Below are positions 1-64,000 of a stretch of DNA of 64,000 bases, piece by piece (position 1 is the first letter of the stretch; each line of letters begins with the position of its first letter). This stretch comes from Aphanomyces cochlioides (lineage: Eukaryota > Oomycota > Saprolegniomycetes > Saprolegniales > Verrucalvaceae). The translations under genes were made by a program, and so were the position numbers. The notes beneath the pieces are model-generated. The model was not told the DNA's origin and ran no database searches. It saw only the letters and a list, made by a program, of their open reading frames with translations. Location: assembly GCA_019828595.1 (NCBI GenBank), contig JAHQRK010000033.1, forward strand, positions 434,001 to 498,000. Reading direction: 5' to 3'.

Positions 1-855
1 TGTTGCAGTTGCTTTTTCGTTCCTTCGTCTTTGAGCCAGAGGACAACACGCCGGCGATATTGTTGGAAATGGACCTTGCCAACTTTGCGTTGGCGAATCA
101 TTTCCAACACGATGGGATCCGTTTGTTCCGTGTTGATGCACTCGGCTACTTCAAGTCTGGTCGCGCGAAGGTCTTCTGAAACAGGTATGATCAACGGTGT
201 GTCGCATGTCATATCCCATCCGAGCTTCAAGTTGACCGCTTTGATGAATTCAAAGTGTTCCAGGCGTTTTGCCTTGTCGGTTCTCGCAGCTTTAGCCAAC
301 TCGAACAGACGCTGTGTGTCTTCCTCGTTGGGAAGCACGGTGCGCATGGTGCGTGGCTTCTTTTTCGAGAGTTTGTCAGCTAGCGAGCTGCCGGATTGCC
401 ATGGATTGGTGTTGGCAGTCGCTTGTTCCGCTGGAGCTTTAGCTTGCGCGTTCGTGTTCGGTTCATGAGTGGGATTGTTTGTTGAGTTGGGTGGGGTGGT
501 ATCAGCATTTCCTTGAGGGGCATTGTTTTCGTCAGGTTGGGGGTTGGTATTGGTTTTTTTTAGTACATTTGTGCATATTTTTTTGGTTTTTTGGATTTTC
601 TTGTTGCGTAGAAATGGAACCAGTGACGTCAGAGTGAGAGGATGTGCTCGTGGAATCTTTGGATCCAGTTTGCGTTTGGCCGGGTTCCTTGGCTTTGGCG
701 GTCGGTTGCGGCGTTGTTGGCTTGGCGGTGCCGTCAGGCGCCATGTCCACATCAGCGAGCTCACCGGTAGGTGCTTTCGCAGGATTGGCGTTTTGATCGA
801 GTTTCGCAGGGTTGTCCTTGGCTAGGTTGATCGCGGGTGGAGCAGCAGTAGCCAT
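1..855 (-). pseudogene. LINE A ORF1, partial, frame interrupted at an A8 run
   Basis: This is an ORF1-type nucleic-acid-binding protein of a two-ORF LINE, cut by the window edge. The start is taken as the ATG at 855 (MATAAPPAINLAK), inside the element and 52 nt from its 5' end; an upstream in-frame start at 948 lies outside the element. The first ~100 residues are P/T/S/Q-rich and look disordered. The reading frame then changes at a run of eight A residues (554-561) and continues in another frame to the edge with the conserved core. LINE B breaks its frame at an A7 run in the equivalent place, so slippage is possible as well as simple decay. Confidence 0.75.
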
Positions 856-907
856 GGTTGAATCGATTGAGTACGGAGCAAGTGTGCAGAGCAGTGCAAA
901 ATAGGAA
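1..907 (-). mobile_element. LINE A, 5' part (runs off left edge)
   Basis: This is the 5' end of a non-LTR retrotransposon whose remainder lies left of the window. Its ORF1 is clearly homologous to ORF1 of LINE B: both share a block with SLAD(K/R)LS, then RTMR, DTQRL, EHFEFIK and AECINTEQTD. The 5' end is placed at 907 because the first bases, TTCCTATTTTGCA on the minus strand, match the 5' end of LINE B (TTCCTATTTCGCA at 7440). In both cases the element begins exactly at the 16-bp tRNA-Val-derived sequence GTGTCAGCTTGGTGTA. It is therefore a second, older insertion at the same target. Confidence 0.85.
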
Positions 908-923
908 GTGTCAGCTTGGTGTA
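908..923 (+). repeat. Target-site duplication of LINE B (tRNA-Val 5' end)
   Basis: The 16-bp sequence GTGTCAGCTTGGTGTA is repeated exactly at 7441-7456, so the two copies bracket LINE B. At 7441 it is the natural 5' end of a tRNA-Val gene, nucleotides -2 to +14. The same copy directly abuts the 5' end of LINE A, so LINE B inserted into the site that LINE A had already used. Confidence 0.85.
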
Positions 924-1042
924 TAGCCGTGGGGCGGCGTTTATTCATTCTTAGGCCGCTACACTGTTCTTCCTACTTGCTATCTTAGATCAAGCTTGTC
1001 GGAATTTTTCTTGTCGGTTGTGGTGTCGTGGTTGTATCGTTT

Positions 1043-4000
1043 TTAGGGCAGGCTGCGAAGCATGAAGCACGTGGGGTATTTCTTGTGGAAATGTTTCATG
1101 ATTGGGGTTGTGAGGAGGTGTATGATTATCTGACACATTTCAGCTTGTTGAGGTGGTTCCAGTTCGTGGAAATGCCAGCGTATGTGAGAGCACCATTTCA
1201 TCAGTATGATTTCGATGATCACGTGGATCGGGGGCCATTGTTGTTCTTGGTGAAGAGATTTGTTGCGCAATGTCCATATCTCTGTGCACGTTATTGCACT
1301 CAGCATGTAGCACAGTCCATTGAGCATTTGTGTGTTGAATTGTCTGGCGGCTGCAGTTTGTGGAGTCTCTGTTTGGTTTTGCGAATTATAGTTCATGTGG
1401 ATGAGGGTGTCCCAGTTGAGACGAATATTGAGTGGGTTCCACATTCTTTGTATTTGACTCCATATTGGTCTGACCTTGGAACATGTGAAGAGGGCGCGTT
1501 TGGTAGTTTCTACTTGGTTGCAATTTGGGTAAATGCACTTGATGATGTCGGGGTCATTGGGGTTGATGACATACATCCTTGATTTCACTGGAAGAATGCG
1601 GTACATGATGCGCCACATGAGGTTCGCCACGACTGGTGTCACGAGTTTGACGTGTCGCTGGAATTGGCGGAGGTGGGATGGGATATTTGTGATATTGAGT
1701 CGATTGAAAGGATGATCCGTTGGTTGTTGATGGTGAGGCTGGACAAATCTCTTGATGTGTTTGGGCGTCCATAGTTCAAATGGTACGCACTTCTTATTTG
1801 ATTTGAGGACAAATGGATGCCTATGTTGTCTGTTGGTCGGAGCACGGGTGTTATTGGCCTCACAATATTGATTAATGCGTTGCCATACAATCTCCATATT
1901 GTGGTAAAGACGTTTGATGGTTTGTGGTCGTATTTTATACCGGTGAGGGTACGGAGCATACGATAGACATTTACGGTAGAACATTTCCCATGTTGGAAAT
2001 GTGTTGTTGTGTAAGATGTTTGCTATCGATCGTAGTCCATGTAGATGCAATAGGAGAAACCATTCACGAGACTGATCAAAGTTGAGGAGTAACATCGAAT
2101 CAGACTTGTAACTCGGACGGGCGCGAGTGTGGAAGATGGGATGTGAGTTTATCCAAATTGGAGCTCGAATAAAATCGTCGAAGCGCCATTCATGCACCAC
2201 ATCATTGTTCTCATTTTTGCATTTTGTCCATGTCCTCCAGTATAACAGGAGTGTTGGGGGCAACCATGAATTGTCTTGATGTGTTGCTTTCGGATGTGCT
2301 GGGGTGTAGTGAAGGATATCAAGGCTGTTTACACTGTGAAATGGTTGGAGAGCCATGGTATAGAGGTGTCGTGCGACAGAACTCCAATTGAACTCATTCG
2401 ATGTCGATGTGAGGATTTGTTGGAACATCTTGAGTCGTTGACTGTGTATGATCGTGGCTAGATGGGGTATTTTGAGTCCAGCTTTGTTGTCATACATGAT
2501 GTGTGATTTCACAAGGTTCAGTGCGTTTGAGTTGCGGTCGGTTTTGCGGTAGAGGATGAATTTATTGATCATCGTTTGCCATTTGTTGATCTATGTTTCG
2601 GGTATGTTCAGTACTGGAGTGAAATGTAGAAGCAAGGAGATGATCATGGTTTGTGCCACGTGACGTCTGCCATGGATGGTACGAGTTTTGGGGGCCCATT
2701 TCGCGAACGCTGCATAAAACTTCTGTTCTAGTTGACTAATTTGGTATGTGTGATCGTCGTCTATGCCAAAGTAAATCCCTAGATACTTGATTCGGTCGTC
2801 CGCTGTCATCATGGGTAGTTGTGTTGTGTTGGCGATTTGTCCCTCCTGATATAGTGGCATGATTTTTGACTTGTGTGTATTGAGTTTCGCTCCTGACGCA
2901 GTGCAGTATGTCTCCACGTCTTTCAGTTGTTCTGCGAGGCACTCCAGGGAGGGAGAGAGGATCAAGCTATCATCTGCAAAGAAACCACACGTCGCCTTAG
3001 TTTCTGCGTTGGGCACAGTGATTCCTAAATGTTGGTGTTTACGAAGCATTGCGTGGAGAGGTTCCCAGGCTAAAGTAAAGAGTATTGGGGAAAGTGGATC
3101 ACCTTGTCGAACTCCACGTGTTTGTTTGATTGCGCGGGTTGCATGTCCATTGATGAGTAGATGACACTGTGGTTGTGCATACAACATATTGACCCATTTG
3201 ATGAAATTGTTTCCAAAGTCATTTGCTGGAGGGTACCCACCATGTATTTCCAGTCGAGTCGGTCGTACGCTTTTTCAAAGTCTAAAAACGTGACGTACGA
3301 CTCCGTTTTGGTTTGCTTCATCAATCGTTGTAGACTCTGCAGGGCTATTATATGGTGATGCATGGATCGATCTGAAATGAACCCTTTTTGTTGGTGGTGA
3401 ACAAGTTTGGGCACAAGATGTTTGAGGCGATTTGTGAAAATTTTGGTCAGAATTTTGATTTCGAACGGGAGTAGTGCAATCGGTCTGTAATTCCCAGCAT
3501 AGGTTGGGTCTCCTGTTTTGGGTAAGAGAGAAAGCACATCTGTTCGCGAAGCCGCAAGAATTACCGGGTGGAACGAGAGTTCCTTGCGTGAATGGATTCG
3601 TGACACTGACAAGTTGAAAAATTTCAAAGGCTCAAAGGCACGAAAGAAGAATACTGGCAACTGTGGGGCCAAGCCAATCATCCCTGACAGCTACGAACTT
3701 GCAATTTATGTCCGCGACTTAAGACGTGAAGAGAAGGCCGTGATGACCGCTCACCTTGAATGGATGCACGAATTCTCCTTCTTGAAGTTCTGCATGATTT
3801 AAATATGCTACCTTTAATACCTTGTGACCTTTGTTAACTGTTTCGTTGTTTCGAGAATCATCTATGTGAATTTCCTCTTATCAGCAAATAAACTGCTATA
3901 ATTTACAATTTGTCAATGAACTAGCTGTCGTATTTTTATTCAAGGGTTTGATTAGCTCGATATGATTGGCCATATAAGTCCAATTTCGTGGCCAATCAAA

Positions 4001-4896
4001 AAGCTCATACGCGCTGTTATTCAACGTCGCTCCCTGTAGTTCCCCTGTGGCTTCTTCAATGAATGTTTTGTATTGGGAATCGGATGCTAGTTCTCGTGGG
4101 AATTTCCGTTTTGGTCTTCCTTGTTTTGTGTCTTTTGGCTCGAGGACTACAGTGAGTGCTAGGTGATCTCCATGTACTGGTTCGATGTATTTTGAGTACG
4201 CTCTCGACTCATCGACGATTGATGTGTCCACAAAGCCATAGTCGATGCGGTTTTGTCTCGATGGACTTGAATACGTGAGAGTTTCAGGGTTGTTTAGTCT
4301 CCAAATATCTTCCATCGTGAGTTCAAGCAACCAATCCATCATATCTGTTTTACCCTGGTCATGGTGGTCATTGAATTGGGTTGCGTCAAGATGTTCGTGG
4401 ATGGGTATATTGAAGTCGCCAAACGCAAAGTGGATGCTGTCGTGTGCAAAGTTCGTAGGTAGTTGATTAAAGAAGGTTGCTTTGTCAGCATGTCGTACAG
4501 GTGCATATATGTTGTGAAAGAACACATCCGTTCCTTGCCATTGGGTTCTGATGGCCATGTATCTGTTTTGTACTGAGCGATCCTGGGGAGTAAGGGTGGC
4601 GAATCCTGGCGTGTCTTGTGGAAGTATGTTATGATTCCACCAGAGGGGTACGCTAGGCTGCCATCTGGTGAGATTGTACGTTGGTCATTGATGAAGCATT
4701 TGTAGTTGTTTTTGCCGATGACTCTGTCCAGGTGGAAATAGAAATCATCAATATGATGTTGATTGCTGAATTTTGTTTCTTGGAGGAAGACGATATGGTA
4801 ATGTTGGAGGTACGTCTCAACGATGGTGTGGGCTGCTTGTTGAATTCCGTTGACATTGAGTGTCATAATCTTTAGTTTCGATCTGATGTATTTCAT
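1043..4896 (-). pseudogene. LINE B ORF2: endonuclease-reverse transcriptase, degenerate
   Basis: An APE-like endonuclease plus reverse transcriptase that would nick target DNA and prime reverse transcription from the nick. N-terminal endonuclease motifs are visible: TLNVNGIQ, FLQETK, HNIYAPV, FGDFNIP, NRIDYGFV and HGDHLA. RT motifs follow: LLPKTGDP with NYRPIALLP, LDFEKAYDRLDW, RQGDPLSPILF and FADDSLIL. A C-terminal Cys-rich knuckle (CIYPNC...C) is present. Lesions are a frameshift near 4570, a pogo fragment at 3530-4036 replacing the endonuclease-RT linker, a frameshift near 3205, and an in-frame TAG at 2591-2593. The ATG at 4896 begins MKYIRSKLK, just before the first endonuclease motif. 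Confidence 0.9.
3530..4036 (+). mobile_element. Truncated, internally deleted pogo-element fragment inside LINE B
   Basis: This fragment matches the pogo element at 13399-15670 in inverted orientation. It begins within transposase residues ESTSVREAAR, runs to about 3760, then jumps by internal deletion to the transposon 3' end. It finishes with the terminal repeat (CGTCGCTCCCTG) at 4036, followed by TA. The other terminal repeat is missing. At the left junction, LINE and transposon share the 11-mer GAAAGCACATC (3530-3540). LINE sequence between endonuclease and RT is lost, so this is a deletion-insertion and not a clean transposition. Confidence 0.8.
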
Positions 4897-4905
4897 GATG
4901 TTTGG

Positions 4906-7376
4906 TCAGTGTGTTTGCAAATGTTGATATCGCAGCAGTAACTTGTCTGCTTCACTGATTATTTGCAGTGTCATCGCGAACGTCCCTGGTGATTGGGATT
5001 TGAAGTTGACCAGAGTCTCAACGCTGTCGTCTTCCCACTTCTGGGATTGGAGCCATCCCAGCAGTTTGTCTCCAAGTGAAGACAGCAGCAAGCGATGCAG
5101 ACTATCATTGGAGAGCAAGCGCATGTGTTGGGTGGGAAGCCAATTGACTGTGTGTTTGGTGTAGTAAAGGACCCATGCATCGCAATTATATAATTGTGGC
5201 ACTAGGCATTGCAAGATGAGATCCCATTGGGCCCACATGAGCTCCATTTGAAGTTCAGTGGGTTGTATTTGTTGGAGCAGTGTGTTGAAGGCTGTCATGA
5301 TTCCATCGCGGGTCGTTGGTTTGTCCTTAAATATGGTTTGGAATGCTTGTGTACCTGACATAGTGTCAGTATGGAAGGTGGCGCTTTGGAGAAGTTGATG
5401 AAGATGTCGTTCGAGAATATTTTTGTATTCGCTTGGATCGACGCGTCGAATATGATCAAGCGCCAGGTAACTTCCCAAAGGTTCTTGGCGGATGAGTTCG
5501 AGGCATTTCTCCCAGTCTACCAGGGTGGTGAATTTGGCTGCCAGTTTCAGATAGCTCGCTTTGGCTTTATGCGCCGCTGCCAAGTTTTCTGTAGGGTTCA
5601 TGTGTTCCGTTGTTTTGACCATAGTTTGGGCGATGTCGCTGATGTTCCAGTCGTCCACAGCCACACCTACTCGGGGTGGTTTGCCTTGTTGAGACTTCTT
5701 CTTTAATCGTTTCGTGATTTTTGGGTCTACGCGTTCAAGGTGGATCGTTTTGTATTTGATCGTGGTCATTGGACATCTCTGAATGATGTAATCGCTATTC
5801 GAGTCGTTCGGTTCAATGTCAATGTTTGGATGCATAGATTCCAACATTTCAAAGAGATTGGGCGAGTGCCAATCTTGAAGCGGGTTAGTCTCTTCCGCTG
5901 CGATCGTGAGATCACGATTAGTCCGTCGTTTGCGTCCGACCAAGGTGTATTCAGAACCCGCATTCGAGATATCATCAGTAAGTTTCTCTCGTGGTGTGGG
6001 TTTGGTGACTGACTGAGATGAGTTGGACGATGTTGCGTCTTCCTCTGTGGTTTTGGGGGATTGAGATCCTGACTGTGGCTCAGGTTGGGGCTCCGATTGT
6101 AGTTCAGAGTCTTTATCCGATGCTTGTTCCGACGGTGGCGACTGATGTCGTGCCTTTTCATCGTCTTCGTCCAGATCAAGACAGTATACCGATGCGTCGC
6201 GAAACGTGCCGATACGTGGGTGATTGTCATGTTTGCATCGCACGGGATATTTGGCGCGATTAAAGATGATTTGTTGGATGGGTTGGTGGTTCTTGACTAG
6301 TCCCGACGAGATGGTTTCTTCAGCAAAGTAGACACGAATGTCTCCACTGCTCATGTTGCTGTCTTTGTCCATTTCTTTGGGTGTAATATGGACTGGTCGA
6401 AACTGTTTCGTGAGCAGCTTTGTGAAAAGCTCCATGTAGTCAAAGGAGTGACCAAGGCCGATGATGTCCATGTAGTGGTGACCAGCAAGTGGTATTTTTG
6501 ATCGGGGGAAACACTCCACTCCCATGATGTTGAATGGTCTGTCACAGAGTTGGCTGCGAGTGTATTTGTCTTGCAGCCAGAGCACTACTTGATGGCGGTG
6601 CTGTTGGAAGTGGACTTTGCTGATACGCTTTTGGCGAATCATTTCTAACACCACTGAGTCCGTTTGCTCGGTGTTGATACACTCCGCGACGGCAATGCGG
6701 GTTGCTTTCAGGACATGTGGTACTGGGATGATCAGTGGTGTGTCATAGTCCATGTTCCATCCAAGATCCTTATTGACCCTTTTGATGAATTCAAAGTGTT
6801 CAATGCGTTTCTCTGTGTCGACCATCGATTCCAAGGACATGGCAATGAGTCTCTGGGTGTCGGCTGCATTGGGTAGCCATAGGCGCATGGTACGTGTTTT
6901 CTTGTTGCTGAGACGGTCGGCCAACGATTGCCCAGACATCCATGGGTTGTTGGGAGTCGCGTTGGCTTGCGCCTGTTCACCTTGGGGTGGATCTTGGGAT
7001 TGTTGGTCGGTTCCATTTTTATCTTCAACTTGAAGTTGAATATTGGGTGGGTTCTTTTTTTATTTTGGTTGTTGATATTGGGTTTGGTATGCATATTTTT
7101 TTGTTTTTGTTGGGTGCCATGGGCCGTGGTTGCAGGGGCAGGCTTGCCAGGACTGGCGTGCCTCTCAGCTGGACCAGGTTCATCAGATTTGGATTCGCTT
7201 CCGTGCACATCCTTGCCGGTCGGCGGCGGCACTTGGTGCGTCTCCTTGGCTCCTTGCGGGGCCATTTCGGCGTTGTTGGCTTGGCGAGTTGGTTCGTTGG
7301 GTTGCCCAGACGATTGGCTACCAGCCTTGGGTAGGAAGTCGGCGAGCGAGAGGGTGTTGCGAGCTTGATTGGCCAT
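4906..7376 (-). pseudogene. LINE B ORF1, frame interrupted at an A7 run
   Basis: The ORF1 protein of LINE B, presumed RNA/cDNA-binding partner of the ORF2 product. The ATG at 7376 (MANQARNTLSLADF) gives a disordered P/Q/T-rich N-terminus of about 110 residues. The frame then shifts at an A7 tract (7055-7061) into a long open frame that runs to 4906, 677 codons from its first internal ATG at 6939. No CCHC knuckle is seen; the middle is acidic and S/Q-rich. Because LINE A breaks at the same place, the long frame may be reached by slippage. ORF2 starts about 10 nt after the stop. Confidence 0.75.
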
Positions 7377-7440
7377 GATTGTTGAAGGCCAGGTTGGTTC
7401 GGTTGATACTTGATCTGTGCGTTACGTTGCGAAATAGGAA

Positions 7441-7456
7441 GTGTCAGCTTGGTGTA
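7441..7456 (+). repeat. Second TSD copy of LINE B, the native tRNA-Val 5' end
   Basis: An exact copy of the 16-mer at 908-923. Here it is continuous with the rest of tRNA-Val and covers nucleotides -2 to +14, that is the 5' acceptor strand and the start of the A box. Confidence 0.85.
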
Positions 7457-7599
7457 GTGGTTATCACATCTCGTTTACACCGAGAATTTAGACCTGGTCC
7501 AGCCGAGTTAAAGTAGTTCATATCCACTATAACCTAGGTAATATACTCAATAAATCGTTTACACCGAGAAGGTCGCCGGTTCAATCCCGGCAGTTGATA
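7443..7599 (+). tRNA. tRNA-Val(UAC), interrupted in the anticodon arm
   Basis: Removing one TSD copy and the 68-bp insert (84 bp in total) leaves a 73-nt cloverleaf. It has acceptor GTCAGCT/AGTTGAT (all pairs possible, two G-U), a D arm with GTGTAGTGGTTATCAC typical of eukaryotic tRNA-Val, anticodon stem TCTCG/CGAGA with loop TTTACAC (anticodon TAC), and T arm GCCGG-TTCAATC-CCGGC. TTTT at 7603-7606 would be the Pol III terminator. The gene is split after nucleotide 44, and its 5' flank is occupied by LINE B, so it is probably dead. The insert is not a normal tRNA intron, because those lie one base 3' of the anticodon and do not duplicate the arm. Confidence 0.88.
7487..7554 (+). mobile_element. 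Element D: 68-bp LINE tail in the tRNA-Val anticodon arm
   Basis: The insert is flanked by exact 16-bp duplications TCGTTTACACCGAGAA (7471-7486 and 7555-7570), which are tRNA-Val nucleotides 29-44. Its 3' end, TAATATACTCA plus five bases, matches the 3' end of LINE family C (TAATATACTCA plus GTTAA) at the same distance from the junction. It is therefore best read as a severely 5'-truncated copy of a family C relative, inserted in the sense direction. Further upstream it does not match the family C tail, so it is a related family, not the same one. Confidence 0.72.
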
Positions 7600-7602
7600 C
7601 AG

Positions 7603-7606
7603 TTTT
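7603..7606 (+). terminator. Pol III T4 terminator of tRNA-Val
   Basis: A run of four T residues lies four bases after the discriminator base of tRNA-Val, the usual place and form of a Pol III terminator. Confidence 0.55.
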
Positions 7607-8116
7607 ATGTTTAACACGGCTGGTGAGCTTTTAATAGGGGTAATTAAAGCTCTAAAATTCCGTCGTTTTATAGTAATTTATCCAAATTAATAGAAACAAT
7701 ATTGGAAGAAAACACCTCAAGAAAAAAAGTGAACTTGAGCAGGGGAAATCAAAGCTGAAGCAAAATTGTCAGTGAAAATGAAAGTTGTTTAAACTGCATA
7801 GGACGATGCCGAGGATGTCAGATAAGACTCTATCCTTATAGCTATCAAGGTTGCTGTGATACATCTTGCTTTTCGGCATCCGTTGATCTCCACAGAGCAT
7901 TGTCTTGGAAGAGGCATCTTCAAGAATCAATCATAATACCCATTTTGACTGTGCCATTATAAAGTTCATATATAACCAATAAAGCAACTTTTATTTTTAA
8001 AAGCACCTCCGGAGACTCTTTAATTTCTCAGCTCAAATCAAGCGGATTTTTTGCTATTTTATTTCAGGAATAAAAGCAAGCCGAAGATTTGAAAGCGACA
8101 GCTTTGATTTCCCCTA
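7607..8116. other. AT-rich stretch, no gene seen
   Basis: About 500 bp of AT-rich sequence between the tRNA-Val locus and a MITE. I find no ORF with family resemblance, no structural RNA and no clear repeat. Confidence 0.6.
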
Positions 8117-8596
8117 GCGGTTCTCACAGTCGCTTCAGCGGCTGTGGCTGACAAGTTTCTTTGGCCAGTGAAAAACTTGCTTTTACGATGACTGTGAGGA
8201 CTCCTCATGGATCAGCAAATATCAGCTTCGACAATAGCGAAATGGATTGTGTAGCTGAAGTTTGTATTTTCCTTTTCCTATATTATACACTCCATTTGCT
8301 TTTTGTCATCTAATACACCCCAGAAAACTTTTACTTGTTCTCAACCTCGCCTTTTCTTGCTAGTAAAACCGCTTTCAGCGCAGAAGACATTGCTCTGTTG
8401 TCACTTGGCATCATGTCAGCCAAATCTTTTTGTCCAATCCAGTTGTTGTAATTTCTTGAAAGCAGCCAAGCATCTTGATTCAGCTATTATTAATATTAGC
8501 ATTTTGGTCGGCATGAAGATTTTGCTGACAAAACCAAGCTTAAACATAAATCGAAAACATGTCAGTCTCAGTGGCTGATGCGACTGTGAGAACCAC
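8117..8596. mobile_element. 480-bp MITE with ~38-bp terminal inverted repeats
   Basis: The left end GCGGTTCTCACAGTCGC and the right end (reverse complement GTGGTTCTCACAGTCGC) form imperfect inverted repeats extending about 38 bp to GACTGACA or GGCTGACA. Both ends abut TA (8115-8116 and 8597-8598), the duplication typical of Tc1/mariner elements. No transposase is encoded, so it is a non-autonomous derivative. Confidence 0.82.
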
Positions 8597-8598
8597 TA

Positions 8599-9195
8599 AT
8601 CTCTTCAAATTCGTAGTCGACTCCGTGATAGGCGCATAATTTCGCCAGTTTAAAGTCGGGTTCAGGTTGCAGTTTCGACGTTAGACCCATATTTTGGCAG
8701 CATTTTATTGTTAGAAGAATCCAAGAACGAGCTGCGCATCGGATTGTGTAGAGTGATGTGCATGGGATTGTGGTCGTGTTAGGTGTGACAGGAAAGCTGA
8801 ATGAATGAATCACTTGTACATTTGACATTTTGATCTTGCATTTGCGACCTGTTTGTACAGGTTATGGTCCCAGCGCCTGGTTATTTCAAGTCAAGTTTGT
8901 AAACCCCTAGGTTTGTAGGCTTGTAGTGAAGACAAAGCCAGCGGTCACTTTGACAAACAGAAACTTTGCAACATATGTCGAGTGTGGTTTATGACCAAGA
9001 GTATTTGTCAATTTACCGCTGTGGAATTGTGAGACCTCTTTAAATTCATGTTTTCAATTTGAAAAAATTAATTTATTAATAAAGTCTATGTGTTATGAAG
9101 GATTATAAGGAATATTATTCGTATGTTTACATCAGGTGTTCACGTTTTATACATTGGACATTACAGTATATAATATCCAGAGACAGTCCATAGGA
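8599..9195. other. Non-coding stretch before the MULE
   Basis: No supported gene. A segment at 8999-9033 (GAGTATTTGTCAATTTACCG and following bases) recurs with few changes at 30776-30810, so part of it is an unidentified dispersed repeat. Confidence 0.5.
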
Positions 9196-9205
9196 TGCAC
9201 CCAAA

Positions 9206-9286
9206 GAGGAATTCCCCGGCAGCGGGTTTGGGACACCCGGCTTTGACAAAAAAACACACCCGCTCTCGGGGATTCCGGATAATTTA
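9206..9286 (+). repeat. MULE left terminal inverted repeat
   Basis: The TIR is itself nearly palindromic: GGAATTCCCCGGCAGCGGG on one side and CCCGCTCTCGGGGATTCC on the other. Compared with the right TIR it carries about 22 extra bases (GGCTTTGACAAAAAAACACA region) in the centre of the palindrome. Confidence 0.78.
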
Positions 9287-9512
9287 CAAAACGGACAATG
9301 AAAATCAACAGCAATTGTCAAAGAGGAGGCAGTTGGAATGGCCCTTCTTTTAAGCACTTCTAATTGGCTAAAATACAAGCATACCAGAATATAAGCCAAC
9401 CGAGATTGAAAAAGATGAGGCAGTTGAACACCACTCATTTTAAGCACTTATAATTGGCTATAAAGCATAACATACCAGGATTGGCTAGAATTTATCATTA
9501 CTTAAACCAACA

Positions 9513-10103
9513 ATGCTATTATACAGTTTTGTTCTGACGTCGAGCGTGACGGAGAATCATAAGCGTCGATGGTGGTGCCGTGTTGATGGATGCGTTCACA
9601 CGGGTCCCTTTTCCAACAGTCAATTCCCAAATCATGTGATGAAAATACACCCGGATGTTCGTTGGTTTTACGGCGGTCGCGAAGTGTATGGCGCCTTGGT
9701 CGGTGAGGACAATCCAGACGCTCCACCTCGTCGCCAACGCAAATCTGTCGTTTCCAGCAGCCCAGCAGTGAGCAACAATGCGACTGTCACCACCACCACG
9801 GACGAAGAGAAGGAAATCCTCGACCAAGTAGAGCAGAAGGAAATCCTCGACCAAGTGGAGCGCGAACATGCTCATGCGGAAACGAGTGTTCGACTTGGTC
9901 TTGTGTTATGCCGTCGATTGAGAATTGACACCGTAGCAACTGTTGGAAACATCTTACACGATGTTCTCGACCAACGTCGCCCCAACTCCACTGAAGCTTC
10001 ACTTGGGGAAGAAGACCATTCGACAGAACTACCTGTGCCTGCCCGATGGAGCGAGAGAACGTCCGTTCCAGCGCGTAAAAAGGGGAAAGCTCGTAAGTGC
10101 TAG
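9513..10103 (+). CDS. C2H2-like zinc-finger protein carried by the MULE
   Basis: A 196-codon ORF opening at ATG 9513; a later start is possible because the first ~17 residues are unremarkable. Near the N-terminus is a zinc-finger-like pattern, C-x4-C then H-x3-H (WWCRVDGC ... NHVMKIHP). The middle is S/T/V-rich. EILDQVEQKEILDQVE comes from a 27-bp tandem duplication (about 9810-9862). The C-terminus is basic (RKKGKARKC). It lies between the MULE left TIR and the convergent transposase, the arrangement of the two genes in maize MuDR, so it may be an accessory MULE gene or a captured host gene. I do not recognise a specific family. Confidence 0.5.
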   Translation: MLLYSFVLTSSVTENHKRRWWCRVDGCVHTGPFSNSQFPNHVMKIHPDVRWFYGGREVYGALVGEDNPDAPPRRQRKSVVSSSPAVSNNATVTTTTDEEKEILDQVEQKEILDQVEREHAHAETSVRLGLVLCRRLRIDTVATVGNILHDVLDQRRPNSTEASLGEEDHSTELPVPARWSERTSVPARKKGKARKC

Positions 10104-10623
10104 AGTCTCTTATAATAGGATTAATGAACATTTTCCTCTTTGATTCTTTCACGACTGTGTATTTTCTGAGATATCTCACAGTAGATTGCATTAGTACAAA
10201 CTTTATATACTAGTAATGTATGTATATGTCAAGTATAATAATAAATATAACAGTTCATAACATGATAGAATGGTATCACCGTGATTTAATGGTACACAAT
10301 AAATGTTACTCATGGTGATGTACTGTTAGCAAACATATGTAATGTTACATCACGTATGTCCCATTATGTAATAGTATGTACGGGATGTTTTAGTACATAT
10401 TAATAGTTGATAATACATATACTGAGATGTAATACAATAGTATAATATATATATGATGTTACTCCACACTTTTCACAATTTTAATGTAAACGAATGTAAT
10501 ATTGAACATGATTGTTCATTACATAAATTAACATGAGGTTAAAGTACTATTTAGAACGATTGAGTGTGCCATTGAATGATCTCAAACGACGCTTTATGTA
10601 TTATCCAGAAGATGTAGTTATGA

Positions 10624-10627
10624 CAAC
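10624..10627 (+). repeat. 4-bp TSD of the gypsy element (CAAC)
   Basis: CAAC at 10624-10627 and 21941-21944 directly flank the two LTRs. Joining the flanks restores continuous MULE 3' sequence just downstream of the transposase stop. Confidence 0.7.
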
Positions 10628-11496
10628 TGTGATAGGGGTGAGAGAGATAGAAGGCTCGCTCGGCACAAGGATAATGGGTATAGTTCTTTGATGTACGGCT
10701 TTCGACTCCTATGGGGTGAGGCCAAGCTCAAACAACGTGGGGGAAAGCGGGGGAAAGATGAACTCGGGGGAGCTCGGGAGGATAAATGAAGTCTTGCTGC
10801 CCGACAAGACTGTGCCAAACTTGGGCACGGGTACAGGGCAATACAGGGTGGAAACAGTACGAGAGGGAAACAGTACAAAGGTCGACGCACACAATGAAAG
10901 GTACACACAACCGACACAGGACACCGCAGCAGCAAATAAAGACAGTCAGCGGCTCCAACAACACTTCTTGGCGTAGTCAACGTCACGGTAGTGTAAGTAC
11001 GATCTCAGTGATCCATACAAAGCAAAAGCGGAAGTTTTTTATCATCATTAACTACAGATTCTCTACACCTTGTGATTCTGAGCTTCTCCTTGCACTCGTT
11101 TCTTTACACTGCTGATTGCTCAAACTCGAGATGGCTGGCCTTCACAGCTCTGAGCCCACCATTGGCACAAAAGAGGGCTTCATCAGGCCCACATTGGCTG
11201 GCATCCTCGTGTTTTCCCAAGCTCCGGGTTGTCGGCGTTCGAGCCGGTGTCGATGATCGGTGCTCCATTGTGTCCGAGGTCATGATTGGCTTGTTTCATG
11301 TCTTTTGAACCTGATTGGTGGTTCGAGATCATGACCCAGGTCGCATCTTCGCTTGGAGCGGATGCTCGTCTTTCCTTGTACTTGGCCTCATCGTGTTCTC
11401 GTCGGCTAAGTTGGGACTTCAACTGAGCGAAAACATCCTTCGCTGTCCGATCTTCACCTCATTCATGTCTTCTATCTTGAGATTTTCTTTCTCACA
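10628..11496 (-). repeat. 3' LTR of the gypsy element
   Basis: 869 bp, beginning TGTGAGAAAG and ending CCTATCACA in element direction. It differs from the 5' LTR by only scattered single bases. ORFs found within it are by-products of LTR sequence, not genes. Confidence 0.9.
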
Positions 11497-11669
11497 AGCC
11501 ACCCTGGTCTTGGTGCGACTCTGCACGAGGAGCGCCAGACCACTGCATTGCTGGCTGGGTACACTGTACGTCTTGTATCGACTTTTCTGGCCAGTTTTCT
11601 CGGCACTTCGCCCGACTTCGCCAGATTTGTTTTCGTCTTCAGACCCTTTGTATTCTTTGTGTCGGGCTG

Positions 11670-12298
11670 ATGCTGGCTTCAACCGGCCAAGCGCGGCTGG
11701 CTTCGTCTCGTGCTAGTGTATCTTCAAATGATCGTCAATCCAAACCCACCCCTGCTGCATCATCAAACTCACGAGGGCGTCGCTCAACCACGTTGCCAGC
11801 GTCATCGTCATTCGCTGAGGGGGAGACAACCTCATCTCAGCGTCGCCAGTCGCCACGGACGGAGCCAGGGCAGGTGCCACAAGCTTCTGGTGCGCCTTCG
11901 CTGCATTCCACTGATACGACTTCCAACCAAATCGTTCTGGCCCAGCGGCCCACAGCCCAAGATCTGAACTTCATAATCAAGGCCTCCACATCACTCAGTT
12001 GGATTTGCGTATTTCTGACCAAGGGCGTCATTTGGAACGAGCTGACATACGCATACAGGAGCTGAGTGCTGAAGTCGACCGCTTAACTCAAGCGGTGGCT
12101 TTGTTGTCGGTCAGCGAAGGCAGGCCTCGTCGGCGCCCCCAAGGTCCTCCGTGTGGTTTGCTCACTCGCCGTGGCACTCCATGCGCTAACCCTTTGGCCT
12201 CTTGCGTCCATAGGGCTGCTGGTCGTCATCTTGAACAAAAACATCGTGCACACTCAGATAATCAGTCGACCACGGATGATGAGAGCGACCACTTGTAA
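11670..12298 (+). pseudogene. Antisense ORF 1 of the gypsy 3' region, Cys/His motif
   Basis: The ORF lies opposite to gag-pol. One frame (ATG 11670) gives an S/T-rich segment. A second frame, entered near 11950, continues with a helical stretch (ERADIRIQELSAEVDRLTQA) and ends with a Cys/His cluster: C-x9-C-x6-C-x-H-x5-H, including GTPCANPLASCVHR. The stop is at 12298. A frame change is needed to join them, so the gene is broken or spliced. The cluster matches one in the second antisense ORF (16319 onwards). Function is unknown; possibly nucleic-acid or protein binding. Confidence 0.5.
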
Positions 12299-12300
12299 TC

Positions 12301-12516
12301 GATAAAGATAGCGCATTGTCAATTGTATCGTCAATCACCTCGGTTTTCTGTTTTGCGTTCTCATGGTCACTGCAACATCGCATCACGGTTCGGTCTTCCA
12401 GTTGTCTCGTCTTTTCTGTTTTCTGTTCTTTGGTCACCACCTTTCTCCTTCCTTATTTCGCCTTGATCAGTTATTCACGATTTTGATCTGCCTTGCCCAA
12501 ACGAAATAACTCATCC
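12301..12516. other. Gap between the antisense ORFs
   Basis: About 215 bp between the stop of antisense ORF 1 and the ATG of antisense ORF 2. It is pyrimidine-rich on the + strand. Nothing else is recognised. Confidence 0.4.
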
Positions 12517-13398
12517 ATGGCTGACCAATTTCACCAAGATCAAGTGGCGAATGACGCCGTTCTCATTGACGACGCTATGGCTCTTGTTGAAGAGCTCCGG
12601 GCAGCCACCTCTGGGGACGATCTTGTCAACAGAATTCGAGTTTACGAGGAGGGAGCCATGATAAGGGAGCGCCAAAATGCTGAACGTTACGAGTCCATCA
12701 ACGGATCGCCTGCCACTTATCTGCACCAGCATTTGGACGAAGCCGTCGAGATCATGCAACGCTTCGACCACTCCATGTCCCAAGTGGTGGATCTAGCGCA
12801 CGAGGATTACACAAATGCAATGGTGGTGGACGGCGAAAAACGAGCTCAATACGCTGACAACGTCGTAACTTCCACTGCAGCGTATGATCAAATCTTGTCC
12901 AACCTTTTCAACATCATGAATTGGGAAGTCCGCCGGGCCCATCGCATCGAAAGCTTGCATACCCAGGAGATTGTTTTGGAGGATGCGGTGGTGCAGGCGC
13001 AAAGCCAGTTGGAACGGGTTCCGGATAATCTTCCGGCCCACGGCATGTATCAACGATGGATGCAGCGATTGCATGATCTCCTGGACGGCATTCGAGGTCA
13101 GATTGAAGCGGACACGGAGATCGTTAGACGTTTGGCACGTGGACGCCAAGCTGCAAGACGCATGGAGATGGAGCTTGCGAAGGATCCAGCCGTTACGTTT
13201 CATGACCGAATTGGCTTCCATCGCCGAGAAATTGTCGACCTGACTATTTCTTCCCGTCCTCATCGCCTAACGCCGAAGACGGTGCGGCCGACGGTGCACA
13301 GCTCAACATCAAAAGAGAAGCTGGTGTAGAACAGGCTGAAGGGGAGGTTGAGGTCGGTTCTGGCAGCGGGACCCTTCAAGACGACGATCTTTCAATTA

Positions 13399-15670
13399 CA
13401 GGGAGCGACGTTGAATAACAGCGCGTATGAGCTTTTTGATTGGCCACGAAATTGGACTTATATGGCCAATCATATCGAGCTTATCAAACCCCTGAATAAA
13501 AATACGACATCTGGTTCATTGACAAAATATAAATTGTAGCAGTTTATTTGTTGATAAGAGAAAATTCACATAGATGATCCTTGAAACAACGAAACAGTTA
13601 ACAAAGGTCACAAGGTATTAAAGGTTGCATATTTAAATCATGCCGAACTTCAAGAAGGAGAATTCGTGCATCCATTCAAAGGTCAGACATCTCATCCCAA
13701 TTTTAAAAATGGATAAAATAATCTATACTTTAATCAATATAATACGATATATTTTATTTTAAATACCTTGTTTAAAATATCACAATATTCTACAACCAGT
13801 CGTTCATTTAGACATCATGTTCTTTCAATCAAGCGTTGTATTTCTACTGTGCTTTACCTCTACGTCGACTCATGGACACCAGATCAATTCACTTCCCTAT
13901 TTCCTGTCAAACAGTCGCATGCTCGTCTTAATCCCTCTTCGGGGGGGGGTCTGCCCCAAGCCACCGACATCGCTACCCTACACCTTGGTTCTCTAGGACA
14001 CAGTTCCCCGCGAGAATAGACCAGGGCAACAGGTCAACAGTGCTACTGTCGTTTGGAAATCCAAAGTTATCTTTGGGTGGGGCACCCAGACTTTAGTAAA
14101 AAAACTCTTTGGCGGGATATCATTTTAATTTTAATAAATCTTTTTTTGTTCTGTGTTCTAAAATGGTGTTTAGTTTCCTAAACATCATTTTAACTCATTT
14201 TAAATAAAGTGTGAAAGCATTGTTGTAGACAATGCTTTTAAACACTTTAGAAAACTATTCTTTTATATTTTAGAAATGGAATCTCTTTCTAAATTTAAAT
14301 AAAATAACCTATTTAAAAAAGAACTCAAGAGTTCTTAAAAGAGAAAAAGAACATGTATAGATTTAAATCGACAAATCCTTTTTGAAACTCGCTCGCACTT
14401 CATCTTCGGATATCATGCTCCAAGCTCGAATGGCCCTTTCGATCATAACAATTCGCTTTTCTTTTGCAGTTGTGGCTGTGACATCAGACATGATCCACAA
14501 ATCTCGCAAGTGTTGCTTGAAAGGCCCCATGATAGAAACGTCTAATGGCTGGCAGTGCGAGGTACTGTTGGGGGGCAGAGGGTAAAGTACACTTCCAAGT
14601 TCGTCACCAATGATGCGTTCGCTTTCGTTGCTGACATGACAGTCAAAATTGTCCACCAAGAGAACAGATGGATCCTCAATGTTGTCGGCCAGTACATCGC
14701 GCAGATACGTCTTCCACACATTTCCATTCATCCACGCCTTCAGTTGCATGTAATAGAAATGACCAGCTGGGTAGCTGTCAAACTCGTTCTTCTCAATTGA
14801 GCCACCGTCGACACCACGAATGATAAACACAATTGGCAGTTTCAGACCATCGTCACGCACTGTGAGTAAAGCTATAATTCGACGTGAATGCTTATCACCG
14901 GACGCAACATAACTTCCACCACCACGAACGGCCCATATAGTCTTGGGACACATGTCGAAATAAATGCCAGTTTCGTCAGCATTGTACAAACAGTTTGTTG
15001 GCAAGTCAGCATGCTTTTCAGAGAATTCTGTGGCGAAGGCACGTCGCGTCTCTTCAAGATCGATTTGTGTCTTCTTTTGACGACAGATGCGCTGACGAGT
15101 AAAGTCGTGGCGATGAGCGAAATTTTGGAGAAGACGAAGCAAGGATTTGTAGCCAGATGACCTTGTTGTAACATAATCCTGAAGCCAAGTGTTGTGATTC
15201 ACGCGGAGGTAATTGACAAGGTGAGCGGTCGTCACGGCCTTCTCTTCACGTCTTAAGTCACGGACATAAATTGCAAGTTCGTAGCTGTCAGGGATGATTG
15301 GCTTGGCCCCACAGTTGCCAGTATTCTTCTTTCGTGCCTTTGATCCCTTGAAATTTTTCAGCTTGTCAATGTCCCGAATCCATTCACGCAAGGAGCTCTC
15401 GTTCCATCCGGTAATTCTTGCGGCTTCGCGAACAGATGTGCTTTCAGCGATGGTAACAGCACGCAACTTCTCAGCAATGGTAGGTCTAGCACGTCGAGTC
15501 TTGGTAGCATTCATCCGAGGCTATCAATTTTCGCGGTTGTCAAATTCAAAAGAATGGGAAATTGTGCCGCGAAAAATTTAGCCAATACAATTTTGTTATC
15601 AGAAATAAAGATCTATGATTGGTCAATTCAAATTTAATTGTGCCACGCTGTTATTCAACGTCGCTCCCTG
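13399..15670 (-). mobile_element. pogo-family DNA transposon, apparently intact
   Basis: 2272 bp with 26-bp perfect terminal inverted repeats (CAGGGAGCGACGTTGAATAA...) flanked by TA on both sides (13397-13398 and 15671-15672). One transposase ORF is on the minus strand. The stretch 13540-14362, downstream of the ORF, is AT-rich and non-coding. It interrupts antisense ORF 2 of the gypsy element without loss of flanking bases, so it is the youngest layer of the nest. Confidence 0.93.
14363..15514 (-). CDS. pogo/DDE_1 transposase
   Basis: 383 codons, a normal length for the family, starting at ATG 15514. The N-terminal ~60 residues form a helix-turn-helix DNA-binding region (SVREAARITGWNESSLREW). 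The catalytic core shows NADETGIYF (first Asp, about residue 170), VLLVDNFDCH (second Asp) and LPPNSTSHCQPLDVSIMGPFK-type sequence carrying the third Asp, giving the DDxD pattern of pogo/Tigger. It would cut at the 26-bp TIRs and insert at TA. No frameshift or stop is seen, so it may be active. A truncated relative lies at 3530-4036. Confidence 0.93.
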   Translation of the reverse strand: MNATKTRRARPTIAEKLRAVTIAESTSVREAARITGWNESSLREWIRDIDKLKNFKGSKARKKNTGNCGAKPIIPDSYELAIYVRDLRREEKAVTTAHLVNYLRVNHNTWLQDYVTTRSSGYKSLLRLLQNFAHRHDFTRQRICRQKKTQIDLEETRRAFATEFSEKHADLPTNCLYNADETGIYFDMCPKTIWAVRGGGSYVASGDKHSRRIIALLTVRDDGLKLPIVFIIRGVDGGSIEKNEFDSYPAGHFYYMQLKAWMNGNVWKTYLRDVLADNIEDPSVLLVDNFDCHVSNESERIIGDELGSVLYPLPPNSTSHCQPLDVSIMGPFKQHLRDLWIMSDVTATTAKEKRIVMIERAIRAWSMISEDEVRASFKKDLSI

Positions 15671-16739
15671 TACTCCAGCGACACATGGTCATTCTTGGCT
15701 TTCTGAGGACACGTCTTGTAGCAGTCAAGATCAAGGATGGGACGCCAAATCCGATGGTTCAAGCGAGGAAAAGTCAGGGAATGACAAAGGGACGAAGTCA
15801 GGGCAGCAAAGAAAGTCAAAGGGGAAGTCGGCACTCAAAAGAACGGCTCAGCGAGGACCTGGCACCTCTCCACCGCGAAAGATCATCAAGACCAAACACG
15901 CTCGACCTTCATTGCGAACTCCAAAAGCCCGTAAAGATGGATACTTGGCCCTTGAAGATGCGAGCTCCGATGAGGAACTTACGACTCTGATCAGGACATC
16001 GACCAGTATCTCGCCCCTCGACTCGAGCGTTCGACTGTGGACAGCACTTTGCGGGCTTCCATAGAGAGTTTCGACCGGGGACTAGAGCATTATTGATCGG
16101 AGGTTCCTCCTGGCCCCGCAGCTTACAATTTCCTCGGTGCGATTTCTGAACTGTTCCATTCTTATGGTGCCATGATTCGAACCTTGATGCGCCAAGTTCA
16201 CGAACTTCGCTATCCTTCGGGACCCCGCACACCAGCTGAATTGGACCAAATCCGTGATCGCTTGCAACAGCGGATAAATGTGGCTGATCTTCCTGCTCCA
16301 ACTCCCACCTCCACTCGCCTATGTAACGGGCGAATGTCGGACGGGTCAAAATGTCAACTGCCTTGGGATGCGTGTTTTCTCCGGCACGAGCGAGTGCACC
16401 ATGACGATCCTGTCTGCACCCGTTGCTATGGTCAAAGCGCAAAGGTGGGGAAACAAGGCCAATGTGCCAACAACTGGCTCCACTGTCGGGTTCACAACCC
16501 CAAGTACTTGGCGAAATACCACGCCATCCATGGCATGAAGCCTAATGACGACCGTGGGCTAGTGCGCAATCGATCCTCTCTCCTTCGCAGTATTGAGAAG
16601 CGATATGGGAACCAAACCTGGTCAGTCCGAGACCCACAGACGGGTCAGTACATTGACTTGGATGGCCCGCAACACCCCACAGCCTTCACTCTGCGTCGCC
16701 GTCGTGAAGGTTGGCGCAGTTGAGAAAATACATCGCGCT

Positions 16740-17120
16740 CAATATCGATCCTGATTTTGACTCCCAAGGCCCTGAAGGTCCACCAGACAATCATCCAGGC
16801 CCCTCAGGATCTGGGCAAGGCCCACCACCGGCGTCCGGAGCAACTGGTCAAGCACTTACAGTGTAACACTGTCGTTGTCTTTTCGGGGATGCAACCTTGC
16901 TTCGCCGGATTTCCTTCATGCAGCTTGGGTTAATAAGGGAGTTAAGGTCACTCCATCCTTCGTTTTGCTTGTCTTTGTTTTTCTTCATCATGTAGTATAT
17001 GCATTTGCAAATATAGAAGATTGACCACCCTAGTTGAGTCGTACATCGTCGTCAGGCGGGGGTGGCTCATCTTGTTTTTCTTCCACAGTTTCGCCTTCCT
17101 CGAAGTTCATATCATCATCA
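16740..17120. other. Gypsy linker between integrase end and antisense ORF 2
   Basis: The ~380 bp between the end of antisense ORF 2 and the integrase stop (17125) contain no supported ORF on either strand. A P/G-rich reading frame just after 16740 suggests the tail of the antisense gene may extend here in another frame. Confidence 0.35.
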
Positions 17121-17124
17121 ACCA

Positions 17125-17916
17125 TCATGCCCATCGACTCACACGCAGCCAATCTTTCTCGAACGACGTCAACAACTCTGAAGCGGGGAGAAGGGAGGCA
17201 GCAATCCACGACCACGGGCCATTTTTCTCCGTTTGTACCTCGAACACTTTCGACCGAGTGTAGCGGATGTCTCGCACTCCAAAAATTTCCATAAATGGTT
17301 CTCCCGGCTCAAATGAATCTTCGGGAAGGTACATCTCCTCATCAAAGTCCACAGGGGGCTGAGTGTCAAGGACATCAACAGGTCGTGGAGTGTAAGTTCG
17401 ATAAAGCTTCAGGCGACTGTCATGGACTTCAGATTGTTGCCTATGATTTTTCTGCCTTCGCCTTCCTTGCATCTCCAACACACTCGAGTAATTCGTTACT
17501 CTTTGGACCACCCTGAATGGCCCATGCCATAGATGGGCCAGCTTCTTCTTTACCCCAGGCTTCACTTGGTCAATGTATAGCCAAACCTTGTCGCCAACTC
17601 GTATACGCTCTTCAATGACAGGTGAAATTCGTGCATTGCGTGCCTCAGCCCGTCCACGCACTGCAGCTTTTAATAGTTCTCGAGCAGCCTTCTGAGCGTG
17701 GACATGCTGGTCTAGGATTGCTAGCCTCCATAGCCTGACGTCTGGATCTTCATGTGTTTCAGGCAGGGGTAGAGAGGCGGTAAGTGTCGTGAATGGATCC
17801 CATCCATGCATCAAGAAGAACGGGGTCTCGCCTCTCGTCGCAGACCTCCCTTCTTCAGGACAATTACGATCGGCGAGCCCAGGGGGAATTTGAGAACGTG
17901 ATGAGCCCGTAATCAA
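17125..17916 (-). pseudogene. Gypsy integrase C-terminal part, fused to the RT start
   Basis: About 250 codons covering only the end of integrase. GETPFFLMHGWDP is the segment that follows the catalytic core in oomycete-type gypsy elements, and GDKVWLY ... KLAHLWHGPFRVV is the C-terminal GPY-like module. The remaining ~110 residues are acidic, ending at a TGA at 17125. Upstream, the sequence changes abruptly from RT (SPIVIVLKK, about 17870) to this integrase segment with no RT core, RNase H, zinc finger or DDE core between. This is one large internal deletion. Confidence 0.82.
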
Positions 17917-18648
17917 GCAATCCTTTCAGTAATTCAAACAGTTGCTTCAGATGCTCGGGCCGGACTCATCGAGCTCGTTGGGCGATGGGCTTTGCTCCCT
18001 TGACGTTGATGTCGCACACAGCTCCTCGAGCAGCAGGTGGTAAGCCATTTCCTGACTGAATGAAGTATTTCTGATATTTGGCCAGAACCTTCCGCATCTT
18101 CTCCTTCTCCTCGCCAGACTGGTCGGCTTCGCCATACTCCAAATCTTCTATCTTCACAGGCTCGGAGCAAGGAGTGATCTCCGGTATCAGGGCCAACTGA
18201 TTCTCCATTTCTTCAGGACTCATGTCGATCCCCTCACGTACCTGTAATTCGGGATCGCATTGGCTTTGATCGACATCGGGCACTGACTTGAGATTGAAAA
18301 TCTGAGGGTGAGGTAGGCTTCCCCCAAGCGGCATATCCTCGTCCTCACTTGGTGCACTCGACAAGGCTTCTTGGTCGAATTGTCTTCCTCTGGATCATCG
18401 TGGACAGATCCAATTCGCCTTCCTTCCTTCTCCATGTTATCACTTGCAACCTTGGAGGCTTGTAGAGATCGTAGTCCACTTTGAGTCAACAGCTGATTGG
18501 GGGGTTCTCGAGGTGATGATGGGGGGTAACTCCGGACAGCTTCCTGATAATGGTCGTCCCTCAATTTGTCTCTGAAACTGCGAGGAAAGCTGCCTTCGTA
18601 TACTTCATTTTCCCAAGCCCGGTATCGATTGCTGTTGACGCGAATCAT
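17870..18648 (-). pseudogene. Gypsy pol linker and N-terminal RT remnant
   Basis: Several frames together give the region before and at the start of RT: GNGLPPAARGAVCDI, then PIAQRAR, then after a 1-nt shift EHLKQLFELLKGLL and SNSPWA, then SPIVIVLKK. These are the conserved first blocks of Ty3/gypsy RT; the catalytic YxDD block is absent. The part from 18648 to 18360 is a poorly conserved linker. At least three frameshifts are needed, so this part is dead as well as truncated. Confidence 0.8.
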
Positions 18649-18672
18649 TTGGGTGTCAAGCGGTCTCTCTCA

Positions 18673-19639
18673 TCAGGCTGAAACAGCCCCGATGATTGTT
18701 CTAGGGAGTAGACTGACTCCATATTGGCTCACGTTGGTAACTCGGTAGGCTGCGGGCACTCGATTGGATCCAGTTAATGCTGTCGTAACCCATCGTCTTC
18801 CGCGATGAACCCAGTGAATGCAATCGGCTTCAATCGAATCGGGGATGGCCTTCAAAGGGACAATGATGGAGTCTCCTGGACTTATCCAAGTCTGTTTTGG
18901 GACTTGAACATATTGAATTGTCCCACGATGATAGCGAGTCGGTTGATGTAGCAGGGGAACCCATTCTCCATCGGGTAGACTCATTTCACGCCGATTCGTG
19001 TCAATGGTAATGCAAGCACGGGATAGAAAATCCATCCCGAGCACCATGTTGAACCCGACATCCCCCAAGTCGCACACGTCAAGCTCCAGGCAATAGACGA
19101 TTCCACGTCCCAAGGTGATCTTGACTGGTGCTGTCCCAATGGTACGTACGGAGTTCGATCCAAGTCCATCAATTCGAGTCGTTCTCCGACGATCGATCGG
19201 AAGTTTTAGCCACTCCACAGCCCGAATATCGAATATGGATCACGCTCATGTCGGCCCCAGTGTCGGCGAGGATCACCGTGTCTTCATTCATAATCTGAGC
19301 GCTCAGCAGCGCTTGGTGATGTCGGCCTTCGCCTTCCTTCGGCTCGGTAAGAAATCCCAACTCTTCGCCTTCATTCAACTCAAAACCCCAAGGCAGGATT
19401 GTGCGGTCCTTGGCGGCAAAATGGATTGATGGTATGACAGAGTTGGAATGGCGCGCTATATTCCATTTTACGGGGATCTTTTTCTCTAGAAGAGTGTTTC
19501 TTCTGGGGCTTGAAAGCAAGCGGGTTGATTTTTGTGGGGTTTTCTTGTTTTCTTGTTTTCTTCTTTTTGTAGTTTCTTGTATTTTCCTTCTTTTTCTGGG
19601 TTTTGTTTCTTGTTTGGTCGCGCTGGTAGTCCGGCACAA
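18673..19639 (-). pseudogene. Gypsy aspartic protease region, frameshifted
   Basis: After a K/T/Q-rich basic stretch comes the retropepsin active site VILADTGADMSVIH (about 19250). A frameshift near 19230 leads into EWLKLPIDRR and then GFNMVLGMDFLSRA, the second conserved protease block. It would have released Gag and Pol from the polyprotein. It lies between gag (ending 19758) and the RT remnant. Confidence 0.8.
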
Positions 19640-19757
19640 TCGAGGTTCCGCGGGACCTCCGGACTTAGAATTTTAAACAATCCAGGGATGGCATTCCTTC
19701 AATGGCATGCGCTTCGAGAAACTCCTTCAATTCGGCCACCCTTTCTCGCTTCTCGCA

Positions 19758-21041
19758 TCAGTCATACTTGTTGTCAGGTGACGTGCAGATCGCACATGCC
19801 TTGAAGCAATTGTTCTCGGGATGACCCATCTTGTTGCACATCGTACAGAAAACGTTCGACCAGCATTGCCCATCAATGGAGTAATGTTCTCGCCCACATT
19901 CACCGCAATGGATACGCTTCGCCATGCTGTTGTTTCTCCCGAGCGCGTAGATCTCCGCTTGATATTGGTCAGACCAAAGATAAGGAGGCGAAGCATAAGA
20001 GAGCGAAACATAAGAAGGCGGCACCCGGGGAGAGTCTGGGCCTTCATCCATAAATTGCACATTGCTCTTCTTGGCTTTGACTCTGTCACTGATGGGGATG
20101 GTACCGGCGTTTTGTTTTGGGGGCAACGCGTCCGCACGGAACTTGGTCTTCGTGGCATTGGCAAGTTGGCGGTCCAGATAGGACTCCAGATTATCAATCG
20201 ACACAAATTGTTGCTGGCGGATGACAGTACCCAACGCAGTATCCAGGAGGGAATTGGCAAAACGGTCGATGTGGTCGTCCAGAATACTGCGGCTACGTCG
20301 ATAGTCCAACCGAATGTTGATGGCGGCAGCATTGGGCCTAACGTAGTAATCCTTCACATGCTCACCAGGTCGCTGTGTCATGTTGTAATAGACAGCTTCC
20401 TTGGACACGCGGCTGCGCACATATTCTCGCCGAAATCGAGCTCGCAAGTTCGGCCAGGACGCCTTGTAGCTGGGGTCTAGTTGACTCACCCAATCTTGCA
20501 CGGACTTTGCCGTATGTAACTTGAAGCGTCGGAGCGTTTCAACATCGCTCCATCCACAAGAAAAGGCGGTTTCCTCGAAACGGCTAAGCCAGGTCGCCGC
20601 AGCATCTCGATCGTCGCGATTGCCATCAAAGACGGGTATCGTTTCGACGGGCATTAGCCGGATTGTATTTGGGTTCTCTTGGAGGATACCCACGGGGGTA
20701 GGATCGTCATCGATCCAATCGTCAAGCTCAGGGGCACGTTGCGTAGTACTCTTCATCATAGTCATGAGCTGTCGGATGAGTTGCTCGTTGTTGGCTTCGA
20801 GCATAGCCATGGTTACCACGGAATGAGGCGTCGTGGCTGTTTCAGAGGGGGATCCAGAGCCATGAGATAGACGTCTAGAACCACCTCGGACCGAAGGATG
20901 GGCTAAGCTAGCAGATTTTAAGCCTTCGCCTTCCTTCGGATACCAAGCCGTGGAAGTCGGCAAATTGCTTCCTTCATTGACTTGGCGCTCACTCGTCGCA
21001 TGTCGCGGCGAGTCTTCCATGTTGTTTGGGTTTGAACTCAT
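19758..21041 (-). CDS. Gypsy Gag polyprotein
   Basis: 427 codons from ATG 21041 (MSSNPNNMEDSP), 28 nt inside the 5' LTR boundary. The first ~125 residues are disordered and S/T/E-rich. A retrotrans_gag-type helical region follows (FDGNRDDRDAAATWLSRF ... QDWVSQLDPSYKASWPNL; about residues 135-260). A CCHC knuckle C-x2-C-x4-H-x4-C (CTMCNKMGHPENNC) sits near the C-terminus after an additional Cys pair (HCGECG). The frame is fully open, in contrast to pol, so Gag could still package this element's RNA. Confidence 0.9.
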   Translation of the reverse strand: MSSNPNNMEDSPRHATSERQVNEGSNLPTSTAWYPKEGEGLKSASLAHPSVRGGSRRLSHGSGSPSETATTPHSVVTMAMLEANNEQLIRQLMTMMKSTTQRAPELDDWIDDDPTPVGILQENPNTIRLMPVETIPVFDGNRDDRDAAATWLSRFEETAFSCGWSDVETLRRFKLHTAKSVQDWVSQLDPSYKASWPNLRARFRREYVRSRVSKEAVYYNMTQRPGEHVKDYYVRPNAAAINIRLDYRRSRSILDDHIDRFANSLLDTALGTVIRQQQFVSIDNLESYLDRQLANATKTKFRADALPPKQNAGTIPISDRVKAKKSNVQFMDEGPDSPRVPPSYVSLSYASPPYLWSDQYQAEIYALGRNNSMAKRIHCGECGREHYSIDGQCWSNVFCTMCNKMGHPENNCFKACAICTSPDNKYD

Positions 21042-21052
21042 AGGAGGCTAAA

Positions 21053-21069
21053 CCCGGTCTGGCGCTCCA
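21053..21069 (-). other. Gypsy primer-binding site candidate
   Basis: TGGAGCGCCAGACCGGG starts two bases after the 5' LTR in element direction. It begins with TGG, complementary to a tRNA CCA end. I cannot assign the primer tRNA from memory. Confidence 0.6.
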
Positions 21070-21071
21070 CT

Positions 21072-21940
21072 TGTGATAGGGGTGAGAGAGATAGAAGGCT
21101 CGCTCGGCACAAGGATAATGGGTATAGTTCTTTGATGTACGGCTTTCGACTCCTATGGGGCGAGGCCAAGCTCAAACAACGTGGGGAAAAGCGGGGGGAA
21201 GATGAACTCGGGGGAGCTCGGGAGGATAAATGAAGTCTTGCTGCCCGACAAGACTGTGCCAAACTTGGGCACGGGTACAGGGCAATACAGGGTGGAAACA
21301 GTACGAGAGGGAAACAGTACAAAGGTCGGCGCACACAGTGTAAGGTACACACAACCGACACAGGACACCGCAGCAGCAAATAAAGACAGTCAGCGGCCCC
21401 AACAACACTTCTTGGCGTAGTCAACTTCACGGTAGTGTAAGTACGATCTCAGTGATCCATACAAAGCAAAAGCGGAAGTTTTTTATCATCATTAACTACA
21501 GATTCTCTACACCTTGTGATTCTGAGCTTCTCCTTGCACTCGTTTCTTTACACTGCTGATTGCTCAAACTCGAGATGGCTGGCCTTCACAGCTCTGAGCC
21601 CACCATTGGCACAAAAGAGGGCTTCATCAGGCCCACATTGGCTGGCATCCTCGTGTTTTCCCAAGCTCCGGGTTGTCGGCGTTCGAGCCGGTGTCGATGA
21701 TCGGTGCTCCATTGTGTCCGAGGTCATGATTGGCTTGTTTCATGTCTTTTGAACCTGAATGGTGGTTCGAGATCATGACCCAGGTCGCATCTTCGCTTGG
21801 AGCGGATGCTCGTCTTTCCTTGTACTTGGCCTCATCGTGTTCTCGTCGGCTAAGTTGGGACTTCAACTGAGCGAAAACATCCTTCGCTGTCCGATCTTCA
21901 CCTCATTCATGTCTTCTATCTTGAGATTTTCTTTCTCACA
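21072..21940 (-). repeat. 5' LTR of the gypsy element
   Basis: 869 bp, same length and nearly the same sequence as 10628-11496. In element direction it lies immediately upstream of the PBS and gag. Confidence 0.9.
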
Positions 21941-22926
21941 CAACTAACATTGTTCACATTCCTTTGGATCTTCTCCTTCTCTTTGGCTTTGGGCCTGGCT
22001 TAGTCGAGGATTTTGTCGGATCGCAAGTCACAGGGGCCAATGACTGGGTATTCCGTAGCAAATTTTGTGGTGGTAGCGGGGTTAAATGGCCACTGTAAAT
22101 TGCCCTGAACGATGCAATGGAATATTTCTCGTCGTACAAAGTGAAAGGATCCATGCCTATTGAATTCAAACATGCCACAGCATGAATGCATGGCCTCTTT
22201 CTGTCAAACCACAAGCGGCATTGCCAGGTGTTAGCATCCAGATCAACAAGGCGCCAAAGGTGCTGATTTGTCGTCTCAGAATCGTAATACATGGTCAAGA
22301 ACGTTTTGCCAGGATTAACCACTTCAATCTAAAATACGGTAACTCAATCATATCAGACGAGCATACTGCAATCTTTTTTGATTTCGTGCTCATGACACCG
22401 AGCAGTTTTTGCTGCACAGGAGTAAGGCCGTCGTCAGGCCACGATACACAAGCATCTCTAGTACAGTAGTGTGACATGTATTCATTCGCGTCCTACCGTC
22501 TTTTGTTGATATTCTTCAATAAGTGTAACATGTTCAAAAAATGCAAGGTCACAGCGTCAGAACTGCGAACTTCTTCACCAATCCAATTGTTCGCGGATTC
22601 GGCGAGGTTAGATGTTACATTATCGAATGTTGCACGGGGAAATGCATACATATCCCAGTGCTCTAGCGGGATTTGCCTCAAATATTCCCCCCGCATCTAT
22701 GAACAAATTGTCGGATTGAGCATAAAAAGTCAATAGCATACATGAATTCATCGAAGTCTTTCGTGTATGCGTTCAAATGTTTCGACACTGTCGGATCTAG
22801 CAAGTTTGTATATTGTTGCAACTTGGTCGTCAGGAAGTCGCAGTCCATTTATGTTTGCTACAATGTGACGCATATAATCTCTGTGAGGTACATCAGGGCA
22901 CACATTGGAGCACGCCTGAATTAGAC

Positions 22927-23161
22927 CTAACAAAGAATTTATCAGTCACTTCGTGTACATATTGGTATAAGTCATTCAACTATAATGGTAAAGTATTCAA
23001 ATGTAAAATACAATACAAAACAAAAAAACAAATCATTCTAGCACATAACTGTATTCAGCAGAATGTGCCCATAAAAATCAATGAATGCCAGCACCTGACG
23101 GTACACAACAGAATAAATCAATAGTGACTTGAATATATCGACATATAACATGTACATTTAC
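22927..23161 (-). other. Intron in the MULE transposase (235 bp)
   Basis: The donor GTAAATG follows the codons for SDRQK; the acceptor ...TTTGTTAG precedes those for LIQACSN. Joining them gives SDRQKGLIQACSN, the typical uninterrupted MULE sequence. The intervening sequence is AT-rich with stops in every frame. Confidence 0.78.
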
Positions 23162-23389
23162 CTTTTTGACGATCTGATATAACAACCGAGTCTGCTCCAA
23201 GAATGCCTGAGCACCTCAATACCATGTCCAGTGAACGGCGTTTTCGACAGGGACAATAGCTATGCCTACGAGAGGTAAGATGTGCCTCCAAATCAACTGA
23301 ACCTAGCACAATAACGTGATTATTTGGATCTTTTGCTGCAGCAACGAGGAGTGTTCCATTAGTGTTCATTAGGTCATTGAGATGAATTC

Positions 23390-23430
23390 CTACCAATGAT
23401 TTGATAACAAATAATATATTTTGCACGCAC
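23390..23430 (-). other. Short intron in the MULE transposase (41 bp)
   Basis: The donor GTGCGTGC interrupts the first catalytic motif (IDG) and the acceptor ...TTGGTAG precedes IHLNDLMN. Joining gives IDGIHLND in frame. At 41 nt it is very short, so an alternative is a small insertion. Confidence 0.55.
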
Positions 23431-24276
23431 CATCAATTGCAATGACGTTTTGGCAATAAACAAAAGCGGAAATACAAAACGACGGGATGGAAACACTTCT
23501 GTAGAAATGACCACAAAGTGTCTCGACATCTGCGAGTGAGCCAGGATTAGCATCGGCAACTTGGTGTAAATAGTGTTCAAGTTTCTCGAACGAAGCGTCA
23601 ACATTTCCATATATGGACCGGACCAACTCACATTTTGCTTTGCTTGCACTCGAAGTTGAGATATGATTTGTCCATGCTCCCGCTGAAAGAGGTCGATGAT
23701 GAACTGTCCCGTGAGATGTCTTGGGTCTGTGGTAAACTTGTCAGTGTACTTTTGAAGTGTTTCCAATATCTACTCGTTGCGTAAGTTAAATCACAATTTA
23801 GATCACACAATACTATAACGAATCGGTATGCAAATGTATTAAGCACAACAGATAAGTATATACTCATAACATATATAGATAACTGCAAATAACAGAAGAT
23901 AACAGTAAAACTCAGTTCATATCAGCCGAAATTGTTTGTACACCATAAACAGACGTGCAACGTACTGTGTCATCTGTCAGGGTGATGTCTTGCTGATTTT
24001 CCTTGAAACAAAGGCTGGCTATGCATGAGATTCATGCCTGTGATCATGACCGAACCGTCCTTCTTCTTGTTCGCACGCACAAAGAACTCGCAGTGAGATG
24101 CCCACTGAGACAATCGATAGATTTGTCGCCCATAACATAATCAATTCCGTGGAGAAGCACAATTTTGGGAGATTAAGATATGTCAGGTCGGTTTTTGATC
24201 AACTCAGCCTAGAGCAAGGCTTCCACGTTGCAAAAAAATACCGAAGTGCGGCTGACGCTCGTTGGATATGCACTGG

Positions 24277-24333
24277 TAATTATCCGGAATCCCCGAGAGC
24301 GGGTGTCCCACACCCGCTGCCGGGGAATTCCTC
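24277..24333 (-). repeat. MULE right terminal inverted repeat
   Basis: A 57-bp inverted copy of 9206-9286 without the extra central bases; it is itself a near-palindrome. The transposase N-terminus lies about 170 bp inside it. Confidence 0.78.
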
Positions 24334-24343
24334 TGCATCCAAA

Positions 24344-24640
24344 TGCACAAAGGACGCGACCAATGAGGCTATTTAAGAGCATTTCTAGGGCAAAAAATAT
24401 CCTATTTGGATTGTGAATACCGCCTTATCAGACGAACATATTCCGTCGTGACAGGATGAGCCAATTACACATTAGTTGAAGGAAAAAGCAAATTTGGGTG
24501 TGGTAGGAGGAACATCCTGTTTTAAACCCAATCAATCCTATTTTGACCAAAATATTGAATCCGTTTAGGACAATTTGATCCTAGACTAAGGAATATTCGT
24601 CCTAATTTTAAGGAAATTATGCACGACAAGACTTATCATG
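24344..24640. other. No gene seen
   Basis: Flank of the MULE right end. AT-rich, with no recognisable coding or repeat structure. Confidence 0.5.
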
Positions 24641-24643
24641 ATA

Positions 24644-25003
24644 TCATACATTATGCAGGACCTCAGCGATAATATCGCCAAAAAAACATTGGAGGGAGCC
24701 TACGTTCGACTGCATGATGGAACCAATAACTTCTGAAGCTCCCTCAACAGGTAAATCCTCATCAGAGTCATCACAGCTACACTCCTCTAGAATGAAATCA
24801 CACTCCCTGAAGCCCTTCACGATCGTTTCGGCCGTCAGGTAGTCCCAGGACTCGTTCGCCCACTCGACCATCGATTTGCGGCTCGGCGCTACGAGCTTGC
24901 GACCCCCTTCATGGTCTGGATGAAACGCAATATCAGTTTGTGGATGGAGCCACAACAATGAAAGAGGCTTATATCGTGCTGCTTTCAACTTAACACAAAC
25001 CAA
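24644..25003 (-). pseudogene. C-terminal fragment of a pogo/DDE_1 transposase
   Basis: The segment KSMVEWANESWDYLTAETIV followed by GFRECDF is the conserved end of DDE_1 transposases, where a W-x(n)-I-V-x-G/S-F-x-x-C pattern occurs. An acidic tail follows (EECSCDDSDEDLPVEGASEV). The catalytic core is missing and no terminal repeats are identified, so this is a remnant. Confidence 0.65.
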
Positions 25004-25049
25004 ATACCGGTAGAAGGGTGGATGGTATTGAATTTTTAAAAGAATATCA

Positions 25050-25475
25050 CATCCTGAAGTGGGATTGGAGAAAAACTACATTGGACACATTTTTGGCAGA
25101 GTTTAGAGATGTGATCCGCCACATGAAGGCTGCACAAATTGAGGAAACCTCCGAGCATCAAATGTAAAATTGTTATCCATAATGCCGAAAAATTACGTAC
25201 TTTATCACATCTTATCATGGAGGGAGACGTCGAAGAGCGCACTGTTCCTATTGCCACTAGTAATTTGTTGGCAGAGTACAAGCATTTACAAAACGAGAGA
25301 GTACAACAATCAAACAGGAAGCAATATGGCGGTGAACTAGTCGCGCGTGAACTAAGTCGCCAAGGATGAAGATAAAAAAAGAAAGATAAATGCAATAATT
25401 GTGGAAAGCTTGGAAATTGGGCCAGAGTTTGCCACTTGCAAAATTGAGTCAAAATCCTCAAGCAGCAAATGTAAA
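25050..25475 (+). pseudogene. Copia Gag fragment with a decayed zinc knuckle
   Basis: Across changing frames I read FLAEFRDVIRHMKAA, then KLLSIMPKNYVLY, then TVPIATSNLLAEYKHLQNE, and finally CNNCGKLGNWARVC. This order is that of Copia Gag (UBN2-type) followed by its CCHC knuckle, here with the His replaced by Asn. Several frameshifts and no pol show a short dead remnant. It ends just before the TIR of the next pogo element. Confidence 0.62.
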
Positions 25476-25490
25476 TGCTATAATGAATAC

Positions 25491-27102
25491 AGTAGACTCT
25501 CTATTAGATCCGCACCCTCCAGCACGGGGTTGGAATAACAAGTGCGGAGTTAATGTTCAATCATAATTAAAATACAAAAAAATGTAAAGCTGCAATGACC
25601 ACCAGTTTTGCTTGAGTACAGTATTGACATGGTGCAAGGGGGTGGCTGCCGCTTGACAGAGCTTGAGTGGTTGTCCATCATTGATGTGCTTTCGGGGACG
25701 AGAGTGCGATCAATTCGAGCCATCGCTCGGGCATATGCGGTGGATGTGGCTGCCATCAGACAGCTGTGGAAGAAGCGCGACGTTGTGCAGCAGCGAACGG
25801 AAGGTGTACCTCCACCTGTCCTGGCAAACCGAAAACGTTTCAAAGCGGCTGCTTTGGTCGAGATGGAGACCAAGCTTCTAGCCTGGCTTGTGAAAATGCG
25901 CAAACTCAAGCTCTCAGTGGCCCCATACATCTTGTCAATAAAGGCGCTGATGTTTGCCGAGTCTCTCGGTGTCCAACCTGACGAATTTGTCGCCTCGTCG
26001 GGTTGGCTACAGAAATTTCGTCGTCGACATCACGTCCAGTCTTCGAATCTGATGTTGGCCTAGAGAATTCTGATTTACTCGAGCAGCTCGAGAACTTGTC
26101 AGGCATTGTTACACTCTACAAGCCAAGTTGTGTATTTAACATGGACGAGACTGGTCTTTTCTATCGTGCCTTCCCTCGATGCACGCTGCTTGGCCCCGAT
26201 GAAGAACCTGCGACAACTCGTGGTCGAAAGACTCCCAAACATCGTGTTACAGTCATTGTCTGCTCAAATGCTGATGGGTCAATCAAAGTGCCTTGCACAG
26301 TCGTTGGAAGGGCGAAACGTCCTGCTTGTATTATCGGTGAAGAATGGCCGACTCCATATTTGCAACAGAACAAGGCGTGGGTTGATTCAGAAGTGTGCCG
26401 GACTTGGTTTGAAACTGTGTTTGTTCCGTGCGTCCGCTCAGTGACAAGCGATCCTGTTTTACTTATCATTGACAATGTTCCAGGCCACTTTGACGCATAC
26501 GACCACAATGGTGTACGAGTCTGTTTCCTTCCGCCAAACTGCACTGCTTGGCGTCAACCATGTGATCTCGGCGTCATTGCCGCTTTTAAAAAGCGGTACA
26601 AATACTTGTTGTTACGAGATGTTCTCGCTTTCCATGACCTTGATGCAAATGAACGTGAGATGCTTGAAGACGCGGCGAAAAAGAAGTGACCAGGAGCAGC
26701 AGGCGTGAAGGATGGTCGTCCAGCAAACGTCTTTGACGCTGCGAGGTATTCGAAGGCTGCTTGGGACAATGTTTCAACTTCGACAGTGAAAAATGCATTC
26801 ATTAAGGCTGATATAGGAGTCGACTACTCAAATACTGATTATGTCATTTGCGGAGAGCCTTCCAATGATGAAGAACTGTGTGCACTTGTCGAAAACCATG
26901 GCCTTGATGTGAACGAAGTTGATCGCTATGTTCATTGTGATGACCGGGATGCCGAAGAATACATCGTATCGGTAATGGAGGAAATGAGTCTTTAAAATTT
27001 CTTGGGTATTCGTTTTTTATTATAAATCTCGGCACGATATTTTGGGTGAAATCATCAGCTAATGCGGAGTTAGTGGGCGCGGAGGTACTGGAGAGTTTAC
27101 TG
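25491..27102 (+). mobile_element. pogo-family transposon with a degenerate transposase
   Basis: 1612 bp with imperfect TIRs (left CAGTAGACTCTCTATTAGATCCGC; right, reversed, CAGTAAACTCTCCAGTACCTCCGC) and TA duplications at 25489-25490 and 27103-27104. It contains one broken transposase gene and is unrelated in detail to the pogo element at 13399. Confidence 0.87.
25629..26995 (+). pseudogene. DDE_1 (pogo/Tigger) transposase, frameshift plus in-frame TGA
   Basis: The first frame (ATG 25629) carries the N-terminal HTH (IRAIARAYAVDVAAIRQLW) and a second helical DNA-binding domain ending WLQKFRRRH. A frameshift near 26050 leads to the catalytic core: NMDETGLFYR, VLLIIDNVPGH and LPPNCTAWRQPCDLGVI (DDD triad). 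An in-frame TGA at 26687-26689 precedes a C-terminal segment (AWDNVSTSTVKNAFIKADI) and an acidic tail to 26995. Family order and length are otherwise normal. Confidence 0.88.
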
Positions 27103-27104
27103 TA

Positions 27105-27477
27105 GAGAAGACTACCTTTTTGGAGCTAATGATAGCAGCGATCCTCATCGAGTTATCATGGACTGGTGATGTTAATGCGATGTTTGATTGCAAACCGCAT
27201 TATCATTTTAGATGGTCGAAGATCAAATATTTCTCGAAAATAAAAATTGAGATTGCTTAGCGAAACGACACTATTACCATTCAGGAAGTGTTTAGTATCC
27301 AAAACACGTTAATGTCTGTCGTGAAAATATTATCAATTCCAGTCAAATTTGGACTCAACTGTCGCTTGGACAAATCAACGGAAAATCGACTAAGGCAGCA
27401 TCACATTCGATTATTATATAGTATTCAAATACAAAGAGCTTTCGCTCACATCCTGTTTGAGACGATGATTCTCAGCC
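27105..27477. other. No gene seen
   Basis: AT-rich stretch upstream of the Tc1-like transposase. I could not find a terminal inverted repeat that would mark the left end of that element. Confidence 0.45.
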
Positions 27478-28457
27478 ATGTTACATGCATCAAGAAACAC
27501 AGTCATGCATGCCCTGTGTGCCGTCTATTACCTGGGAATGAAGAGACAAGACGTTGCGCGAATATTCCACAAGTCCGTCACGACAATCTCGAACTGGGTT
27601 AGCAGATATGAAGCCACAGGAGACCACCTCCGCGTAAACGGCCATCACACGAATGGATTTTCGGGTGAAGAGAAGGCATGGATCATCCGCTTCTACGAAT
27701 CTTTCCCGATGTCATTCCTGGACGAGGCCAAAAAGGCTTTTGAAATCCATTTCAAGCGCCCGATATCGATCTCCACTGTTTGGAGAATCATACACAGTTA
27801 TGGTTTAACGTGGAAAGTCCTTGAACGACGCGCGATCCACATCAAGGAGAACAACATTGTGAGGTTCTTTGAGGAGCTCAGCTCAATTGACTGGTCTCAT
27901 TGGAATTTACAATTTCTGGATGAAGTTAGCTTTGATTCACGAGGAATGTTGAGAAAACGGGGCTACGCACTCAAGGGAAAAAACTCTGTTTTCGCGGCGA
28001 GTTTGAAAGGACCCCGCGCGTGTCGCTCTTATGCTTCCTTGATATCAACGGCTTTGTGGAGATTTTTGATACCGAAGGCACTTTTGACCGTGCAAAATTC
28101 GTCGAAAATTGCATGTTGCATGCACGAAATATCCAACGCTATCCTGGCCGCGGCTCTGTATGGATTCTTGATGGGGCAGCTATCCATTGCCACCCTGATA
28201 TCATATAATTGCTCAGATCACTGGGCATCGTACCGATCTTTTTGCCAGCTTATTGCGCATTTTTCAACCCAATTGAATTTGCCTTCGGTATCGTGAAGAA
28301 AGCTTTTCGTCGTGAATATGCCGGCAGCAAGACGAGAGATTTATCGCTTTACAATTTGTCAATCATGCAGAGATTCAAAAATTTCAACATGGCAAAAACG
28401 TTTGAGCATTGTGGATTTTCAGTTGGAGGTCGCTTTAATCCGTCTCATCGTCTCTGA
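27478..28457 (+). pseudogene. Tc1/IS630-like (DDE_3) transposase, one frameshift, one stop
   Basis: About 325 codons. The N-terminal HTH is at GMKRQDVARIFHKSVTTISN, followed by a second HTH-like region ending SISTVWRIIHSYG. The catalytic residues lie in FLDEVSFD, VWILDGAAIH and NPIEFAFG (Asp, Asp, Glu). A frameshift occurs near 28010 (just after SLKGPR) and a TAA at 28206 where an amino acid is expected (HPDII stop LLRSLG). The ends of the transposon were not found. Confidence 0.82.
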
Positions 28458-28574
28458 TGAAATCATCGTGAAAGGAAATCTAGGACTAGACGATGCACTG
28501 CTAGGTATTGTGGAATGCGGATCTGCAAATGAAACGAATTGATTAGATAAACTTAATGAACCTTGATATCGCTT

Positions 28575-29636
28575 TCATTCCTCAAAATGGTCTATATCGG
28601 CGGTATTGGGAATCAAATGAATAGTGCTTTGCAGGAGTGGATCATAAGCTTGTGCCGACGGCTGAATATCTGCGAGAAATCCCGCTATCATTCGTTTCTT
28701 TGTGTCCATTGTCTTGATCGCATTATCCAAGCGTCGAGAAACATCGCAAACAGCCTCCTTGAGAACCACAAGCTCATTTAAGCACGACTGAACGACATCG
28801 CCCGACAAATGCAAGTTTTGTTGCAGCTGCTCCAGACGCTCTTCTCCTCCTTGGCCCACACGTTCAAATAAGTGTAGCATATGCGAAGGTGGCGGTTGTT
28901 GGATCAAACTATCATGCTGATATAGGGGCCTTTTCAGAATTCCAGAAGCCCACATTCCCCAAGTTGCTTCGTATGCTCGAAATATATGCGACCATGTCTC
29001 CTTCAATTTAGACACAGTCGATTGATGCATGGCCTCGGCAGCTGCGCCCGCTCGGTCACGTGATGGTACTTGAATGCATTGTTCTTGAAATTGTTGCAAG
29101 TCGGCAGCATTATTCAAGTGATTGCCCCATTTGAAAATGATCACCGTGAAGGTTCGGCTCAAGTGATCTTGCAAGTATTTCTGAGCCAAAGCGTTGGAGG
29201 TTGGCTTGAACGGATTTCTCCCCATTTTAATTGATATAAATGTTTCAAAGTCGTTGAGAGAAGGCTCGTCCTCTGACATCGACCATTGTCGAGGTTCTCC
29301 AACATAAGTTGCCTGTTTGTCCATATGAGATACGCAGTGCTCAAAAAGTTTGGCTTTCATAGCTTCCCAGCTCGCTGCCTCGAAGATGTGTGGAGGCAGC
29401 CGTTTGCCGCTATGATCTCTTGCCATTACCGTTTCCTTGACAAAAATTTCTGCGCTCATCTTGAAGAGAAGATTGACGGGGGTCGTTGAGTCAGAAATTG
29501 GAGAAGGAGGCCTCGGGGATGAGCATGCATCGTATTGATTGATGCTCCTTGCCAGTGGTGTGGGTCTTGGGCTTCCCGTGGATGAGATCGAACTGTGTCG
29601 GGAAGCGCCGATGACTTCTTGTCCTTCGTCAAGCAT
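28575..29636 (-). CDS. Unrecognised 353-aa protein
   Basis: A fully open frame of 353 codons from ATG 29636 (MLDEGQEVIGASRHSS). The first ~60 residues are S/P-rich and look disordered. A globular middle with several Trp residues follows (EAASWEAMKAKLFEHC, RQWSMSEDEPSLNDFETF, IIFKWGNHL). The C-terminal ~100 residues (about 245-340) are Leu-rich and helical, probably coiled coil. I recognise no family. It converges on the broken Tc1 transposase; it could be a second ORF of an unidentified TE, or a host gene fragment. It has stayed open while its neighbours decayed. Confidence 0.5.
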   Translation of the reverse strand: MLDEGQEVIGASRHSSISSTGSPRPTPLARSINQYDACSSPRPPSPISDSTTPVNLLFKMSAEIFVKETVMARDHSGKRLPPHIFEAASWEAMKAKLFEHCVSHMDKQATYVGEPRQWSMSEDEPSLNDFETFISIKMGRNPFKPTSNALAQKYLQDHLSRTFTVIIFKWGNHLNNAADLQQFQEQCIQVPSRDRAGAAAEAMHQSTVSKLKETWSHIFRAYEATWGMWASGILKRPLYQHDSLIQQPPPSHMLHLFERVGQGGEERLEQLQQNLHLSGDVVQSCLNELVVLKEAVCDVSRRLDNAIKTMDTKKRMIAGFLADIQPSAQAYDPLLQSTIHLIPNTADIDHFEE

Positions 29637-29898
29637 AGTGATCTTTGGAAAATGCCAAAGGGATTGGATGAAACCACGTCAATTGACAAAATATAATTGG
29701 TTAGTCGATTGCTCGTCGATTTGCCTGTCGCTATTCGATTCGACTACCCAGTCCAATTTCGAATCGAATGAATAGTAATAATGCTGATCACAACAAAGAC
29801 AATATGGAAGTTATTTTCAATGCTAATCAAAATTGTTCTTGTGAAAAATGGTACAAGTCTATTAACTGCGACGTTTGACTCCGTGTCGAAATTCTATA
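29637..29898. other. No gene seen
   Basis: Short AT-rich spacer containing repeated TCGATT/AATCGA words. No supported feature. Confidence 0.4.
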
Positions 29899-30382
29899 CA
29901 GTGCTCCCTCAGTTTTTGCTCCCCTTATAAATGAATATTCCTGTATAAACTAAACTTTATACTCATATAAAATTTCATGATGCATTTGAAGTCGATTCAA
30001 AATTTGAATTCAATGGTCTATTGTGCATGGACCAAGTGCATCATTTCTAGACGTGCCATCTAACAAAAGATTGACGATCCATCAAAAGACTTTGCTCAGA
30101 GACTTCTACAACACACAAAGACCAAGCAACATAAAGATCGTACAAGATTGGATATTGAAGCAATTTGGCCGATCGGTGCATACATGTATCTCTACAATTC
30201 GTACAAGGTCCATCGTTCAGGCGGTCGTTTCCACAATTACGCCTGGGCATTGGTTGCACGAGCTCTTGAACTGATGTGTTTCAATGGACCTCAAAGTAAC
30301 TCTATAAATGCATGTTTCAACTTCAAATATAACCTTTTACAATTTATATTTTAGGGCAGGAGCAAAGACTGAGGGAGCACTG
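29899..30382. mobile_element. 484-bp internally deleted pogo/Fot-like element
   Basis: TIRs of about 24 bp (CAGTGCTCCCTCAGTTTTTG left; CAGTGCTCCCTCAGTCTTTG right when reversed) with flanking TA duplications. Inside is only the start of a transposase. Confidence 0.87.
30053..30230 (+). pseudogene. CENP-B-type HTH remnant of a pogo transposase
   Basis: SNKRLTIHQKTLLRDFYNT, then IKIVQDWILKQFGRSV, matches the first HTH (psq/CENP-B N-terminal) of pogo/Fot1 transposases. The catalytic domain is missing by internal deletion. Confidence 0.7.
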
Positions 30383-30384
30383 TA

Positions 30385-30898
30385 TCGTCAATCAAAATAT
30401 CGCTCGAGACGAAGCCAACATCGCAGCTCATGACAATACACCCCCTTTGGCATTACCGTATGGGACACATACCACTTAGAATTATGATGTACCGTGCACA
30501 GTTTTACATGAAATTACCATCGCGTTTGGAAAACATTGAGTTCCCCTGCAACGGATGCCAACCAGCGAAAATGGTTGCTTTGCCAAAGCAAAAGTTTGCG
30601 ACTCGACGATGGATATTGGGGGAACTCAGACTGTACTCAGCAGTATTAAAGGAACCATGAACACGCCATCAAGAGGAGTTTTTAAATACATGGTCGCTTT
30701 AGTAAAAAAATGTCTGGATTCGTTTGACTCAAATTTCTCACGGATAAAAGTGATGAAGAGACTGCTTTTACTTTAGAGTATTTGTCAATTTACCGTCGTG
30801 GGATTGTGAGGTGTGAGACTCTCGTGCAATGTTAAACCTCTAACAAGTAATATTATAAGTTATACGAGTACTGCGTGATTCTCGCGCCACTTTCAGAA
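30385..30898. other. Non-coding flank, dispersed repeat inside
   Basis: No credible gene. The stretch 30776-30810 repeats 8999-9033. Short ORFs here have no recognisable domain. Confidence 0.4.
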
Positions 30899-31282
30899 AT
30901 GGCGGCAAGCCAAGGAAGACAGAAGCCACCTCCAGTAAGACCACCAGTCAAGCAGTACAAGGGTGAAAAGAACAAATACAAGAATATAGCGCGAGCTTAC
31001 GAGCACAAGCTACAAATATTAAAAACGTTCAATGAGAGTGGTTTGGAGAAAGCTCTGGCCTTGCACTATCCCCCATTCGATCGCACTGTACGTGAAGTTG
31101 AACGGAGCAAAAAACGATTTCGACCGATGGGACACGAACCGTTCACACCAGAAAGTGTCAAGCGATTGACAACAAAAGAGATGTTTTCTATCCTTCTTTA
31201 TCCATGTGACGCAACCACAAACACCATTCAAAGTGCTGTACACATTCTGGTTCAACCATTTCATTGCACATCGACCAAGTGA
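30899..31282 (+). CDS. Small basic protein of unknown function
   Basis: 127 codons from ATG 30899 (MAASQGRQKPPPVRPP); an in-frame non-ATG extension to 30875 is less likely. P/K/R-rich start, then a helical region (EHKLQILKTFNESGLEKALA) that could be an HTH, then a less regular C-terminus. Its last ~60 codons (from 31105) are also present in every tandem unit to the right (43615, 53693, 63772) without the N-terminus. This shows the gene was cut by the array breakpoint. It could be the first part of a transposase. Confidence 0.4.
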   Translation: MAASQGRQKPPPVRPPVKQYKGEKNKYKNIARAYEHKLQILKTFNESGLEKALALHYPPFDRTVREVERSKKRFRPMGHEPFTPESVKRLTTKEMFSILLYPCDATTNTIQSAVHILVQPFHCTSTK

Positions 31283-31440
31283 TTCCAAGAAATATACTGT
31301 TCAAAGTCTAACTGTTATATTTTCCATTGTGGACAGTGTATACTTGTCAAGTTGAATACAGATAATGTTGGAAAAGAAGTGTCCTACAGAGGTGAAAAGG
31401 AGATCGCGTGAAAGAGTAATGTCCTGAATAGAAAGAAGCT

Positions 31441-31445
31441 AAAAA
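31441..31445 (-). terminator. Pol III T5 terminator after tRNA-His, unit 1
   Basis: Five T residues lie three bases after the tRNA-His discriminator. Equivalent runs are at 43951-43955 and 54029-54033. No such run separates tRNA-Ala from tRNA-His. Confidence 0.75.
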
Positions 31446-31447
31446 GA

Positions 31448-31519
31448 TGCGCCTGCCGGGAGTCGAACCCGGGATGTCACGGCCACAACGTGAAGTACTG
31501 ACCACTATACTACAGACGC
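31448..31519 (-). tRNA. tRNA-His(GUG), unit 1
   Basis: 72 nt, intact cloverleaf: acceptor GCGTCTG/CAGGCGC (one T-G pair), D-arm region GTATAGTGGTCAGTAC, anticodon stem CACG/CGTG with loop TTGTGGC (anticodon GTG), T arm CCGGG-TTCGACT-CCCGG, discriminator A. The preceding base (31520) is G, so the G at -1 characteristic of tRNA-His may be encoded. It follows the tRNA-Ala 3' end with a single base between, implying a shared Pol III precursor. Confidence 0.93.
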
Positions 31520-31520
31520 C

Positions 31521-31566
31521 TGGAGAAGCAGGGTATCGATCCCTGTACCTCCCGCATGCTAAGCGG
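31521..31566 (-). tRNA. tRNA-Ala(AGC) 3' half, unit 1 (split by LINE C)
   Basis: Nucleotides 28-73 of tRNA-Ala: anticodon arm CCGC-TTAGCAT-GCGGG, variable region AGGTA, T arm CAGGG-ATCGATA-CCCTG, acceptor CTTCTCC, discriminator A. The matching 5' half is at 42454-42496, 10.9 kb away across LINE C copy 1. The T at position 70 pairs with G3, keeping the G3-U70 identity pair of tRNA-Ala. Confidence 0.88.
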
Positions 31567-31576
31567 TTAACTGAGT

Positions 31577-32118
31577 GATGATTAACGCTTACGCGGTGTC
31601 CGCTTAAACCGACTACGAATGAAAGGGGAGTTCGCATGCGTGCAGCCACACTCCCGGTGAAAAACCTCTGCAAGGACCAGAATAGGCCTCCCAGGAGGAA
31701 AACCAGGAAGTGTCCTAAATGGGAGACCCAAAATAGGACATCAAGTATGGCTGGCCAGTGTGGCCTTGGCGCTTGGACATCAGCTACAGCGGCGATCTCG
31801 GAATTCTTCCTGGTTCGTAGCCATGGGTAATGGGATGTATCCTGGCTTGACGTATGACCATTGGGATTGATGTAAGACGTCTTCGCGGGTCAGTAAGCGT
31901 GGGAACATTGAGCTTCGACCATCACAACGTCTTGTTCTTCGCACCCCAGAGATGTACGGTCGCGGAGTGATTCAAAGCGGTGATGCCGGTAACATAGTCT
32001 TCAGACACGTCGGAGACACTGACAGGCTAAGAACAAAGGCAACGAAGTGCCAGGAGGAAGAGGTCGGCGGGGCCGTCCCTCCTCCTCCCGGGAGGGAGTT
32101 ACCCCAACCCACCAAAAA
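31577..32118 (+). mobile_element. Element F: 542-bp insertion in the LINE C copy 1 tail
   Basis: The insert is absent from copies 2 and 3 and flanked by an 11-bp duplication GTTAACTGAGT (31566-31576 and 32119-32129). Its + strand ends in AAAAA, so it may be a short retroposon (SINE or truncated LINE tail). It contains a C/G-rich hairpin-like stretch near 32080 (CCTCCTCCCGGGAGG). I found no convincing A/B-box promoter and no ORF. Confidence 0.65.
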
Positions 32119-32169
32119 GTTAACTGAGTATATTAAAGAATTAATATGGCCCAAAAGGGCCGCAAACTA

Positions 32170-33792
32170 CACCTTTGCCCGATCAAGTTGAACAGTTTTT
32201 TCAATCAATGTGGAAAAGGAACAAAAAGAAAACGTTGATTTTATTACAAACATAATAAAAAACGATCCATTTGCACTCAATATGAAATCTTTTGCATCCA
32301 ATATGAACTTTTCATGCACCATACTGCATATCCTCCAAGCGCAGTGCCTTTTCAAGATTTCGTTGGCAAAACAAAGCCTCGCGCACGACCAGAGGCTGAG
32401 TGATCGAAGTCATGGAATGAAATGCTGCTTCTTCAAGCAAGGTCATTCGCGCCTCAAGGTACGTGTTGAGGTCAAACATGTCGTCTGTGCGTAGCGCAAG
32501 AAAGCGCTTGATTGATGCTTTCAGTACACTGAAACAGCTCTCAATTGGGTTGAGCATTGGGGAATATGGGCCTAAGCGAACAAGGCACATTTCGTCGTGA
32601 GGTACACAGCGCAATTCTGATTGCGAGTGCGCCGGTGCGTTATCAAGGACGATAACAACCATTTTGCCTTGGTAGTGCCGCTGGTAAGATTGACCGGCCT
32701 TTACTGCTTGATAAATCTCTTCAATGTAGGAAGCATTTTGAGCCATCTTGATGCTGCCTCTCTCGAGGCGATGGCAGACCAGACCGTCAGCTGTAGAAAC
32801 AGCGCACTGCACTTGAAGATTGGGGCCCTTGCTTGGCGGAAGAACAACAGTTGCTCGAGTTCTCTTTTTCGAGCGGCCTTGAGAGCGCTTACAATACAAA
32901 TTGTAATTTGTTTCGTCGTGGTAGTCGATGTAGTCGTCTTGTTGCTGGTGACGGAGGAGTGTTTGGGCAAAGACTTGTCTTTTTTCTTGTTGGCCTCGTT
33001 ATTGCACGTCACAGGCTCAATGCGGACCTGTTTCATGGTGTAAACCATGCCCAGGAGATGTCGACTGATTGTCGAGAGGGACAGCTTGACACCATCGAAA
33101 TCGAACGCCACGAATGTTTGCATCTGCGCGAGTGTGAAAAGACAGTTGGTGTTCAAGTAACCTTCCAAACCCTCGAGGATTGCTGGGGCCACCTTTGTAA
33201 GCACTTGACAAGATCCACCCCGTGGCAAAACTGCAGCACGATTGCTGAGTATCACACGCCGCGCGGTGGAAAGAGAAACGCCGTTGTGTTTTGCAACTGT
33301 CTTCCAGTCTTGGTTGCCTTGAGTAAACGCATCCAACACGCGACGTTTCTCTTCCGTCGTGGGGCCTTTGCATTCGGTAAATCCATTGTTCAATTTACCA
33401 TTGAGACGCTCTCTCAATGGTAAATTGAACAATGGATTGAGACGCTCTCTCAATGGTAAATTGAACAATGGATTTACCCTCGAGAGGATCATTGATGCCA
33501 AACCAACGCGAACGCAAAGACTCCGTGCCAAAAGTTGGTGTCAATCTGTTCGGTCAAGTGGACTCTATCCAATGGACTACACGGCCTCAGGTCGTCTAAT
33601 CCAATCGATAGAGTCCACTTGACCGAATGACCTTGGCGCCAACTTTTGGCGCGGAGCCTTTGTGTTCACATTGAATGAAAACGTTTTCACACTAAATGCA
33701 AAATTCAACATTGAAAAAACTATGAAACTTAATATTTTATATCTGGTTCACATTGATTGAAAAAAACTGTTCAACTTGATCGGGCAAAGGTG
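32170..33792 (-). mobile_element. Tc1/mariner transposon with ~43-bp TIRs in LINE C copy 1
   Basis: 1623 bp. The TIR CACCTTTGCCCGATCAAGTT (continuing to ...TCAATGTG) is present at both ends, with TA duplications at 32168-32169 and 33793-33794; copies 2 and 3 show the empty site (AACTAGACT). One transposase gene, frameshifted. Near its 5' side there are unusual inverted repeats at 33370-33475 and 33550-33650. Confidence 0.93.
32312..33531 (-). pseudogene. Tc1-like (DDE_3) transposase with a 1-nt frameshift
   Basis: The first frame (from 33531) holds an HTH (DWKTVAKHNGVSLSTARR) and the segment up to NNEANKKK. A one-base change in the homopolymer at 32979-32984 then moves the core into a second frame: YIDYHDETNYNLYCKRSQGRS (first Asp block), VVIVLDNAPAHS (second Asp) and YSPMLNPIESCF (Glu), ending at 32312. 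Near the N-terminus NPLFNLPLRERL is duplicated, because a palindromic DNA segment has expanded inside the gene. Apart from the frameshift it looks young. Confidence 0.87.
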
Positions 33793-33794
33793 TA

Positions 33795-35660
33795 GACTTT
33801 CGATTTTGGCTTCATAGGTCGCATAATAAATATGTGTTGCGAAATGTGACCTTGGAAGGTTCTTGTGGAAAATCGTCCAGTGTTGCTTAACCGAAATAGA
33901 CTTGGGTGTGGGGTAATTTGGAGAGACCATGGTAGAAAGAAAATGTTGCATGGCGATTCAGACTGTGAAAAAATTCAGCAGTATAGAGAAGAGCCATACA
34001 AGCAACTTTCTTTTCATGACCATCTTGATCCGAGTTGATGGTGGCGAGATACAAGGCAATTTCGGGTTGACTGTGGAGGACTTGAAAATTTGTATACAAA
34101 AGTCTTGATAAAAATTCCAAGTGGAGGTACGCAGTAAAAAAGGCCAAGTAAATAAAAGCTTGAGTTGGGGTCGATCCATGAATAAATAAATCGACAGGAG
34201 AGGAAGGCCAAAAATTGACAAAAGGGTCGAAACAGAGTAAAATCAGGCCCAAGGAAAATAAATTGGCAAGAGGTAGGAGCCCAAAAAATCCAAAAAGGTC
34301 GTGGCCAATTTAATTCGACCTCAGGAGGCCGAGTTAAATCGCTGGATCCATAGGAAAAGCTGGGTTTGAGGGAAAAGACCATCCAAAATAAAATGTTCTT
34401 GGACGATTTGGCCAGCCAAAAAAATCAACGAGGTCGGTTGTTCCATGACAAGCAAAGTTGTTTTCAGGAGCGTCTTCATCGGAGTTGATGGTGGCGAGAT
34501 AGAGGGAAAATCCCTTGTGGATAATAAACAGGGTAAAATATTTGGGAGGTGCCATTTTGACATGCGCCATGCGCGGATAGGTCTCGAGCGCGAGCGTCGT
34601 CGGAGCTGGATTTCGAACGGCGCCACGGTGCATGGAGCCACTTGGCAGAAACGTAGCGACGATACGTACGAAGGATAGCGCACCATTAGAATCGCCATAG
34701 GTAGCGTGTAGCGGGAGAGCGCTAGCCAAAACCAGTGTTTTTTCCAATCGGGCTTCTCGGCGGCCAAACTTGAAGGAGTCTTCCGAACGGCTATGAGATA
34801 GATAGCCATACTTGGTGTCCTCCATCAATGGAGGCTAGCGGTGGATGCACCATATTAATCGGTGCATATAGAGTAGATGTCACTCGGTGACCGTAGGGAA
34901 AGCGTTCGAGTTGTCCTGGTGTTTCACCGGTTTGGGTGACAGTCCAAAATGGGTTCGTGGTTTTGAACCATAGATCTGCAATATGTGCTAGTTGGTGTCG
35001 GCATAGAGCTCGATTCAACTGAGATAACAAGCCACTAAACGTAGAAATCCACGCAGTAGGTCGAGAGAAATTTCACTTTTGGTGACGGGTTGAAACCGGT
35101 TCAAAATGGGTGTCACCGGGTCGAATTTCCTTTCGAATTTTGTTTCGCGAGTTTGGCGAGGTTTGAGCACTCGCAAACTGGCACATCTTGAGGAGGAGAC
35201 ATGGGAGAATCTTTTAGGCACCGTGGCGCAATTTTCCCGAACAAAAAGTGTGCACTCGATTTTGAGATTTCGCCCCCAGGGGGAGACGTCGTAACAATTT
35301 TCAAAGTGTTGTTGTGAGAGAACCACTGCACTTTTTTGCAATCTAACGCTTGCGTTTGTCTGCTTGGGATGTCTAGCAACCCTGATGACCATTAGAATGT
35401 CTGAAATAATCGTCAGAGCAATGCCAGAGTTGTCGATAGTTTTGCCATTTTGGGTGAACGGATAAAGTCAAGTCGATTTTGTGAACGACTCGGCATGAGA
35501 TAAAGTTACTTGGTGTGTTCATAGAGCTCTGTTAGCTGGGGCTAACGAGCCCAAACGCATGAAAAGGCCAAGTGGGTCGCGAGAAAATCCACTTTGAGTT
35601 TTCCCATTGGTTTGGGTGACTTAGGTGAATTTCTTCAAAGGTTGCAATATAACATGCCTT
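33795..35660 (-). other. LINE C copy 1 3' UTR
   Basis: Long 3' untranslated region of LINE C (about 2.4 kb in copies 2 and 3, shorter here). It contains several medium ORFs (120-180 codons in copies 2 and 3) that are not consistently kept, so I do not call them genes. Two blocks (around 34000-34070 and 34445-34510) resemble each other (AAGCAA...TCATCGGAGTTGATGGTGGCGAGAT), an old internal duplication. Confidence 0.6.
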
Positions 35661-38600
35661 TTAAGGTTCCAAGGTCTCGTTTTGAGATTGTGGTAAGATT
35701 TGGGCAGAGAACCACTCATTCTGGTGCAAACTATGAAGCACCGATGTCAAGGAAGCCTTCGTGGAGTCGTCCAAGGAGGCTCGATTGACTTGGTACAGAT
35801 GCCGCTTTATAATGTGTCCTGCTAAGCTGGATATCGTCATAGGTGTTTTGTTAGGTAAATCTGGACGGTAAATCCGGTCGCACCGAGTTTTCCATATTGT
35901 ATACCAAATACAAGATAAAAAAATTGGCCACAGCAAATTAAATCCAGCTTGGAGGTCTTTGTCTTGGAGTGCTATAGGAGAGAAGAATATTTTTTCCATG
36001 GTAGTTGGCCAAGTAAAGTTAAGGGATCTGGCCATGGATTTAAATGGACTCCAACATGCTCGAGTATATGGACAGTCCAAGGTGAAATGTTTATACGTCT
36101 CCACTTCATGACAAAAAATACAAGTGTTCGGGATATCGTCCGAGTACTTGAATTTGTATCGGAGAGGTAAGGCTCGTATAAGCAGTCGATATATGAAAGC
36201 ACTATACGTTGGCAGAATAAATTTGGGCTGCCTGTAGAATGCGACCACTTTAATATTTTCCTTGTGGGCATAAAAATCCGAGGGTACCAATAAATGCGCT
36301 GTGGGTAAAACCTCCTGAGCTGATTTGGATTTAAATTCATGAGTTAAATCATCCAAGGTGGCATCAATAAAGGGTAAAAAGCCATCTTTAAAATTTCCAG
36401 CCCAAGTAATTTCGGTAGCCGTTTGCCGATAAGGTGTAGGCTGACGAAAATTAATTTCTGTGTCCTCGGGTGGAGATGGAAGGATAGACTTAAGTCTTCC
36501 GTGTAGAGCATACCACCATTTATGATCGGGAGTGGCTAAATGGCGTCTTGAGCATTGAGATTTAATCCAATCTAACAGGATTTTCCGATCCATAAGATTG
36601 CCATTTTCATCGAGTAGGTGGCGAACATGGGTAAAATTTAATTTTGCCAGTGATACAGCATAATCATAAGTCTTTGGATAGCAGTGTTCAAAGACAGTTT
36701 TCTCCAAGGGTAAGAATTGATTGTGCCAAAGTGGAAAATTTCCATCGACTTGTACTGTGGGAAATTTAAGTGGGGTTGGAGATAAGGATAACCATAGTCG
36801 AGTAAATGCTGACCAGAGAGGTGGAACCTTATCTTGGTGTGATATGGCTTTGTACATACTAGAGTGTGGACTCATGAAAAGGAGATCATAAAAATTTCCC
36901 CATGGACTGAAGGCTCTGGAGAGTAAATATTCTCCAATGGATAGCCATGCTGGCAATTTCGTTTGACCATACGAGTTGTGAGGTGGTGCTAGGAGTAGCT
37001 TGAAGCATTTAAAGGTCATGACCCGGTGTAGTTTTGACCACCAGTGGGTAGACGATTTAAATCCGAGACCACCTTGTGCTTTTGGAAGGAAAATAATGTC
37101 CGAGTTGAATTGATGCAAATAACGTTGAGTCGAATATGGATCAATTGTATCGCCGTGAATAAATTGCTTGGCGACCTTGTCGAATAGTTTGGCATATTCT
37201 TTGTCGATCGGAATAAATTGGAGTTGATACCAGAGCACAGGAAAACAAATTGACCTTAGGATTGTCACTTTTCCGGGTAGGGTTCGTGCTCGATAAGACC
37301 ATAATTGTGTTCTTGAGACCAATTTCTCCAATAGCGAATTTAAACGTGTTGTGGCTGTGATGTTGGGAGAAATTAAAAGGCCCAACGATTTAGCAGGTTT
37401 GTCATCAGTAATAGCCAAAGGTGCCAGGTCTGGAGGTAAATTGGCATGGGTTAATAATTCTGTCTTGGAGAGATTTAACTTGAAACCAGAGATATCACAG
37501 AATTTTTTGACGATGTCGAGTTGGAGTTGCAACGTCGATGTATTTTTGGAGTACAATTGGGAGTCGTCTGCATAATAGCTCCCGGTGTGAGTGTGATGAC
37601 CAATTCGTATGCCCAAATCTTTTCTCTTGCGTATGGCTAAACACATAGGTTCTAGCGCCAAGACAAATAAAAGAGGTGATAATGGGTCGCCTTGTAAAAC
37701 ACCACGTTGGATCTTAAATGGGTTGGATAAATGTCCATTGACAATAATTCGTCCACGACGATTTGAATAAAGCACTTTGACCATGTTGAGAAAGGACGGT
37801 GGAAAATTAAATTCCTTCAGGGTTGCCAATAAATAGGAATGGTTGACCCTATCAAAGGCTTTTTCAAAGTCCAAGAGGGCCACAATAGACTCGGAGGAAT
37901 AAAACTTCATAAAGTGATTCAGGTCTTCCAAGCGCAGTAAATTGGTTTGGATTGATCGACCACGAATAAAACCTGTTTGATCCGGGTGGACTATCGACTG
38001 AATGATTCTCTGCATTCGTTCTGCAAGGACCATTGTGAGGATTTTCACGTCGATATTGACCAAGCTGATGGGACGGTAATTTTTTGGGAGTAGTTTGTCG
38101 TCCTTTTTGTACAGCAGTACAATTAAACTTGTCAATTGGGAGGGTGCCAAGTTGGAGTGAGAGTTGATTTGGTAATAGTATAGCATTTCCAAAGCCAGGG
38201 ACCATTCATGGGGAAACATTTTCAAAATTTCGTAGGGCAGTGAATTTGGCCCAGGAGTTGAATTCCGTTTGGAGTGTTTAATGGCAAAATAAAATTCGTT
38301 TGCCGTGAGAGGAGCCCCAATAAATCTCTTGTCGTCGATATTGAGTCGGCGAGATATCAGAGTTTTTAAATACTTGGCCATTCTTTCCTTGTCAACTGCC
38401 TCATGGTCGCCATACAGGTCAGAATAAAACTCGTGGAGTGTCGAGGAAATTGATTGTTGATCAGAAGCAATATTTCCATTGGACATTTTGAGTGCCTTGA
38501 AGGGAGATTTTTGTAAAGGGATTGTGCGAGGTGGCTTCAGGTGAAATTTGGTACACCTTTCCGCTTTCTCGAGATGAGTTTGCATAGCAGTATCTTCCCG

Positions 38601-39746
38601 TAGGACTTTTTTCCTGTCATGGTATTCATGTATGGCAGCTTGAATTGTTTTGATACGTGCCATCAAGGACGCACATGGGGCGTTTTGGTAATCCCGAATC
38701 AATAAAGCCAAATCCATAGATAATTTCTTGAGAGGCCTTTGTTGATTTTCGACCAACTCGTCGTGTAGGTATTTTAATTGATTTCGCATGTTGGTGATCA
38801 TGGTGTCGAAATGTAGACCAACATTTGAGTTTAATTGGGTCTTGGTAAGGAAGGTTTCAAGTTGACGAGAGATAATGAATTTGGCCTTGTCATTGTTGAG
38901 AACCCATTGTGGTGTTTTCCATGGACCAGGTCCCATTGATACTGCTGGACGTTTGGTCAATAATTTGCAGGGAGTGTGGTCAGCATGAGGAATTAGTTCC
39001 AGGTGACGAAATTTCAGATGACGTAGGGATGCCATAGCAGACGAGATGAAAATATAGTCAAGCCGATTGACAAATTTTGGACTTGTGAAAGCACGTTTCA
39101 GTGGATTTTGTTGACGGAAAATGTCAACGAGGTGTAAATCTTGTAGCCATAGGTTGAGTTCATATGAGCCATGAGTCGCATGAGTCGAAGGACGGCATGA
39201 ATCTAATGTTGGGGAGAAAATAACGTTAAAGTCGCCACCAACAATATGAAAAGCTTCGGGTGGAAAATCGCGAGGCAGATCATTAAAAAAATCCACACGG
39301 TCGTGATAGTCGTACGGAGCATAGATGTTGTGAATAAAAACCGGGATATTGTCCAGAGTGGCCGATATAAGTAAATAACGACCACGGAGGAGAGGTTTGT
39401 CCCAAGAGTGGTTTAAATTGGTGCAATTGTCCAGAGGGCAGTCAGGATGAATAAATGTAGCAAGGCCTCCAGTAGGATGAGAGGTATTGCTGATGGAATA
39501 AATTGGCTCCTCGTAGAAGAAAGTGCCTTGTTGGTTGGTATGTTTTTTCCAGTAGAAATTGATTTTGCCATGGTCGCTGGGGTAAGGCAGTCGAGTTTCT
39601 TGGATAAGTGAGATAGAGTTTTTGAGGAGAAAGTTCTTGAGAAGGTGGTGGAAAGAGTTGGAGAGACCATTTGTGTTGAGAGAAAACAAGCTAATATCCC
39701 AGTCGATAATGGCTTGTGGTAGCGCGTTAATTGTGGTCACGGTCAT
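35661..39746 (-). CDS. LINE C copy 1 ORF2: APE endonuclease-reverse transcriptase
   Basis: 1361 codons, uninterrupted. Endonuclease (about residues 15-260): Asn24 in SLNTNG, Glu50 in IQETR, HNIYAPY, Asp172 and Asn174 in GGDFNV, Asp230 in NRLDYIF, and Asp256-His257 in HADHTP. RT (about 540-800): NYRPISLVN, Asp626 in LLDFEKAFDR, QGDPLSPLLF, and YADD at 725-728. A C-terminal C-x2-C-x7-H-x4-C knuckle (CIFCHEVETYKHFTLDC) lies near residue 1210, typical of L1/Tx1-type LINEs. It would nick the tRNA gene and reverse transcribe the LINE RNA there. It begins 100 nt after the ORF1 stop. All visible catalytic residues are present. Confidence 0.95.
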   Translation of the reverse strand: MTVTTINALPQAIIDWDISLFSLNTNGLSNSFHHLLKNFLLKNSISLIQETRLPYPSDHGKINFYWKKHTNQQGTFFYEEPIYSISNTSHPTGGLATFIHPDCPLDNCTNLNHSWDKPLLRGRYLLISATLDNIPVFIHNIYAPYDYHDRVDFFNDLPRDFPPEAFHIVGGDFNVIFSPTLDSCRPSTHATHGSYELNLWLQDLHLVDIFRQQNPLKRAFTSPKFVNRLDYIFISSAMASLRHLKFRHLELIPHADHTPCKLLTKRPAVSMGPGPWKTPQWVLNNDKAKFIISRQLETFLTKTQLNSNVGLHFDTMITNMRNQLKYLHDELVENQQRPLKKLSMDLALLIRDYQNAPCASLMARIKTIQAAIHEYHDRKKVLREDTAMQTHLEKAERCTKFHLKPPRTIPLQKSPFKALKMSNGNIASDQQSISSTLHEFYSDLYGDHEAVDKERMAKYLKTLISRRLNIDDKRFIGAPLTANEFYFAIKHSKRNSTPGPNSLPYEILKMFPHEWSLALEMLYYYQINSHSNLAPSQLTSLIVLLYKKDDKLLPKNYRPISLVNIDVKILTMVLAERMQRIIQSIVHPDQTGFIRGRSIQTNLLRLEDLNHFMKFYSSESIVALLDFEKAFDRVNHSYLLATLKEFNFPPSFLNMVKVLYSNRRGRIIVNGHLSNPFKIQRGVLQGDPLSPLLFVLALEPMCLAIRKRKDLGIRIGHHTHTGSYYADDSQLYSKNTSTLQLQLDIVKKFCDISGFKLNLSKTELLTHANLPPDLAPLAITDDKPAKSLGLLISPNITATTRLNSLLEKLVSRTQLWSYRARTLPGKVTILRSICFPVLWYQLQFIPIDKEYAKLFDKVAKQFIHGDTIDPYSTQRYLHQFNSDIIFLPKAQGGLGFKSSTHWWSKLHRVMTFKCFKLLLAPPHNSYGQTKLPAWLSIGEYLLSRAFSPWGNFYDLLFMSPHSSMYKAISHQDKVPPLWSAFTRLWLSLSPTPLKFPTVQVDGNFPLWHNQFLPLEKTVFEHCYPKTYDYAVSLAKLNFTHVRHLLDENGNLMDRKILLDWIKSQCSRRHLATPDHKWWYALHGRLKSILPSPPEDTEINFRQPTPYRQTATEITWAGNFKDGFLPFIDATLDDLTHEFKSKSAQEVLPTAHLLVPSDFYAHKENIKVVAFYRQPKFILPTYSAFIYRLLIRALPLRYKFKYSDDIPNTCIFCHEVETYKHFTLDCPYTRACWSPFKSMARSLNFTWPTTMEKIFFSPIALQDKDLQAGFNLLWPIFLSCIWYTIWKTRCDRIYRPDLPNKTPMTISSLAGHIIKRHLYQVNRASLDDSTKASLTSVLHSLHQNEWFSAQILPQSQNETLEP

Positions 39747-39846
39747 GATTAATATTTGGGTTTTGATTTTTTGACTTCAAGTCGTTGTGTTGGTTTGGGT
39801 CGGGGTGTGGTGATTGTGGTTTTAATTGATTTTGTGTGTTGGCGAG

Positions 39847-42372
39847 TCAATTGGAGTCTGCATTGTCACCATCGCCAAGTTCTTTGTAGTCGAGTTCAGG
39901 AGCCTTTTCGTCCGGAAGTAAAGTTAACAAGGCATCAGTATCCGAGTCAAAACACTTCGTAGGGTCAATTGTTTGGAGTGCCAGATCTTTCACAATATGG
40001 CTCAACTCTTCTTCAATTTTATGATGTTGCACCAGGTTTCCAGCAGCAGGACTGGAAATTAATTTAATCAAGGAGGCGTCCGTGATTAAATTGCAATTGG
40101 GCCAACGGTGGACTTTGTCTTTCAGGCACAGATTAATATACTCATCGTTCGTATAAGCTTCAGGTGCTCTGTTGGACAGAAATAGATCGATTGCTGCTAG
40201 AGATCTTCTCATGTGGTAGTCTTCGTCATTTGGACACAAACTTTGGAATAGATTTGTGGGGCTGTAATTTTCAGGAGGAGGATGGCCATGCTGTTTTTGG
40301 TAGTACGAGGTAAATCGTTCTTCATCAATAGCTTGCATGGGATTTTCTCCAGCCATTAAACGTATAATTCCTCTCGAGGCAATTAAATTGGATGCGATTT
40401 TGCGAGATTTTGGGTCCATATAGATATTTCCAATAAAGCCAGGTTGGTTGAGGGTTTCATCATGAAATACCAATGGGTTGGTAGATTCATTCAGTTTTTT
40501 CTTCAGCTCTGTGATTTGAGCCTTCACTTTGGCTCCTGCTGGTTTCGTAGAGGCTGGAATTTTTTTGGGTATCGTTGATTTTGGGGACGAAGCAGGACGT
40601 TTTTTGGGCGTGTCGGTAGGAACGATATCAAGATGGAATCGAGGAACCGTTGTGCCTGAAGTTGTCACGTCAGAGTCGTCTGAGCTGAGGATAGCGAATC
40701 GATTTTGTGTTGGAATCGAGGTAGCTGATATTTTGTATTGGGGACCTTGAATAAAACCGGCTCGAGTTGGTTTAAATTCGTCCTGGGATAAATTGGGTTT
40801 GTCTGTGAGAATAATATTATTCTCGCTCGAGCCCTTGGGTGATTGTGGAGGATTTAATATCTTCTTGGGTTGAGCTACCATTTCTTCCTCTTCGATATTT
40901 GATTTCTCTTCTTGTTCCATGTCCACATCGCTTGACAGGTCGACAAAGTTTTCCTTGCCATTTTGATTTTCCTTGGGATCGGCATTAGGGGATTCGGAGT
41001 TTCCAGTTGTGCCAGTATTTTCCTTCGGGGTGTTGGGTGGTTGGTTTTCTGTCGATGGATTTTCGGGAGCATCAGTTTTTTCCTCTGTAGCGTTTTCCTC
41101 GACATGGTCTGTATTCTTTTTAGCGTCGTCTTTTTGTTTGGCTTTTTCCAGTCTAGCTTGAACGCTGGGAGGGACCGTTTGATTGAGGGACCGAATTTTA
41201 TGTTGAAAAACATAAACTTGGTTTTGGATCTCGATTTCTCTCAGAGGCTCGCCTCCATCATCTGGTACCAATGCCAAAGGAGGAGTTTCGGAGTCAAAAA
41301 GGACTCGAAATTGGGTCGAGCGTAATAAATTGTCAGTACTGGGGTTAAAACCAACAATGACGCAGTGAGTGAGCTCTTCCAACTTTTTCAAAATCGCTTT
41401 TTGAATATCGTGATCCACCAGGTTGTTGAAAGTAATAAAATAAAGTTTCGAGTGGGGAGAATATTCAGGCACAGTAAATTCTTGTTTTCCCAGACGAAGG
41501 GAGGTTCCACAAGTTTTGCGCAATAGATCATCGTCATAAAACGTCAAAGAGAGAGTAGTCGGGTTTTTCTTGTGGAACAGAATTTCCTTGAATTTCGATT
41601 CCCAAAGCGTACCCGGGTTTTGGGTAATTAAATTCGCTCGGATTTGGTAGTCCTTGACTTGACGGAAAGCTTCTCCCAGAGGAATGTCCACAGTGCAAGC
41701 CTTCGAGGATGGAGTTTTCAAGATGTCTTCAATGAATTCATCCATAGCAGTAGGGTTTTGGCGGAATTCTCGAGCTTGTCGAATTAATTCTTCCAATTCA
41801 GAGTCGTCAATGGGATGCCCACCAGTGTTGCGAACCAATTGGGTTTTCACATGGCGGGCTCCTTCCCATACATTATTTTTCTTCGAGTTGGTTTTTTTGC
41901 CTTCGTTGTTGGACGAAGCTTGTTTTTTGGGGTTGGAGGGTTTGGCAGGAGAGTTTGTCCCATCTTTGGAGGGATTTTTCGAATTAGGTAAAACTCGTCC
42001 ATGAGGGGTGCCGTCAGGATGGGTAATATTCTCCCCAGGCTTGTCAGAATCCTTGAGTAATTTGCCACCATTGGCGTCAGAGGCAGGTTTTTCGTTGGAA
42101 CCATTAATATCCATACCCATTCCTGCATCATCGGGTCCATTTTTTTTGTCCATATTTGGACCAGTGTCACCACCTAAGTCAACACCATCTTGGTTGGAAA
42201 CATTTTCCCTACGAAGAGAGTCGGACGCAGCGGCGCTGTTCCTAGAGGAAGGAGGTTTTTCAGCGGCTTCTCGGCTCGGACCGGGCGTCGCTTGGCTAGG
42301 GTCAGGCGTCGATTCACGTTGAGCGAATCGAGACACCGTCGAAAGGATGGTTTTTTCCGCGCTAGAGGCCAT
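39847..42372 (-). CDS. LINE C copy 1 ORF1
   Basis: 841 codons from ATG 42372 (MASSAEKTILSTVSRF), 81 nt from the element 5' end. Residues 1-165 are disordered and N/K/P/D-rich. Residues about 170-400 form a folded core (ELEELIRQAREF, TLWESKFKEILF, YFITFNNLVDHDIQKAIL) that might be an RNA-binding fold. 410-560 is an acidic low-complexity linker. 600-841 is a second folded part (KKLNESTNPLVFHDE ... NYSPTNLFQSLCPND). No CCHC knuckle is seen. Presumed role: binding LINE RNA with ORF2p; target choice could also involve it. I do not recognise a named domain. Confidence 0.88.
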   Translation of the reverse strand: MASSAEKTILSTVSRFAQRESTPDPSQATPGPSREAAEKPPSSRNSAAASDSLRRENVSNQDGVDLGGDTGPNMDKKNGPDDAGMGMDINGSNEKPASDANGGKLLKDSDKPGENITHPDGTPHGRVLPNSKNPSKDGTNSPAKPSNPKKQASSNNEGKKTNSKKNNVWEGARHVKTQLVRNTGGHPIDDSELEELIRQAREFRQNPTAMDEFIEDILKTPSSKACTVDIPLGEAFRQVKDYQIRANLITQNPGTLWESKFKEILFHKKNPTTLSLTFYDDDLLRKTCGTSLRLGKQEFTVPEYSPHSKLYFITFNNLVDHDIQKAILKKLEELTHCVIVGFNPSTDNLLRSTQFRVLFDSETPPLALVPDDGGEPLREIEIQNQVYVFQHKIRSLNQTVPPSVQARLEKAKQKDDAKKNTDHVEENATEEKTDAPENPSTENQPPNTPKENTGTTGNSESPNADPKENQNGKENFVDLSSDVDMEQEEKSNIEEEEMVAQPKKILNPPQSPKGSSENNIILTDKPNLSQDEFKPTRAGFIQGPQYKISATSIPTQNRFAILSSDDSDVTTSGTTVPRFHLDIVPTDTPKKRPASSPKSTIPKKIPASTKPAGAKVKAQITELKKKLNESTNPLVFHDETLNQPGFIGNIYMDPKSRKIASNLIASRGIIRLMAGENPMQAIDEERFTSYYQKQHGHPPPENYSPTNLFQSLCPNDEDYHMRRSLAAIDLFLSNRAPEAYTNDEYINLCLKDKVHRWPNCNLITDASLIKLISSPAAGNLVQHHKIEEELSHIVKDLALQTIDPTKCFDSDTDALLTLLPDEKAPELDYKELGDGDNADSN

Positions 42373-42453
42373 GACGTTGTCGAAAGCACCTAAAAAGCAA
42401 GATTTTCCGTTGGGGGGCTGTGGTAGTTTAACCTACAAAGCAAAAACGAAAGT

Positions 42454-42496
42454 CCCGCATGCTAAGCGGGCGCTCTACCCTCTGAGCTACATCCCC
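42454..42496 (-). tRNA. tRNA-Ala(AGC) 5' half, unit 1
   Basis: Nucleotides 1-43: acceptor GGGGATG, A-box region TAGCTCAGAGGGTAG, anticodon arm CCCGC-TTAGCAT-GCGGG, then directly LINE C. It differs from units 2 and 3 by one base (AGGG for ATGG). Its 5' end was later duplicated by element E. Confidence 0.87.
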
Positions 42497-43256
42497 TGGA
42501 CGCAGACACAGCACAGCACGCAGACACGACACAGCAAGCGGCAACGAAGACAGCACAGCCACAGCAAGGCCACAGCAGACACGGACAACAACGGCAGCCA
42601 CGGCACGACAACAGAGGGACAGCATCACGGCAGCGAGGAAATCGAAAAATGACTCCAAACCAAACTTCAAATCCCCAAGGAAGTTCTCAGCCACTCAAAA
42701 TTTTCAAGTCCGACAAGAAAAAATCCAGTGAAACTTCTCAACCAAGACCATACAAAGACCAAGATACGATCGTCGACTCAACAACATGCGACATCAAGGC
42801 ACCCATGACGACTGCACAATCGACGGTGACAAGCCAACAATCAACGACGATGTCACGCTGCGACAAGAAAAATCCAGTGGAAGATTAGTTCACACATCAT
42901 CTGGTGCCCATGGCCCCGTACAAGATTAGTCAAAGACAACATGTGGACGTTCTGAAGCCAGTCCAAGATTACTCCGCACCCATCTGACGTCGAAGACAAG
43001 ACAAGTCTGTCCCATGTCCACATCACCCAAGACCATCCATGTTGTTACACGACATGAAGACCACGATCGACAGCACATGCGACGTGTCAAGATGCCAACT
43101 TTTACCTGTATCAACTGATACAACAAAAATCAAATTTCAAGAGGTAAATCTGCCTGCGTTCAAATCTCACAAGTACCAATATTATTCACTCAAGAGTGAT
43201 TAATGACGGTCATTATTATTTAGCGTATAATTAAATTTAATATACGCGATTGTACA
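42497..43256 (+). mobile_element. Element E: 760-bp insertion at the tRNA-Ala 5' end
   Basis: The insert is absent from units 2 and 3. It is flanked by the exact 15-bp duplication CTGAGCTACATCCCC (42482-42496 and 43257-43271), the complement of tRNA-Ala nucleotides 1-15. Read on the + strand it starts with a C/A/G-rich leader, has a 79-codon ORF, and ends with the palindrome GCGTATAATTAAATTTAATATACGC followed by GATTGTACA. Size, TSD and 3' hairpin suggest a non-autonomous retroposon. Orientation antisense to the tRNA would match LINE A/B geometry, but the strand is inferred. Confidence 0.7.
42649..42888 (+). CDS. 79-codon ORF in element E, ORF1 N-terminus-like
   Basis: MTPNQTSNPQGSSQPLKIF onwards is rich in T, S, Q, P and K, with no fold evident. 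This composition resembles the disordered N-termini of the LINE ORF1 proteins in this window. It may be the remaining start of ORF1 in an internally deleted LINE. Evidence is compositional only. Confidence 0.3.
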   Translation: MTPNQTSNPQGSSQPLKIFKSDKKKSSETSQPRPYKDQDTIVDSTTCDIKAPMTTAQSTVTSQQSTTMSRCDKKNPVED

Positions 43257-43271
43257 CTGAGCTACATCCCC

Positions 43272-43957
43272 TTTTTACTGTTCTTTTGTGTCTGTGCATC
43301 AAGTCCGCCAAATCGTCCACTTTCTTGTTCTTGTCTGTACAAGGATAGATTGTGACGACCCTTTTGCAACCAGGCATTCGTCGTGTCTACGGGATACTTG
43401 TATGCCAAAATGTCCCGTGGAGACTGTCGATTTCTTGTCGGCTTGTTGGAGAACTCGTTGGTGTGGATGAAGCTGTTGCAAACCCGTTTTTTGACAGTAC
43501 GTCGATTTCTGGTCGTCTTTTTTTGGTATCTGAGGGTGTGAATCGATAGAGCTTTTCAAAAGCAAGAGTTTGCAAGTAGTTTGAGGTCAATCGGAGCAAT
43601 ATTGCAAAAGTTATGAGCAAAAAACGATTTCGACCGATGGGACACGAACCGTTCACACCAAAAAGTGTCAAGCGATTGACAACAAAAGAGATGTTTTCTA
43701 TCCTTCTTTATCCATGTGACGCGACCACAAACACCATTCAAAGTGCTGTACACATTCTGGTTCAACCATTTCATTGCACATCGACCAAGTGATTCCAAGA
43801 AATATACTGTTCAAAGTCTAACTGTTATATTTTCCATTGTGGACAGTGTATACTTGTCAAGTTGAATACAGATAATGTTGGAAAAGAAGTGTCCTACAGA
43901 GGTGAAAAGGAGATCGCGTGAAAGAGTAGTGTCCTGAATAGAAAGAAGCTAAAAAGA
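43272..43957. other. Inter-tRNA spacer, unit 1/unit 2 joint
   Basis: Upstream flank of tRNA-Ala (43272-43614), then the unit joint at 43615, then the truncated copy of the small ORF (ending 43791) and the flank of tRNA-His. ORFs in the 43299-43671 part overlap each other on both strands with no recognisable domain; I call none of them. A 2-nt length difference in a T-run (around 43515) separates it from the next spacer. Confidence 0.55.
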
Positions 43958-44029
43958 TGCGCCTGCCGGGAGTCGAACCCGGGATGTCACGGCCACAACG
44001 TGAAGTACTGACCACTATACTACAGACGC
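43958..44029 (-). tRNA. tRNA-His(GUG), unit 2
   Basis: Identical to the unit 1 copy at 31448-31519, with T5 terminator at 43951-43955 and a G at -1. Confidence 0.93.
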
Positions 44030-44030
44030 C

Positions 44031-44076
44031 TGGAGAAGCAGGGTATCGATCCCTGTACCTCCCGCATGCTAAGCGG
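44031..44076 (-). tRNA. tRNA-Ala(AGC) 3' half, unit 2
   Basis: Nucleotides 28-73, identical to 31521-31566. The 5' half lies at 53307-53351 across LINE C copy 2. The first 18 bases on the minus strand (CCGCTTAGCATGCGGGAG) are the TSD. Confidence 0.88.
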
Positions 44077-46513
44077 TTAACTGAGTATATTAAAGAATTA
44101 ATATGGCCCAAAAGGGCCGCAAACTAGACTTTCGATTTTGGCTTCATAGGTCGCATAATAAATATGTGTTGCGAAATGTGACCTTGGAAGGTTCTTGTGG
44201 AAAATCGTCCAGTGTTGCTTAACCGAAATAGACTTGGGTGTGGGGTAATTTGGAGGAACCATGGCAGAAAGAAAATGTTGCATGGCGATTCAGGCTGTGA
44301 AAAAATTCAACAGTATAGAGAAGAGCCATACAAGCAACTTTCTTTTCATGACCATCTTGATCCGAGTTGGTGGTGGCGAGATACGAGGCAATTTCGGGTT
44401 GACTGTGGAGGACTTGAAAATTTGTATACAAAAGTCTTGATAAAAATTCCAAGTGGAGGTACGCAGTGAAAAAGGCCAAGTAAATAAAAGCTTGAGTTGG
44501 GGTCGATCCATGAATAAATAAATCGACAGGAGAGGAAGGCCAAAAATTGACAAAAGGGTCGAAACAGAGTAAAATCAGGCCCAAGGAAAATAAATTGGCA
44601 AGAGGTAGGAGCCCAAAAAATCCAAAAAGGTCGTGGCCAATTTAATTCGACCTCAGGAGGCCGAATTAAATCGCTGTAACCATGGGAAAAGCTGGGTTTG
44701 AGAGAAAAGACCATCCAAAATAAAATGTTCTTGGACGATTTGACCAGCCAAAAAAATCAACGAGGTCGGTCGTTCCATGACAAGCAAAGTTGATTTCAGG
44801 AGCGTCTTCATCGGAGTTGATGGTGGCGAGATAGAGGGAAAATCCCTTGTGGGTTGGGCTTTTGGGGTAAACCTCCCAAAAATAATAAAAAAGGGTAAAA
44901 TATTTGGGAGGAGCCATTTTGACATGCGCCATGGGCGGATAGGTCTCGAGCGCGAGCATCGTCGGAGCTGGATTTCGAACGGCGCCGCGGTGCATGGAGC
45001 CACTTGGCAGAATCGTAGCGACGATACGTACGAAGGATAGCGCACCATTAGAATCGCCATAGGTAGTGTGTAGCGGGAGAGCGCTAGCCAAAACCAGTGT
45101 TTTTTCCAATCGGGCGTCTCGGCGGCCAAATTTGAAGGAGTCATAACTTCCGAACGGCTATGAGATAGATAGCCATACTTGGTGTCCTCCATCAATGGAG
45201 GCTAGCGGTGGATGCACCATATTAATCGGTGCATATAGAGTCGTGTAGCTGAAATGAGCTACGATGGTCGTTTTGGAGCCTTATCGGCTCAAAATGGTTT
45301 GGAATCGGAAGTTGGGTTCCTGTGCTGCTATCATGGTGCTTGATAGCTCAAATCCATCGCGAGGACATTCTCGAGCCTCTCCAACTCTAAGTTGGGCGAT
45401 CGGAGTTGATTTGCGTTCAGGAGCCATTCCGATGAGTTTTAGCCATTTCACCAAAAGTTGTCGGGGCGACGGCAAGTAGGTTCCAGGGCTTCAATCATCG
45501 CTCTTGATGGCTTAAAACACTCGTCTAGCCATGATAGGATGGAAAAGAGTCATAGCCGGTCGATTGGAAATGATTTGCGACCTGTAGCCGACTTAAGGTT
45601 TTGTAGCCGGTGGATAGGGGCGGTTGACATTTTGGATTGAGGATTGCGAGCAAACCAGGATGTTTCAGGGCGTTCTAACGCTTTGGCTAGTCGTAATAAG
45701 TGGTGGAGCCACCCACTAGACCCCTAGATGTCACTCGGTGACCGTAGGGAAAGCGTTCGAGTTGTCCTGGTGTTTCACCGGTTTGGGTGACAGTCCAAAA
45801 TGGGTTCGTGGTTTTGAACCATAGATCTGCAATATGTGCTAGTTGGTGTCGGCATAGAGCTCGATTCAACTGAGATAACAAGCCACTAAACGTAGAAATC
45901 CACGCAGTAGGTCGAGAGAAATTTCACTTTTGGTGACGGGTTGAAACCGGTTCAAAATGGGTGTCACCGGGTCGAATTTCCTTTCGAATTTTGTTTCGCG
46001 AGTTTGGCGAGGTTTGAGCACTCGCAAACTGGCACATCTTGAGGAGGAGACATGGGAGAATCTTTTAGGCACCGTGGCGCAATTTTCCCGAACAAAAAGT
46101 GTGCACTCGATTTTGAGATTTCGCCCCCAGGGGGAGACGTCGTAACAATTTTCAAAGTGTTGTTGTGAGAGAACCACTGCACTTTTTTGCAATCTAACGC
46201 TTGCGTTTGTCTGCTTGGGATGTCTAGCAACCCTGAAGACCATTAGAATGTCTGAAATGATCGTCAGAGCAATGCCAGAGTTGTCGATAGTTTTGCCATT
46301 TTGGGTGAACGGATAAAGTCAAGTCGATTTTGTGAACGACTCGGCATGAGATAAAGTTACTTGGTGTGTCCATAGAGCTCTGTTAGCTGGGGCTAACGAG
46401 CCATCAAACGCATGAAAAGGCCAAGTGGGTCGCGAGAAAATCCACTTTGAGTTTTCCCATTGGTTTGGGTGACTTAGGTGAATTTCTTCAAAGGTTGCAA
46501 TATAACATGCCTT
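44077..46513 (-). other. LINE C copy 2 3' UTR (2.44 kb)
   Basis: Unusually long for a LINE. Holds overlapping ORFs of 120-180 codons (44219-45195) that also appear in copy 3 but are changed in copy 1. Contains the 484-bp block 45241-45724, in which two halves resemble each other (GGTTCCTGTGCTGCTATCATGG around 45325 and GGTTCCAGGGCTTCAATCATCG around 45480). Ends with a GC hairpin and the TAATATACTCA motif shared with element D. Confidence 0.6.
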
Positions 46514-49500
46514 TTAAGGTTCCAAGGTCTCGTTTTGAGATTGTGGTAAGATTTGGGCAGAGAACCACTCATTCTGGTGCAAACTATGAAGCACCGATGT
46601 CAAGGAAGCCTTCGTGGAGTCGTCCAAGGAGGCTCGATTGACTTGGTACAGATGCCGCTTTATAATGTGTCCTGCTAAGCTGGATATCGTCATAGGTGTT
46701 TTGTTAGGTAAATCTGGACGGTAAATCCGGTCGCACCGAGTTTTCCATATTGTATACCAAATACAAGATAAAAAAATTGGCCACAGCAAATTAAATCCAG
46801 CTTGGAGGTCTTTGTCTTGGAGTGCTATAGGAGAGAAGAATATTTTTTCCATGGTAGTTGGCCAAGTAAAGTTAAGGGATCTGGCCATGGATTTAAATGG
46901 ACTCCAACATGCTCGAGTATATGGACAGTCCAAGGTGAAATGTTTATACGTCTCCACTTCATGACAGAAAATACAAGTGTTCGGGATATCGTCCGAGTAC
47001 TTGAATTTGTATCGGAGAGGTAAGGCTCGTATAAGCAGTCGATATATGAAAGCACTATACGTTGGCAGAATAAATTTGGGCTGCCTGTAGAATGCGACCA
47101 CTTTAATATTTTCCTTGTGGGCATAAAAATCCGAGGGTACCAATAAATGCGCTGTGGGTAAAACCTCCTGAGCTGATTTGGATTTAAATTCATGAGTTAA
47201 ATCATCCAAGGTGGCATCAATAAAGGGTAAAAAGCCATCTTTAAAATTTCCAGCCCAAGTAATTTCGGTAGCCGTTTGCCGATAAGGTGTAGGCTGACGA
47301 AAATTAATTTCTGTGTCCTCGGGTGGAGATGGAAGGATAGACTTAAGTCTTCCGTGTAGAGCATACCACCATTTATGATCGGGAGTGGCTAAATGGCGTC
47401 TTGAGCATTGAGATTTAATCCAATCTAACAGGATTTTCCGATCCATAAGATTGCCATTTTCATCGAGTAGGTGGCGAACATGGGTAAAATTTAATTTTGC
47501 CAGTGATACAGCATAATCATAAGTCTTTGGATAGCAGTGTTCAAAGACAGTTTTCTCCAAGGGTAAGAATTGATTGTGCCAAAGTGGAAAATTTCCATCG
47601 ACTTGAACTGTGGGAAATTTAAGTGGGGTTGGAGATAAGGATAACCATAGTCGAGTAAATGCTGACCAGAGAGGTGGAACCTTATCTTGGTGGGATATGG
47701 CTTTGTACATACTAGAGTGTGGACTCATGAAAAGGAGATCATAAAAATTTCCCCATGGACTGAAGGCTCTGGAGAGTAAATATTCTCCAATGGATAGCCA
47801 TGCTGGCAATTTCGTTTGACCATACGAGTTGTGAGGTGGTGCTAGGAGTAGCTTGAAGCATTTAAAGGTCATGACCCGGTGTAGTTTTGACCACCAGTGG
47901 GTAGACGATTTAAATCCGAGACCACCTTGTGCTTTTGGAAGGAAAATAATGTCCGAGTTGAATTGATGCAAATAACGTTGAGTCGAATATGGATCAATTG
48001 TATCGCCGTGAATAAATTGCTTGGCGACCTTGTCGAATAGTTTGGCATATTCTTTGTCGATCGGAATAAATTGGAGTTGATACCAGAGCACAGGAAAACA
48101 AATTGACCTTAGGATTGTCACTTTTCCGGGTAGGGTTCGTGCTCGATAAGACCATAGTTGTGTTCTTGAGACCAATTTCTCCAATAGCGAATTTAAACGT
48201 GTTGTGGCTGTGATGTTGGGAGAAATTAAAAGGCCCAACGATTTAGCAGGTTTGTCATCAGTAATAGCCAAAGGTGCCAGGTCTGGAGGTAAATTGGCAT
48301 GGGTTAATAATTCTGTCTTGGAGAGATTTAACTTGAAACCAGAGATATCACAGAATTTTTTGACGATGTCGAGTTGGAGTTGCAACGTCGATGTATTTTT
48401 GGAGTACAATTGGGAGTCGTCTGCATAATAGCTCCCGGTGTGAGTGTGATGACCAATTCGTATGCCCAAATCTTTTCTCTTGCGTATGGCTAAACACATA
48501 GGTTCTAGCGCCAAGACAAATAAAAGAGGTGATAATGGGTCGCCTTGTAAAACACCACGTTGGATCTTAAATGGGTTGGATAAATGTCCATTGACAATAA
48601 TTCGTCCACGACGATTTGAATAAAGCACTTTGACCATGTTGAGAAAGGACGGTGGAAAATTAAATTCCTTCAGGGTTGCCAATAAATAGGAATGGTTGAC
48701 CCTATCAAAGGCTTTTTCAAAGTCCAAGAGGGCCACAATAGACTCGGAGGAATAAAACTTCATAAAGTGATTCAGGTCTTCCAAGCGCAGTAAATTGGTT
48801 TGGATTGATCGACCACGAATAAAACCTGTTTGATCCGGGTGGACTATCGACTGAATGATTCTCTGCATTCGTTCTGCAAGGACCATTGTGAGGATTTTCA
48901 CGTCGATATTGACCAAGCTGATGGGACGGTAATTTTTTGGGAGTAGTTTGTCGTCCTTTTTGTACAGCAGTACAATTAAACTTGTCAATTGGGAGGGTGC
49001 CAAGTTGGAGTGAGAGTTGATTTGGTAATAGTATAGCATTTCCAAAGCCAGGGACCATTCATGGGGAAACATTTTCAAAATTTCGTAGGGCAGTGAATTT
49101 GGCCCAGGAGTTGAATTCCGTTTGGAGTGTTTAATGGCAAAATAAAATTCGTTTGCCGTGAGAGGAGCCCCAATAAATCTCTTGTCGTCGATATTGAGTC
49201 GGCGAGATATCAGAGTTTTTAAATACTTGGCCATTCTTTCCTTGTCAACTGCCTCATGGTCGCCATACAGGTCAGAATAAAACTCGTTGAGTGTCGAGGA
49301 AATTGATTGTTGATCAGAAGCAATATTTCCATTGGACATTTTGAGTGCCTTGAAGGGAGATTTTTGTAAAGGGATTGTGCGAGGTGGCTTCAGGTGAAAT
49401 TTGGTACACCTTTCCGCTTTCTCGAGATGAGTTTGCATAGCAGTATCTTCCCGTAGGACTTTTTTCCTGTCATGGTATTCATGTATGGCAGCTTGAATTG

Positions 49501-50599
49501 TTTTGATACGTGCCATCAAGGACGCACATGGGGCGTTTTGGTAATCCCGAATCAATAAAGCCAAATCCATAGATAATTTCTTGAGAGGCCTTTGTTGATT
49601 TTCGACCAACTCGTCGTGTAGGTATTTTAATTGATTTCGCATGTTGGTGATCATGGTGTCGAAATGTAGACCAACATTTGAGTTTAATTGGGTCTTGGTA
49701 AGGAAGGTTTCAAGTTGACGAGAGATAATTAATTTGGCCTTGTCATTGTTGAGAACCCATTGTGGTGTTTTCCATGGACCAGGTCCCATTGATACTGATG
49801 GACGTTTGGTCAATAATTTGCAGGGAGTGTGGTCAGCATGAGGAATTGGTTCCAGGTGACGAAATTTCAGATGACGTAGGGATGCCATAGCAGATGAGAT
49901 GAAAATATAGTCAAGCCGATTGACAAATTTTGGACTTGTGAAAGCACGTTTCAGTGGATTTTGTTGACGGAAAATGTCAACGAGGTGTAAATCTTGTAGC
50001 CATAGGTTGAGTTCATATGAGCCATGGGTCGCATGAGTCGAAGGACGGCATGAATCTAATGTTGGGGAGAAAATAACGTTAAAGTCGCCACCAACAATAT
50101 GAAAAGCTTCGGGTGGAAAATCGCGAGGCAGATCATTAAAAAAATCCACACGGTCGTGATAGTCGTACGGAGCATAGATGTTGTGAATAAAAACCGGGAT
50201 ATTGTCCAGAGTGGCCGATATAAGTAAATAACGACCACGGAGGAGAGGTTTGTCCCAAGAGTGGTTTAAATTGGTGCAATTGTCCAGAGGGCAGTCAGGA
50301 TGAATAAATGTAGCAAGGCCTCCAGTAGGATGAGAGGTATGGCTGATGGAATAAATTGGCTCCTCGTAGAAGAAAGTGCCTTGTTGGTTGGTATGTTTTT
50401 TCCAGTAGAAATTGATTTTGCCATGGTCGCTGGGGTAAGGCAGTCGAGTTTCTTGGATAAGTGAGATAGAGTTTTTGAGGAGAAAGTTCTTGAGAAGGTG
50501 GTGGAAAGAGTTGGAGAGACCATTTGTGTTGAGAGAAAACAAGCTAATATCCCAGTCGATAATGGCTTGTGGTAGCGCGTTAATTGTGGTCACGGTCAT
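46514..50599 (-). CDS. LINE C copy 2 ORF2: APE endonuclease-reverse transcriptase
   Basis: 1361 codons, open, with the same motifs as copy 1. Amino-acid differences from copy 1 include N87H, L251P (next to the HADH endonuclease motif), A268S, F290L and H438N. L251P, A268S and H438N are private to this copy. None touches a catalytic residue, so an active enzyme is plausible. Confidence 0.95.
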   Translation of the reverse strand: MTVTTINALPQAIIDWDISLFSLNTNGLSNSFHHLLKNFLLKNSISLIQETRLPYPSDHGKINFYWKKHTNQQGTFFYEEPIYSISHTSHPTGGLATFIHPDCPLDNCTNLNHSWDKPLLRGRYLLISATLDNIPVFIHNIYAPYDYHDRVDFFNDLPRDFPPEAFHIVGGDFNVIFSPTLDSCRPSTHATHGSYELNLWLQDLHLVDIFRQQNPLKRAFTSPKFVNRLDYIFISSAMASLRHLKFRHLEPIPHADHTPCKLLTKRPSVSMGPGPWKTPQWVLNNDKAKLIISRQLETFLTKTQLNSNVGLHFDTMITNMRNQLKYLHDELVENQQRPLKKLSMDLALLIRDYQNAPCASLMARIKTIQAAIHEYHDRKKVLREDTAMQTHLEKAERCTKFHLKPPRTIPLQKSPFKALKMSNGNIASDQQSISSTLNEFYSDLYGDHEAVDKERMAKYLKTLISRRLNIDDKRFIGAPLTANEFYFAIKHSKRNSTPGPNSLPYEILKMFPHEWSLALEMLYYYQINSHSNLAPSQLTSLIVLLYKKDDKLLPKNYRPISLVNIDVKILTMVLAERMQRIIQSIVHPDQTGFIRGRSIQTNLLRLEDLNHFMKFYSSESIVALLDFEKAFDRVNHSYLLATLKEFNFPPSFLNMVKVLYSNRRGRIIVNGHLSNPFKIQRGVLQGDPLSPLLFVLALEPMCLAIRKRKDLGIRIGHHTHTGSYYADDSQLYSKNTSTLQLQLDIVKKFCDISGFKLNLSKTELLTHANLPPDLAPLAITDDKPAKSLGLLISPNITATTRLNSLLEKLVSRTQLWSYRARTLPGKVTILRSICFPVLWYQLQFIPIDKEYAKLFDKVAKQFIHGDTIDPYSTQRYLHQFNSDIIFLPKAQGGLGFKSSTHWWSKLHRVMTFKCFKLLLAPPHNSYGQTKLPAWLSIGEYLLSRAFSPWGNFYDLLFMSPHSSMYKAISHQDKVPPLWSAFTRLWLSLSPTPLKFPTVQVDGNFPLWHNQFLPLEKTVFEHCYPKTYDYAVSLAKLNFTHVRHLLDENGNLMDRKILLDWIKSQCSRRHLATPDHKWWYALHGRLKSILPSPPEDTEINFRQPTPYRQTATEITWAGNFKDGFLPFIDATLDDLTHEFKSKSAQEVLPTAHLLVPSDFYAHKENIKVVAFYRQPKFILPTYSAFIYRLLIRALPLRYKFKYSDDIPNTCIFCHEVETYKHFTLDCPYTRACWSPFKSMARSLNFTWPTTMEKIFFSPIALQDKDLQAGFNLLWPIFLSCIWYTIWKTRCDRIYRPDLPNKTPMTISSLAGHIIKRHLYQVNRASLDDSTKASLTSVLHSLHQNEWFSAQILPQSQNETLEP

Positions 50600-50699
50600 G
50601 ATTAATATTTGGGTTTTGATTTTTTGACTTCAAGTCGTTGTGTTGGTTTGGGTCGGGGTGTGGTGATTGTGGTTTTAATTGATTTTGTGTGTTGGCGAG

Positions 50700-53225
50700 T
50701 CAATTGGAGTCTGCATTGTCACCATCGCCAAGTTCTTTGTAGTCGAGTTCAGGAGCCTTTTCGTCCGGAAGTAAAGTTAACAAGGCATCAGTATCCGAGT
50801 CAAAACACTTCGTAGGGTCAATTGTTTGGAGTGCCAGATCTTTCACAATATGGCTCAACTCTTCTTCAATTTTATGATGTTGCACCAGGTTTCCAGCAGC
50901 AGGACTGGAAATTAATTTAATCAAGGAGGCGTCCGTGATTAAATTGCAATTGGGCCAACGGTGGACTTTGTCTTTCAGGCACAGATTAATATACTCATCG
51001 TTCGTATAAGCTTCAGGTGCTCTGTTGGACAGAAATAGATCGATTGCTGCTAGAGATCTTCTCATGTGGTAGTCTTCGTCATTTGGACACAAACTTTGGA
51101 ATAGATTTGTGGGGCTGTAATTTTCAGGAGGAGGATGGCCATGCTGTTTTTGGTAGTACGAGGTAAATCGTTCTTCATCAATAGCTTGCATGGGATTTTC
51201 TCCAGCCATTAAACGTATAATTCCTCTCGAGGCAATTAAATTGGATGCGATTTTGCGAGATTTTGGGTCCATATAGATATTTCCAATAAAGCCAGGTTGG
51301 TTGAGGGTTTCATCATGAAATACCAATGGGTTGGTGGATTCATTCAGTTTTTTCTTCAGCTCTGTGATTTGAGCCTTCACTTTGGCTCCTGCTGGTTTCG
51401 TAGAGGCTGGAATTTTTTTGGGTATCGTTGATTTTGGGGACGAAGCAGGACGTTTTTTGGGCGTGTCGGTAGGAACGATATCAAGATGGAATCGAGGAAC
51501 CGTTGTGCCTGATGTTGTCACGTCAGAGTCGTCTGAGCTGAGGATAGCGAATCGATTTTGTGTTGGAATCGAGGTAGCTGATATTTTGTATTGGGGACCT
51601 TGAATAAAACCGGCTCGAGTTGGTTTAAATTCGTCCTGGGATAAATTGGGTTTGTCTGTGAGAATAATATTATTCTCGCTCGAGCCCTTGGGTGATTGTG
51701 GAGGATTTAATATCTTCTTGGGTTGAGCTACCATTTCTTCCTCTTCGATATTTGATTTCTCCTCTTGTTCCATGTCCACATCGCTTGACAGGTCGACAAA
51801 GTTTTCCTTGCCATTTTGATTTTCCTTGGGATCGGCATTAGGGGATTCGGAGTTTCCAGTTGTGCCAGTATTTTCCTTCGGGGTGTTGGGTGGTTGGTTT
51901 TCTGTCGATGGATTTTCGGGAGCATCAGTCTTTTCCTCTGTAGCGTTTTCCTCGACATGGTCTGTATTCTTTTTAGCGTCGTCTTTTTGTTTGGCTTTTT
52001 CCAGTCTAGCTTGAACGCTGGGAGGGACCGTTTGATTGAGGGACCGAATTTTATGTTGAAAAACATAAACTTGGTTTTGGATCTCGATTTCTCTCAGAGG
52101 CTCGCCTCCATCATCTGGTACCAATGCCAAAGGAGGAGTTTCGGAGTCAAAAAGGACTCGAAATTGGGTCGAGCGTAATAAATTGTCAGTACTGGGGTTA
52201 AAACCAACAATGACGCAGTGAGTGAGCTCTTCCAACTTTTTCAAAATCGCTTTTTGAATATCGTGATCCACCAGGTTGTTGAAAGTAATAAAATAAAGTT
52301 TCGAGTGGGGAGAATATTCAGGCACAGTAAATTCTTGTTTTCCCAGACGAAGGGAGGTTCCACAAGTTTTGCGCAATAGATCATCGTCATAAAACGTCAA
52401 AGAGAGAGTAGTCGGGTTTTTCTTGTGGAACAGAATTTCCTTGAATTTCGATTCCCAAAGCGTACCCGGGTTTTGGGTAATTAAATTCGCTCGGATTTGG
52501 TAGTCCTTGACTTGACGGAAAGCTTCTCCCAGAGGAATGTCCACAGTGCAAGCCTTCGATGATGGAGTTTTCAAGATGTCTTCAATGAATTCATCCATAG
52601 CAGTAGGGTTTTGGCGGAATTCTCGAGCTTGTCGAATTAATTCTTCCAATTCAGAGTCGTCAATGGGATGCCCACCAGTGTTGCGAACCAATTGGGTTTT
52701 CACATGGCGGGCTCCTTCCCAGACATTATTTTTCTTCGAGTTGGTTTTTTTGCCTTCGTTGTTGGACGAAGCTTGTTTTTTGGGGTTGGAGGGTTTGGCA
52801 GGAGAGTTTGTCCCATCTTTGGAGGGATTTTTCGAATTAGGTAAAACTCGTCCATGAGGGGTGCCGTCAGGATGGGTAATATTCTCCCCAGGCTTGTCAG
52901 AATCCTTGGGTAATTTGCCACCATTGGCGTCAGAGGCAGGTTTTTCGTTGGAACCATTAATATCCATACCCATTCCTGCATCATCGGGTCCATTTTTTTT
53001 GTCCATATTTGGACCAGTGTCACCACCTAAGTCAACACCATCTTGGTTGGAAACATTTTCCCTACGAAGAGAGTCGGACGCAGCGGCGCTGTTCCTAGAG
53101 GAAGGAGGTTTTTCAGCGGCTTCTCGGCTCGGACCGGGCGTCGCTTGGCTAGAGTCAGGCGTCGATTCACGTTGAGCGAATCGAGACACCGTCGAAAGGA
53201 TGGTTTTTTCCGCGCTAGAGGCCAT
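50700..53225 (-). CDS. LINE C copy 2 ORF1
   Basis: 841 codons, open, from ATG 53225. Same organisation as copy 1. Differences include P25S (private) and L106P (shared with copy 3). Confidence 0.88.
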   Translation of the reverse strand: MASSAEKTILSTVSRFAQRESTPDSSQATPGPSREAAEKPPSSRNSAAASDSLRRENVSNQDGVDLGGDTGPNMDKKNGPDDAGMGMDINGSNEKPASDANGGKLPKDSDKPGENITHPDGTPHGRVLPNSKNPSKDGTNSPAKPSNPKKQASSNNEGKKTNSKKNNVWEGARHVKTQLVRNTGGHPIDDSELEELIRQAREFRQNPTAMDEFIEDILKTPSSKACTVDIPLGEAFRQVKDYQIRANLITQNPGTLWESKFKEILFHKKNPTTLSLTFYDDDLLRKTCGTSLRLGKQEFTVPEYSPHSKLYFITFNNLVDHDIQKAILKKLEELTHCVIVGFNPSTDNLLRSTQFRVLFDSETPPLALVPDDGGEPLREIEIQNQVYVFQHKIRSLNQTVPPSVQARLEKAKQKDDAKKNTDHVEENATEEKTDAPENPSTENQPPNTPKENTGTTGNSESPNADPKENQNGKENFVDLSSDVDMEQEEKSNIEEEEMVAQPKKILNPPQSPKGSSENNIILTDKPNLSQDEFKPTRAGFIQGPQYKISATSIPTQNRFAILSSDDSDVTTSGTTVPRFHLDIVPTDTPKKRPASSPKSTIPKKIPASTKPAGAKVKAQITELKKKLNESTNPLVFHDETLNQPGFIGNIYMDPKSRKIASNLIASRGIIRLMAGENPMQAIDEERFTSYYQKQHGHPPPENYSPTNLFQSLCPNDEDYHMRRSLAAIDLFLSNRAPEAYTNDEYINLCLKDKVHRWPNCNLITDASLIKLISSPAAGNLVQHHKIEEELSHIVKDLALQTIDPTKCFDSDTDALLTLLPDEKAPELDYKELGDGDNADSN

Positions 53226-53306
53226 GACGTTGTCGAAAGCACCTAAAAAGCAAGATTTTCCGTTGGGGGGCTGTGGTAGTTTAACCTACAAAGCAAAAAC
53301 GAAAGT

Positions 53307-53351
53307 CTCCCGCATGCTAAGCGGGCGCTCTACCATCTGAGCTACATCCCC
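53307..53351 (-). tRNA. tRNA-Ala(AGC) 5' half, unit 2
   Basis: Nucleotides 1-45, the version with ATGG in the D loop and two extra bases (AG) retained before the LINE 5' end. Together with 44031-44076, minus one TSD copy, it restores a 73-nt tRNA-Ala(AGC) with one T-T mismatch in the acceptor stem. Confidence 0.88.
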
Positions 53352-54035
53352 TTTTTACTGTTCTTTTGTGTCTGTGCATCAAGTCCGCCAAATCGTCCAC
53401 TTTCTTGTTCTTGTCTGTACAAGGATAGATTGTGACGACCCTTTTGCAACCAGGCATTCGTCGTGTCTACGGGATACTTGTATGCCAAAATGTCCCGTGG
53501 AGACTGTCGATTTCTTGTCGGCTTGTTGGAGAACTCGTTGGTGTGGATGAAGCTGTTGCAAACCCGTTTTTTGACAGTACGTCGATTTCTGGTCGTTTTT
53601 TTGGTATCTGAGGGTGTGAATCGATAGAGCTTTTCAAAAGCAAGAGTTTGCAAGTAGTTTGAGGTCAATCGGAGCAATATTGCAAAAGTTATGAGCAAAA
53701 AACGATTTCGACCGATGGGACACGAACCGTTCACACCAAAAAGTGTCAAGCGATTGACAACAAAAGAGATGTTTTCTATCCTTCTTTATCCATGTGACGC
53801 GACCACAAACACCATTCAAAGTGCTGTACACATTCTGGTTCAACCATTTCATTGCACATCGACCAAGTGATTCCAAGAAATATACTGTTCAAAGTCTAAC
53901 TGTTATATTTTCCATTGTGGACAGTGTATACTTGTCAAGTTGAATACAGATAATGTTGGAAAAGAAGTGTCCTACAGAGGTGAAAAGGAGATCGCGTGAA
54001 AGAGTAGTGTCCTGAATAGAAAGAAGCTAAAAAGA
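53352..54035. other. Inter-tRNA spacer, unit 2/unit 3 joint
   Basis: Same content as 43272-43957; unit joint at 53693. A shorter T-run near 53594 fuses ORFs on the minus strand (53342-53749) that are separate in the other spacers, which argues against these ORFs being genes. Confidence 0.55.
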
Positions 54036-54107
54036 TGCGCCTGCCGGGAGTCGAACCCGGGATGTCACGGCCACAACGTGAAGTACTGACCACTATACTA
54101 CAGACGC
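54036..54107 (-). tRNA. tRNA-His(GUG), unit 3
   Basis: Identical to the other two copies; T5 terminator at 54029-54033. Confidence 0.93.
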
Positions 54108-54108
54108 C

Positions 54109-54154
54109 TGGAGAAGCAGGGTATCGATCCCTGTACCTCCCGCATGCTAAGCGG
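54109..54154 (-). tRNA. tRNA-Ala(AGC) 3' half, unit 3
   Basis: Nucleotides 28-73, identical to units 1 and 2. The 5' half is at 63386-63428, across LINE C copy 3. Confidence 0.88.
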
Positions 54155-56591
54155 TTAACTGAGTATATTAAAGAATTAATATGGCCCAAAAGGGCCGCAA
54201 ACTAGACTTTCGATTTTGGCTTCATAGGTCGCATAATAAATATGTGTTGCGAAATGTGACCTTGGAAGGTTCTTGTGGAAAATCGTCCAGTGTTGCTTAA
54301 CCGAAATAGACTTGGGTGTGGGGTAATTTGGAGGAACCATGGCAGAAAGAAAATGTTGCATGGCGATTCAGGCTGTGAAAAAATTCAAGAGTATAGAGAA
54401 GAGCCATACAAGCAACTTTCTTTTCATGACCATCTTGATCCGAGTTGGTGGTGGCGAGATACGAGGCAATTTCGGGTTGACTGTGGAGGACTTGAAAATT
54501 TGTATACAAAAGTCTTGATAAAAATTCCAAGTGGAGGTACGCAGTGAAAAAGGCCAAGTAAATAAAAGCTTGAGTTGGGGTCGATCCATGAATAAATAAA
54601 TCGACAGGAGAGGAAGGCCAAAAATTGACAAAAGGGTCGAAACAGAGTAAAATCAGGCCCAAGGAAAATAAATTGGCAAGAGGTAGGAGCCCAAAAAATC
54701 CAAAAAGGTCGTGGCCAATTTAATTCGACCTCAGGAGGCCGAATTAAATCGCTGGAACCATGGGAAAAGCTGGGTTTGAGAGAAAAGACCATCCAAAATA
54801 AAATGTTCTTGGACGATTTGACCAGCCAAAAAAATCAACGAGGTCGGTCGTTCCATGACAAGCAAAGTTGATTTCAGGAGCGTCTTCGTCGGAGTTGAAG
54901 GTGGCGAGATAGAGGGAAAATCCCTTGTGGGTTGGGCTTTTGGGGTAAACCTCCCAAAAATAATAAAAAAGGGTAAAATATTTGGGAGGTGCCATTTTGA
55001 CATGCGCCATGCGCGGATAGGTCTCGAGCGCGAGCATCGTCGGAGCTGGATTTCGAACGGCGCCGCGGTGCATGGAGCCACTTGGCAGAATCGTAGCGAC
55101 GATACGTACGAAGGATAGCGCACCATTAGAATCGCCATAGGTAGTGTGTAGCGGGAGAGCGCTAGCCAAAACCAGTGGTTTTTCCAATCGGGCGTCTCGG
55201 CGGCCAAATTTGAAGGAGTCATAACTTCCGAACGGCTATGAGATAGATAGCCATACTTGGTGTCCTCCATCAATGGAGGCTAGCGGTGGATGCACCATAT
55301 TAATCGGTGCATATAGAGTCGTGTAGCTGAAATGAGCTACGATGGTCGTTTTGGAGCCTTATCGGCTCAAAATGGTTTGGAATCGGAAGTTGGGTTCCTG
55401 TGCTGCTATCATGGTGCTTGATAGCTCAAATCCATCGCGAGGACATTCTCGAGCCTCTCCAACTCTAAGTTGGGCGATCGGAGTTGATTTGCGTTCAGGA
55501 GCCATTCCGATGAGTTTTAGCCATTTCACCAAAAGTTGTCGGGGCGACGGCAAGTAGGTTCCAGGGCTTCAATCATCGCTCTTGATGGCTTAAAACACTC
55601 GTCTAGCCATGATAGGATGGAAAAGAGTCATAGCCGGTCGATAGGAAATGATTTGCGACCTGTAGCCGACTTAAGGTTTTGTAGCCGGTGGATAGGGGCG
55701 GTTGACATTTTGGATTGAGGATTGCGAGCAAACCAGGATGTTTCAGGGCGTTCTAACGCTTTGGCTAGTCGTAATAAGTGGTGGAGCCACCCACTAGACC
55801 CCTAGATGTCACTCGGTGACCGTAGGGAAAGCGTTCGAGTTGTCCTGGTGTTTCACCGGTTTGGGTGACAGTCCAAAATGGGTTCGTGGTTTTGAACCAT
55901 AGATCTGCAATATGTGCTAGTTGGTGTCGGCATAGAGCTCGATTCAACTGAGATAACAAGCCACTAAACGTAGAAATCCACGCAGTAGGTCGAGAGAAAT
56001 TTCACTTTTGGTGACGGGTTGAAACCGGTTCAAAATGGGTGTCACCGGGTCGAATTTCCTTTCGAATTTTGTTTCGCGAGTTTGGCGAGGTTTGAGCACT
56101 CGCAAACTGGCACATCTTGAGGAGGAGACATGGGAGAATCTTTTAGGCACCGTGGCGCAATTTTCCCGAACAAAAAGTGTGCACTCGATTTTGAGATTTC
56201 GCCCCCAGGGGGAGACGTCGTAACAATTTTCAAAGTGTTGTTGTGAGAGAACCACTGCACTTTTTTGCAATCTAACGCTTGCGTTTGTCTGCTTGGGATG
56301 TCTAGCAACCCTGATGACCATTAGAATGTCTGAAATGATCGTCAGAGCAATGCCAGAGTTGTCGATAGTTTTGCCATTTTGGGTGAACGGATAAAGTCAA
56401 GTCGATTTTGTGAACGACTCGGCATGAGATAAAGTTACTTGGTGTGTTCATAGAGCTCTGTTAGCTGGGGCTAACGAGCCATCAAACGCATGAAAAGGCC
56501 AAGTGGGTCGCGAGAAAATCCACTTTGAGTTTTCCCATTGGTTTGGGTGACTTAGGTGAATTTCTTCAAAGGTTGCAATATAACATGCCTT
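54155..56591 (-). other. LINE C copy 3 3' UTR
   Basis: Same layout as in copy 2 (484-bp block at 55319-55802). No additional insertion. Confidence 0.6.
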
Positions 56592-59500
56592 TTAAGGTTC
56601 CAAGGTCTCGTTTTGAGATTGTGGTAAGATTTGGGCAGAGAACCACTCATTCTGGTGCAAACTATGAAGCACCGATGTCAAGGAAGCCTTCGTGGAGTCG
56701 TCCAAGGAGGCTCGATTGACTTGGTACAGATGCCGCTTTATAATGTGTCCTGCTAAGCTGGATATCGTCATAGGTGTTTTGTTAGGTAAATCTGGACGGT
56801 AAATCCGGTCGCACCGAGTTTTCCAAATTGTATACCAAATACAAGATAAAAAAATTGGCCACAGCAAATTAAATCCAGCTTGGAGGTCTTTGTCTTGGAG
56901 TGCTATAGGAGAGAAGAATATTTTTTCCATGGTAGTTGGCCAAGTAAAGTTAAGGGATCTGGCCATGGATTTAAATGGACTCCAACATGCTCGAGTATAT
57001 GGACAGTCCAAGGTGAAATGTTTATACGTCTCCACTTCATGACAGAAAATACAAGTGTTCGGGATATCGTCCGAGTACTTGAATTTGTATCGGAGAGGTA
57101 AGGCTCGTATAAGCAGTCGATATATGAAAGCACTATACGTTGGCAGAATAAATTTGGGCTGCCTGTAGAATGCGACCACTTTAATATTTTCCTTGTGGGC
57201 ATAAAAATCCGAGGGTACCAATAAATGCGCTGTGGGTAAAACCTCCTGAGCTGATTTGGATTTAAATTCATGAGTTAAATCATCCAAGGTGGCATCAATA
57301 AAGGGTAAAAAGCCATCTTTAAAATTTCCAGCCCAAGTAATTTCGGTAGCCGTTTGCCGATAAGGTGTAGGCTGACGAAAATTAATTTCTGTGTCCTCGG
57401 GTGGAGATGGAAGGATAGACTTAAGTCTCCCGTGTAGAGCATACCACCATTTATGATCGGGAGTGGCTAAATGGCGTCTTGAGCATTGAGATTTAATCCA
57501 ATCTAACAGGATTTTCCGATCCATAAGATTGCCATTTTCATCGAGTAGGTGGCGAACATGGGTAAAATTTAATTTTGCCAGTGATACAGCATAATCATAA
57601 GTCTTTGGATAGCAGTGTTCAAAGACAGTTTTCTCCAAGGGTAAGAATTGATTGTGCCAAAGTGGAAAATTTCCATCGACTTGAACTGTGGGAAATTTAA
57701 GTGGGGTTGGAGATAAGGATAACCATAGTCGAGTAAATGCTGACCAGAGAGGTGGAACCTTATCTTGGTGGGATATGGCTTTGTACATACTAGAGTGTGG
57801 ACTCATGAAAAGGAGATCATAAAAATTTCCCCATGGACTGAAGGCTCTGGAGAGTAAATATTCTCCAATGGATAGCCATGCTGGCAATTTCGTTTGACCA
57901 TACGAGTTGTGAGGTGGTGCTAGGAGTAGCTTGAAGCATTTAAAGGTCATGACCCGGTGTAGTTTTGACCACCAGTGGGTAGACGATTTAAATCCGAGAC
58001 CACCTTGTGCTTTTGGAAGGAAAATAATGTCCGAGTTGAATTGATGCAAATAACGTTGAGTCGAATATGGATCAATTGTATCGCCGTGAATAAATTGCTT
58101 GGCGACCTTGTCGAATAGTTTGGCATATTCTTTGTCGATCGGAATAAATTGGAGTTGATACCAGAGCACAGGAAAACAAATTGACCTTAGGATTGTCACT
58201 TTTCCGGGTAGGGTTCGTGCTCGATAAGACCATAGTTGTGTTCTTGAGACCAATTTCTCCAATAGCGAATTTAAACGTGTTGTGGCTGTGATGTTGGGAG
58301 AAATTAAAAGGCCCAACGATTTAGCAGGTTTGTCATCAGTAATAGCCAAAGGTGCCAGGTCTGGAGGTAAATTGGCATGGGTTAATAATTCTGTCTTGGA
58401 GAGATTTAACTTGAAACCAGAGATATCACAGAATTTTTTGACGATGTCGAGTTGGAGTTGCAACGTCGATGTATTTTTGGAGTACAATTGGGAGTCGTCT
58501 GCATAATAGCTCCCGGTGTGAGTGTGATGACCAATTCGTATGCCCAAATCTTTTCTCTTGCGTATGGCTAAACACATAGGTTCTAGCGCCAAGACAAATA
58601 AAAGAGGTGATAATGGGTCGCCTTGTAAAACACCACGTTGGATCTTAAATGGGTTGGATAAATGTCCATTGACAATAATTCGTCCACGACGATTTGAATA
58701 AAGCACTTTGACCATGTTGAGAAAGGACGGTGGAAAATTAAATTCCTTCAGGGTTGCCAATAAATAGGAATGGTTGACCCTATCAAAGGCTTTTTCAAAG
58801 TCCAAGAGGGCCACAATAGACTCGGAGGAATAAAACTTCATAAAGTGATTCAGGTCTTCCAAGCGCAGTAAATTGGTTTGGATTGATCGACCACGAATAA
58901 AACCTGTTTGATCCGGGTGGACTATCGACTGAATGATTCTCTGCATTCGTTCTGCAAGGACCATTGTGAGGATTTTCACGTCGATATTGACCAAGCTGAT
59001 GGGACGGTAATTTTTTGGGAGTAGTTTGTCGTCCTTTTTGTACAGCAGTACAATTAAACTTGTCAATTGGGAGGGTGCCAAGTTGGAGTGAGAGTTGATT
59101 TGGTAATAGTATAGCATTTCCAAAGCCAGGGACCATTCATGGGGAAACATTTTCAAAATTTCGTAGGGCAGTGAATTTGGCCCAGGAGTTGAATTCCGTT
59201 TGGAGTGTTTAATGGCAAAATAAAATTCGTTTGCCGTGAGAGGAGCCCCAATAAATCTCTTGTCGTCGATATTGAGTCGGCGAGATATCAGAGTTTTTAA
59301 ATACTTGGCCATTCTTTCCTTGTCAACTGCCTCATGGTCGCCATACAGGTCAGAATAAAACTCGTGGAGTGTCGAGGAAATTGATTGTTGATCAGAAGCA
59401 ATATTTCCATTGGACATTTTGAGTGCCTTGAAGGGAGATTTTTGTAAAGGGATTGTGCGAGGTGGCTTCAGGTGAAATTTGGTACACCTTTCCGCTTTCT

Positions 59501-60677
59501 CGAGATGAGTTTGCATAGCAGTATCTTCCCGTAGGACTTTTTTCCTGTCATGATATTCATGTATGGCAGCTTGAATTGTTTTGATACGTGCCATCAAGGA
59601 CGCACATGGGGCGTTTTGGTAATCCCGAATCAATAAAGCCAAATCCATAGATAATTTCTTGAGAGGCCTTTGTTGATTTTCGACCAACTCGTCGTGTAGG
59701 TATTTTAATTGATTTCGCATGTTGGTGATCATGGTGTCGAAATGTAGACCAACATTTGAGTTTAATTGGGTCTTGGTAAGGAAGGTTTCAAGTTGACGAG
59801 AGATAATTAATTTGGCCTTGTCATTGTTGAGAACCCATTGTGGTGTTTTCCATGGACCAGGTCCCATTGATACTGCTGGACGTTTGGTCAATAATTTGCA
59901 GGGAGTGTGGTCAGCATGAGGAATTAGTTCCAGGTGACGAAATTTCAGATGACGTATGGATGCCATAGCAGACGAGATGAAAATATAGTCAAGCCGATTG
60001 ACAAATTTTGGACTTGTGAAAGCACGTTTCAGTGGATTTTGTTGACGGAAAATGTCAACGAGGTGTAAATCTTGTAGCCATAGGTTGAGTTCATATGAGC
60101 CATGAGTCGCATGAGTCGAAGGACGGCATGAATCTAATGTTGGGGAGAAAATAACGTTAAAGTCGCCACCAACAATATGAAAAGCTTCGGGTGGAAAATC
60201 GCGAGGCAGATCATTAAAAAAATCCACACGGTCGTGATAGTCGTACGGAGCATAGATGTTGTGAATAAAAACCGGGATATTGTCCAGAGTGGCCGATATA
60301 AGTAAATAACGACCACGGAGGAGAGGTTTGTCCCAAGAGTGGTTTAAATTGGTGCAATTGTCCAGAGGGCAGTCAGGATGAATAAATGTAGCAAGGCCTC
60401 CAGTAGGATGAGAGGTATGGCTGATGGAATAAATTGGCTCCTCGTAGAAGAAAGTGCCTTGTTGGTTGGTATGTTTTTTCCAGTAGAAATTGATTTTGCC
60501 ATGGTCGCTGGGGTAAGGCAGTCGAGTTTCTTGGATAAGTGAGATAGAGTTTTTGAGGAGAAAGTTCTTGAGAAGGTGGTGGAAAGAGTTGGAGAGACCA
60601 TTTGTGTTGAGAGAAAACAAGCTAATATCCCAGTCGATAATGGCTTGTGGTAGCGCGTTAATTGTGGTCACGGTCAT
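56592..60677 (-). CDS. LINE C copy 3 ORF2: APE endonuclease-reverse transcriptase
   Basis: 1361 codons, open, with all catalytic motifs. Relative to copy 1 it has N87H and F290L (shared with copy 2) and a private L241I. Confidence 0.95.
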   Translation of the reverse strand: MTVTTINALPQAIIDWDISLFSLNTNGLSNSFHHLLKNFLLKNSISLIQETRLPYPSDHGKINFYWKKHTNQQGTFFYEEPIYSISHTSHPTGGLATFIHPDCPLDNCTNLNHSWDKPLLRGRYLLISATLDNIPVFIHNIYAPYDYHDRVDFFNDLPRDFPPEAFHIVGGDFNVIFSPTLDSCRPSTHATHGSYELNLWLQDLHLVDIFRQQNPLKRAFTSPKFVNRLDYIFISSAMASIRHLKFRHLELIPHADHTPCKLLTKRPAVSMGPGPWKTPQWVLNNDKAKLIISRQLETFLTKTQLNSNVGLHFDTMITNMRNQLKYLHDELVENQQRPLKKLSMDLALLIRDYQNAPCASLMARIKTIQAAIHEYHDRKKVLREDTAMQTHLEKAERCTKFHLKPPRTIPLQKSPFKALKMSNGNIASDQQSISSTLHEFYSDLYGDHEAVDKERMAKYLKTLISRRLNIDDKRFIGAPLTANEFYFAIKHSKRNSTPGPNSLPYEILKMFPHEWSLALEMLYYYQINSHSNLAPSQLTSLIVLLYKKDDKLLPKNYRPISLVNIDVKILTMVLAERMQRIIQSIVHPDQTGFIRGRSIQTNLLRLEDLNHFMKFYSSESIVALLDFEKAFDRVNHSYLLATLKEFNFPPSFLNMVKVLYSNRRGRIIVNGHLSNPFKIQRGVLQGDPLSPLLFVLALEPMCLAIRKRKDLGIRIGHHTHTGSYYADDSQLYSKNTSTLQLQLDIVKKFCDISGFKLNLSKTELLTHANLPPDLAPLAITDDKPAKSLGLLISPNITATTRLNSLLEKLVSRTQLWSYRARTLPGKVTILRSICFPVLWYQLQFIPIDKEYAKLFDKVAKQFIHGDTIDPYSTQRYLHQFNSDIIFLPKAQGGLGFKSSTHWWSKLHRVMTFKCFKLLLAPPHNSYGQTKLPAWLSIGEYLLSRAFSPWGNFYDLLFMSPHSSMYKAISHQDKVPPLWSAFTRLWLSLSPTPLKFPTVQVDGNFPLWHNQFLPLEKTVFEHCYPKTYDYAVSLAKLNFTHVRHLLDENGNLMDRKILLDWIKSQCSRRHLATPDHKWWYALHGRLKSILPSPPEDTEINFRQPTPYRQTATEITWAGNFKDGFLPFIDATLDDLTHEFKSKSAQEVLPTAHLLVPSDFYAHKENIKVVAFYRQPKFILPTYSAFIYRLLIRALPLRYKFKYSDDIPNTCIFCHEVETYKHFTLDCPYTRACWSPFKSMARSLNFTWPTTMEKIFFSPIALQDKDLQAGFNLLWPIFLSCIWYTIWKTRCDRIYRPDLPNKTPMTISSLAGHIIKRHLYQVNRASLDDSTKASLTSVLHSLHQNEWFSAQILPQSQNETLEP

Positions 60678-60777
60678 GATTAATATTTGGGTTTTGATTT
60701 TTTGACTTCAAGTCGTTGTGTTGGTTTGGGTCGGGGTGTGGTGATTGTGGTTTTAATTGATTTTGTGTGTTGGCGAG

Positions 60778-63304
60778 TCAATTGGAGTCTGCATTGTCAC
60801 CATCGCCAAGTTCTTTGTAGTCGAGTTCAGGAGCCTTTTCGTCCGGAAGTAAAGTTAACAAGGCATCAGTATCCGAGTCAAAACACTTCGTAGGGTCAAT
60901 TGTTTGGAGTGCCAGATCTTTCACAATATGGCTCAACTCTTCTTCAATTTTATGATGTTGCACCAGGTTTCCAGCAGCAGGACTGGAAATTAATTTAATC
61001 AAGGAGGCGTCCGTGATTAAATTGCAATTGGGCCAACGGTGGACTTTGTCTTTCAGGCACAGATTAATATACTCATCGTTCGTATAAGCTTCAGGTGCTC
61101 TGTTGGACAGAAATAGATCGATTGCTGCTAGAGATCTTCTCATGTGGTAGTCTTCGTCATTTGGACACAAACTTTGGAATAGATTTGTGGGGCTGTAATT
61201 TTCAGGAGGAGGATGGCCATGCTGTTTTTGGTAGTACGAGGTAAATCGTTCTTCATCAATAGCTTGCATGGGATTTTCTCCAGCCATTAAACGTATAATT
61301 CCTCTCGAGGCAATTAAATTGGATGCGATTTTGCGAGATTTTGGGTCCATATAGATATTTCCAATAAAGCCAGGTTGGTTGAGGGTTTCATCATGAAATA
61401 CCAATGGGTTGGTGGATTCATTCAGTTTTTTCTTCAGCTCTGTGATTTGAGCCTTCACTTTGGCTCCTGCTGGTTTCGTAGAGGCTGGAATTTTTTTGGG
61501 TATCGTTGATTTTGGGGACGAAGCAGGACGTTTTTTGGGCGTGTCGGTAGGAACGATATCAAGATGGAATCGAGGAACCGTTGTGCCTGAAGTTGTCACG
61601 TCAGAGTCGTCTGAGCTGAGGATAGCGAATCGATTTTGTGTTGGAATCGAGGTAGCTGATATTTTGTATTGGGGACCTTGAATAAAACCGGCTCGAGTTG
61701 GTTTAAATTCGTCCTGGGATAAATTGGGTTTGTCTGTGAGAATAATATTATTCTCGCTCGAGCCCTTGGGTGATTGTGGAGGATTTAATATCTTCTTGGG
61801 TTGAGCTACCATTTCTTCCTCTTCGATATTTGATTTCTCCTCTTGTTCCATGTCCACATCGCTTGACAGGTCGACAAAGTTTTCCTTGCCATTTTGATTT
61901 TCCTTGGGATCGGCATTAGGGGATTCGGAGTTTCCAGTTGTGCCAGTATTTTCCTTCGGGGTGTTGGGTGGTTGGTTTTCTGTCGATGGATTTTCGGGAG
62001 CATCAATTTTTTCCTCTGTAGCGTTTTCCTCGACATGGTCTGTATTCTTTTTTAGCGTCGTCTTTTTGTTTGGCTTTTTCCAGTCTAGCTTGAACGCTGG
62101 GAGGGACCGTTTGATTGAGGGACCGAATTTTATGTTGAAAAACATAAACTTGGTTTTGGATCTCGATTTCTCTCAGAGGCTCGCCTCCATCATCTGGTAC
62201 CAATGCCAAAGGAGGAGTTTCGGAGTCAAAAAGGACTCGAAATTGGGTCGAGCGTAATAAATTGTCAGTACTGGGGTTAAAACCAACAATGACGCAGTGA
62301 GTGAGCTCTTCCAACTTTTTCAAAATCGCTTTTTGAATATCGTGATCCACCAGGTTGTTGAAAGTAATAAAATAAAGTTTCGAGTGGGGAGAATATTCAG
62401 GCACAGTAAATTCTTGTTTTCCCAGACGAAGGGAGGTTCCACAAGTTTTGCGCAATAGATCATCGTCATAAAACGTCAAAGAGAGAGTAGTCGGGTTTTT
62501 CTTGTGGAACAGAATTTCCTTGAATTTCGATTCCCAAAGCGTACCCGGGTTTTGGGTAATTAAATTCGCTCGGATTTGGTAGTCCTTGACTTGACGGAAT
62601 GCTTCTCCCAGAGGAATGTCCACAGTGCAAGCCTTCGATGATGGAGTTTTCAAGATGTCTTCAATGAATTCATCCATAGCAGTAGGGTTTTGGCGGAATT
62701 CTCGAGCTTGTCGAATTAATTCTTCCAATTCAGAGTCGTCAATGGGATGCCCACCAGTGTTGCGAACCAATTGGGTTTTCACATGGCGGGCTCCTTCCCA
62801 TACATTATTTTTCTTCGAGTTGGTTTTTTTGCCTTCGTTGTTGGACGAAGCTTGTTTTTTGGGGTTGGAGGGTTTGGCAGGAGAGTTTGTCCCATCTTTG
62901 GAGGGATTTTTCGAATTAGGTAAAACTCGTCCATGATGGGTGCCGTCAGGATGGGTAATATTCTCCCCAGGCTTGTCAGAATCCTTGGGTAATTTGCCAC
63001 CATTGGCGTCAGAGGCAGGTTTTTCGTTGGAACCATTAATATCCATACCCATTCCTGCATCATCGGGTCCATTTTTTTTGTCCATATTTGGACCAGTGTC
63101 ACCACCTAAGTCAACACCATCTTGGTTGGAAACATTTTCCCTACGAAGAGAGTCGGACGCAGCGGCGCTGTTCCTAGAGGAAGGAGGTTTTTCAGCGGCT
63201 TCTCGGCTCGGACCGGGCGTCGCTTGGCTAGGGTCAGGCGTCGATTCACGTTGAGCGAATCGAGACACCGTCGAAAGGATGGTTTTTTCCGCGCTAGAGG
63301 CCAT
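60778..63304 (-). pseudogene. LINE C copy 3 ORF1, single-base frameshift
   Basis: Codons 1 to about 418 are open from ATG 63304; one extra T on the + strand (six instead of five at 62047-62052) adds an A to the coding-strand run and stops the frame after 433 codons. The remainder is open in another frame to 60778. A private P123H is also present. ORF2 is unaffected, so this copy would need ORF1 protein from elsewhere. Confidence 0.9.
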
Positions 63305-63385
63305 GACGTTGTCGAAAGCACCTAAAAAGCAAGATTTTCCGTTGGGGGGCTGTGGTAGTTTAACCTACAAAGCAAAAACGAAAGT

Positions 63386-63428
63386 CCCGCATGCTAAGCG
63401 GGCGCTCTACCATCTGAGCTACATCCCC
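63386..63428 (-). tRNA. tRNA-Ala(AGC) 5' half, unit 3
   Basis: Nucleotides 1-43 (GGGGATGTAGCTCAGATGG...), ending at the LINE C copy 3 5' end with the same junction as copy 1. Confidence 0.87.
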
Positions 63429-64000
63429 TTTTTACTGTTCTTTTGTGTCTGTGCATCAAGTCCGCCAAATCGTCCACTTTCTTGTTCTTGTCTGTACAAG
63501 GATAGATTGTGACGACCCTTTTGCAACCAGGCATTCGTCGTGTCTACGGGATACTTGTATGCCAAAATGTCCCGTGGAGACTGTCGATTTCTTGTCGGCT
63601 TGTTGGAGAACTCGTTGGTGTGGATGAAGCTGTTGCAAACCCGTTTTTTGACAGTACGTCGATTTCTGGTCGTCTTTTTTTGGTATCTGAGGGTGTGAAT
63701 CGATAGAGCTTTTCAAAAGCAAGAGTTTGCAAGTAGTTTGAGGTCAATCGGAGCAATATTGCAAAAGTTATGAGCAAAAAACGATTTCGACCGATGGGAC
63801 ACGAACCGTTCACACCAAAAAGTGTCAAGCGATTGACAACAAAAGAGATGTTTTCTATCCTTCTTTATCCATGTGACGCGACCACAAACACCATTCAAAG
63901 TGCTGTACACATTCTGGTTCAACCATTTCATTGCACATCGACCAAGTGATTCCAAGAAATATACTGTTCAAAGTCTAACTGTTATATTTTCCATTGTGGA
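63429..64000. other. Spacer leading into unit 4 (cut by the edge)
   Basis: Upstream flank of tRNA-Ala, the unit joint at 63772 and the start of a fourth unit up to the window edge. The next tRNA-His would lie about 115 bp beyond it. Confidence 0.6.

What the first reader, a model, noticed from the sequence alone, without database searches (positions are those of the whole stretch)
44031..53351. A 9.2-kb LINE inserted exactly into the anticodon arm of tRNA-Ala(AGC)
Seen directly: LINE C lies between tRNA-Ala nucleotides 1-45 and 28-73. The 16-18 bp TSD (CCGCTTAGCATGCGGG, plus AG in copy 2) is the anticodon stem-loop itself, so each tRNA half keeps a complete anticodon hairpin. The element is full length, in the sense direction, with both ORFs open and no poly-A tail, which is typical of site-specific LINEs. 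Site-specific Tx1/R-type LINEs in rRNA, 5S or snRNA genes are known, and Dictyostelium TRE elements insert near tRNA genes. Insertion inside the tRNA anticodon arm by a full-length LINE is, to my knowledge, unusual.
Basis: partly seen in the sequence, partly recalled or inferred. Interest (0 to 1): 0.95.

Follow-up and report, generated by a model that had tools for sequence, protein, structure and literature searches.

The report
LINE inserted inside many tRNA genes
An L1-type jumping element in what is probably an oomycete genome inserts itself into the anticodon arm of several different tRNA genes, occupying long tandem tRNA arrays much as R2 elements occupy ribosomal RNA arrays, and a small non-coding element with a similar tail uses the same spot.

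Summary
Confirmed, and larger than described. A 9.23-kb LINE (L1-type ORF2: APE endonuclease, RT) lies between nt 1-45 and 28-73 of tRNA-Ala(AGC); the 18-bp target duplication is the anticodon arm. The 10,078-bp period fits an 832-bp tRNA-Ala/tRNA-His array unit carrying the LINE. Genome-wide there are 133 3' ends and 64 5' ends. Of 79 3' flanks read, 51 are tRNA 3' halves: Ala (AGC, CGC, TGC), Val, Thr, Asp and a few assigned by eye; 3 are tRNA-Ala-like relics, 4 are 5S rRNA, and 21 (18 sites) are none of these. Copies in different tRNAs are identical over 2,400 nt, so one recent family uses several tRNAs. For Ala(AGC/CGC), 61 junctions stand against 107 intact cores. The Val(GAC) pattern finds 24 LINE junctions, 76 with a SINE-type tail and 116 intact cores. 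In passages read, tRNA-associated L1-clade LINEs insert beside tRNA genes, and LINEs specific for tRNA genes are placed with RLE-type clades. This looks like a new variant of site-specific LINE. The mechanism is inferred from sequence; Repbase was unavailable.

The parts
44077..53306 (-). LINE copy 2, full length (9,230 bp)
   Evidence: flanked by an 18-bp duplication; 3' terminus ATATACTCAGTTAA
53307..53351 (-). tRNA-Ala(AGC) 5' half, nt 1-45, with upstream copy of the duplication (53307-53324)
44031..44076 (-). tRNA-Ala(AGC) 3' half, nt 28-73, with downstream copy of the duplication (44059-44076)
50700..53225 (-). ORF1, 841 aa, no Pfam match at 1e-3
46514..50599 (-). ORF2, 1361 aa: APE endonuclease, reverse transcriptase, C-terminal zinc-knuckle-like region
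43958..44029 (-). intact tRNA-His(GTG) of the same array unit
54155..63384 (-). LINE copy 3 in the next array unit (ORF1 in two overlapping ORFs); tRNA-Ala halves at 63385-63428 and 54109-54154
   Evidence: (99.7% to copy 2 over 10,080 bp)
31567..42452 (-). LINE copy 1, with a 543-bp insert (31577-32119) and other changes in its 3' region; tRNA-Ala halves at 42453-42496 and 31521-31566
7443..7600 (+). tRNA-Val(TAC) gene interrupted in its anticodon arm
7487..7554 (+). 68-nt 5'-truncated SINE copy, tail AATATACTCAATAAA, duplication TCGTTTACACCGAGAA (7471-7486 and 7555-7570)
   Evidence: same 3' sequence as the SINE in L161 apart from single bases

Best explanation
This is a site-specific, APE-type LINE of the L1 group whose preferred target is the anticodon arm of tRNA genes, living inside the tandem tRNA arrays of a probable oomycete. 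Inferred steps: ORF2 protein nicks the bottom strand in the 5' side of the anticodon stem, just before a CC (between nt 27/28 in Ala and Thr, 27/28 or 30/31 in Asp, 29/30 in Val). The freed ...GG-3' end primes reverse transcription from the element's non-polyadenylated 3' tail. The second strand is cut about 15-18 bp further on, past the 3' side of the stem, so each half of the tRNA keeps an anticodon arm and the gene is split between its A and B boxes. Array redundancy tolerates the loss, and unequal exchange then multiplies occupied units. A SINE with a similar tail uses the same site and is probably mobilised in trans. Shown here: the sites, duplications, recurrence in different tRNAs, array context and the SINE. 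Inferred: nick order, priming, trans-mobilisation, tolerance. Not resolved: whether the protein reads DNA sequence or is guided by the Pol III machinery.
For: Junctions and duplications. Several tRNA types at the same structural place: ARAGORN names Ala(AGC), Ala(CGC), Ala(TGC), Val(GAC) and Thr(AGT) in 11 of 22 joined pairs and Ala(TGC) in 1 of 2 truncated copies. Asp 3' halves equal the 3' part of an intact tRNA-Asp that Rfam finds in the same loci (L036, L037). By reading, 51 of 79 3' flanks are tRNA 3' halves. Whole-genome pattern counts: 61 Ala(AGC/CGC) junctions, 24 Val junctions. Repeated events: tRNA-Val carries four different 5' junctions, GAA|, GAACGA|, GAATGA|, GAAGGA|. One family: besides the window copy itself, 14 of 29 ORF2 segments are identical to it over 2,400 nt, among them copies in Ala(AGC), Ala(CGC), Val and Thr genes and at one non-tRNA site; 28 of all 30 are open (the 30 are top-scoring of 40 scored, so biased to close copies). 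Excess over chance: 17 of 35 conservative loci are tRNA genes, p about 1e-13 if tRNA genes were 5% of the genome (5% is assumed). Array context. ORF2 matches L1 ORF2p at 7.8e-66 and L1 endonuclease at 1.2e-8. SINE.
Against: 18 distinct sites are not tRNA, tRNA-like or 5S, and a 19th is known from its 5' flank only (L096). Many array copies are tandem duplicates, so raw counts overstate independent insertions. Rfam at E 0.05 did not match most of the split halves offered: of 15 loci, 2 gave intact tRNA-Asp and 2 gave 5S; the Phe-like, Arg-like, Thr-like, relic and degraded Asp flanks gave nothing, so those names rest on reading. A quasi-palindrome rule for the two nicks was not supported (GG at +9..+18 in 8 of 18 against 37% background) and resemblance to the tRNA target beyond CC was not significant (p 0.064). 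No biochemical evidence.
Confidence: 0.85

Rival explanations
1. The element is not tRNA-specific: it inserts widely, and tRNA insertions are common only because tandem arrays amplified a few chance events.
For: Tandem copies clearly exist (1,555-bp and about 10,078-bp periods); 18 non-tRNA sites.
Against: Five tRNA types by ARAGORN, Asp and others by reading, on several contigs, plus 5S genes, and four different 5' junctions in tRNA-Val; 17 of 35 conservative loci are tRNA genes. The position inside the tRNA is nearly constant.
Confidence: 0.04
2. Targeting is by the Pol III machinery (for example TFIIIC on tRNA and 5S genes), the CC step only fixing the exact nick; as for Dictyostelium TRE5-A, but inside the gene.
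For: tRNAs of quite different sequence (Ala CCGCTT, Val CCTTGA, Asp CCTGTC, Phe-like CTGAAG) and 5S genes are hit; all are Pol III genes.
Against: 18 sites have no recognised Pol III gene; bound factors would cover or bend the target DNA.
Confidence: 0.45
3. Targeting is by direct reading of DNA sequence around the first nick by the endonuclease, as in R1, Tx1 or TRAS (recalled).
For: C at +1 and +2 in 18 of 18 non-tRNA sites (4 of the 18, L137, L141, L143, L144, came from searches that required CC; the other 14 did not); +3 is G in 8 of 18, +4 is C in 8 of 18.
Against: Beyond CC the match of these sites to the tRNA target is weak (p 0.064); very different tRNAs are used.
Confidence: 0.45
4. 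The insert is a giant tRNA intron or a programmed split tRNA gene, removed from the transcript.
For: It lies in the anticodon arm, where tRNA introns sit (recalled).
Against: The arm is duplicated, so removal would leave extra bases unless one copy goes too; the element has its own ORFs and also occurs at non-tRNA sites; many intact cores exist.
Confidence: 0.02

Closest known systems
LINEs specific for tRNA genes, related to the NeSL clade: NeSL-1_TV (tRNA-Pro), LIN15_SM (tRNA-Arg), LIN25_SM (tRNA-Glu); PMC4640811, passages seen
   Same: Non-LTR retrotransposons specific for tRNA genes.
   Different: The passages treat them as relatives of NeSL, a restriction-like-endonuclease group, and name one tRNA for each; here the endonuclease is APE/L1-like and several tRNA types plus 5S are used.
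Dictyostelium TRE5, TRE3, NLTR-A, NLTR-B (L1 clade); PMC5911963, passages seen
   Same: L1-clade LINEs with APE that target tRNA genes.
   Different: Listed as inserting outside the tRNA coding sequence (2-6, 40-54 or 40-150 bp away); here the insertion is inside, at the anticodon arm.
Dada DNA transposons; PMC8869645 and PMC3706591, passages seen
   Same: Insert around the anticodon and near the A box of many tRNAs, and in 5S genes: the same two tRNA hot spots as the two LINEs in this window.
   Different: DDE DNA transposons with 6-7 bp duplications and opposite orientation at the anticodon; a convergent case.
R2 in 28S rDNA, Utopia and Keno in U2 snRNA genes, Mutsu in 5S genes (recalled)
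   Same: Site-specific LINEs in multicopy RNA genes, often in arrays.
   Different: Different target; no tRNA-targeting Tx1-clade member was in the passages seen.

Membership tests
APE-type LINE, L1 group | ORF2 with APE endonuclease followed by reverse transcriptase | tested here: met
   PDB: L1 ORF2p 7.8e-66; L1 endonuclease 1.2e-8; RVT_1 7.3e-39. Exo_endo_phos alone is weak: E 0.0037, 17.5 bits, below its 24.5 cut-off
APE-type LINE, L1 group | C-terminal zinc knuckle (zf-RVT) | tested here: inconclusive
   PF13966 E 2.4e-5, 25.4 bits, below the 27.5 cut-off; CX2CX7HX4C read by eye
Tx1 clade | RT phylogeny groups with Tx1 | not tested
RLE-type LINE (R2, NeSL) | No APE domain; restriction-like endonuclease after the RT | tested here: not met
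   APE at the N terminus; RLE itself was not searched for separately
Site-specific LINE | Most copies at one defined kind of target | tested here: met
   specificity relaxed (18 other sites)
TRE-type tRNA-associated LINE | Insertion outside the tRNA gene at a set distance | tested here: not met
   Insertion after tRNA nt 27-31

The most novel reading that the evidence does not exclude
The first 45 or so bases of the LINE imitate a tRNA 3' half (a T-arm/B-box-like GTAGGTTAAACTAC and CAGCCCC, complementary to the acceptor strand of tRNA-Ala). Insertion would then rebuild a tRNA-like gene at the element's 5' end, which could give it a Pol III promoter or a tRNA-processing signal.
Probability: 0.15. 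Interest if true: 0.88.

Novelty: new variant of a known kind. Interest (0 to 1): 0.77.

Why it matters
It looks like the tRNA-gene counterpart of the R2/rDNA system: an apparently recent LINE, and a SINE with a similar tail, living in large tandem tRNA arrays at one structural position of several tRNAs and in 5S genes. It makes two questions testable: how an APE-type LINE finds Pol III genes, and how a genome tolerates insertions in a third or more of some tRNA gene sets (61 of 168 Ala cores, 100 of 216 Val cores). Together with Dada transposons it suggests that the anticodon arm and the A box are recurrent safe harbours for unrelated mobile elements. Site-specific LINEs are also of interest as gene-insertion tools.

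Tried and rejected
Palindrome rule (both nicks after GG because the anticodon stem is an inverted repeat): at 18 non-tRNA sites GG lies at +9..+18 in 8, background 37%; not supported. Resemblance to the tRNA target beyond CC: p 0.064, not significant.

tRNA mimicry by the element's 5' end: ARAGORN calls a chimeric tRNA for 3 of 3 Ala 5' halves joined to the element end, 0 of 2 for Thr and Val; shuffled element ends give calls in 39, 69 and 75 of 2000 for the Ala halves (2-4%), 4 and 11 of 2000 for Thr and Val. Suggestive only; kept as the novel case.

Rfam check of split genes: of 15 loci offered, 4 matched (2 intact tRNA-Asp genes downstream, 2 5S). The 5S matches align the LINE tail as the 5' part of 5S, and the 5' 5S flank (L097) did not match on its own; the 5S identity rests on the 3' half plus upstream flanks read.

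TSD lengths printed are underestimates (a fuzzy match consumed end bases); 15-18 bp is read. Exceptions: about 11 bp at C13 and 13 bp at the C33 5S site (L126).

Not found: the 3' flanks of C25:463980, C34 and C59 at the guessed places; L135 held no flank.

The one LINE A piece compared (C-terminal, 509 aa) matches ORF2 only weakly (2e-7 over 80 residues).

Literature: searches were answered; 13, 14, 16, 20, 23 timed out. In the listings, abstract starts and the passages of five papers I saw no APE-type LINE at a fixed site inside tRNA genes. PMC8869645 says in general that some non-LTR lineages target tRNA genes; the sources it cites were not all seen. Coverage is open-licence PMC papers only; Repbase was not available.
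Full report
What is in the window. On the minus strand, tRNA-Ala(AGC) is split after nt 45 by a 9,230-bp element and resumes at nt 28; the 18 bp CCGCTTAGCATGCGGGAG are present on both sides. With anticodon AGC at 34-36 the duplication spans nt 28-45, the anticodon arm. tRNA-His follows. In copies 1 and 3 the 5' junction differs by two bases (GGGA|CTTTC instead of GGGAG|ACTTTC). ORF1 (841 aa) has no Pfam match at 1e-3; ORF2 (1361 aa) has RVT_1 (7.3e-39) and a sub-threshold zf-RVT, and matches human L1 ORF2p over residues 120-849 (7.8e-66) and L1 endonuclease (1.2e-8). Exo_endo_phos is weak (0.0037, below cut-off).

The repeat is a tRNA array. The spacing of copies 2 and 3 is 10,078 bp; copy 1 is offset by 10,853 bp over ORF2 and 12,510 bp at tRNA-His because of extra inserts. 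Intact tRNA-Ala(AGC) cores on contig C24 lie 832 bp apart in places, and 10,078 - 832 = 9,246, the element plus one copy of the duplication. The flank upstream of the tRNA in several, not all, C24 units equals the window's. So the window shows occupied units of a tandem Ala/His tRNA array. Similar arrays: Ala(CGC) on C22 (646 bp), a second Ala(AGC) array on C24 (664 bp), Val(GAC) on C15 (about 1,180-1,186 bp). Tandem arrays of tRNA genes with one to three tRNAs per unit are reported for Phytophthora infestans (PMC9584435, passages). The host is probably an oomycete: 22 elicitin-family matches, 0 in 14 control genomes; that elicitins mark oomycetes is recalled.

Copies genome-wide. The 31-nt 3' end has 133 hits (control 0; 102 places listed), the 31-nt 5' end 64 (control 0), so about half reach the 5' end. 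I fetched flanks for some, favouring different contigs over array repeats. Of 79 3' flanks in hand, 51 are tRNA 3' halves (Ala AGC/CGC 19, Val 12, Ala TGC 7, Asp 6 of which one is degraded, Thr 3, and single Phe-like, Arg-like, Thr-like and one unassigned), 3 are tRNA-Ala-like relics, 4 are 5S rRNA, and 21 flanks from 18 sites are none of these (classification by reading). Support by program: ARAGORN named the tRNA in 11 of 22 joined pairs, 3 further pairs lacking a 3' flank, and in one of two truncated copies, the Arg-like one failing. Rfam named 5S in 2 of the 15 loci offered and an intact tRNA-Asp in 2; the other 11, including the Phe-like, Arg-like, Thr-like and relic flanks, gave nothing at E 0.05. 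Pattern counts over the whole genome: 61 LINE junctions in Ala(AGC/CGC) against 107 intact cores (100 listed); 24 LINE junctions in Val(GAC) against 116 intact cores (100 listed). At least one of the 24 is only a 36-nt insert made of tail pieces (L162). The patterns cover 33-36 bases, so intact means an intact core.

Same family, repeated insertion. L006 is the window copy; of the other 29 ORF2 segments 14 are identical to it over 2,400 nt, among them copies in Ala(AGC) (L012), Ala(CGC) (L014), Val (L016) and Thr (L001) genes and at a non-tRNA site (L020), as placed by their coordinates against the junctions. 28 of 30 are open and gap-free (the 30 were the best of 40 scored). tRNA-Val carries four different 5' junctions, so it was probably hit more than once. 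On a conservative list 17 of 35 loci are tRNA genes, p about 1e-13 if tRNA genes were 5% of the genome and 3e-30 at 0.5%. Those fractions are assumptions, and the list leaves out the 5S, relic, Arg-like, Thr-like and unassigned sites and the site known from its 5' flank only.

Site rule. The nick lies before CC: 27/28 in Ala and Thr, 29/30 in Val, 27/28 or 30/31 in Asp; the Phe-like flank starts at a single C and the SINE fragment in the window starts at TC. At the 8 non-tRNA sites with both flanks the CC is also on the upstream side, so it belongs to the target. All 18 non-tRNA sites have CC; 4 of them came from searches that required it. Beyond CC no significant resemblance was found.

A SINE at the same site. 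In the Val array 76 further junctions end CTCAATAAA. The one copy read is 358 nt long after its duplication CCTTGACGTGGAGAA, with a tRNA-Thr-like head by eye (ARAGORN did not call it) and tail GTAATATACTCAATAAA, close to the LINE tail. A 68-nt truncated copy sits in the anticodon arm of tRNA-Val(TAC) in this window. Mobilisation by this LINE or a near relative is inferred.

How it likely works. Target-primed reverse transcription (established for LINEs) with the first nick in the 5' side of the anticodon stem, priming by the ...GG-3' end and a second nick 15-18 bp away. Whether specificity comes from DNA sequence or from Pol III factors is open; the use of 5S genes fits either. Small inserts that contain tail, then CCGCTT, then tail again (L114, L162) hint at read-through templates carrying some tRNA target sequence.

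Comparison. LINEs specific for tRNA genes are known among relatives of the NeSL clade (NeSL-1_TV, LIN15_SM, LIN25_SM; PMC4640811 passages). L1-clade tRNA-associated LINEs of Dictyostelium insert outside the gene (PMC5911963 passages). Dada DNA transposons use the anticodon region and the A box (PMC8869645 passages; PMC3706591 passages). I saw no APE/L1-type LINE in the anticodon arm of tRNA genes in the listings of searches or in the passages read; Repbase was not available.

Noticed in passing
window 924-7431 (minus), duplication AAATAGGAAGTGTCAGCTTGGTGTA at 899-923 and 7432-7456: A second LINE (broken ORF2) sits antisense at the 5' end/A-box region of tRNA-Val(TAC). The 3' ends found, 5 of 5, are followed by ACACCAAGCTGAC, the antisense of that tRNA: apparently a second tRNA-specific LINE.
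   Followed up: partly
window 1-898 (minus): The 5' end of a third LINE, different in sequence, lies at the same tRNA-Val duplication, so two LINE families appear to use one site.
   Followed up: partly
window 31577-32119: A 543-bp element is inserted in the 3' end of LINE copy 1, with TTAACTGAGT on both sides.
   Followed up: no
L121, L126 and the LINE 3' end: GGCCATATTA in the LINE tail matches ten bases near the start of the host 5S rRNA gene in similar register to the junction; chance or origin unknown.
   Followed up: no
G000 C15 1.08-1.51 Mb: tRNA-Val array whose anticodon ARAGORN reads as GAC, unusual for a eukaryotic Val gene (recalled).
   Followed up: no
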